Shown here: positions 1-64,000 of the stretch, piece by piece
Position numbering within the stretch: the first letter of the stretch is position 1
Layout: every line of letters starts with the position of its first letter
Assembly: GCA_030141605.1 (NCBI GenBank)
Contig: JAQGDQ010000114.1
Coordinates: forward strand, 62,001-126,000
Direction: 5' to 3'
DNA: 64,000 bases
From: Tubiluchus corallicola
Lineage: Eukaryota > Priapulida > Priapulimorpha > Priapulimorphida > Tubiluchidae
Program-made: the position numbers and the translations under genes
Notes under the pieces: model-generated
Databases searched by the model: none
The model's input: only the letters and a program-made list of their open reading frames with translations
Told to the model about the DNA's origin: nothing

Positions 1-238
1 GTTCTCAACAACTTTACAATTCTCCCCACTCTCCAGTTTCTCCATATTTTATTCAACATTTGAAAAAGCAGCTTATTTTAAAGCCATTATGCAACCAAGA
101 TTTATTAAGAAGACTCATTAAACATACAAGTGCAAAAAAAAACTTCCGTATAAAAACAGAGGCTAAAACAAGATGCAAAAAACAATTGTACAAGAAATTG
201 TGAAATTAGCAAGCTACATTGTCAACAGCACTACATAC

Positions 239-11400
<11,162 letters not shown>

Positions 11401-14400
11401 TTTACTATCTCGAAAATGTTATAACAATACAAAAGTGGCTGGGCTAAATGCAAAGAAATGCCTTCTTCAGTTTTGGGAGCATGCACACGCTAAGAAAGCT
11501 GATCCTGAATTAACAGTACTCAACACGTTGACTAGGTTTACATTGACACACCTTGTGATGTACTTGCTTTGTGTTTGCTTGATTTAACCAGTAAATCATA
11601 TAGTCTTGAAAAACAAAGGATTTGTGGGAGTAATTGTAGATATCAATGAAGATTTTACGTTGAAAAAGATAAGAAAATAAGAAATTGGGTTAACATAATG
11701 TTTTGTTAAAAATCAATATGAAATAGCACAAAAATCAGACCCATTAAGTCATATTAAGACATCAAACAGTCAAGACATATTAAGTTATAATGGCATAAAA
11801 AATTTAATGTGAGGTTTAAATCATACTCATAGTATATACATTTAGTAACGTAAAACAGCCCAATACAGTACCACCCACATAAAGTTCACAGTCCAAACAT
11901 TTCACTTTTGTTTGATAATTTATACAGTACACTCAGGCAGGCACTAAGCATATCAAGAGAACTACAGTAAAGTCAACTAAAGCAAGTTTCACTCACGCAA
12001 CTGTCCAGTGTCCACACTCTACACAAATAACGGAACCTGAACCCAACAAAGAACCTTTACTTTTAAAGGAGGCACCAGTTTTTTTCTTTGCACAATAAAA
12101 AGGTGTCCTAGTTTCAATGGAGCATTTAAATCGAAATGCAGTATGCCATTGATTGTTTGTTAAAATTGCTCCCTGTTTGTATGCCTAGAGTTTAAGCCAG
12201 TTTGTCTGTTTTGAAGTTGCATTCAATTATGCAACATATGCAATGCATAAGTAATGGTCACAGATGCATTATATCTACCCCTCACAGTCATAGGCTCACA
12301 TATAAAAAACTCTGTTACAGCACAGCTTGATATCTTGAAAAACACCGATACAACAAATTTAGAAAAACACATCACAATTTCAATAGATACGATTATAGAA
12401 AACAGACAACTTCATGAATAATATACACTTCCACAATGTTATTCAAGACAAGTAGCCAATACTTTGACATTTAGTTCATACTGATAAATGCTGCATGTTT
12501 GGATCAGCTTTTTTGCACCAATATTTAACACACATTGCAGGCCAAATAAACCTGTCAAATGTGATATATTATTATTGTTCTTGAGATAAAATATTCCACA
12601 TGGTTATTTTGCCAGGGTGTGTTGTTAACCTATTTCTTACTTTCCTAAGTGTTCTAGTGGGATTTTATAAATTATGAATACCGAACTGTCACAAAACATA
12701 AGCTCATTTCAAACATCTGTAACAATTGAACATACACTATTTTAGCAATCTCAGAATGACGTATACGAATAATGCAAAGTACACAACGTAGCATTTTTAT
12801 ACACTTTACATTAAGTACATAAAAATTAATCAGTGAGAATGAACACACTATCCACAAAACTATTTAGAAACAATCTGAAACACCACTTATGCGAGATCCT
12901 GCTAAAAACACAATGTATGCAAAATTCTCTCGATTCCACGCTATGAAAAGCCACTAACGCATTTTGTTTGACAAGCTTTTATGAATACGCTGACTTCACA
13001 TGGTCATACTTTCAAACAAGATCAGCACGATATATTTATGCAGCTAAATTGGAAAATAAGAGGTGGACGCCTAGGGGCTGAGTTCCATTCAGATTTGTTA
13101 AATGCAGAAAACAGGAAATTTAGTAAATCATTTAAGTCAAGGTCATTGTCTGAGCATGATAGGAGGCTTGGGGAGTGCAATAATAATTAAGAATGTATAA
13201 CAGTAAAACGCGGGCGAAGGGAGGTGTCTGTGGTGGTATAACACTCACTGTGTGCACAAAGGCAAATAATGGCTAGGCAAATTAACTTGTAAATTGAAGG
13301 TCGCCACAAAGGGAATTTTTAAAAAGGTCGTCTAGAACTGATGTTAGCAATCACATGATACTGTTTCTTCTAGGCAAAAAAGAGTATAGCCAATGAAACA
13401 ATTCACTAAGGCACTCCAGCACTAAGGCAGATGTATATATATATATATGTATAAGTGTAAAGTCTTTTGGCTTAGCTAAGCTCTAATACAGCGAAATGTA
13501 AACTTAAAGTAGTAGATAAATAAGAGTAATCAAATCAGTATGAATAGGGATAAAGAACTTGTATACAAATGCTGATAAGCAAACTGTGAAAGCTTATGAT
13601 AATTATCAATGAGTTACAGTGACACAAATATCAAATAAACAGTATCAGAGGGTATACATAGTTCAAGAATGTTTATATAGCACTGCATTTTATTACCAGT
13701 TCTAAGAAAACAGAAATGACTGAAACGTTCATGCAAAATACTTCAAAACATGTACCCATACTCTTAGTAATGGAATTTTCCTAAAATTATTAAACTTTGA
13801 AACTAGCTTTTGTCAAAAAAAAATATGAAAAGGTTGGGAATTAATTTGATTTGAATTGGGTCATTCAGATGTAAATACCATTGCCTCAAGGCATCTACTA
13901 CATATAAACCTTCGGCTTAAGATACTTATTAATTTTCCATAACTTTTCAGCAAATTAACTGGTACTATAATACATATAGTCCAAATTAATTTGAGAAAAC
14001 ACATTCTTTTTGTAATATAATACTGAATGAGAAAAATTTCAAAAGTAAGTTGCCGAATACTGATGTCTCTCTATTTATTCTCTCTCAGTGTATTCTATTT
14101 TAATGGACATAGTTAAATTTAACAAAAGGAAAAAACTATTCACCAAATTTATTCATTGCTTGCATTTATAACATTGCCTACTTCAAACTTTATAAAGTTT
14201 GTGCCCATTTTTTATAAGAGAATGTCAGGCCATGCAATTTACCAACACAGCTGTAGTAAACAGTACCATCTGTTTAATGCTCCAAGCAGTTGCTTGAATA
14301 AACAAGCCATGACAGCAAATCAGTATCATAAACATGTCACTTACACAAATAATTATGCAGCACCAATAAGAATTGCAGCTCAGATTTATTTTTCAGCAGC

Positions 14401-16101
14401 TGGCACAGACTTAGCAACCAGCCAACATAGACGAATCTGATGCAACTAAAAAACAATGATAGCAAATGATAACAACCAGACCAGACTCACACAGCTGTGC
14501 AGTGTGGTTCCAGAATTTGATAAGGATGATTGTCTATAATCAATATAAAATTGACAAAATGCAAGCTCACTTTTAATTACTACACCTCTAATGCTACCTG
14601 GACTGCCTCATTGCTTGCAGAAATCAAATTTCTTTCACATAGGCACGAGATAAAACTTGCATCAAAAGTTTCTAAAATAGTCCACAAGATGGCTCCTGCA
14701 TTACATACGTGTAGGCACTCTATACAAGATAGAACAACAGAAAAACCATTGTCATATTCATAGCTGAAAACCACGTTAAAATTCCTAAAGTTCAAACACA
14801 CACAGGTATGGGCTCACATATTTTCAATATGAAGCTGCTTATATTTGGAAGAACTTGCTAAATGAGTTGTGGAATGAGCAGTTAAGAAACTGAAAGAATT
14901 ATGCAGGAACTTTAATTTATACACAAAGTTTTCAGCAGTAGTTAGATTTATTTTATTTTACAAAAGTTTTTGGTCAATGTTTTCTAATTTCAAATATTTC
15001 ATAGACATAGACATTTTATTTATCTCCTCATTTACAGCAGAATACAAGTAAACTATTATTGCTATAGTTATTAATTAAAAAGGATAAATTATGCATAGAG
15101 GAAAGAGTTAGAGGGGTGCAGCCGAAAGGGTAGCGAAAGACCAATTGGTCATCAAGTCAGCTACGCTTCTCAGGTTAGTGTAAATTGTAAAAAAATTGTA
15201 GTGCTGCTAATTGAAAGGTGAAATATAATTATGAAGTAAGCTAAGAAAATCAACTGTTAGCATAAATTTATAGGGGCAGAAATTAAACTTGAAAGTGAAA
15301 TAACTAAATAGGCTATGCAACAAAGAAGCATTAAAATAAAATCAAAAATATGAAATGATGATTAACAAAATATGTAAAGCATTTAACTAATCAATAAAAC
15401 ATAAAACAAACTAGAAGAAAGTCAAACCAAAAGAAAAAAAATAAAACAAATAAATCAGTGAAGGAAATAAAATATGCATGATAAAATCAAACTAAATATA
15501 AGGAAACAAAAATATGCAATAGTGCTTAATCAAATTATGTTAAGCATAATGCCAAGGACTATGGAACACAAGAACTAGTGCAGAAAAATGGAGTAAACAA
15601 AATATGAAATGAAATATGAGTATGCGACAAAAATAGACAATATGGCTCAAAAAAATATAATAAAACTTAATGATAACTGTGAAGCAATGAGCAAAATAAT
15701 TATAATAAAGTGAATATATATGTAGTGAGAAAAGCATAATAGTGAGAAAATGCAAGGAAAAACATAAGTGGTGCAGGCAAAAATATAAAAAATTATGTAT
15801 GAGAAAAAAAGTGTTGTAGCTGCTGGATTTGTTTGAAGATTATGTAAGACCTATTTCAATCATACTTCGACCTATTATATTGCATGTTTACCTTCCCTTT
15901 TCATAGCTGTGAAGAAATAATAATAACAATTTTACACTTTGATGAACAGATGTACTATGACGATATAATTATAGTTAATAGATTAGTACAAGGAGAATAC
16001 ATTAAAACTAACAGAGATGATTTATTAGAAATAGATCTTAGCAGAAAAGTCACACAGGATAATTAGAAATAAGAATGGATTTACAGTTAATTATCAAATA
16101 G
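11401..16101. other. Intergenic or EML 5' intron; nothing recognised
   Basis: AT-rich, with a short (TA)n near 13435 and the A-rich tract listed separately. No exon with supporting splice signals or family similarity. Confidence 0.5.
15200..15800. other. Strand-biased A-rich tract
   Basis: About 600 bases with strong A over T excess on the plus strand and recurring words such as AAAATATGAAA, AAAATATGCA and ATAAAAC. It may be a decayed simple repeat. No coding signal. Confidence 0.5.
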
Positions 16102-16965
16102 CTAAAGGTGCCATTTTTTTAGTTCATTAGGCAGACTGTTCCATAACAAAGCACCTTGATAAGATAGAGATTTGTTAATATTAAATCTTTGTACATAGAA
16201 AGTTTGGTCAATGGCAAATTGTGTATGATACTCGTGCATCTGGGCTAATGATTTATTGTAATTCTGAAAAATTTCAGGAAGCATGTTATGTTTAAATCCA
16301 TATAAAAATTTGGCCATCTCTAATTTGTATATGTCCTGACGTTTTAAGATTTTATGCTGTTGGTATAAAGGTGCAACATGACTCTTATATTTGTACTTGT
16401 CCAAAGCTTTACAAATTTATTTTGATTAGTAATTAGGGGATACAATGTGGAATGGGGTGCTGAGCCATAGGTAAGTATGCTGTATTCTATATATGGTGAA
16501 AATAGGGAAGAATATAGAAGTTTTTCGAATCATAATCCAGGAATTGCCTAATTTTTGAAAAAATACCTATAATTTTACTGGTTTTATTAACAATATATTG
16601 TTATGAGCTTTCCATGAAAGATTGTGATCTATTAATACTCCTAGATATTTTATTTGTTGTACAGATTGTATCCTGGTATTTCCCATTGTCAAATGTAATG
16701 TCAATTTTTTTACTTTTCTGGGATTACCAATCATCATATATTTAGTTTTGGAATAGTTTATAGAAAGCCGGTTGGCTCTCATCCATAGATCTACTTTAGC
16801 TAATTCAACATTAAGAAATTCTTCTAGGTGATTTACGTTAGTATCAGAACTGAAAAAGTTAGTATCATCAGCAAAAAATCAGCATTAGTATGTAATTGAG
16901 TACTTAAAGGGAGATCATTTATGTAGAGTAAGAAAAAAATACATTTCATTTTATTTAATTTTGAT
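16102..16965 (-). mobile_element. Non-LTR retrotransposon (LINE) 3' fragment
   Basis: Minus-strand translation gives the reverse transcriptase catalytic box FADDTNFF (near 16876-16853), then LWMRANRLSINYSKTKYMM, IKYLGVLIDHNLSWKAHN, and after a frame-disrupted stretch IYKLEMAKFLYGFKHNMLP and the typical end ALLWNSLPNELKKW (stop at about 16102). Domain order and spacing fit a Jockey/CR1-type element. The 5' part is missing and frames shift at least twice, so it is dead. Confidence 0.8.
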
Positions 16966-17478
16966 TCATTTGCTGTGTGTCTTTACATCTCTAACCTCTA
17001 AGTTTTAAAATCATGTTGTTGTAGACAAAATGCTTGGATCTCGTTTTTAATGGATAATATTACTTTTAAACATTAATATTAATCAATTAGTTTATTTAAC
17101 TTTTCAAAATTGGATCGTCTGGCACTTCATATTAATCATGTGTAAAAATACAGGTTTTTTGTTCAATGTTATTTTATGACAATTGCCGAAAAAAGTTCCT
17201 CTGAGCTTGTGTTTTTTCAATGTAACTTGAAATAACCGAATTTTCTCATCTTAAAACCTTACCTTATTTGGTTAATCACAAGCTTTGCAATAGATTTTTG
17301 TGACTGCTGAATAACTATTCGGATAGTGACAATGAAGCTGGTGAAGTAACCAAACGGCTGTTCAGATGCCGTCTAAAATAAATTTCACTTCAAATAAGGG
17401 TGTAGGTAGTTGTTGAAAAGAAGCAGAAACTAGAGAGCTCTCACTAAGTTGATCAACGCTGAGATAAAAGGATTATAG

Positions 17479-17550
17479 ACCATAAATTTCTGCTCAGCTA
17501 AGCAACATAATGAAACCATAAATTTACTGCTCAGTTAAGCAATGTAGTGA
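17479..17550 (+). repeat. Two-copy imperfect tandem repeat, ~36-base unit
   Basis: ACCATAAATTTCTGCTCAGC is followed by ACCATAAATTTACTGCTCAG in head-to-tail order, with a few substitutions in each unit. Confidence 0.8.
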
Positions 17551-20170
17551 AGGCTCATGAGAGTTTATAGCTTCGTGAGACATAGATGTATAAAATTATA
17601 TTTTATAATGAACTTATACAAGAATCGAAAGTTGGAAAAAGCTAAAAAGCCATAGCTAAAAAAGTTGGAATCTTTGTTTCTTGGAAAACAAGGACAAAGA
17701 TGAGGATGCAAAAAACAAAGTGATCTAGAATACCGTAGTGTTGAACTGCTAACGCCAGTTAGCAGATTTACAGAGATATTGTAGTTTAAAATTTAATAAC
17801 AACATGAATGAGTAAGTTGCCAACTAATCACGGAAATGTCAATGAAGAGATAGTTCTGCCACAGCTAGCATGCCTCCTAAAGGTGTCACAAAAAGGCAAG
17901 GTAAATAGTGAACACGAAACGACGGTGGGCAGCTCGGCATTATCGAAATTCACTGAGTGAACTGCCAGTATTTCATTATTTATATGGCACTAACAGAATC
18001 ATGGGGTCAGAATCTTTTTACTAATTTATTATCAAAACAAAATAGTTAAGTAGCCTGGAGCTTTTTTCAGATTTGCTACCAACAGTTATTACTATTGTCT
18101 GTCTAACCCTAAAAAATTAACTAAAACAGTAATAATAACCTTATACAGAAAAACCGGGTAATTCTGAACAATTACAATATTAATATTCATGTTGTGCAGT
18201 TTGTAACTTCCTATGCTTAAAAAGCTTTGTCTGGCATGGGAAAAACATGATCAACAGTCATGTAATAACTCAGTAGTCCATGTAAAAAAACTGAAGCTAG
18301 ACACAACAACATATAATCAATCATAAGCACAAGCAGCAAACATAATGTTGATTAGTTTTGAAAGCTGATTGAAAGGTTTAGCAAATATCGCTTGCTCAGT
18401 GAATGCGAATAAACGGATTACTACATAAGTAACATTACAAACAACTCAAGAATTTCAAAATCAACTTAGGTCTACACAATACTCTCCGAGTAAGTTGGCA
18501 ATTCACGTTTATCCAACTCACAATTACTTAGTTAATATAATATAGAAAAGCCCAAAATTCCACCAAAAATATAACTGAATAAACTTTTGGCAAATTCATA
18601 TCCTTCACTCACACAGAACTGGTTACACAACACTAGTAGATAAGAACAAAATTAGTGCTTGACATTTCTTGGAGAAAGCCTAGCTAAAGAGCTATTAATA
18701 TACTAATAATCAATATTAAGAAATTCATAAATTAACATTCAAGAACAATATAATATAAATACTCAAATGAAAGCAAGAATTTACTATGTTACTACGACCT
18801 TCACGATTTTGCCTTTAAAACCTTAATGGGACTCCAGGGATGGATTACAACGAGCAATAAATGCAAGCACTACCTGTTTTATTATCCCCAACACCTGTCT
18901 CCTTTTATAACCTTAATTTTCCTATTTTCCAAAACATAAATCTACAAGGCTTTCATATTTTTAAAAAATACAGTAGGTCACACAGGGATATTAATCTATC
19001 AAATTATAATTAAAATTTGCTTTATTTAACTAAGGTGATGACATTAGCTGTTTCTGTTTAAGTAAAGTTATGACATCAGCTATTTGACGTAAACTAAACA
19101 AGATAATTTATAAAGAAGTTTTCTCAAGTTTACCGATCTTGAGTTAACACAGCTTAAATTTGCTCAGTACTCAGTACCTCATTAGTTCAGTAGCGCATTA
19201 GCTCAGTACCCAAGTGGAAATTCACAGCAAAAAAAATAAGGTAAAACTTACAAAAGTACCAGAAACAGATTAGCCAGTTGTTTTTACTTGATAAGGAAAC
19301 TCCACAAGGACATTTTACGTTGCCATACTGGTGTGATAATCTATATCCTTATACTACGTTACTACTGCAGAAAAATGATGCTGGAAGGTGAAGATAATGC
19401 AAATGCAAAGTACCAGCAAATTCGTTTAGAATCAACAGTTTTACTACCTTAACAGCCAAGTACACATGGGCACCGTACCAAGTATAAACTAGTATGTTAC
19501 CAGTGTCAATTGCTATAGTGCTTCTGGTTACTTCTCTCATCGAGGGAGACCAAATATACATCTATCCATTATTAAGCCATCACAAATGATTATTCTCGAT
19601 GTTTAGCTGCATTCCAGTCCTGCCACAAACAACAACTAAGGTCATACAGTGGACTGAAAGGAATTTTGGATACCTGTTTGCAGCATGAAAACTTAGAAAA
19701 CTGAGAATATTCACTGAAAAACAGAGAAATAGTCCTTTCTCTGGTAATGGCCTGATATCAAATGCATTTAGGTTTTTATTATATGGTACAATATAGCTCT
19801 AGGCACTTCATACAGTGAGAGTTACACCTATAAAACATACAGTCATATAGGAAAAATATATAGGTAGTTGAAAAGAGTTGTTTTATTACAGATGCACAAA
19901 GGAATGTTAAATTCATCCTGCAGCTTTGTGCAGCAGTTTTTAAAGATAATGGCTACCTAGTGTCAGAAGGTAATTACTGCACTCTCACAGCACTGACAAC
20001 AAACACCTAGTACCTATGAAAAAGAGATGCAAGAAGACTGTAGCCAAACTGCATGCAAACAACTCAAAAATATAAACAATGTAATAATACAAATTAACAA
20101 GTTAGTGAGATTTTTTACAATGGGCGTAAAGCAAACACATTTTATCACTTCCTTTTTAAATACAACTTAC

Positions 20171-20204
20171 CAGCTATTGATGGCATTATGACCAATCCAT
20201 CCAT
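20171..20204 (-). CDS. EML: Candidate alternative first exon of EML (MDGLVIMPSIA)
   Basis: A short ORF starts at 20204 behind an in-frame TAA and three Glu codons, encodes MDGLVIMPSIA, and ends in a strong phase-1 donor (CTG|GTAAGTTG). Phase 1 is exactly what the EML coiled-coil exon (7786) needs. No other minus-strand coding exon lies between. It could be a chance ATG next to a donor; transcript evidence is lacking. Confidence 0.4.
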
Positions 20205-22734
20205 TTCTTCTTCAGAAAATTAAATCTGTACCTTGAGGTTCCATACCAACTAGCGAAATTTGTTATTTATTGCATATGAACAGATTGAACACCCACTACA
20301 TAATAAAACACTTAGCTCACAAACAGCACACAGAACGTATCTGCCAGCTCAGGGTTCAAAAGCACTGATTAAATGGATTATAAGGCTGACAGAAAGATCA
20401 TTAATTCAGCACACGATACTTAGACTTTAGCAGCACAACAGCTGTCACAATGTAATTTCACCTAATTATAATATTATCATTTCCAGATACAGATTAACTG
20501 TGTTTCACCACTGATACGATTACGTATTGCCTTTAACACAAGAAAATCCTGACATAGCACACACAAACATGTCTTTTGTCACACAGACAACACAACAGTC
20601 TTTTTGATATTATTTAAACAAATTGGCATTTAGCGATGTTATAGTTTTGAACAAAAACATCCAGACCAATAAACTGCGCACACCTTCTGCGACTGCGACC
20701 AGTAAACTAAGTTGGATTCAACCAACAGCTCTGTAAGTAGTGGCAACTCAAACACTTATGCCGGAAGTTGTTTATATAAGAAGTAGCACTAGGATGCCCT
20801 TATCATACTCAAAGATTCTCTTTCACACGTATCAGTGTGGGAGAAGTCAGCAATAGCTACTAAAACAGTTTTTGGAGAACATCTGTGTTATGTTAAAAGC
20901 TAATAAAAATATCTAAAGTTGACGTTAGGAGAAAAGAATTTTCACTTTAATTTTTGCTTTTATATTCTAGACTTAGTAGCTGTAAATAACAGTAATAATA
21001 ACAGAATTTCTTACAGTTATAATTCAGAGAAAAAACGTAATGAAATAATTTACGTTGATATCAAATAAATAGCAAAATTAAATTCTGTGAATTGTTTCGA
21101 AATTGCAACTTTTGTTAATGAAAAGCATTGAATCAGAATTTAGTTCAGAAAGGTATAAATTTAAAAAAATATTTAAAAATTTCCTTCTGTAGGACACACT
21201 TTACAGTTGATATCTAGATTCTGAATTTCATGAATTACTAACTTCCATTTTTAGTGTATAAAATTGTAAAATAATTATAAAATAATTTATCCATTATCAA
21301 TAAGCACAAAATAGACTATTACTAATAGATACAAGTGATATGGCTGATAACACCAGATTTCCCATGGATCAATCAATTGAAAATTCATCAATCTCTCACA
21401 AAGGCACAATAAAAGTGCACAATGCACTAGCACACAACATCGGCATCAAATTTTTTCTTTTTTAAGAACCCAGTGTTTCAAAGCAATTATTGTCTGTACT
21501 ATTAACCTCAATAATTGCACACGCAATGCTACAATAAGACAATTAGAAATCATTCAAACTGTTTCTGAAAAGTGGCACTCTTTAAATTTGAACAAGCTAT
21601 ATTTCACTGTGTCACAGACAATGCTCAATATTACAGTAAGACGGTTTTGAACTGCTAAGCTATTTAATGCCATTAAGGGTATCAGTTGCAGAGGGAGGCA
21701 AGAACAATCCACAAAGCTCTACGAATACATGAAAAGTGGTAAATATTTTCAGCAAAAATTGCTAAATAAAACAATGTAATTATTTGATATTGTAGTATTG
21801 TACATAAAAATAAATTATAAAAATGTGACCGATTAAACACCGATTTCTGAGCAAGCAGAAATGTATTCCACCCTCATTAGAAATGAGTAAAACCAAGACT
21901 ACAATCCTATTAGCTTGGGGGCATGTATACAATGAACAAGCGTTAGGTATAGTTGGAGAGACACGCTTCAAGCAGTCCTATCTGTTCACTTGAAATAGCT
22001 TATGGGTTTACATAAGGACCGCCGTAATGCTCTAGCAAACTTAGAAAAAGTTCATAGTTCAATGATCCTACACGACTGTTTTGACAGCAGCACACTAAAA
22101 TGCATGCGGAAGACATCCAATAGCAAATGAAAATAATAAAAGCATATTTTAATGAAGTACAAAAGCAACCTATTCAAAGTTTAATAAAGTCAATTCATCC
22201 ACATTGAATTCACAAAAGCACAAATAGAAAACTTTATGGATTAACAGTTTGTAGTGGAAGTTAAATGCAGAGGAACTAAGACTGCAAGCATATTACCTGC
22301 AATAAACAGGTGGATAGGCAAAATAAAAATGTGTGAAAATAGGCAGATTATAACAGCGATGATATTGTTGGTTGAAACAATAATATGATTCATTTAAGAG
22401 GATCATGATTCATGAGTAGCAGAAAATCCAATACTCTCACATTGAAATGGTATAAGAGAAAAAATAGTCATATGTAAAATGTGGAATATCAGCTCAAAAA
22501 AAATAAAAGCATAGGGTAGAATAAAAGTACAGGGCATCAATTTGATGAAATATTAATAAAGGTACAGAGTGAAATAGCAATTACACAATTGCAGATTGAT
22601 GCAATGTAAAATACAAAAATTACCAAGTATGTAAAAGCTTACTACTTTTGTAAAAATGTGACTTGTTTTGTAGAAACTCCATGCCTATTTTTGTGTAATA
22701 CAAGGTTACTATTTTTGTCAAAAATTCCCACTTT

Positions 22735-23717
22735 TGTAAAAACAACCGGGCCACTAATTCTGTAAAAGCATTAACCACTTTCGTCAAGATATTACTTTCT
22801 GCATTGCGGTGTTGATAACAGATATGTATTGCTGGTAGGTTGATGTCATTTGACCATCTTTTTATAATATATAATTAACTACAAGCAACTAATCACAGAA
22901 ATTAAAAATACTATTCATTTCTGTAAGCAAAAGTTAAATGACTGGTTACCTTTATAGCTTTTACAATGATTAGGAAAGGTTCGCCAATCTTGGAAAAAGA
23001 AATGTTTTGAATCTTTAAATATTTTATTTCAGCCAGAGGAGCCACTATGTACCTCACCTTCTGCAAAGAGGCCCACTCTAACCTGGAAATGTCCTATCAT
23101 TTCATTTATTATTATTACAATTTTTTGTTTTTGCCAATAGGTGCTCTTACTCTATGAAAGTCTTATTAATGTTTTCTGTACGTTTTTAATGGTACACTAG
23201 ACAGTAAATTGTGTCAACCCTCAACTCTGTGAGGTTAGTTACTTCCAAATTTGTGACGTCAGCTTCATTAGTAATTGTTGCCTAGTCTTGGCTTCCCAGT
23301 AGAAAACAGCCCTGATGTACTACCTCAAGCTGGCAAGTTTAATATAGTAATGGCTTCAATAAAAAGTGTTTATTTTTATAAAAATATCAGTTTTGTGGCC
23401 TAATTTTTCAATCGACAAACCACGGACAATGATAAGGCAACAACCAAATGTAAATTTTGTAAGCTTGGAATCTGGAATTTGAAATCAAATACATACTGCT
23501 GTCTCTTGTGGGAATGCATTATCACAATATGCACACTGAGAATGTCGCAGAAAAATGTTATACCATATTGTGCCACCATAATCATGGAATGCGTGAGCTG
23601 CATGTAATTTGTTATCTGGGGTAAATTTATGTGCCAAGAAACCATTCTACATATAAGTGGCAAGTTTTACAAACCAGTTAGTGTTTTTACAAAATTAGTG
23701 GCCCAGGTGTTTGTAAG
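22735..23717. mobile_element. ~1 kb TIR element with GGGCCACTAAT ends
   Basis: Left end GGGCCACTAATTCTGTAAAA at 22748; the right end at 23704 carries its reverse complement (GGGCCACTAATTTTGTAAAA). Similarity continues outward for about 12 bases on each side, so exact borders are uncertain. The left flank repeats CTTTTGTAAAAA-like words several times from 22634, a subterminal repeat pattern. The interior has one minus-strand open frame (23400-23663) that I cannot assign. No clear target duplication. Confidence 0.6.
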
Positions 23718-26700
23718 TCAATAAATAACTTTTTTAAACAAAATAATATTTATTAGAAGCCATTAAGTTCATTACATTGAATTTAATATGATAAAGGTGT
23801 TTTTCAACAGCTATAAAAGTGCTTTTTAATCATTTCTGTTGCAGACTTTGCTTGATAAATTTAACTTTGTTGCAGCATTTTTATAAACATTTCTGACGTA
23901 TCAGTTTTCTCGCTCCGATAATTTAATAGGTGCAGCAGTAGCATTAAGTGTTACTGAAACACCAGAAATAAACGAAAAAGATACTGTTTATCCTCAGAGG
24001 ATCTTTCAGCAATTTAACGCTTGCATACATAATTATATTTGGCACTTATGGAATTTACTATTTCATTGATATTAAAAGTGTAATTTTATCTCAAGAATTT
24101 AATAAAGCAAGCAAATGGTAATCAGATATTGCTGACAGTACAGTAACTCTTCTTTCACAAACTCATATAAAACTTGCAGAGTAATTGAGCTGAGTTACCT
24201 AGAAAAACAAAGCATGATAATTTTTCCAGGCCAGTATCATAATGCCTTAATTGAGCATCAATAAATGGTATAACAAAGTATAAAAAGGTATGCTTCTTAT
24301 TTGTGGGACATTAAACAATTATATCATTGCTTACTAGTTTCTTACTAGATGAAACAGCTACAACACTATTTTTACATCATAGACGAACTATATACAAAAT
24401 TAAAAGGCGAACAATCTTGAGCTAATAAACGTAAATTCATTATAGAAAACAAGATTTACAAAACTTGCCATTTAGGAATAAATATCTAAAAATGGAAAAA
24501 CAACAACTCTCATGAATGAAACAATACTCACAACAACACAGCAATATTAGGCTCATAATGGCATGAACTAGTTAGCATGTACCAAATTTATTGCAGATGA
24601 TCAATCAGGACATTTTACGTTTTTTTAGTTTCGCAATAATTTAATAGGTTTGTTACTTAGTTCCATATTTAACTAAGGTATTTTGGACAACACAAAATTA
24701 TTGAAAGCCTTTCAAACGCTCGCAAAAGCACTATATTCTCCCCCTCGAGCAGGGAGTACTTAGTTATGATACAACAGGCAGGTTGATTGCTAATAGTTGT
24801 TTAGATCTAAGCAGTGAAGTTCTTGTTAAGAATTTCACTATCAAATGTTCAATTTATCACAATAAAAAAATTTAAATGGCAGTTATTTTTGACTACCACA
24901 GTAAAAACAAAGAACATAAAAAACTGAAGGTGACCAGACTGTTCCGGCCATTGTTTAGTTTATTTCATATCTATTAGTGCATGAAAAACAACTCCTGTAG
25001 TTAATTCCACACTCGTCTTGTAAAGTAATGCTGAACACAGCATCTAAAAATAAATAGATAACGGCTCCACACAGGAGAACAATATTCGACCAATGGTCTA
25101 ACACATATTTTACAAGCTTTCAAGAGAGTTTGTTGCTATCACAAAAAATTCTAAAAATCACATTGGTTATCCTGTTTGCTCTTGTACAAATTTCAGACAA
25201 TGGACGCTGAACTTTAGATTTTGTGATACTATACTCACTTTAGCTATAGGCAGTTGCCATTGATCTGCTATTGTTTTCTACCTGTGCTATGTACTTATAA
25301 AACAAAGAAACTAAGGATTATAGGATGAGTGGTGGAATGTAGTGTCATCTTGCAAATAAATATATCTTGTGAACAAACTGTTTTTAAGAGCCACTGCATT
25401 TTAACTGTGTGGAAAATAAGCCGCTAACTAACGAAGCAATATATGATAATATCTCACTGCTTATGAACAGTTGAATAGACATCTGACAACATTGAACAAA
25501 TTCTTGTGAACATGCAGCAAAGAGGTTAAGGTCTCTGAACTTCAGACCTTATTACTTTTACTTTTAGGCTTTTTTGGGACTTCCATTCTAAAGTAAAGTA
25601 AAGACTAAAGTACATGAAATGGCAGCAGAACATCTTCAGAAGTTCAAGCCCCGTAGCAGCTTTTTAGATAACACCACGTCACCTACCAATACTAGTAGTT
25701 ATTCTAGTACTGATCAGAAAGATGTAACTGCTCTAACCTTAAGGAAATTTTCAGCCCAATTCAATAAATACTTGAGTTGAAGTAAAATGGATCATAGCCT
25801 TCATTTGAATCTGCACGTTCTTGATTTTTAATGTCTAGAATAAGGCTTAAAAATCAATGGAGAAAAATACTTCACACTAAATAATCATGCTATTAGAGGT
25901 CATCGGCTCAAATTTTTTAAACCGCGTGCTCGTACAGAAAACATTTTCACACACAAAGTGGTATCTTTCCCGAAACAACCTTAATGAAAGTATTACTAGT
26001 CTTAACAATGTGGACACTTTTGGAAAAGGTATTGAAGCTGAGTCACCATTGATGACCAGGAACACTATCAAGTATTAAGTAACATTATAAAAAATTCTTA
26101 CCAAGCCGATCACCTTCCATTTTGATGCGATAATGGTGCCACCGTTTGACGGCAACGCAAATATTCCTTTAAAACCGAATGGACCTATTCTGTGTGCTAA
26201 AAACAAGCTTAAAACATTTATCAACCAGATTCACGTAGCCATCGTGTGCCACCGATATATTCACCAAAATAAAGCTTATGTCTATCCATGCCTCTAACAA
26301 ATTTAGTCATATTATTTGCAACTAAGAAATTCATTTAATCATACGGTTATTTTAAAAATTTAACTCTGTTCCAAACATATGTCCCCGAATGTGTCTGGAA
26401 ACGTAAACTTTTTCTGATAAGTGTTTCAATATTTTTCGTAATTTCTTATTGTTTTTACCCCTGATGTAGTATTCTATTGTATTAATAGTGTAATTTGTAT
26501 CTGTAGTACTTTATACAGTATTATATTGTATATGTTTTAGCTTAACTTGAAATTTTATAGGCCCTGCACACATAGTTCTAATTTTATGATATTTCTAATT
26601 TCTATTTGCACCAAACACATTTGTCTTCAGCAGTGTTTTACTTCAGAATAATAACACTGAAAAGTGCTGTCTTTCATGCAATTCTTTTTGTTGCAAATGC

Positions 26701-27801
26701 AGATTTAACTACTACTATTACAAGTATCAATAATGATGTATTACCTTTATAATCAACCATTATAGAAACGTGAGAAAGGCAAAGGATGAATTATTTCCTT
26801 TAGTTGAGATAGGCCTGTTCTATTATGTAAATAATATTCCTGTAATTTTTTATGTTAAGATCGGAGAGTACTATTACTTGAACATTTCCTTTTAGCTGAA
26901 CTTATTGCTCACACTGTCCAATTTGTCATTCCTGGATTGATTATGTTTTTTGACTCACGCTGATGGCTGCTCCCTTCCAAATTATTTCAATTAAATTCCA
27001 CTTGTTCCTAATAAAAAACACATTGTGGAGTTTTCAATAATGTATTATTTTACACAATATGATTTTACTAATTCAGAGCCTAATTATTATAATCAGTAGT
27101 TTTTCTTAACTGTGCCATTTGTGGTTTGTTAACTGACTAAATGAAACAACAGTGCCACATGAATGCTTTTTGGCGCGCACTATTGGGTAAGATAATTTTG
27201 TAATAGCGATATTATTTCTATAACTGTAAAATCGAAAAATACGTAATTCTAATACATACAAAAAATAATGAGTACAAGACTAGCCTGCTGCCAGTTTATT
27301 ATATATAAAATATAAGAATTTTTAGAAAAGCTACATAATAACCTTATCATAATTAGTTTACAGAGATACACCAAATATTAAATTATCACATGATAATCAT
27401 GCTTTACTTACTTATTATCACCTAATATTACGCAACATCATTTTCTTAATTATTTTTATCATCCACACGTTTTACTGCACTTGGTCATACATAAAGAAAC
27501 CTGGTGCATCAGTAACACATTGTCATACAAACTTGAGGCAGTAAATGAAAGTCAGGTACAAAGTAGCTTTGATTCAGGCTAGAAGTGGCTTTTCCATAAA
27601 GCGCTAACACAACAAACAGAATTTCAGTATTGGTCATCAATATTCGTCATCAAACGGAAATAAATGGTATGAGTTTGTTATTGTTAACATGAATCCTTGC
27701 TAAATAAGGGAATCATTAAGTGAGAACTTACTGTAACTTTATTACTGCACATACATTTTTTATCTAGTGTAAAGTCGTTAAAAATATTGTTTAGGTAAAT
27801 G
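23718..27801. other. Intergenic region between EML and CDKN3
   Basis: Holds the candidate distal EML exon 26102-26120. Otherwise AT-rich with no recognised gene or element. Confidence 0.5.
26102..26120 (-). CDS. EML: Candidate distal first exon of EML (MEGDRL)
   Basis: ATG at 26120 (context CAAAATGG) encodes MEGDRL, then a strong phase-1 donor (CTTG|GTAAGAAT). The frame is closed upstream by TAA. Just upstream the DNA holds several CpG steps, unusual in this AT-rich surrounding, as might be expected of a promoter. It lies 1.8 kb beyond the 3' end of CDKN3 on the same strand. It would add an intron of more than 18 kb to the EML gene. Confidence 0.4.
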
Positions 27802-27807
27802 TTTATT
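27802..27807 (-). terminator. Candidate CDKN3 polyadenylation signal AATAAA
   Basis: AATAAA on the minus strand about 140 bases past the CDKN3 stop codon. A second copy lies at 27738-27743. Placement is right for a short 3' UTR, but the hexamer is common in AT-rich DNA. Confidence 0.4.
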
Positions 27808-27947
27808 TAGCTCCTTTACTAATTTGTTCTGTCAATACACTGTATGGGTTGTCATGAGACAATACTGAGACTCACACAGCAGTTGTCTAATATACATCAA
27901 ATTTACAAAAACATTACTGCATCGAACATGATAGACAGCAGTGACTA

Positions 27948-30900
27948 TCACCTAGATATTGATCTTCTTTCTTCATCTTTCTCAAACTCTGCTAAGTTTT
28001 TGACAAAGTCTACAATAAAATTGTATTGCTGAAATTCAAAAACAAAAAATGCAAATTAGCAAAAGCAACAAATGAGCAACTTTCGAAATAGAAAGTTACA
28101 GAAAAGATATTATCACACATTGTTATTTGCCACTACAACATTTATCCAAAATGAACATGACATCACAGTCCTTGTCAGTTCTAAAGTTACATTGCAGTAA
28201 AACATAATATACACATGTCAGATTCTGCACAAAAATAGGCCGAACTTTAGACTCTAATAATATTAAAAGCAAGTATACTCCAAAGTTAAAATAAATTTCA
28301 CAGTGTGGTATTATAACAGATTTGCTTTTAGTTTATAGCTTTAGTACTTTTTAAATTATGGCCCAAAAGTTTTTATAAGTTAAAAATTTAAATGTCACAA
28401 CAGCTAATCATTACTTGAAAAATATTATGCTGATGCATAAAGCCTTTAATACATGCAGCAAAACAGTAAAGAAATTAAACAGTTTACCTGATGGTTCTGA
28501 CACACTGATAAGGATTTGTTATTAGGAACAAAAATGGGACTTAAGAGGGACTAAATCAAAAAGAAATTGAGTGCTGGGTGGGACCAAACACCCCTTAAAG
28601 AACTGAGGAACTGTGCCAGCTAATGGAAGATACACATTTATCTAGTTTGCATATCTAAAATGCTGGAAATATAGCACACTTGCTGTAAATTTTAACAATA
28701 GTAAAATACAAACATTTTCCCAGCATTTGTTTTTTTGACTTGTTGATTTAAAACTCATTTGGAAAAACCCATAGGAATGACTTAAAATTTTTGGTGATTA
28801 TACATAAGTGCGTGCAATGCTAGTTCGATCAGTTTTCAAGAGATCTTGTTGTTTTCTTTTTACAATATCATAATCAAAAGTTCGATGCATTTTTTGCTTC
28901 ACTTGATTTATGTGTGTTTTAAGAAAAAGTTCCTTATTGACTTATTTGTGTGATTTAGTCGTCAGACTAAGTGACAGAAAAACCAGAAAAACAAAAATAT
29001 TTAATTAAGTTGACTGTCATAATCTCTGAAAATTTTTAAGAGCTGCACAGTATACCTACACATTTGTAATTTGCTGAAACTTTTGAAATGCATTGACTAA
29101 GGCAAGCACAAACACAAATAGAACAGTCATTAACAAATAAAATTCCAATTTTTACAAGAATATGTGGCATGCTGTGTCTCGATTCTAAAGTCAGCTAAAG
29201 AAATTGCTTCTTTTCAGCATGCTATAGCAATATTCTCTCATCAGTATAATCTATTAAACTTAAAATTTACAGTAAGGTCAAATTGTAACCAGACCTGTTG
29301 CTTGGAGCACAAGTTCTTAGGGTTATAGGTAAGGTGTTTGTACAATCCTTTGAGTTGAGACACTGAAGCAGTACGGGTGATTTAGCTACATTCGATACAC
29401 AAACAACAATACAGCTAGAAGATGCCTATCTAATGTAGCTAATCAGGCCCAGCTCTACACGACATCTCACTCTCAGTTATCATACTCAAAAAACACAAAA
29501 CTATATGAGTTACTATTTAAACTGAAAAGGCTGACTTGAAAGTTATTTCTTGGTACATAGAGCTGCCAGCTCAAAACAAAATGCATCTTGCAGAAAATGG
29601 AAACTGTACCTTGACCGTTTGAATAGCACGATTTCCTCTCAGCTCCCTCATTCTGTTCATAACGGCTTCTGCACCAAAAGACTCGTCCATCCGAAGCATT
29701 AAACAAGCAGCTACTATACAAAACAAAACAAATAAAGTACATTACACATGTAGCTCAACAGTCCCATATGCAATTCTAATTAAACTAACTACTTAGCAGT
29801 TAGGTTAGTTAAGGCCAAGCTTTGATGGAATGAGGACTGATTGGATAGTACTGCCAAACTTTCAGGAATTATAATTCCAAAACATTCACAGATAGACACC
29901 TGGGTACTGCTGGAGATGAATAGGTGGTTATATGTGGGCTTTCATTTGGTGGTATGATTACGGGCCTTGCAACAAATGAAGTAGCTAAGCTAAATTACGT
30001 CATCAGTATCCCTTTAAGTATTCCACAGCATCAAATATTTATACATTGCTTGCAAGCGAAGCCGAAAAATGAGATGAAATGTATTATGTACTAATTATGT
30101 ACATTTGCTACAAGAATTCTACGTCTAAGTTGCATGTCAAGGGCAGTACTGATGTCATCTGCACGACACATGCACCAAATTTAAATAATCTTAATTTTTT
30201 GTCATATATGTCATCTATATTCATGCAAAATGTGTGAATTATCTATATTAGATACGTTATTCAGTCTGGGTAGGTATCTCGTGAACAATGATACGGAACT
30301 ATAACATCATCAGCATCCTGATGCAAATATTAAGGCTGCTTTACTTGCAAAACTTCGGCTAAGACACCGGACTATAGTATATATTTGTCAAAGAAACTAA
30401 TCACTACTTCTCAAAAGTGTACTTATTTAATACCATGCATTCCCTACATAGTAGTCCATGGAAATGATTTTTTGCTATGACTTCACACATAACCATGAAT
30501 AACATGCCAGGCAACATTTTTGGTTTGAAAGCCCTGCTGACTTTTTTATACTATAAAAGTTGTAGAATTGGTTTTTAAACTACACGTATTCATAGACGCA
30601 CCTTGAGACTAACCATCGAAAGAGGGAGCAGAAAACCACACCCAACTTTTGCAGTTTTGAAATTGGGCAGTTGGGTTTTGAAATTTAAAGTTAAATGTTT
30701 TATTTTTTTGAAATTACATGCTTAAAGGAAATGATTTCAACGTATCATTGTTATCATATCACTACAACCATCCTATCACCACTTCATTCATTTTTCAATG
30801 TACTAATCCCTACATTCTCGCTTCTCCACTTTGGAGCAGACTGCCAAGCCTTGGCTTCTGCTACTATGCATCACAAGATATTTTTTATACATAGATAGAT

Positions 30901-33900
30901 ACATCAACAGTATTTTGTATTTTGAAATGTAATTTGCTGAGATAGTGGAGCAAACAACTATAGCAGTGATAATTATTAGTAGTACTAGTAAAATTAACTT
31001 GCTAATTAAGTTTGTCACATTCATCTTACAATATTTAACCAATGAAACAATGTAACAGAACTTACCAAGACATGTCCGTCCAACTCCTCCAAAACAGCTA
31101 AAATAAAAATATGAATTAGCAAAGCTTTCTGATGAAAGACTAATCAAATCTAGTAATGGTTAACGTTCTAATTTGCATATTTTAAATAAATTTAAGAGCA
31201 TTTTTGCAAGTAGATGAGTAACCAGTACAACATTGTCTGCTGCTTTCACACATTAATTCGCTTAATGAACGTATTAAATTTATTTCATCATAAGCATTTG
31301 GTAAACGACAGATATAAAATGAAAATGTTTAACATTTAAAATGAAAACACAAAAAATAAAATAAGGTAAATTACAGCACATTATCACAGTTGTTCTTTTT
31401 ATACGAGCTAATTCGATACTATTTCATGCATGTAATTATTTACTAAAGTTACAAGTAAAATTTATTAAAATGCCTGGTCATTAGTTTCTGAGTAAGGCAA
31501 TTACTATCAGTGATCAAAATAAAAGTTTGAAATGGCACTTTTACACAAAATTTCACAGTGCTAACACAAAACAGCTTTACCATCACAAATAACTAAGTGC
31601 GACCAAATAGTTTTGCACCTGCGTGCATCTCTGCATAATATTTTCGTGTAAAAAAATTCTTTACACAAACAAATATAAAATGCTGATGCTACATACTGCA
31701 TAATAGTTTTCCGCCCATCCATTAAGCAAACTTGTAGTTCATCTAAAAGTTTAACACATCGATCCATAGAAGGAACACTCCCATCTGGGAATGGTATGTG
31801 ATGGACAGTAATACCAGCTTCTGCATAGCATTCTAAAAGATCAGGAACTCGATATTTCTTCAGTTCACCTCTTGTGCACAAAACGAAGGCTTCTTGTACA
31901 GCATCCATTTTCAATTTTCCTGCATTTATTGCATACAAAGCTAAGCTAAAATAATAATTTTTAAATGATACTGACATACATTTGTTAAGTTTGGTGTAGG
32001 CTTTTTTCACCTTTATATTATAGCATACATAATTTCTTCTAGAAAGTCTGAAATAGTTTAACTGCACCGACACTTACATTCTTTACTATAAATATAATAT
32101 TAAAAATATTTTATAACTAGCAAAGGCCCCGCAAAATATTTTGCGAATAAATACACTGATAATCAATAATACTCGAACATCCTACATAGTCCCCTCATTT
32201 ATAATGCAAATGTCAGCAGTGGCTTTTACTGAATTAAAGTTATAAAGTTATAGACAGAGTACAATGGAATGATGTCAGAACAATGAAAAACATCAGCAGT
32301 TTTCCAAGTGAGAATTGCCGGAAACGGAACCTCCAATTAACTCATCGCAGCTCCTTTTGGTAGAGGCATTTCAAAATGTAACCCACATCATCGTGTAGTC
32401 GTGTTCTTCCTCTTTCTAAAGAGTCATATATCTCCTTCCAAGAGTAACATCAGGCACCACTAGACTGGTTTTTCTACAGGCTGTTTGGCCAAAATTTTGA
32501 AATAATTGGTTGGTTTCGGGAAAACGCCCGTTATGGGACACCATGGCCCTCCCGTGAATTCTAAATATGCCTACTACACCCATCGTTTAATGGGGTATTT
32601 AACCATTACTAGCACCGTGCCAGGCACAGAAATAAGATGTATAAGTTTTGCGAAAAACAGCCGAAAATGGCCATTTTTGGAGGTTTTTCGCTCCCCGTTT
32701 GTCCAATAAAGGATTCGAAAAATAAATCCCAATGAAAAGACACTAGAACGAGACCTTTCTTTTGACATATAGGTCGCCGAAAATGGTGCCACCATTGAGC
32801 TGTAGCCTCGAGTCTTATATATATAGAGCATACCATGAAATTAATATTATACAATTAATAATTTTTGTTATTGTGATAAAAACATTACAAAATCATTTCT
32901 AACATTTCTTAATAATTATATATATATATATATATATATTAAGGTTATTACGTGGCAATGAGGTTATTACAAGTTGAGACTTATACTGAAATTAGTAATA
33001 GCTTGTAGAACTCAATAAATAAACTTCTAAAACCTAGAATGTCATGTATAGCTCACACAAAAGAATGGTAATGACATGGATTACAGCAAAACAGAGAGAA
33101 AGAAAGCACCCAGTCAGTACATCAATATCAATTAATAAAACAATTATTAACTTTCACCTAAGTATACTTGACTGAATAGCAAATTCTGGACTGTACACTG
33201 CAAAATTGCGGAGCAAACAAACTTTGTAAATGATTTATTTTACAAAAAAGGCACATTACTACAGTTTTATAGTTAAAAATAATTTTCAAGTTACCTATGT
33301 CTGCGGGAAGGCTTCTCCAAGTATCTTTAAACTTACAGCCTGGTAAAGCACACAGTCCAAGTTGCTCTTCACAACCCACTGATAGCAGATCTAACCTTTT
33401 GCACCCAAAATAAATATAAATAATTGAAAAAATAATTAACAAAGGTTATTACAAACTCAAAAAAATCTCCATGCTATAATGTTCAGAACACTGGCTCTAT
33501 TTAGAGAATTGTGATCCTAGAAATAAACAGTGGTTTTAGGGTAAGAAGCAAATGATTTAAATGACAAATGCTATACACTGAAATTAAAATAGGCAATGTG
33601 TAAAACAGTGTTGCTCCATAAACAATGCACATAAGCTTTCTTGAGTCAATCCGTAATTTTCAAAGGCTTTCAAAAGTAACGATCGGATACTCAAACTAGA
33701 TATCAATTTTTATCATTAAACTGACAACATGCCGCTGATTGAATTATCCTCAGATGTTGGCCAATCATAGGTAGCTGGTCAGAACATTTCAAACAACATA
33801 GATTCAAAGCAAAAACAAATGCAAAAATATGTTAAATACATAGAAGTTTGCTTAGTCTCTGTGCTGAAGCACAATAAATACAAAAGAGAAGATAAAAGAA

Positions 33901-34212
33901 GGAGAAATGACACTGTCTACATAAACGTCAGAAGTACAGTTGTCTAAATAAATGTCCTTGCATTATAACACAAAATATAAAGAAAAAAGCACGAATGTAT
34001 ATTAATTACACCATTAGCTAACTCTGCAATATAAAACATGTTTTGAAAGTTCACAATATTTGATGTGGAATATACTATATAATTGCAATGTTAACAGCAA
34101 ATTTGTTCAGTTTACTGAAACTAAAACGATACCAGTCAATATGAAGTGCTTCTGCATCAATTTGCTCATTATCATTCTCTTCATCTGAAGTATCAAAACT
34201 GTTTTCTGACAT
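27948..34212 (-). CDS. CDKN3: Cyclin-dependent kinase inhibitor 3 / KAP dual-specificity phosphatase
   Basis: CDKN3 dephosphorylates the activation-loop Thr of CDK2/CDK1 once cyclin is gone. Six exons (high to low): 34212-34116, 33378-33295, 31919-31697, 31097-31066, 29713-29610, 28028-27948, with stop TGA at 27950-27948. All junction phases agree and the protein is 206 residues, close to the 212 I recall for human. Recognisable segments: acidic N-terminus (SDEENDNEQ), GLCALPGCKFKDTWRS, VLCTRGELKKYRVPDLL, general-acid loop PFPDGS (D106), catalytic loop HCFGGVGRT (C136, R142), ELRGNRAIQTVK, and C-terminus QYNF to RRSISR. Exon 2 could instead begin at 33390, adding four residues; 33378 gives the human-like spacing. 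Start ATG has A at -3. Complete and apparently functional. Confidence 0.95.
31066..31097 (-). CDS. CDKN3: CDKN3 catalytic micro-exon
   Basis: A 32-base exon between TTTTAG and GTAAGT carrying CFGGVGRTCL. The His of HCX5R is split: CA from exon 3 (31697) plus C from this exon. It supplies the nucleophile Cys and phosphate-binding Arg. Skipping it removes the active site and also shifts the frame (32 is not a multiple of three). Confidence 0.93.
32110..32835. repeat. Probable dispersed repeat in CDKN3 intron 2
   Basis: A block of higher GC than its neighbours, beginning near CTAGCAAAGGCCCCGC and ending AGCTGTAGCCTCGAGTC followed by a TA-rich tail and (TA)n at 32917-32939. A related tail (GGAACTGTAGCCTCAAGTC plus TATA-rich sequence) occurs near 39613, which suggests a shared family. 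No coding sequence recognised. Confidence 0.45.
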
Positions 34213-34233
34213 TCTATAAATACTGCTTGGGTC

Positions 34234-34736
34234 TTGGTTTCTGAACTAGAATGGAAAAAGATATTTGTTGCACAAAAACAAATGTACCTGGACAGTAAAG
34301 CCAAATTTGAAGAAGCTTAGAGATGTGCGGCCGATTCTTGTCTATTGGAAAATACAAAAAACTTTAACATAAGTAAAGGCAGTGAATTTTGAAGAAACCA
34401 TTTCTGCAAAGACGAAAATTTACTAGTAGATGTATTATATTGTGATGGAAAGATTACGGAAATAATAAAGCCAAAAGTGACATTTTCTATAAAACTTCTT
34501 TCGATGAGAACCGCCTTAATGGGTACATTTTCGACAACAACTGGATAGCTTATGTGGACAATGTACAGCAATTAGCTCAGCACTTTAAAGGGATAGTCCC
34601 AATATGTCTAAAAGCAAACATTACCATGTTGGAAGTTGAGGAGGGAATCAAACGAACACGAAGCTGTGGAAAAAGTTTACATGTAGATGGATTTCATCTA
34701 TTAATGTTAAAACATAATTTTGGGCCAAATCAGTGA
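34234..34736 (+). pseudogene. Decayed coding sequence of unknown identity upstream of CDKN3
   Basis: Just beyond the CDKN3 start, on the opposite strand, one frame reads protein-like text interrupted by single stops (VSELEWKKIFVAQKQMYLD; later CDGKITEIIKPKVTF). It then gives way to a second open frame of about 96 codons with DNNWIAYVDNVQQLAQHFKG and ending KHNFGPNQ before TGA 34734-34736. No splice sites explain the changes. It looks like a frameshifted relic of a gene or transposon ORF. I do not recognise the family. Confidence 0.3.
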
Positions 34737-34894
34737 TACTTAATTTCACAACTAGGCAAAAAGCCCATAAGGTGTTACAGCCAGTAATTGTGGTGCACAC
34801 GTTTTAAATAAGTCATAAATTATTCATCCCTCCTTTGCTTCTGCACAGCCGTAAAAAGTAAGTGGTCTACTTCTCATTTTGGGCAAATCCTAAA

Positions 34895-35275
34895 TGAATG
34901 GGTCGTCCATTCACTAATTTAATGAACATTGTTCAAATAAAAACCATGTGGCAAAAACTAATCAAATTGATTTGTATGTAATATGGAGTCCATTACGTTT
35001 AAACTAACGTCCAATGGGCGCTAAACGTTCAGCCCGCCACGTCAACAATCCGCAAGTCCATTAATTATTTTGTGAATGGGCGCTCGAAATTACGTTCAAA
35101 ATTACGTAGATCCATCAGTTTAATAAACGGGCGTTAAACTTATGTCCAAAATTACGTCGAACAAGTCCTTCGAAAAAGCACACGGCCGTCCATCAGTTTA
35201 GTGAATGGGCGCTAAAAATTATGTCCATCGCGTCCAAAATTACGTTCTTCAAGTCCATCAGAAATTACGGAGAAC
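34895..35275. repeat. Degenerate tandem repeat with GGGCGCTAAA and ATTACGT motifs
   Basis: Variants of GAATGGGCGCTAAA occur near 35014, 35075, 35119 and 35201, alternating with AAATTACGTCC-like words (several between 34992 and 35250) and CCATCAGTTTA. The period is irregular at about 45-85 bases. It is richer in CpG than its surroundings and lies about 0.7 kb upstream of the CDKN3 start. Confidence 0.55.
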
Positions 35276-35964
35276 CCCATTTTGCTATCGGAAGATAAAC
35301 TAGTACTAGTACTACGTGAACTAAAAAGTACCTCAAGGTTTGAACAAGCATTTAAATGCCATGTGTGCGCCGTGCGCCTGACCGTGCGCATCTAAATATA
35401 GGGATTGCAATTATTTAATTTGATTCAGTTAAGTTTGTTTACTCAAATAGCGGTCGCATATTCAGTACAGACGATTAAAAATTACCTAATAATAATGATT
35501 ACAATCATGATTACAATTCTAATATAATGATTATAATAATGATTACAATAATAAATTACAATCATTATTATTTCATCACTTGTTAATTATAAAAAAAATA
35601 TTTTGAAATGGACACTGCAGACTGCAGAGTACGTGACATTGGGGCACGTGGGTATGGAACACTAGCTTGGAGCACTGTGGTGTTGGGCATAAGACCAGTA
35701 ATGCTGTACCCATTTTATATTTTTGTTTATTAACTTTTTAATGACTCACTATAATTTTCTAACTCGGTCAATGTTTCTTAAGAAGAATATCTTCATTAAA
35801 TTAAATATGCATTAATAATCAAAACCAGTCAATTGATTTTGCAATTGGAGCAGAAGAAGTCACCATCCACATGTTTGCATTATAAGCATTTTACTAAAAT
35901 AAAATTGGAATTAAAATAATTCATTAAGATTAGAATTATTATTAAACTACGACAAGACTTTATT

Positions 35965-37735
35965 TCAGAAAGCATAACACAGAACTGGAAGATCTGGATT
36001 TTGTGAATGATATAGTTTGACGATTGCAGTCTGGGCGTTTACAGGCAAAGACCACAAGGCTGAAGGAAGAAGTGGAGAAAGTTGGTCTTTGACTAAATGA
36101 CAGGAAATGTAAAATGACGAAGTTGAGTGCAGGGTGTAACACAAAGGTGCAAGTGGGAGAGGAAGAGGTGGATCGAGGACATAGAAGAATTTGTGTATGT
36201 GGGAGTGATGATGTCAAACACAGATGGAGGAACACCAGATATAATAAGCAAGTTAAGTAAAGCAAGAGCAATGTTTTGGAGACTTGGCAAGATCTGGAGA
36301 GCAAGGAGCACTGGGGCAAAATCAAAATAAAGTTATTCAAAATATTGTTGAGGCCAGTGTTACTGAATGTACGCAAGGTGTGGAAGATGATGAAAGAAAA
36401 CAGTGGAGAAGAAGTACAAATGCCGGAGACTCGTGATGCTAAGGACTAGATGGCAGCTAGGAGCTAGTGACAAACAGGGCACAAATGTGTGCAGTGAGTG
36501 ATGAACTTTAGAGGAGATGGAATTGAATTGAACACGTCTTACAGAAGGAAGGCGGGAGTGACTGTGAAATAGCAATGAAATGGCCACTAAGGGTGAGCAG
36601 TGAACGTTCAAGTTTGAACATTCGAATTTGTTTCAAATGAGTATGTTTAGTTTGAAAACCATTCGAACCTAAAACTGTAGCCACTTTTGAATAATTCAAC
36701 ATTTTAACCACACACATTGTCACTAACTCCTTTAGGACTGCATCATTCAAAGTAGGTCTTATAAGACCAATGACTTTTCTGCCACTGTATGAGCACTAAC
36801 GTAATTTAATGATTACAAATTAGGCACTGTTCTATTCAGGAGCATCTCGGTTGTCCAATCATGCTATTTGTTAAAACATTCATAAGTGATTTAATTGGAT
36901 AAAATTAAGAAAAACACGCTCTTTTGAGATATTCCAACTTTGCCAATTGGGTAGCTTAGTCTGACGTACATGATTGTACACTCTATTTTATTGATCGCCT
37001 GCTTGCTACAGCGCAAGCTGTGCACTGTTCTGCTACTATTGTAGGAAAAACTAACCGATGAGCCAAGGATAAGATAGAATCGTTTCAAATTTTAACAGGA
37101 ATTTCTGCTTAGAAATAGCCACTTTCAAACTAGACTTGCGGCCAAAGTGCATCAGTATGTTGCCTCTGGGTAGCTAAAATTTTCTGCATTAGCTGATGTC
37201 ACGCAAATGATACTATACACTACTACGGTGCAAACACTGCAGTCGCTGAATGCTAGTTTCAACTTTTTCGTCATAAATGGATTTTTAATTTGCTTAAAGT
37301 AAGCAGAAGCAGTTTGTATATAATTTTGCATGAAAACCCATCGTGTGAGGAGTAGAAACCTACAAAAATTACCAGTTATAACGTGATTGTTATTATTGTG
37401 ATTTTTCTTTGCACAGTTTTCAGACAAATTAGGGATTTGCTTCCGGATTGAGTACGGACAAAGTACGGATTGATTCGAATTCAAAACTCACAAATTCGAC
37501 TGGATTCGGATTCGCCTTCTGGCAGTGAACGCTCATGCGGGGGGGGGAGGGTCTAATGGACACCAGAAGGAAGAAGGGAAGGGGTAGACCGACAACAATA
37601 TAGAGAAGGTCAGTGGAGCTGAAGAGGAATCACCAGGATAGAAAAACTGGAAAGTAATGTCAATGAACAAAGGGGTTTGGAGAAGGAGTGTCATGGCCTT
37701 ATGCGCCCCTGGGGTGGGGGGAACTAAACACTAAG
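35965..37735 (+). mobile_element. LINE 3' fragment, split by a 915-base insertion
   Basis: Before the insertion the frames read ELEDLDFVNDI (a decayed FADD box), KTTRLKEEVEKVGL, IEDIEEFVYVGVMMS, LSKARAMFWRLGKIW and IKLFKILLRPVLL; after it, WTPEGRRKGRGRPTT and a degenerate tail. This is the usual order for the thumb and C-terminus of a non-LTR retrotransposon reverse transcriptase. Stops and frameshifts make it inactive. The 5' end is truncated near 35965. Confidence 0.75.
36607..37521. mobile_element. Insertion nested in the LINE, flanked by a 10-base direct repeat
   Basis: GCAGTGAACG occurs at 36597-36606 and again at 37522-37531. Removing 36607-37521 plus one copy rejoins the LINE C-terminal region. 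The ends contain related words (ACATTCGAATTTG at left, CAAATTCG and GAATTCGAA at right) but no clean terminal inverted repeat. A duplication of 8-10 bases would suit a hAT-like element; class not established. Confidence 0.55.
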
Positions 37736-38224
37736 TGCTGACACATTTATGCTTTCAGCAGCTTGATCAGCAATGCTTTTGCATAATTATGTTAAGTGGG
37801 CCCATCATAGGCATTTGCAGATTTAATTACATGAACGTACTCAAGAAAATAATTTTATTTTTTTTACAAAAGCTTTAGATGTTTTAAAAGTTACATGTTA
37901 GTAATGTAACTTTTGGCAATGGATGAGGATTCCCGCTATTTTAGCCTACTATAGACAGCATGCATTTGTGGTGCTGCACAGAAACAGTGTGTTTTTGCAT
38001 GATAGAGTCACCTAGCAGCCAATGCATTAATTGGGTGGCATTGGCATGCAAATGTCTGTCACCTAAATGGCCTGTCCCTAGTCAAAAACCCATTTAAGTG
38101 TGACCATTGCTTTCATCACAGAGCTTTACCGACTGTCTCTTGTTTGAGAAGATAGATGTAGATGGATGGATGGATGAATAAATATAATGGTGTTGGACAG
38201 GCAGACAAAAAGAAAGACAAAGTG

Positions 38225-38591
38225 TGTTGTGGAGATAGCTGGCATCTATTAGAATTAAATAGAACATTGTAGAATGTTCCATTAGAATAATCGTCTTACC
38301 TTGTAGAATGTTCTAGAAAGACTTGTCTAGAATGTTCCCTGGCACCCTATACAAGGCGAAGCAGGCCGCTGAGAGACACACATAGATTCACATGGATGCC
38401 ACTTGCATATTCTCTTGTATACTTGCATTTTCAGATACACCCAAACGTTTTCCAGATTTTCACGTTTAGTGTAATCATTTCGTGTTCCTTCATACTTTTG
38501 TGTTGTAGAATTCTCGCTTAATAAACTAGTTTAATTTGATGAAGTGTTTTCTGGTTTTCTCTACGAGTCTTCCGAGAGAAACAAAACAACA
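38225..38591 (+). mobile_element. Solo LTR with 5-base target duplication
   Basis: 367 bases starting TGTTGTGGAGATAG and ending AACAAAACAACA (TG...CA), flanked on both sides by AAGTG (38220-38224 and 38592-38596). Inside are a TATA-like CCTATACAAGG near 38347 and AATAAA at 38520-38525. No internal retroelement sequence flanks it, so it is most simply a solo LTR left by recombination. Size and start resemble Copia-type LTRs. Confidence 0.75.
38272..38337 (+). promoter_or_regulatory. Cluster of heat-shock-element-like motifs in the LTR
   Basis: GAATGTTCTAGAA at 38306-38318 is a perfect three-unit nGAAnnTTCnnGAA array. GAATGTTC also occurs at 38272 and 38330, each next to additional GAA units (TTAGAA, TCTAGAA). 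They sit upstream of the TATA-like site of the LTR, where an enhancer would be. Confidence 0.5.
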
Positions 38592-38596
38592 AAGTG

Positions 38597-39938
38597 AGAG
38601 AAAGGAGAGGCTAACGAAGCAAAGGGTGACAAGTAATCTAGCTTCAAGACCACAGTAAAGAGTTGCCTTATGTGAATTAATGTTCTAAAAACCGAAATGG
38701 GCGACAAGACTTAGGCACGTACGTATTGTCACTGGTCAGCTGTAATTTTACGCAGTAAAGCTTTTAATTTCTGAAAGTGCATGGTGCCTTTCAACCCCAA
38801 TTATGTTACAAAGAAAACTCAACCAAACTGAACACTGAAAAACTAGTCTGTGGTTACAGATTATACCACTAGTAATACTGTTATCTATGTCCGTTCACTG
38901 TCTCGGCGGTTTGGTTGCCAAGGAAGTTTGATAAAAAAAAACAGTGACGCGTATACAGAGTTTCCCATATTGCTCGTAACGAAATTTAGCAAGTATTTTT
39001 AAACTTTTTACAACCATGTTCACTGGAATTGTTATTTGTAATCGTAATACATTGCCTTATAAAAATAAATTGAATATCAGCATTATTTGCCACATTTACG
39101 GATGTTTTTGCTTTGCTTAAAGCCAGTTTTTATTTTATCAACAACTTTTTTTTACATAAATTGATGCCTTAAAACAGCACATATTGCATTATTCTGTTTT
39201 AAAATGCACTAGTAGTAGTAATGAAAACGCTATAGTTATTATACAAGTATATTTGTTTTTGCTTCCTGACTGATCACTAAATACGAGCCGGTTGTATCAA
39301 ATGAGACCTGGGAGCAAACTTTATGCCAAGGAATTTTGCCTGCAATCTGTTTTTATAGCAACCAGACTTAAGTCTCTAGATAAAATTCCCAAGGTCACAC
39401 CAGGGTTTGGCTTTGACTCTGCTGCAGTGTTTATTCTTAACTGCTGCCTAGAATCAAACGTCGACTAAAGAAAAATCACTAGCTAGGTAAGTAAGATATA
39501 TAGGTGGTTTCAAGCAAGCAGAAAAAAGTTAATCAGTAGAAACATGAGTAAAACTCATAAAATGTTTGATTTATATGATTTAAGCAGCACGTTGAAAAAG
39601 GTGCAGTTGCTGGAACTGTAGCCTCAAGTCAGATTATATCTTGTACGTAATATATAAATCCAGATACCAGCGGAATAAATGTTAGATTGTGTTTTTGCAA
39701 ACTCAACTGACTTTGCTCATCTGTTTGATGAAGTGGGCTTAGAAGCTCTGTTTAGTAAAGAGGGAAGCAGCTGCAGTGTAAATGGAAGCTGCCAGATGGC
39801 ACACAAATCAGAGTTGTCATGGTTGCATCCACTTGGCAGATCTAGGCAGATTTAAATTTTGTAAAAGCTCTACATTTATGCTTTCAAAAAATGAGCCCAC
39901 AAATGCCATGTGTATATTGGATACACAGTTTTAATATA
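38597..39938. other. Intergenic stretch, no gene seen
   Basis: Contains the tail-like sequence near 39613 shared with the repeat at 32110-32835. Nothing else recognised. Confidence 0.45.
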
Positions 39939-40340
39939 CAGTAAGCGCCGCTTTATAGACTCACTTTGGGACAGAAGCATTTTGACCCAATTAACCGACT
40001 GAACCTATTAACAAATGGGTGTTGTATTACTGGTATAGAAGTATGAGTCACCAGCTCACTATGCATTGCAAAGGTTTTTAATGAATTTTAGAAACAAAAT
40101 GTTGCCTAAATTGCTTTGTGCAGTTAAAAATTAGAAAAAATATTTTAAAATATTGATTTATATAAGTGAATTAGCAATAAATTAAAAAATATACTTTTCT
40201 AAATCACACAAGTCTGTTTATTTGCAAAAATTACAAAAATTCCTTCAAAGTCGGCTGCTTCATTTTATCGCGAAGAAGTTTGCTCACAAAGTTCTCAAAA
40301 TGATAAAAATTTTGAAAATCTATTGTTGTACGGTGCACAA
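39939..40340 (-). mobile_element. TIR element of the CAGTARGCGCC family, copy 3 (reverse, truncated)
   Basis: Starts CAGTAAGCGCCGCTTTATAG after TA, followed by GACTCACTTTGGGACAGAAG. The body is the reverse complement of the inside of the copy ending at 58699, including a stretch rich in AAAATT and AAGTCGGCTGCTTCATTTT. Similarity fades near 40340, where the GAT repeat region begins shortly after. Confidence 0.55.
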
Positions 40341-40667
40341 ATCCTCATAAAATACTTAGTGCTTGGTGTGCCTAAACTGTTGGTGGTGCCCGTGTTTTTT
40401 TCCAAGTAGCTTTGCCTGAGTTTCCGCTTGCTGTAATTCTAACGTACTTACTGTACTGTAACTGCATCCCTGGCATAACAGCAACATCTAACTGATTAAA
40501 CTTTATGGCAGAGACTGACTGAGCTTCAAAAGCAGACTGCTAAACAAATGATTAAATGTTTAACAATGTCATTGTTACAGTTCCAAAATCTTTGTCAATG
40601 TAGTAACTCTGTCCAAAAATTAACATTTGTATTTACTTTAAAATATTTTAATAATGCAGTTACACTA

Positions 40668-40775
40668 ATGGTGATGATGATGATAATGATGATTGATAAC
40701 AATGATGTGATGATAATGAAGATGATGACGATGAAGAAGAAGAAAAAGATGATGATGATGATGATTGATGATGAT
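40668..40775 (+). repeat. (GAT)n-type microsatellite
   Basis: Impure GATGAT/AATGAT/GAAGAA triplet tract. It creates an apparent open frame of Met/Asp/Lys that I do not regard as coding. Confidence 0.85.
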
Positions 40776-40992
40776 GGTGATATCATGTATTATCTAGAAG
40801 TATCATAGTACAATTCTGATGGAGTGTGGATGCAGCCCAGGTGTGCAAGTAATCTCTAGATGGTTTGAAAGCTGGAATTACAGACAGCAATGCCAGTTGC
40901 TGTGGAGCTTAATAGATAGGTAAGCTGTTTGGTTTGTTAAATCTATGGCAATTCATTAACATGCTGACATGTTTATGTTTCAAGCAAAAAAC

Positions 40993-41344
40993 AAGTGAAA
41001 TTTTACAATCTGCATACTATAGGCCTACCTCAAAGAAACTTGCCTTGAGTGTTTTTTTTTAGTACGTGCTACTTTTATTTTTAATTGATGCTTTCTCTTA
41101 ACAGGTAAGCTTGACAAGCTAAGGCTTTATAGACTAATCTGAATATAACACTAAAATGTATCAAGTATTATAAATCATTAATATATTATTCTGTATTCAT
41201 TGCTATTTTATGTAAAGATAAAACTTTTGAACTCTAATTATGTGACAGGATGAGTTGCTGAGCTCTGACTTATATATTGACTAAAGAAGTTTTGAGAATA
41301 AACGGGGTGATTTAGTCTTCGAAATGGAATTTAGAAATAGAAAA
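40993..41344 (+). repeat. Long inverted repeat, left arm
   Basis: About 350 bases, from AAGTGAAATTTTACAATCTG to GGAATTTAGAAATAG, matching the reverse complement of 43626-43972 with roughly 90% identity by eye and small gaps. The 2.3 kb between the arms holds two coding exons of the F-box/WD gene. Confidence 0.85.
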
Positions 41345-41514
41345 CGTTGCCTCTGAAAATCTTTCCTTTTAGCTTATTTATTATTGCACTTATTTTGCTA
41401 ATTACACATGAAATTCAGTAGTAGTCGAAGCCATAAAGGTAACATGAATGAGAATGACTCTACCAAAACAGCAACAGCACTAGCAATGGTAACAGAACAA
41501 TAATTGGCCAATGA

Positions 41515-41621
41515 TTGCAAACATTTGCAAAAGCTATTCAATGTTCAAGAAAGGCACAGGAAACTTGCAAACAATATAGTGAGGTGAAGCCCTGGCAAAA
41601 ACACAACCAGGTTTTATACTC
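41515..41621 (+). CDS. Possible upstream coding exon of the F-box/WD gene
   Basis: Exon 41909 enters in phase 2 and has no in-frame ATG before an upstream TAA, so an earlier coding exon must exist. The open frame here ends at a near-perfect donor (ACTC|GTAAGTAC) in phase 2, giving KHNQVLYS joined to CDRKELLGILD. No in-frame ATG and no convincing acceptor was found, and the left boundary is only the preceding stop codon. The true first exon may lie elsewhere between 34.7 and 41.9 kb. Confidence 0.25.
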
Positions 41622-41908
41622 GTAAGTACTTTTACCTGATAACCAGAAAATCACCAACTATGAATGGTCATCACTCATTAGTAATGTAGGTAGCCAATTA
41701 TTTAATGCCCTACTGTTTAACTTGATAAATTGGCCTTTTAACAAAAAAGCGAAGACAGTTTTAGTTTAACCTGTGATTTAACTGTTGAATGACTGAACCT
41801 GAATTTGGCATACAGGTATACTATTTAACCGAGTTGTCCTGTCAGTTAAATAAGGTTGTAAATATTATACGTATAATGTATAAATGTTGTACTGTTTAAT
41901 TCAAATAG

Positions 41909-44480
41909 ATGTGACAGAAAAGAGTTGTTGGGAATTTTGGATGTTTTGAAAATTGTTACTTATCTTGGACGCACTGTTTATGGGAGAACTTTACTTGAGT
42001 TGCAGTCACCATGCAAAAATATTTTTTCAGGTATATTTTTACCTTTGTTGTTTTATTTTGATGTAATTATTGTAATCTGTTCTGTAATTTACAACTTTCA
42101 CAGTTTGCACGAAACAAATGACTGTCTCATTTTGCTGGATTTTTATCATGTTGTTTGCTTTCATTGCACAATAATGCTTAAAATGCTTAATGCTACTGTA
42201 CTTTTCATTAAAATCAGATATATGTATTTTTAAAGCACTTTTTAAAATCTAAAACCAGTTTTATGGGTATAAGATGCAACAGTTTGGTTGTTGATTTCTG
42301 AACAAGTTAGTGATGACATTCAGTCATTGGCGTACCAGTTTGAGCTTATATAGCTTTTCTTATTCCACCCAGTTATCAAAAGAACCACATTCTTACATAG
42401 TCTGTTAGATAAATTGAAAGTAAGAATATGCTGGGTGTTTCAGAAGTCACTAGCTATTTTGTTCAGTAACTGAGAATTTTTTTGAGCCTACATTTGAAGT
42501 TTATGCCTTTTTCTTCTGCTGCCATGCTGACTTTAGAACACAGGCGTAAAATCACTGTATGGCTTCATGACTACATAGAAAGGAGCACCTTGTAGGTGTA
42601 AAGCACTGCAGTAGATTTATAAAGGTAACCAAGCTAACTGAAGTTTTATGCCTCCTAAATTCTCATGAATGCGGTTTGCTCTGCATTATTAACACATCTC
42701 TGGAACAATAAAAGCTTCTATTGAAAGAACAAAGGTTTTTTGGCTTAAAGTGATTGCATGATTAACTTTGAAGAATTAACATTATATTGAATCATCCTTT
42801 ATAGTTCATCAGGTGTGGAACTGTGTGAAGCTTATATGATATGAACAGTAAAGGACACTATCATACAACAGTAGAATCTGTTTTTAAAATACGGAGTAAA
42901 TTTTTTACTAATGCAGTGGTGAATAGTTTAGTTTATTTGAAAAAACTTTTCAATTTCACTTACTATTTACTCAGAAACCTATTGTGTTTGTAAGTGTCTG
43001 AAAGTCTGAAATTTTCTCCTGGAAGGGTTATGCTTGCTATATTCACATTTTAGTCATACACAAAACATTCATAAATGCTGATGTAAGGTTACAAGACAAT
43101 TACACTATATTATTGAGATGATCAATTAAAGATTTCCGTTTGCTCGAGATGCTTAGTCTTTACTACATGTTTTTTTGCAGGAAAGTCGTTTAGTATGTTA
43201 CACGATATTGCAACAAGGAAACTAAGAGTCCAATTTCAAATGAGAAATGTGGGTAAATTCAGATTTTTGTTTAAGCTGTATTAAATTCCATTTCATATTG
43301 CAGAATTGTTGACTCTAGTAAATCGACTTGCCTTGAGTTGTGACTAAGTCCAATGATATTACCAATATGACTCAATATTTTAATTACTCTTTTAATTCCA
43401 ATGATTTTCCGTGGTTCAAACTATTAATTGCCAGTTATTGCCAAATGAGCTTTTTTAGAATGTAGACTTTGTGCAAGTGAAGTCTTAATAATTATGAATA
43501 AGAAACAAAAAAGAAATTCATCTTTAATCCTTAATTCATTGTTGAAATAGCGCTAGCCTACAGCATCAAAACACTGCGTAATTCATGTAGAATCTTGTGA
43601 GCTATTTGCTATGACTTTCTTTTCTTTATTTCTAAATTCCATTTAGAAGACTAAATCACCCTGCTTATTCTCTAAACTTCTTTGGTCAATATATAAGTCA
43701 GAGCTCGGGAATGCAGCCTGTCACATAATTAGACTTCAAAAGTTTTATCTTTACACAAAATAGCAATGAATACAGAATAATATATTAATGATTTATAGTA
43801 CTAGATATATTTTAGTGTTATATACAGATTGATCTGTAAAGCCTTAGTTTGTCAAGCTCATCTGTTTAGAGAAAGCACAAATTACATATAAAAAGTAGCA
43901 CGTACTAAAAAAATACTCAAGGCAATTTTCTTTGAGGTAGGCCTGTAGTATGCAGATTGTAAAATTTCACTTATTTTTAGAACTATTATACATTTATTTA
44001 GAACTATTAGATTTGCTTTTTGCATTTCATATTATCACTAGAATGGTTGATTAAATATCAAAGAAATACTTAATTAACAAGTTTAAGTCAAATTGGCAAC
44101 TTGAAACTTTTAAAGACTCCTCTTTAATAATACTTTCAGAACTCTCGACTTAAAACTAAAAGCTTGAAACTTACTTGTGACAAGTGGCTCAGTAACTTTG
44201 CATTGCTGCAGATTTGCGTACTTTAACTTCTAAAATGGAAGCTCAATTTTCTATGCTCTTTGGATTTCGGCATTTTTATTTATAGCCATTTGCATATTCT
44301 AATGTTGAATTATTAGCTACTAAAGATATTGACCATTATTAGGTACATATTTTTTATTTTTTTATAACAGAAATTATTTGCTGATCTGGCAGTTAAAGAC
44401 TGGGGATATCTTTTGTGCCATCTTCTACTTTTATGCAGCCGTGAGCAAATTGCTTGTTTGCTTTGCTATACACAAAGCAG
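41909..44480 (+). CDS. N-terminal helical exons of the F-box/WD protein
   Basis: Exons 41909-42030 (CDRKELLGILDVLKIVTYLG onward to NIFS), 43181-43248 (KSFSMLHDIATRKLRVQFQM to RN) and 44371-44480 (KLFADLAVKDWGYLLCHLLL to TQS). Phases run 2/1, 1/0 and 0/2. They are Leu-rich and look helical; I do not recognise a named domain. The middle exon has a competing donor, GTGG|GTAAAT, ending at 43252. It looks better as a site but puts the next exon out of frame. Confidence 0.6.
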
Positions 44481-46423
44481 GTATACTTAAACAATATTAA
44501 ACACTGTGTTGATTTTTAATCGTGATTCGTATATCACTACTATAATTATCATCTAGGTCATCATTGTCTTCATTATCATCATTGTCATCCTCATCATCGC
44601 ATCTTTTTTATGGGCAGTTAAAGAGGATTAAGATTCGAAAACTTTCATCTAGTTTTCAAGAAGTGAAATGTAAAATTAGTTCGCGGATCAGCTGACTTTA
44701 AAAGTGCATTGTGGAACGTTTTGTTTTTTTTTGTTTGATGTTTTGTCAAGGGCTTCTTGTCATTATGTAATATAAAAGGTGTTCACAACAGATAGTATAA
44801 AAAGTTCAGGTAAAATTTCACTTCTAGGATTGACAGACCTATCTGCATTGACGATGTCAGTGACAACATTCTCATGAAAATTTTCAAGTTTCTGCCTGAA
44901 GATGATTTGGAAATCGTTGCGCAAGTTAGTCCTAAGTGGCAACAACTTTGTTTGAATAACTGGAATTGGCTTCGAGTAAAACCTTTAAAATGGGGTATGC
45001 AATACTCATCACTAATATTATATTAAAACTTTGCAAATGCTAATTGTAAGCTGTGAAGAAATATTTTCTTTTTTATTTTCATTTCATTTAAGTCTATTGA
45101 GTAAACTATTAAGTAAATAGAATCTTTGTCACTGTTTGGTACACACTGCAGAAATGAACTATTGGAACTACATTTTGTTCCTTGCTAGTTTCATTCATCT
45201 AGGATCAAATATGTTACTTAAAAAGTTTGAGTAACATTTAGTTATAGACTTCTTTAAAAAGATCGTTGAAGCCTAGGCAAGATGTTTAGCCTTGTACATT
45301 TGTACGTATTGCTGCATGTCTTTCAGAACATCCTAAAAACATAAAAAAATTAAAGTTGAATTAAGTTTTTTTTGACAGCATTATAGATTTATGTAACAAA
45401 ATTGAAGTTTTAAACCAATTAACAGAAGCAGTTGCAGGTATTAGATCTTGGTGGTGCCATTACAAAAATGTCCTGTCAAATCATCACATAGCAAATGTTT
45501 ATGAGATCAAATTTTACAATTGCAAAAATCCATGCAAAAAAGTCTGTGCAAAAATCACAAACATTTAGTTAGACCAAATTTTCTAAATGTCAGTGACACT
45601 TAGAGGATACAGAAGATTGTTTCAAAATATTTAAATGCCTCTCTGTATTTGCTTCATGTTCCTATTATCTACTGGAAGCTTGTATGACATGTTCTAGTTT
45701 CATTCGTTCCAGGTTCTTTGATGCCGGCCTTTTTTGATAATGTGAAGTAAAGCTTTTATTCTTTCAGCTGGCTTAGAGGAGGAGCTTGAAGATGGTTTGC
45801 TTCCTCCTGAGCTGTCACATTGGTACAAGAAAATAGAACAAAGCTTGCCATGGCTTCGTCCAGGTAAAAGTATTGTAATATGGATTGATGGAAAATTTTT
45901 TTGCAAAATATATTATAAAGTTTTTACTAAATGTCCAAATTTGCAGCATTATTACTAATGTGGCAGAGGTGCTTTTAGCTTATATAAGTGGCAAATCATT
46001 TATCTATCGAATATTTTGTATTTCAAAATACACCAATAAGTATTAAAGCAGACTTAGCTTCTATTAGAATGCTGTTTTTTGGTCATTTGATAGTCACTGT
46101 AGAAGAAGAGGTTGATGAATATGGCAATCGATACATCAAATTTGGTAAGGGCAGGTCTGCTGATCATGTAACAAGCCGTTTTGGAACAGGTAAACAAAAT
46201 ACAAATGCAGTGTTAACAGGTGTTTGTAGAGTAGACTACGTTCTACGGACTTTAAGTTCTATTTTGTTAAGAACAATTGCGCATTTTACTTTTGTCTGAC
46301 TTTCATTTTAGAAAAATGTGCAGTGTATGCAATTCAGCCATATCAATTGGGATTAACAAAACTGATGAATGCTTTTTATTTGAGAGTCCTAAACATAGCA
46401 TGCATTAAGTAAAATTAACATTC

Positions 46424-46458
<35 letters not shown>

Positions 46459-49400
46459 TGTATGTATGTATGTATGTATGTATGTATGTATGTATGTATG
46501 TATGTATGTATGTATGTATGTAGCCAATAACATTACTATGTGTGGCCTCCTCCAAAACAATAGTGTGTACCAAAGATCTTAAAATTTTGTGGCTACTGAT
46601 TACAGTTTCTTTAGTGATTTTGTAATCTATTACTCATCTGATACTAATGTACAAAAGGCGAATTTTCTGGCAGATACATTAATCATTTAGTAATAAGTTA
46701 CTGAACAGAGTAATCAATACATAACAGTAATCAGTTAGTAATCAGGTGTGTTGCTTTTACTATAACTACAACTATTTGCATGACTGCTCTCAAACCAAAA
46801 TATGTCATTAGAATCTTATAATTCATTTTTACTTCACAGTTTGTATGCTTGAGTTGTTTTAGATTTTGAAACTTTTTGTAAACTATTGCTTCCATTTCAC
46901 AAACATAGCTGGAGAAGAGGTTGATGAGTACGGTAGGCCTTTTCAACTGTTACGACGTGACAAAGATGTTGCAGAAGTGTTTGATGAACACGGAAGACCT
47001 ATTCGTCAGTTAAGACTTGACAAAGGTGCCCTAGAAGTGGTTGATAAACATGGCGTTGTTATACGTTCGCAATTTCGTAGAACTGAATTTGAAAAGGGAG
47101 ATGAATATGATATTCACCGTCCACGATTTGGCAGACGTAGAACTAAGAAAACTCCTGAGCGTGATGGAGGTGAATTTGCTTTTACTGCTATATATTTTGA
47201 TGTATGTTACATTAGAATATCTGGTTTCAGACAGAATTGTATTTGTACAGTAGGCGCCATTTATTAGACTCATGGTTAATAGAATCAGTTGCCTAATTGA
47301 CTCAAAAACGTCTGGTACGGGCTTCTATATATTCAAATATATATACAAATTGTCGGTAATTGACTCAACTAACTCTGCATAATTGACTCAATATTTTTCC
47401 TTCTCAATTTGTACTTAAAATAAGACACTTGTGTGGGTGCCCAAAGAGCTTTTACTGCTTTTATGTTACCTTTGCGTAGATTTTGTGTTCTATAATATAC
47501 GTAGAAATAGTTATGTTAGGTATAGCTTTGCTTGCAAATAGGGTACGTTTATCATATTCACTAATATGTTAGCGTAGCGGTTTTGCGTTGAATCTGCCAC
47601 CTGCTTATCCAGTGCAGTTAGCCTCGTTGTTTCTGGAAGCTAAGCATTTAATCGCTTGCTGGTATACTTTTGAAGTTGCCGCTGCTTTTCACAGGGAGAA
47701 CAAGGTCTTCACCAGCTCAAGCGCTAGGTGACTAGGTGTTTTGCATGAACGTGTGCAGTATATAGCAACAAATTTTCAACATTTTTATCATTATGAGAAT
47801 CTCATTAACTAACTTCTTTTTGAAGAAATGAAGCAACCGACCTTGTGTGAATTTTTGCAATTTGTAGTGGTAATAATCAGATCTGTGCTTTTTTATTAAT
47901 TCACTTATATAAATTAGTATTCTTAAATAGTTGCACATAGGAATTTTGACATTAATTTGTTTCTAAAATTCATTCAGAACCTTTGCAATGCCTGCTAAGG
48001 TGATGTGTGATGGTTCATACTCCTGTACTAGAATGGGCTAGACCTGTTGGCCAATTGAATCAGTCGGTTAATTGGGTCAAAACACTTCCATCCCAAAGTG
48101 AGTCTCTTAAGTGGTACCTACTTTATATATTCTGCGTGGAACAAAATTAAATCTAGGTTTTTTGCAGTTATCTGTTCTGTACATTAAAGATGTTAAATGC
48201 TATGCACCTCTTGCTAATATTGTTATAATAAATAAACAGAAACACTAGAAAGCCTTATTTGAGTTGTTATAGTGACTTTATTTCAGAAAGACCTCAACTT
48301 TGCAACTCTGCTGTTTTGGTTAGTTGCCAAATCAATTAATAAAACAAGTAGTGACAAGGCAAAGCTAAGTTAATAGTTTTCTTGACACCTTTAAAGGAAT
48401 TAAAGGCAGATTGCAAATTACTTTTTAAGTACTGTCCTTTTTGTATGTGCAATCAACACTGATGTTTTCAAGATTCCCGAACACTTTCTACTTTGTTTCT
48501 GTTTTTGATCAATAGCCTATTAATCGATTTCATCAATAGTCTAAGCTTATTGTCTATGTTGAGTATACTACTCTGTATAGTACTTACTGCCATGTCACAC
48601 TTGTTAACTCCGGACTAGAAGCATCTCAGATTTTTGGAAAGGATCTTGAATTAACTTTGAACTAGTGTCGAGTCTGACTTATTTATTGTGAATAAAATAG
48701 AAGGTTGTGCCATTCCCCTGATAACGTAAAACTATGTTGTCTACTTTAATATGGACATTTTTCTTTTTCTAATTAGTTTCTTGTTCACTTGTTTTGCCTT
48801 GAGTCTCAGTCTTAGATGAGAGCAATATATTATAGAAGTGTCCAAGAATGTGTCGAAAAAGTGAGATGCCTGTATCGTACTCAAAATTATCTACCTCTTG
48901 AAGCTATAGTATATTTTTACAAGTCAATCTTTCAATCTTCTGTGGGACACTTCAGCCATGGGCTGGTGCTGTACCTTGTAATATCAACCCATTTTAAAAA
49001 TTACAGAACCATGTAGTCAGTTGGTCTGGGTTCAGCCCTGCAGTCACTGAAGGTCAGGTGCTACATTGCAGATACTCTCATGATCTCTCGTTGTTAGTTA
49101 CTAAATGGCGATAGTATTTCAGCAGCATTTGTTTTTCTGTTGCTTTTTGTAGTTTCACACTGGACACCCCTAGATGCGAACTGGCTGCTGTGGAATTCTC
49201 AACCAAAAATTTCAGCTTTGGGCAATTCAAGAATAATATTAACAGATGCCTCCTATCACTATTAGCAAATTAGTTGTAAAAATTTTTGTTCTCTGGACAT
49301 GTACTTTTCTTCTTTATCATCTATATCATCACCTTGTTTCTGTAGCCCTTAACCCTGTGTCATCATTGGTCTTGTTTTGGGTGGCTTGTATATGTCATAT

Positions 49401-52400
49401 ATGAACAAACATGATATTATGTAATTATAGTTATATGGTAGTAGAAATAGCAGATATTTTTGTACGTCTGGAGATTTAGATAATGCACTTTATTGTAGAA
49501 GCTTAATTTTACAAATTAAATGCTTAAAAAACTGAAATAATTTTATTGATCTTGGTTACACACTGCATGAAATTGAATAAACGTAATTAATTTATTTTTT
49601 GAATTTTAATAGAAGAAGGTGATATAAAGAAAAAGTGGAGTATTGGCTGCATTGAAGCTTATGCTAACTTGCTGTTACCACCTTCGCCTGTAGGTAAGCA
49701 AAGTTACTCCATTAATAACAGCTGTATGAGGTTCTCTGTGTATTATAGCTTGAACTGTAAACCTCTTGATATAGCCTAAAATAACTTATTGTATAATGAT
49801 AAAAAATGATTATAATGATTGTATAATGATAAATATAGAAGTTTGCTCATGATACGATTTATAACAATAGTGTAATTATTATTGTGGCAAGGTAAATTGT
49901 TTCATTTTTTGTATTTATATTTTTATTTCTATCCATTTGACAATTATATGCCTAAGCAGGTTAACAAAGTCACTTTTTAACAAGCCTAATAAAGAACCAC
50001 ATTAAAATAGGATACCAGTTATAGCATAAGGATTATGTTACTGATAAATATTTTTATTGAATAATCACTTAAATAGCGATTTTCGTATGTTAAACTGAAT
50101 TTACACATACCACGATACATATCTACCACAAGTGCAATACTGCAGTATATTTGTTGTCATACGAGTCAGTCCTAATTTTACTTAGAGCTCATGTCATCTG
50201 TGTAGCCCTTTTCTATTTGCATCAGCAGGGAAATAAGCATTTTGTTTAAAAGTAAGAAATGCACAGACTCGTCTACAGACATAGACGAGACAAACTTGAT
50301 TGGAGAATTCAAAATATAGTAGTTTGAATCATACTTTGAAAACTTTGTCTTGAGCATTTCAAGTAATGGAGATGCTGTGATATTTTTAAATTATGTTGAC
50401 TGTTGCTTAAAAAGCACTGACTTTCATCATTTAATATAACTAACATTTTTTAGAGTTGGGTGAGCCAGAAGAAGCAGAAAAAGAAGGAAAATTACAAGTG
50501 AGGAAACATGCAAAATCGAAACAATCAATTGGTGCGTCAGTTAGTACTGAGGAAGAGTTGATTGAAAAAGGCAAGGCTGCAGCACTACGCCGAAAACAGA
50601 GAAAGGAGACCGTAGAGCAACTGATCATTGATCCTGGTCATCTGGCAAGATTTACTCGTACTGACAGGTAAAGGAGATTGTCAGCTTTAAAATTAAATTT
50701 CAAGACTTCCCAGATTAGTGTAAGACCACAGATTACAAGACAGTGTAACAACGGATTTGTATAACACATGATTGCTGTTGTAACTGAGTGCGCACTCTGT
50801 TCTGGTTACCTTTGGCAAGTTGTCTATAATGTTGCATTTGTTGGCGGGTGGTAGCTACTTGGCATTCATATTACCCTGGGCACATCCAGCTGCCATGGCT
50901 GAGAGGAAGAAATAATGTAAACCTATCTGTTAAGAAAAAGCTGAAGTTTCTCGTGAAATTGTTCAGTGTGAATCATCCGTAGGAACAGCATGTGAAGAAT
51001 ATGGAGTCGAGAAGATAACAACACTAGAGCCAGGCATACGGAAATCTAAAGAAAGAAGCTTGTGTTAAGATACTTTGCTGAGCCTGCACTTATGAAAACA
51101 TATGCAAGTGGCTAAGAAAGCTGAAAGATAAAAATTTTGAAGAACCCGTATAACTGGTTTTTTTCAGGAGCAGTCCGATATTATACTTGTTCATGGAACC
51201 GGAATTTAGAATGCTACAAATATCCAAACTAGCTTAGTAAATGGATATATAAAACCTTGTGCATGTGATGAACAGCCTCTGTAGCAATTATAATTGTCAT
51301 GGAATTGGTAATATTAGACTTTATGAAGCTGATAGTACACCAGTGGAAGAACTGAAGTCCTACAGACAAAAGTAAATTAAACATAAAAATGAAGACTGCA
51401 ACTGTTGTTACCCTTGTGTAAGGTGCCGAGGAGACTTTGCTGTTTTAACTTTCAATATATGCTGATGGAAATAAAGAAATGACACTTGGCTATATAAGTT
51501 GAATAAGGAAAAAATTTCAAAATTGCATATGCTGGTAGATGCGTAAACTGAAGTTGGTGATCATGGGGAAATCAGCATCTAAGAGACATTGTGAGGTAAC
51601 TCACATCACAGTGTTATTACTGTAAGCTGTAAGAAAATAGGAGGAAGATGTAAAGTTCAACATAGTCTAGACAATGCTCCTGCACATCCCAGTGCTAGCA
51701 ACTTTACAAGTCATGGTGATAAGAAAGGGTGTGTTTGGCCACCTTAATGTAACATCAGTGGGCATGCCACTGGATCAAGGTGTCTTCACTTCCTGCAAGA
51801 TATTGTAATACAGATGTTATTTGGGTGTTATTCACTGTTTTGCTCAACGTAATCTGAAAACGATTAAAAAACAGGAATTGCATATATAGTATTTTGATGC
51901 ACTGCTATCCTTTTTTAGGGCAAGGAGACATCTGCGGAAACAAGAGGAACGTCAGAGATCATTTAGAGAAGCAGATGAGTTAGCAACTGAAGTCAGACCA
52001 TTGCCTGTTCAAACAAAAAACCTGCTGGTGGGCTCATTATGAATACAAAAGCCAATTATGTACCATGTTACCAAGTTTACAAGTATTGATGTTGGTTGGT
52101 CGGGCTGGTTGAGTAAATAATTTTATTGCATTTCATGTTGCAAAGATGGATTTTCCAAGAATGTTGTGTTATACAAATCGCATGTTGAAGGTGAAATTTC
52201 CCATATGGAGACTGGACAATCTTAGAATACCTGTTCTTGTTCTGATTTTGTTTAAAAAAAGTGATTTAATCTGTATACTATAAAATAGTATAAGAATTTG
52301 ATTAAAACAACACTGCTTCTTAGGTTAATTCACTTTATCATATGTAAAGAAGTGTTTTTAATGCTGTTACATCTTTTAACTTTCTGCATTCAATAAAGGA

Positions 52401-55400
52401 ATACTGTGCATCATATCAAAAACCTTTTTTGTTTTTATTTAGGACCAAAGTAGCTCTTCTGTCTTGATAACAAGCTCCATGGCTGGGAAGGCAATGCGCA
52501 ACTCAATGTTTGGCGATGTAAAGGCTGTAAAACGACTTCGCAAAATTGTGGTATGCTTTCAGTTAGACATTTTAGTTGTCCTAGGAATAATTTACTATGT
52601 CTATGTACCTAGACGAAGTGCGGTGGCAGAGGTTAGTGTATTGGCTACTGAAGTTAAGATGTTGCAGAGGCTAGTCAGTGAGTGGTTGGATCGATTCTCA
52701 CTCTGGAAAGTTTCATTTGCCATACTCATTTTGGCTGTTCACTTTGTAGAGGGAGGATGTGTTCACAATCGAATGTAGGTTAGACACTTCTGCTGGTTTA
52801 CTGGCTCATTTTAGAGGCATTGCGTTGATAATGAGTCAGGTCAATCTCACCACCACTATCTAATTTGAGTAGGACAGAATACTGGTTTTGGCTGCCAGGA
52901 TTCCAAATTGTATTTAAAAGTACCTAGGGAGACTTTATAAGTTGTGCCCACTTGAATTTGGAATTAAAGAAGCATAAGATAAGAATCAAGATGTTTTTAG
53001 GTCTTTTCATTTTGTTGTTTCTTAGCAGTTGATACTGCCTGTGTCATCGCTGTCCTTAATTCCTCCTACATTTTAGGGCCATTCAAAGTAGATACCAGTA
53101 ATTAGTACAACAAAGTGCAACATGTAATTTAGAATTCATTTGATTGCCACTAAGGTCTTTTAGTGAGTTGTACTTGCTTATTTTTGGAATTTGGTATTGT
53201 TCAGCCACACAATAACAGGTATAAATATGTGGTTATTGTTTATATATAATGCATACAAATTTAGAAAATCCTTCAAGTGTATACATGAATTCAGGTCCAT
53301 GATTCAAAGATATATTATTAATTTCGTTCAGAGTAAATATAAATATAAAAAAAAAATCACATATAATGCTTTGTATGTTTTCAGTGCACCTTTTTGTATT
53401 TTTTAGTAATGTTCAAAGGCAGGTTTCAAGGGGGTCACTTGAGGCAATCATGCACCTTAACTTACAAAGAAAAATAAAAAATTGCAAAAAATGAAAGCAG
53501 AAATAAAAAAATGAAGGAAAAGATGAAGGCTAGTCAAACTTCATCGGTTTAAAATATGGGTGAGAAATTCCATGGGAGAAGAGTGACTAACTGGTTCAAC
53601 CCTGATGAATATTCATAGGGACATTCATTTGAATGTCAGTGACATTATTACTCGATTTGCCATGAAAAACTCTATGTGTTATGTAAACAAATCATCCATT
53701 TTATTTTTTTATTTAGTTTTTCTTTTTATGTTCATTTATTTACCTTGAAAATGCTTACTTTGATGCATGTACTGGCTCAGTATCACAATGGTGAGATGTA
53801 GGTCACTCTAAACCAGACCAGAATGTTGGAGAAATTTGTGTCAATAAAATCATGTTTTTATCAACATGTGCTATCATTTTACTTTTTATTCTAAGAATAT
53901 GAGTATATATAATCTGTAAAAGATTTAGCGCCACATCACCCCCACCCTAACTTTTAACTCTGGAGCCGCCCCTGGTAACATTTGGTCTTCTTGAAAGGAT
54001 TGCCGTTTCTTTACTTTTATCTGTTAGTATATTCAAAATATGATGCTTTCTTTAGTTATGTTCCCCATCTTTCTTGGGTTACCTTTTTATTGTTTGTGAT
54101 ATTCAAAATTCAATTGGACGATAATACCATCTTCTTAGCTAAAATACTTTAAATCTTTTTAACAAAAGTTGTTTATTAGTTACAAATGGCAAACTGATGT
54201 GTGATTTTGACCTAAGTAACCAGTCAGCAGTCAGAGGTGTCATACTTCTGTAGAACAATGATAAAATTGAAACCGTCTGACTATATTTATAACTCTGTGT
54301 GTGTGCTCATAAGTTTTGGACTTTTCATCAAAAAGTGTGTTCAGTTAATATGCTAGTATGAAGCATTTTTAGTTCTTCATAGACTGTTATATGGAGGTAT
54401 GTTTTTTATCAAACTGTACAACATATTTTATGATTTTCCGACAATATAATTTGTCTGCTTTTTAAGTGGTGTAATGCGACGATAATTATTTATTTGCTGC
54501 AAAATCAGCTGCTTTTGGTTTAAGTTAAATGATTGTACTTTTATGCTGTGTTAATTCTGCAATGTTGAACTTATTGACCAATTACACTGCAAACAACATG
54601 TTTCAACATGGTTAAGGAGATGTTTAATGTCGAAAAGTCTGAAAAAGAATTCTAGATTACATAATTGTATAGTTTAAGAATTGGCTTGTTCTGTTGTAGG
54701 ATCATGCAGACAGTGTCATGTGCATGCAATTCGATAGGCTTAGAATCATCACTGGAGGTTTGGATGGTGTGCTAAAAATATGTGACATTAGAAGTGGTGC
54801 CCGCATTGCAGAGCTTTTTGGACATCTGGTCAGTAGTTATAAACATTGTTAAACGTTTTAAAATGTTTTTCTTGTAATCTTTGACTTTAGGCTTTGACTT
54901 TTTGACATAAACTTGATTTTTCCATGTTTATTTTAGGGTTCATTTTTAATGAAAGCTTTTATGAACTATTTAAATTGGCTTTAAGTTAAATAGCTTGGAA
55001 AAATGATTTACAATGCTTAAAATTTAAACCATTTTATACATATAATTGGCATATAATGATTAATTTTCATTGTATTTTTAGGGCGGAATTCATTGTTTGC
55101 AGTTTCAGGCTAACATAATGTTTAGTGGATCGTGGGACAGAAATATTATCGTAAGTCTTTTGCTCGGCAAAGTAAAATTAGTGTCTCGGAGTTCTTAATA
55201 TCCTAGAGCAAAACTAACCAACAGCCATCTCTTACTATAAAAATTTTTTCCCAGATGTGTATAGTGAAACCCTTTTGGTGCTTCCAGTACTGGCAGCATG
55301 CAAAATTTTTACAAGTATCGTGACTACAACATTGAATTACTAGTTTAGATGCTGCTAGAGTGAGTGCTCTTGACACATTTTACTTGCCAATAGGCACAGT

Positions 55401-58400
55401 TTTGTCAGTTTTTATAAGATAATTGTAAGCTTATACTGTGTGGTATAAATAATAACATATTGTAAGGTATTAATAAATGTAACTGAAATTTAACATCACA
55501 AAACGTGTCTATGGTTCTATAATAATTGGTGCAATACTTAATTAATTTTTTCTAAAATATACTTTTATCCACATTGTGTGGATTAATTTTGTTCGATATT
55601 GGTTTTTTCCGATCGAATCTGATATGTTTTACTTAAGGTATAGACTCGACATGATTTGATATTGCACAAAAATTTCGTGATATAGTACTTTTTGTTACCA
55701 AGGTTAAACACTTTAATCTCGCTTTAACAATTGAGATTAATGTTTCATTTAACTGAAATGATGAACATACTTAACCTCATTTTGATTTTCAACTATTTAA
55801 TGTACATTTTACATTCAGACTGAATTTACTGAGAAATTTTGATAATATGAATTCAACCTTATAAACTTTAAATTGGTAACATCAATACATGAAAAACAAA
55901 AAGGTTTGCATTAGTGCTTTAGCAAAATTAAAACAGTCTGTCAAGAAACTAGTGTGAATTATTAACAACGTGTGACATGTTCCTTCACCAAGAGTTGATA
56001 GCACGGTCAGAATCAGTATCAGGTCTAACAAGGGACAATTAAATTTCATCCCTATTAGCTTTAGGGGAGAATCAGAGATCAGTTGTATAACCGAAAATTT
56101 AAACAATCAAATTGGTCATGTATGTTTGACAATCGCACATAACTTGCTATGAATTCCCAAGTAGCTATTTGTTGGTCAAATGTAGCCTGTATCTGCACTG
56201 TTACTCGTCAGTGGCTAGACAGGTTTGAGTGTGTGTGGTTCAACAGGGAGAGCGCGGCAAGTTAGGTTCTCCTGAAGTTAATAATATGTTATAGGCTACT
56301 GTAGTAGAATATGTCATGTGGCTGTACTGTCTGATTCCCTGGTCAAGCTCCATTTGCATGCTAGCCCAGCAAAGTAGACAGACTGATTATTTAGAAACTT
56401 CTTACATTACACCCGAATTAGTTAAATCATTACTGCTTTGCGTAAGACATGAGTATGGATGTATGAACTTTGCCTTTTTTGAAGGTTTGAAAGTTCAAGC
56501 CAAGTAAAAGTAGACCGATGTTTAAGTTGCCAGTTGTTATGTTGGGAAATGTCAGAATTTTGCTAAATATTGGGTATCGGACAATGCTAGTTTGAATATG
56601 CACAGGTGTAGTCAGATTATGCACTGAATCTGGCACATTTCTTTTATTAGGCATACTTGATTTATAATTTTAGGCATGGGATATAGTGAAGTTTGAACCG
56701 ATTGCTGTCCTTCCTGGGCACTGTGGATCAGTGACGTGTTTAAAGTTTAACAACGAATACCTGTGAGCTTTACATTAATTTTTTGTGTTAAATAGTTTCA
56801 CTTTTCATTTGCATTCAAACAATTATTTTTGCTATGTTAGCTCGTATGTGCAAGCATATTCTAAAATGGTTTAATTAGTTTAATGAAACTGTTTTTACAT
56901 GGAAAAAAGCTCATCTTGTTTTCTGATAGTAAGTTTGATGTTCTTTGCTTTGAGTGTGTAATGTGCTCTTTTGGCATTGCAGAACATCTGGTTCAGAAGA
57001 TGCAACAGTTAGGTTATGGTCTATGAATGATTACAGTCTTGTAAGAGTTATAAATTTCGACAGTGAAGCAGTTAGTTGCATGACACTGCAAGATAGTTTC
57101 CTGATATGTGGATCCGACGATAAGTATGTTACTTGATTATGTTATTTAATGTCTGAAATGCATGTCTAAGAAACTTGGACAGATAAGAAATGAATGTACA
57201 GCAAACCCACGTTATAATGGACCTCGGATATAACAGACTTTTTTGCTTGTGCGGATACATTTTTTACTACCAGCCAAGTCCTCTATAATGAAGCCAACAT
57301 CCAGATCGCAGGCTTAGGTCAGCATGTACAGCACATCCCAGTATTAACAACAAGATAATAAGAAAAGAAACACGTACATAATATTGACTATGAAACACGA
57401 ACCAGAGTAGAATGTGGCCACCTTCAGTTTTGAATCACAACAGCTTTAATACTCGTGATGCGTTTTTCATACGTGTACAAGTACGTTTTATTTAAATAAA
57501 CATACATTTTAGGATATTTTACCCATTTGCCTGTGTAAAGTGATAGGTTAAAATACATGGCCTAGGTCCCATAAAACAATTGCAGCTGCTAGAGTAAGAA
57601 GTGCTAGTAATTAAATGAAGTAAGCTTTTCCATTATCTTTTTCATTTTTTATATTAAATATAAAATTCTGCCAAATTTACATGCTCTTCACCAAACTTAA
57701 AACAAAGTCAGGCCAGCAATTTATTCTATCTTCACCAAACTTAAAACAAAGTCAGGCCAGCAATTTATTCTTCATCGCATTGTCATTTGTTCTAGCCTAC
57801 CATTAGGTTATCAGGTTGAAAGACTACTAATCAGTTAGTTTAACACTTCAATTTCAGGATTAAATAGACATGAATGCATACATTAGTTGTACTAGTATAT
57901 GAAAATACATGGCGAAGGCCTATTTCGCATCTTATCTCAGAAGCTGAAGTTCCACGCTAGTTTAGTGCTTTATGTCATCTTTACTTCCCTTTTGTGCACT
58001 ATGTATGCAGAAACAATCATGTTAAGTACCGTTTTGTTTATAAACATGGTTTAAAAGCGGTTTTGCTTTGAATCTGTTACCCAAAGAATTTCTGGAAGCT
58101 AAACATTTAATCACTTGCCTAGCAGTTTCCTTTTGGTGCTCTCATTGCAAATCACGCTTTCGAGCTTAGTGAGATAACAGTCAAAGATGCAGGTACAGTA
58201 ATCAGCCGGTATTCCTTGTGACTTACAAGAGTGAACACCGTACAGCAAATAAGGGCAGTATAAGTGAGCAGACGATTCAGAACTAGTTTAGTCACACACA
58301 ACAACAGATTTTCAACATTTTTATAATTACGAGAACTTTGTGGGCCAATTTCTTCGCGAGAAAATGAAGCAGCCAACTTTGAAGGAATTTTTGTAATTTT

Positions 58401-61400
58401 TGCAAATAAACGGACTTAGAAAAGTCTGTGATTTAGAAAAGTATACTTTTTAATTTATTGCTAATTCACTTATATAAATTAATATTTTCAAAATATTTCT
58501 TTTCTAATTTTTAACTGCACAAAGGAATTTAGGCATTACTTTGTTCCTAAAATTCATTAAAAGCCTTTGCAGTGCATAGTAAGCTGATGACTCATGCTTC
58601 TATACCTGTAATACTACACCCATCGTTTAATAGGTTCAGTTGGTTAATTGGGTCAAAATACGTCAGTCCCAAAGTGAGTCTATTAAGCGGTGCCTACTGT
58701 ATATCCATATATATGGGAAAAACTCAAAAATCACATAAAAAAATTGGCAGTTCTTGGATATGTGACATTTAGTGATAGAAAAGTTAAAGACGATGTGATA
58801 GAAGCTTTGCTGTAAAACAGAAAGTTTTGAAAGAAAAAATTCACTTACGTTAAAATTTAGCAAAAACTATTTTAAGAAGAAACATATGGAAATTCTCAAG
58901 CAAATTCATGAAAAGCTAAAACAAACAGAAGAAAAAAGGCGATTAATTTCGCAGAAGAAATTGAGCAGCAAACAAAAAATGATTTTTCTAGGCATTTTAA
59001 AACAAGAAGGACTTTGCAGAACTTTCAACCAAAGAAAAAGCTGATTGTAGAAGGAATTGAAGGTCTAATTACTGTAGCTAAGCATCAAACTGAAGCCATA
59101 GCAGAATTTTTTCAAAAGATGTTTAATCATGAAAATGCAGCTGGGTTAAAAGGACTGATCACTATCCAATGAAAGTTGCATTTACTAAAGAAGAAGTAAA
59201 GCATGCAGCAAAACCACTGGAAAACACCAAAAGCTCAGCCACAGATGAATTAAATACTGAGTTAGTTTCGTAGTTTGGATCACATACTTTATATGCAGAA
59301 ATTGCTGAAATTCTTGCATAATACAGTAAGCCCTCACTTAAGAAAGCTAATGCATTCCAGCAAAACAGGTCGTTAAAGGAAACAATACCTTCCGTAGAAA
59401 ACAATGTAAAAGCATTCAGTTGCTTTCTCTACTGAAAGATCAATAATATTGGTCTGCGTAAGAGCACTCACTAGGCTGCCATGCAGGACAAAAATCAATA
59501 ATATCTGATTACGTAAAACTCTCAGTACCTTGCTTGACTGAAATTAATAATGCTTGGCTCATATATCAAACACTCTACGACGTTTGTTGCTGACAATTTT
59601 TAACTAAAAGTTAAAACAGAGCTAAAGTTTGCAGTGAAAATTCAAATTTGAAATATAGACTCTTTCTTGCATAGACATATCTTTCTCTGATTGATCTCCT
59701 TGTGCCACTTCTTCCTCTTCCTCAATCTAGCATTGGTTGCATCGACTCTTTTTTCATCTAAAACTTCTTTTCGGCACTGCAAAGCATTAGCAACATCTTG
59801 TCCCATCTCTTAATTTCACTCTATATGAATTATTTTCACAAAAAATCAAGTCTAGCACCAGAACTGTATTTTATGCAGGTGCTGTATGTAGATGTTTAAC
59901 CCTAGCCACTTCTGATTAACGTACCTGAGAACTTTTCTCGTGTTGTTCTTCCGGTAGGGTAAATGCAAATGATGTGAAGGCAGCAATAACTAACCCATTA
60001 ATGTAACATGAGAGATTTTTATCAGATGAATTTGAACTCCAAGCATGTAGGAAAGCGCTGTACTAGTTAAGGGGTTGTTAGCAATGAATCATTGCAGCGA
60101 GCATCTGACTTCATAATAGGGCAAATTATTACCGTGATTTCTGTTAATAAGATGAGTGCAGTAAACAAAATTTCAGTGCTTGAAGGCTGAAAAAATCGTC
60201 GTTCATTCGAAGGCATGAAAGGTGTCAAAATGTAAAACCAAACGTCGTTAAATGGGGAGTCGTTAAGCAAGGACTTACTATATCCCAAAACAGGTACCCC
60301 TCAAGATATTCAGAAAGGAATGCTTATCCCTTTATCCAAGCCAGGAAAAGGTGTGAGCCTATAGAAATTCTTAGACCATTGAAGTTACTTCAAATGGAAA
60401 TTTTAAGGAATTAAGGAAAATTTTGGCCATCTGCATGTTGACTAGATCTATGACAGATTACACACTTACACTCCAACAAGCCAAGCAGCGTCAGTACGTA
60501 GGACGGAGTACTACAGAATTAGTTCAAACCTGTAAGTTACTTGCTGAAAAAGCCATCTCTTCTTTTGATTACTCAATATATATACTCATCATCGATATGT
60601 CAAATACCTTTGATTCTGTTCGGAGAAAAACTCTTCGGGGACAAACTTCGTTGTCTAGAAGAAATCCTTAAGCCTGATGAAATACACGTCATAAGTATAT
60701 AATGTTAGAAAATTTGTTAATTCAAGTCAGGTGTGAATGGAAGTTGAGTCAGCCATTTTCAACAAACAAAGGAGTAGTTCAGGATGACTGCTTAAGCCTT
60801 ATACTTTTCTCTTTATATCTTGCCATAGCTCTCACTAAGGATAAAGTTATGTCATTGAAAGACCTAGAAGATCACAACTATACGATTCTTGATCCTAGGT
60901 TAATACCAATATTACAGAATTGGCGAAATTACAAAATAATTTTGGATATCAGTGGGCGAAAGAAAATCTCAAAAAAAGATCTGCATGGAAAAATAAAAGA
61001 ACCTTGCACTAGAAAAATAAAAAGGCGTCCGGTAAGACGGATTGGACATATGCTTGAGCTACCTGTTGATAATCCAGTGAAGATAACTTTTCAACAAGCT
61101 GCAGGAGGAAAATGTTAACATTTTCAGATTTTGCACAGAAAGAGTTAAACACTTCAGCACTGATTCTTACAGAAAAAATTTAACCCACTTGGGACATTGC
61201 AGTGAGTAGGAGTCCTGGCATAAGATGGTGAACAGAATCATGTCCCTGGACATATACTTTATTGGATGATAATCATACTTAGGCTTCCTTGGATTGCATT
61301 GTATTACATAAAGACTAAAAGTACTTCCTTTCTTAATTTTTGCTTTTTCTCTCTGTTTGTTCACTTTAAATTAATATTCTTGCATCTAGAAGGATAAGTT

Positions 61401-63963
61401 TTTGAGTGCTATAAGACATATAACAGTTAGTGCTAAACTAATTTCCTGAATTAACTAAAAGCAAGAGCTCAAAAACTCAGCCTATCCTACCTAGGATGAA
61501 GCTTGCTTTAAATATAACACTGTCTCTTTAACCATCAACATATTTTTAGAAGAATTGATGAGAGCCGGCACCTTCGCCACTCGCTCATTTAGCCTTACTA
61601 ACACAACCAGAAATACTGCATTGACTAAATGTGTGTATATCATCTTGTTCACAGTTTTAATATTTGCAATTTCTTTAATCTCCTATTTTAAATAAATTGA
61701 ACAAATATTTCAATTTATTTCAGAACTTTATCAGTTTGGAGGTTATGCGAAGATGAAGAAGATCGACTGTTGACATTTACTGTTCACAAACACTCAATTA
61801 CTTCAGTTTTTGTATGAAAGCCAAATATTTCCTCTTTTTTAAGTGTGATTTCCTTGTAATTTTTTTCTGTAATTTCGACAACACTAAATAAATGAACGTA
61901 GTATTCTAGGTAATGTATTCCAGCAAAAATGTATTGTATTGTATTATATTGCACTGATCGCATAAGCAGTATAAAGTAACAGGAATTTAATCATTTGTTG
62001 AATTTCAAATTTCAAACATTGCCTTTTTTATTGTGTCATTTGTGACATTGATGTAAGCGTTAATGTGTTTTTCTTGAAGTGACATTTCTTTGCCACTCAT
62101 ATTTTCTTTTAACAGCTGGTGAATGCAGCTAGCTACTTAACCACACATGTACACCATAATATTTACAGGGCATTTTCCCATAGCAAATGCCATCCATTTT
62201 GTTTTGATTTGATACGTGCCTGTCAGGCTGCCAGAAAATAAACACAGTTTGTTTATAAGTCCTGAAGATCTTGGTTATAGTGATTTTATGTAAGATAGCA
62301 GTTCAACACTGAAAAGACAAAGGTACTAGAATTTTGGTGCTTCTGGGTGCAACATAAAGTCAAGGAAACATTTGTGAGAAATACGTGGTGGCAAAATTTT
62401 ATCGTCGTCAATCATCGTCACAAAAACGGGCACCCTTAAGTTAGGACATACTGCATGTGCAAATCAGCTTTGAGAATTACATTTATTATTGTGAGTTTAC
62501 AAAGTATTGTTATATGACATGCATTATTATATGATATGTATGGTATATGTTATATTTTCTATTGTTTGGCGACATCATGTCTGTTTGTCCAGCCTAAACC
62601 ACACCACAGTTGAAATGAGATACTGATACGATATATAAAATGTGAAATTTAGAAATCTCTCATTGCAGGCAAGGGACAATTTAGTTATGAGTGGGGATAC
62701 TGGTGGTCGATTATGTTTCTGGGATTGGAGGACAGGAGAGGCTGAAACTATGATACAAGCGCATGAAAAACGGATAAACAGTATCAGTTTTCACGATACC
62801 AGATTTTTCACTGCATCAAGGTAAAATTTAATGATTTTTCTATATATCACTGTGTGGTGGCAACCGATTGTTTGAGTTTGCACTAATACTCGAGTTTGCT
62901 ACATTTGATTTATTTTAAATTCATTTTTAGTTACTCTTTACATTTCGCAATTGTTGCTTTAATTAAAATGAAACTAGTATGTGAGACTAGCTGCTATGAA
63001 ACCCAAGCTACTTGTGCCTTTAAGCATTTATAAGTGTCATCCATTATAGTGGAAATACTGTGATCAGTTATACGGTGTTGTAAATCCACTTAGAATAAAA
63101 AAAAGTTTATACATATGAATGTTGACTTCACTGAATTTGCCACACAGTAATTTTAAATATTCTTTCCTTGTAAACTGTTACATCATTTTAAAGTTTCTGT
63201 TGGCTTTTAGTGATGACTCAGTGAAAGAATGGGATCTGGGCACATTGGTTTGCTTGAGGATATTGTCTAGTCATAAAGGGCCTGTGAGAGCTGTACAGGT
63301 AATGCTCTTCCAATTTTTACCTAGAGAAATCTAACTATAAATGAGATTTGAATTGAAATCATGAACGTGGTATAGCAACTTAGAAGGCTTTTTGGATTAA
63401 TCTGGAAAGCGAAATTCTTTTCTTAATCCGATGAAAAAAACAAATTTCCATCTGGTACACTACCAAAGTTTTACATAGCTAAAGTTTCAGAATTGTATCT
63501 GTTCATTATAAGTATGGCAAAATAGAGAACACAAAACAGTCAACAGGGAACACAAAGTAATTTAAAATTGCTGCACCTTTTTGCTTTAACCCTCTCTTAA
63601 TCTCTCTGATAACTCTCATATTAATTGCTAACTACATACATAGTGCGACTAATCTGCATTTAAGAAAAATAAACAGGATCCAACAATTTATTATAACACA
63701 AGGATATGTGTAGCTTAGAATAAGCATGACAGCAACTGATGCTGCTTACAAAAAATTAACAAGTTTTTTCAATGTACCCAACTGATTTGTCGCAGGTGGA
63801 TGATAATTATATAGTAACTGCTGGCGATGATGCAAGAGTGCTTATCTATGAAACCCAAGAACCTTTGAAAGGCTTGGAAGTGGCAGCTACTTCTACTCTT
63901 CCATTCAAGACTTTAGTAATGCAGAAACCAGACGAGGATGATGGCATTGAGTTGGCGGTGTGA
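41909..63963 (+). CDS. F-box/WD40-repeat protein, probable SCF substrate receptor
   Basis: Nineteen phase-consistent exons: 41909-42030, 43181-43248, 44371-44480, 44828-44994, 45768-45863, 46103-46189, 46909-47169, 49613-49693, 50454-50667, 51919-52027, 52443-52550, 54700-54828, 55082-55150, 56674-56762, 56983-57123, 61724-61811, 62669-62820, 63211-63298, 63796-63963 (TGA). They encode about 781 residues plus an unresolved N-terminus. Order: helical N-terminal region (1-99), F-box (about 105-150), charged region with D-E-x-G-R-P repeats (190-300), Lys/Glu-rich region (330-474), seven WD40 blades (475-750) and an acidic tail. F-box proteins dock to Skp1 and the propeller binds substrate. A long region ahead of the F-box recalls FBXW10/CDRT1, but that is tentative and from memory. 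Weakest joins: 43248 (donor GTGGGT), 52027 (donor GTGGGC), and the 46103 start (46094 also fits). Confidence 0.85.
43626..43972 (-). repeat. Long inverted repeat, right arm
   Basis: Reverse-complement partner of 40993-41344. Shared landmarks include CTAAATTCCATTTAGAAGAC, GGTCAATATATAAGTCAGAG and AAAAGTAGCACGTACTAAAA. No transposase or short target duplication is visible at the outer ends. Confidence 0.85.
44828..44994 (+). CDS. F-box exon
   Basis: Encodes 55 full codons, RPICIDDVSDNILMKIFKFL then PEDDLEIVAQVSPKWQQLCL onward to VKPLKW. The pattern of L/I at the start of helix 1, FLPEDDL, and V-S-x-x-W is that of an F-box binding Skp1. Acceptor CTTCTAG, donor TGGG|GTATGC. It enters in phase 2 and an in-frame TAG sits immediately before it, so it cannot be a first exon. 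Confidence 0.9.
46103..47169 (+). CDS. Exons with D-E-x-G-R-P tandem repeat
   Basis: Exons 46103-46189 and 46909-47169. The first reads EEVDEYGNRYIKFGKGRS; the second contains EEVDEYGRPFQLLRRDKD, then VAEVFDEHGRPIRQLRLDKG, then ALEVVDKHGVVIRSQFRR, and ends in a basic stretch (RPRFGRRRTKK). The unit is about 20 residues, roughly E-V-x-D-E-x-G-R-P-x-x-x-L-R-x-D-K. Both exons are phase 1 at each end, so they can be duplicated or skipped without a shift. I do not recognise this repeat. The intron between them holds a (TATG)n tract. Confidence 0.75.
46430..46522 (+). repeat. (TATG)n microsatellite
   Basis: About 23 near-perfect copies of TATG in the intron between the two D-E-x-G-R-P repeat exons. 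Confidence 0.97.
47248..48123 (+). mobile_element. TIR element of the CAGTARGCGCC family, copy 1
   Basis: CAGTAGGCGCCATTTATTAG at the left and the complement of AAGTAGGTACCACTTAAGAG at the right, each bordered by TA. 876 bases; no intact transposase. TA targets and these ends suggest a Tc1/mariner-superfamily (pogo/Tigger-like) non-autonomous element. It begins only 78 bases after the donor of exon 46909-47169, so it inserted near a splice site without breaking it. Confidence 0.7.
50890..51840 (+). mobile_element. Tigger/jerky-like DDE transposase relic
   Basis: Broken frames in this intron read EVSREIVQCESSVGTACEEY and EKITTLEPGIRKSKE (helix-turn-helix-like), and later SLDNAPAHPSASNF followed by a shifted V-T-S-V-x-M-P-L-D-Q-G-V. 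DNAPAHPS and the P-x-D-Q-G-V block are hallmarks of pogo/Tigger/jerky transposases around the second catalytic Asp. Many stops; inactive. Confidence 0.65.
52028..52397 (+). promoter_or_regulatory. Possible premature 3' end giving an F-box isoform without WD repeats
   Basis: If the weak donor at 52028 (GTGGGC) is not used, translation adds VGSL and stops at TGA 52040-52042. AATAAA follows at 52392-52397, about 350 bases later and just before the next exon (52443). Such a transcript would keep the F-box but lose the propeller. Confidence 0.35.
52551..54699 (+). other. F-box/WD gene intron, no further feature
   Basis: 2.1 kb intron between the Lys-rich region and the first WD blade. The open frames at its start are read-through from exon 52443 and carry no family signal. 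Confidence 0.55.
54700..63963 (+). CDS. WD40 propeller exons of the F-box/WD protein
   Basis: Eight exons build seven blades. Blade ends are visible as KICDIRSGA, IAWDIVKFE, VRLWSMNDY, LSVWRLCED, LCFWDWRTG, VKEWDLGTL and VLIYETQEP, with GH/H turns at LFGH, LPGH, TVHKH, IQAH and LSSH. Typical D-[ST]-x-[IV] loops occur (TSGSEDATVRLW, CGSDDKTLSVW, TASSDDSVKEW). Blade 1 ends in ICD rather than WD. The 4.6 kb intron 57124-61723 is filled by transposon remnants. The protein ends MQKPDEDDGIELAV. Confidence 0.93.
55151..56673 (+). other. F-box/WD gene intron, no further feature
   Basis: 1.5 kb intron between WD exons; AT-rich, no element recognised. Confidence 0.55.
57199..58699 (+). mobile_element. 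TIR element(s) of the pogo-like family, copy 2
   Basis: Right end at 58699 (reverse complement CAGTAGGCACCGCTTAATAG, then TA) and body from about 58020 match copy 1. At 57199 a different but related end appears (CAGCAAACCCACGTTATAAT preceded by TA). Either one 1.5 kb element has diverged ends, or a truncated copy 2 adjoins another element's left end. Confidence 0.5.
57685..57771 (+). repeat. Perfect 44-base tandem duplication
   Basis: Two adjacent copies starting TCTTCACCAAACTTAAAACA and ending GGCCAGCAATTTATTCT with no mismatch across 43 bases. It lies inside the copy 2 transposon region, so it is a recent event. Confidence 0.95.
58704..61130 (+). mobile_element. Non-LTR retrotransposon (LINE) reverse transcriptase remnant
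   Basis: Frames read FTKEEVKHAAKPLENTKSSA-TDELN, then after the nested element GTPQDIQKGMLIPLSKPGKG, LRPLKLLQMEILRKILAICM, GRSTTELVQTCKLLAEKAIS, ILIIDMSNTFDSVRRKTL (the first catalytic Asp motif), FSTNKGVVQDDCLSLILFSL (a decayed TNxGVPQGDxLSPxLF motif) and RPVRRIGHMLELP at the C-terminus. These are successive reverse transcriptase blocks. Stops, a missing YADD segment and frameshifts show decay. It lies in an intron of the F-box/WD gene in sense orientation. Confidence 0.8.
59324..60280 (+). mobile_element. 957-base TIR element nested in the LINE
   Basis: Left end CAGTAAGCCCTCACTTAAG, right end the complement of TAGTAAGTCCTTGCTTAACG, TA at both borders (59322-59323 and 60281-60282). Removing it rejoins the reverse transcriptase reading (EIAEILA to GTPQDIQKG), so it is younger than the LINE. 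Ends are of mariner/Tigger type. No transposase recognised inside. Confidence 0.75.
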
Positions 63964-64000
63964 TGTTTTGATGCGTAATAGTATTTAATTATTATAATAT

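Follow-up and report, generated by a model that had tools for sequence, protein, structure and literature searches.

A small tandem duplication in the charged linker of a predicted F-box/WD40 gene of Tubiluchus corallicola

The window, that is, the whole stretch of DNA analyzed here, covers 64,000 nucleotides of contig JAQGDQ010000114.1 of Tubiluchus corallicola. Open frames and splice signals on its plus strand predict a eukaryotic F-box/WD40 gene of 19 coding exons and 784 codons (41909-63963; Table 1), which extends to the stop codon at 63963 and lacks the 5′ end of the gene. The intron phases of all 19 exons join in frame, with no internal stop. The low-scoring donor of exon 2 at 43248 (score 2.4) was preferred to 43252 in order to preserve the phase, so this exon is no test of the phase chain. 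The exons upstream of the F-box exon (41909-44480) contain no Pfam domain, and the F-box in exon 4 is the sole Pfam match of the N-terminal region. It passes the cut-offs of both F-box-like (28.3 bits; cut-off, 24.3) and F-box (26.7 bits; cut-off, 20.5). When the N-terminal 187 residues were compared with PDB sequences, the only match at E ≤ 1 was a weak one to the F-box protein FBXL5 (E = 0.065). Pfam WD40 matches the last eight exons in seven stretches (116.7 bits), C-terminal to the F-box in the predicted exon chain. The F-box/WD40 context recognized in the original prediction therefore holds, as both domains are above the Pfam cut-offs.

Table 1. Features of the window (positions are those of the window).
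Feature	Position	Strand	Basis or remark
Exons 1-3, upstream coding exons	41909-42030, 43181-43248, 44371-44480	+	Open exons with splice signals
Exon 4, F-box	44828-44994	+	Pfam F-box-like, F-box
Exon 5, linker exon, phase 1-1	45768-45863	+	No repeat unit
Exon 6, phase 1-1	46094-46189	+	One decayed unit starting EEVDEYG; alternative start 46103
Exon 7, phase 1-1	46909-47169	+	Tandem units; low acceptor score
Repeat unit 1, EEVDEYGRPFQLLRRDKDVA	46914-46973	+	
Repeat unit 2, EVFDEHGRPIRQLRLDKGAL	46974-47033	+	
Repeat unit 3	47034-47066	+	Recognizable part EVVDKHGVVIR
Further linker exons	49613-49693 (phase 1-1), 50454-50667, 51919-52027, 52443-52550	+	
WD40 propeller exons, first to fourth of eight	54700-54828, 55082-55150, 56674-56762, 56983-57123	+	Pfam WD40
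WD40 propeller exons, fifth to eighth of eight	61724-61811, 62669-62820, 63211-63298, 63796-63963 (stop codon)	+	Pfam WD40
Inverted repeat arms	40987-41344, 43622-43978		
Interspersed repeat, three copies	39934-40329, 47766-48128, 58298-58704		Both orientations
(TATG)n microsatellite	46425-46522		
Reverse transcriptase fragment	16570-16878	-	RVT_1, under cut-off
Open frame, CDKN3-like domain	31564-32073	-	Pfam CDKN3
Open frame, intron before 61724	60375-60668	+	PrnB, under cut-off

Several other elements are found in the same DNA. The two most upstream exons predicted are flanked by inverted repeat arms, of which 272 nt are 89% complementary at a spacing of 2277 nt and an additional 72 nt are 94% complementary; this arrangement is possibly a foldback element. 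The three copies of an interspersed repeat are 76-95% alike in pieces, and two of them lie within introns of the F-box/WD40 gene. The (TATG)n microsatellite in the intron that separates exon 6 from exon 7 comprises 24.5 copies and is likely variable in length. The minus-strand open frame with a CDKN3-like domain (79.3 bits, E = 3.5e-22) is probably an exon of a different gene. The reverse transcriptase fragment is LINE-type-like and its match to RVT_1 (E = 5.8e-6) is under the cut-off (26.6 bits; cut-off, 29.6). The match of the plus-strand open frame to PrnB (E = 0.0022, 17.3 bits; cut-off, 27) is probably due to chance, and by eye this frame looks like a retroelement remnant. The 64-kb window yielded no tRNA gene and no Rfam match at the gathering score.

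The order of an F-box followed by a C-terminal WD40 propeller is likewise that of FBXW7 and FBXW1A/beta-TrCP, and the propeller of this gene matches PDB chains of both proteins (E = 2.3e-42 and 3.8e-39, respectively). Ten PDB sequences matched at E ≤ 1e-38, namely three of FBXW7, three of FBXW1A, one of FBXW11, and three of Tako8/Ika8. The Tako8 and Ika8 chains, which are designed proteins, ranked ahead of the FBXW chains, and for this reason no subfamily can be assigned from the propeller by itself. Opposite the residues taken as the phosphodegron-binding arginines of FBXW7, the phmmer alignments with the FBXW7 chain 2ovp_B place T, E, and M, in a repeat register that is ambiguous. The segment ahead of the propeller differs in length between this gene and the FBXW7 chain. 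In 2ovp_B, the propeller match starts at residue 105 of 445 and leaves at most 104 residues ahead of it, whereas in this gene the F-box match extends to residue 149 and the propeller begins at residue 464 (match) or 478 (exon), which gives a linker of about 315-330 residues. The region ahead of the F-box may resemble that of FBXW10/CDRT1. FBXW10 is tabulated with 1052 residues in PMC9795248. From the predicted anatomy, the gene is best read as an ordinary SCF-type substrate receptor of the FBXW type.

Two phase-1 exons had been proposed between the F-box exon and the WD40 exons, the second of them ending at 47169. Both were borne out as exons 6 and 7, and the gene prediction places the end of exon 7 at the same nucleotide. 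The symmetry of the exon phases was also recovered, and it extends over exons 5, 6, 7, and 8, all of which are 1-1. Exon 6 keeps its frame with either of the two possible starts, and 46103, the start given in the original prediction, scores scarcely better than 46094 in the acceptor matrix (-0.3 versus -0.8). Exons 6 and 7 are charged, with 25 D/E and 26 K/R among their 119 residues; the further linker exons within 49613-52550 are charged as well and have no Pfam family above the cut-off.

Exon 7 contains a genuine 60-bp tandem duplication, which is smaller than first described and partly decayed. Tandem Repeats Finder assigned 46913-47050 a period of 60 nt, with 2.3 copies and 75% matches. 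When the exon 7 protein was aligned with itself, the best score, 81, was obtained at a lag of 20 residues, and this score was reached by none of 2000 shuffles (maximum, 44; 51 once exon 6 or exons 5-8 were included). Units 1 and 2 are identical at 10 of 20 residues and 43 of 60 bases. Unit 3 is recognizable across 11 residues, 7 of which are identical to unit 2, at a score reached by 7 of 1500 shuffles. The decayed copy in exon 6 consists of one matching stretch of 27 residues, chiefly EEVDEYG (1 of 1500 shuffles). A proposed fourth tandem unit, the segment following unit 3, was rejected as being at chance level (932 of 1500 shuffles), and exons 5 and 8 contain no unit above chance (1240 and 1244 of 1500 shuffles, respectively). 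A tblastn search of the 64-kb window with exon 6, units 1-3, and exon 7 found no convincing further copy among the matches listed. The four or so copies of a ~20-residue unit in the original prediction are thus reduced to two complete units and a partial one in tandem, with a further, decayed unit in the adjoining exon. The D-E-x-G-R-P motif ascribed to them is present in two units only, and the others read DEYGNR and DKHGVV. At the DNA level, a direct repeat of 41 nt (73% identical) pairs 46084-46124 with 46893-46933 and takes in the 3′ ends of the introns preceding exons 6 and 7.

Here, we favor, with some reserve, the reading that the units are a spacer or a weak docking segment in the long linker of an SCF-type receptor. 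The F-box would bind Skp1/Cul1, and the seven-repeat C-terminal WD40 propeller would bind the substrate. A 60-bp stretch of one linker exon has been duplicated in tandem, with a decayed copy in the preceding exon. Most probably, the duplicated charged units make the linker longer or stiffer or act as a weak docking segment, and the distance between the substrate and the E2 would be tuned as a result.

The repeat had been described as unfamiliar, and no known family was recovered for it in the libraries searched. The repeat region (residues 157-333) matched no Pfam family at E ≤ 10, a null that is limited by the HMMER filters, which discard most matches above E ~0.1, and exons 6 and 7 matched no NCBIfam or PHROGs family at E ≤ 10. 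Among PDB sequences, the repeat exons found four chains at E ≤ 10 with no convincing alignment, and a profile of the four units found five chains (best E = 0.64). The best of the four chains found with the repeat exons, a SUMO2 chain (E = 0.03), is marginal and was rejected as spurious-looking because the independent E-value of its best stretch is 4.7. These searches speak against any clear hit to a curated repeat family, but they are no proof of novelty because eukaryotic proteins were covered by the PDB alone. Pattern matches to the exon 7 protein numbered 39 in viral contigs and 160 in prokaryotic genome contigs, but tblastn confirmed none of them, and none of the 383 pattern matches of linker exon 9 in prokaryotic genome contigs was confirmed. 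Since these collections are viral and prokaryotic, the failed searches for relatives weigh little for a eukaryotic gene. For the F-box exon, there were eight pattern matches in viral contigs, one of which was confirmed over 21 residues at 43% identity (IMG/VR, L001, 2114-2176). The strings DEYGRP, DEHGRP, and VDEYGR did not occur in a literature search, and a linker repeat was absent from the titles and abstract openings of the matches listed on FBXW10, F-box/WD40 evolution, and tandem repeats.

The units may instead represent an unnamed structural or interaction repeat, made of small β-hairpins. Such a repeat would recruit a partner or substrate, and its copy number would be set by alternative splicing of the phase 1-1 exons. 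We consider this unlikely. AlphaFold prediction of exon 7 alone from the single sequence placed strands of at least three residues at 13-17, 20-24, 30-37, 40-44, and 50-52 and none beyond residue 52. These strands keep step with the 20-residue period, but the confidence of the model is low (mean pLDDT, 46.9; pTM, 0.28), and it is at best a hint at hairpins in the units. The empty family searches and the marginal PDB matches are also as an unnamed repeat would have them. Set against this, there are just two full units, no relatives were found in the viral and prokaryotic contigs, and a charged linker stretch with DExG turns could originate by chance and then duplicate. In the first 11 codons, the synonymous distance exceeds the nonsynonymous distance in the three pairs of units 1-3 (0.95/0.24, 0.79/0.30, and 1.46/0.58); this stretch was picked post hoc from the alignment and offers no more than 6.5-7.5 synonymous sites in each pair. 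When 20 codons are compared, the two distances lie closer together (0.59/0.30 for units 1 and 2, 0.90/0.80 for units 2 and 3, and 1.09/0.76 for units 1 and 3). The distances weakly hint that the codons of the units may be under a constraint exceeding the needs of a passive spacer. With about two and a half units and a decayed copy, a low-confidence model, and no relative, the claim of a new interaction or structural module in the original prediction was not supported.

The splice sites bear on the supposed adjustment of the copy number. As had been expected from the symmetric phases, all eight skip combinations tried among the phase 1-1 exons leave the frame open. Exons 6 and 7 have the lowest acceptor scores of the 19 exons (-1.2 and -2.6; next lowest, 2.7) in a leave-one-out matrix of this gene, which also suits exons that can be skipped. 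Their donors, however, are not weak, that of exon 6 being the best of 18 (10.5) and that of exon 7 average (6.7), and the pyrimidine fraction ahead of both exons (0.65) is ordinary (range for the 19 exons, 0.53-0.88). Exons 6 and 7 may be skipped, and because of the low acceptor scores their inclusion is a prediction only. The pattern of the splice sites would fit regulated inclusion, and it would fit an exon boundary that is unsettled or misplaced just as well.

The boundary of exon 7 itself may be unsettled, with a strong acceptor at 46863 competing with the weak one at 46909, either as an expression switch or as a mere decoy; we regard this as decidedly improbable. In a matrix of the 17 other acceptors of this gene, the acceptor-like AG at 46863, 46 nt upstream of exon 7, scores 11.8, and the acceptor at 46909 scores -2.2. 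With the exon starts of the model left aside, 41500-64000 contains 1343 AGs, and two of these score as high as 46863, which is itself one of the two. Joining exon 6 to 46863 shifts the frame and leads to a stop codon after 20 residues; its use would halt translation, and the segment could in this way act as an expression switch. On the other hand, the matrix is small (17 sites from one gene), and with 46909 exon 7 is in phase with both neighboring exons.

A reading that joins these elements, in which the DExGRP units would be an undescribed β-hairpin repeat serving as a second, splice-adjustable docking arm of an SCF receptor, with exons 5-8 omissible in any combination on account of their phases and 46863 switching expression off, is in our estimation very improbable. 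As judged by eye, RHS/YD and other hairpin repeats share with the units a pattern of strand, DxxG turn, and strand. It is hardly credible that the units belong to a described family, for example RHS/YD-type hairpins, as a divergent branch overlooked by the single-sequence and small-profile searches: two Rhs core-domain chains appeared among the PDB matches, but their E-values of 0.94 and 0.95 led to their rejection, the units have no Pfam match at E ≤ 10, and neither the SUMO2 chain nor the unit profile led to a described family.

The linkers of ubiquitin-ligase receptors of the F-box/WD40 class are usually regarded as spacers, and a spacer or weak docking segment is also the role that we prefer for the units. 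Should the units turn out to be conserved and folded, this class of receptors would gain an adjustable arm from them. On present evidence, they represent a small linker duplication, an event of a common kind in eukaryotic genes.
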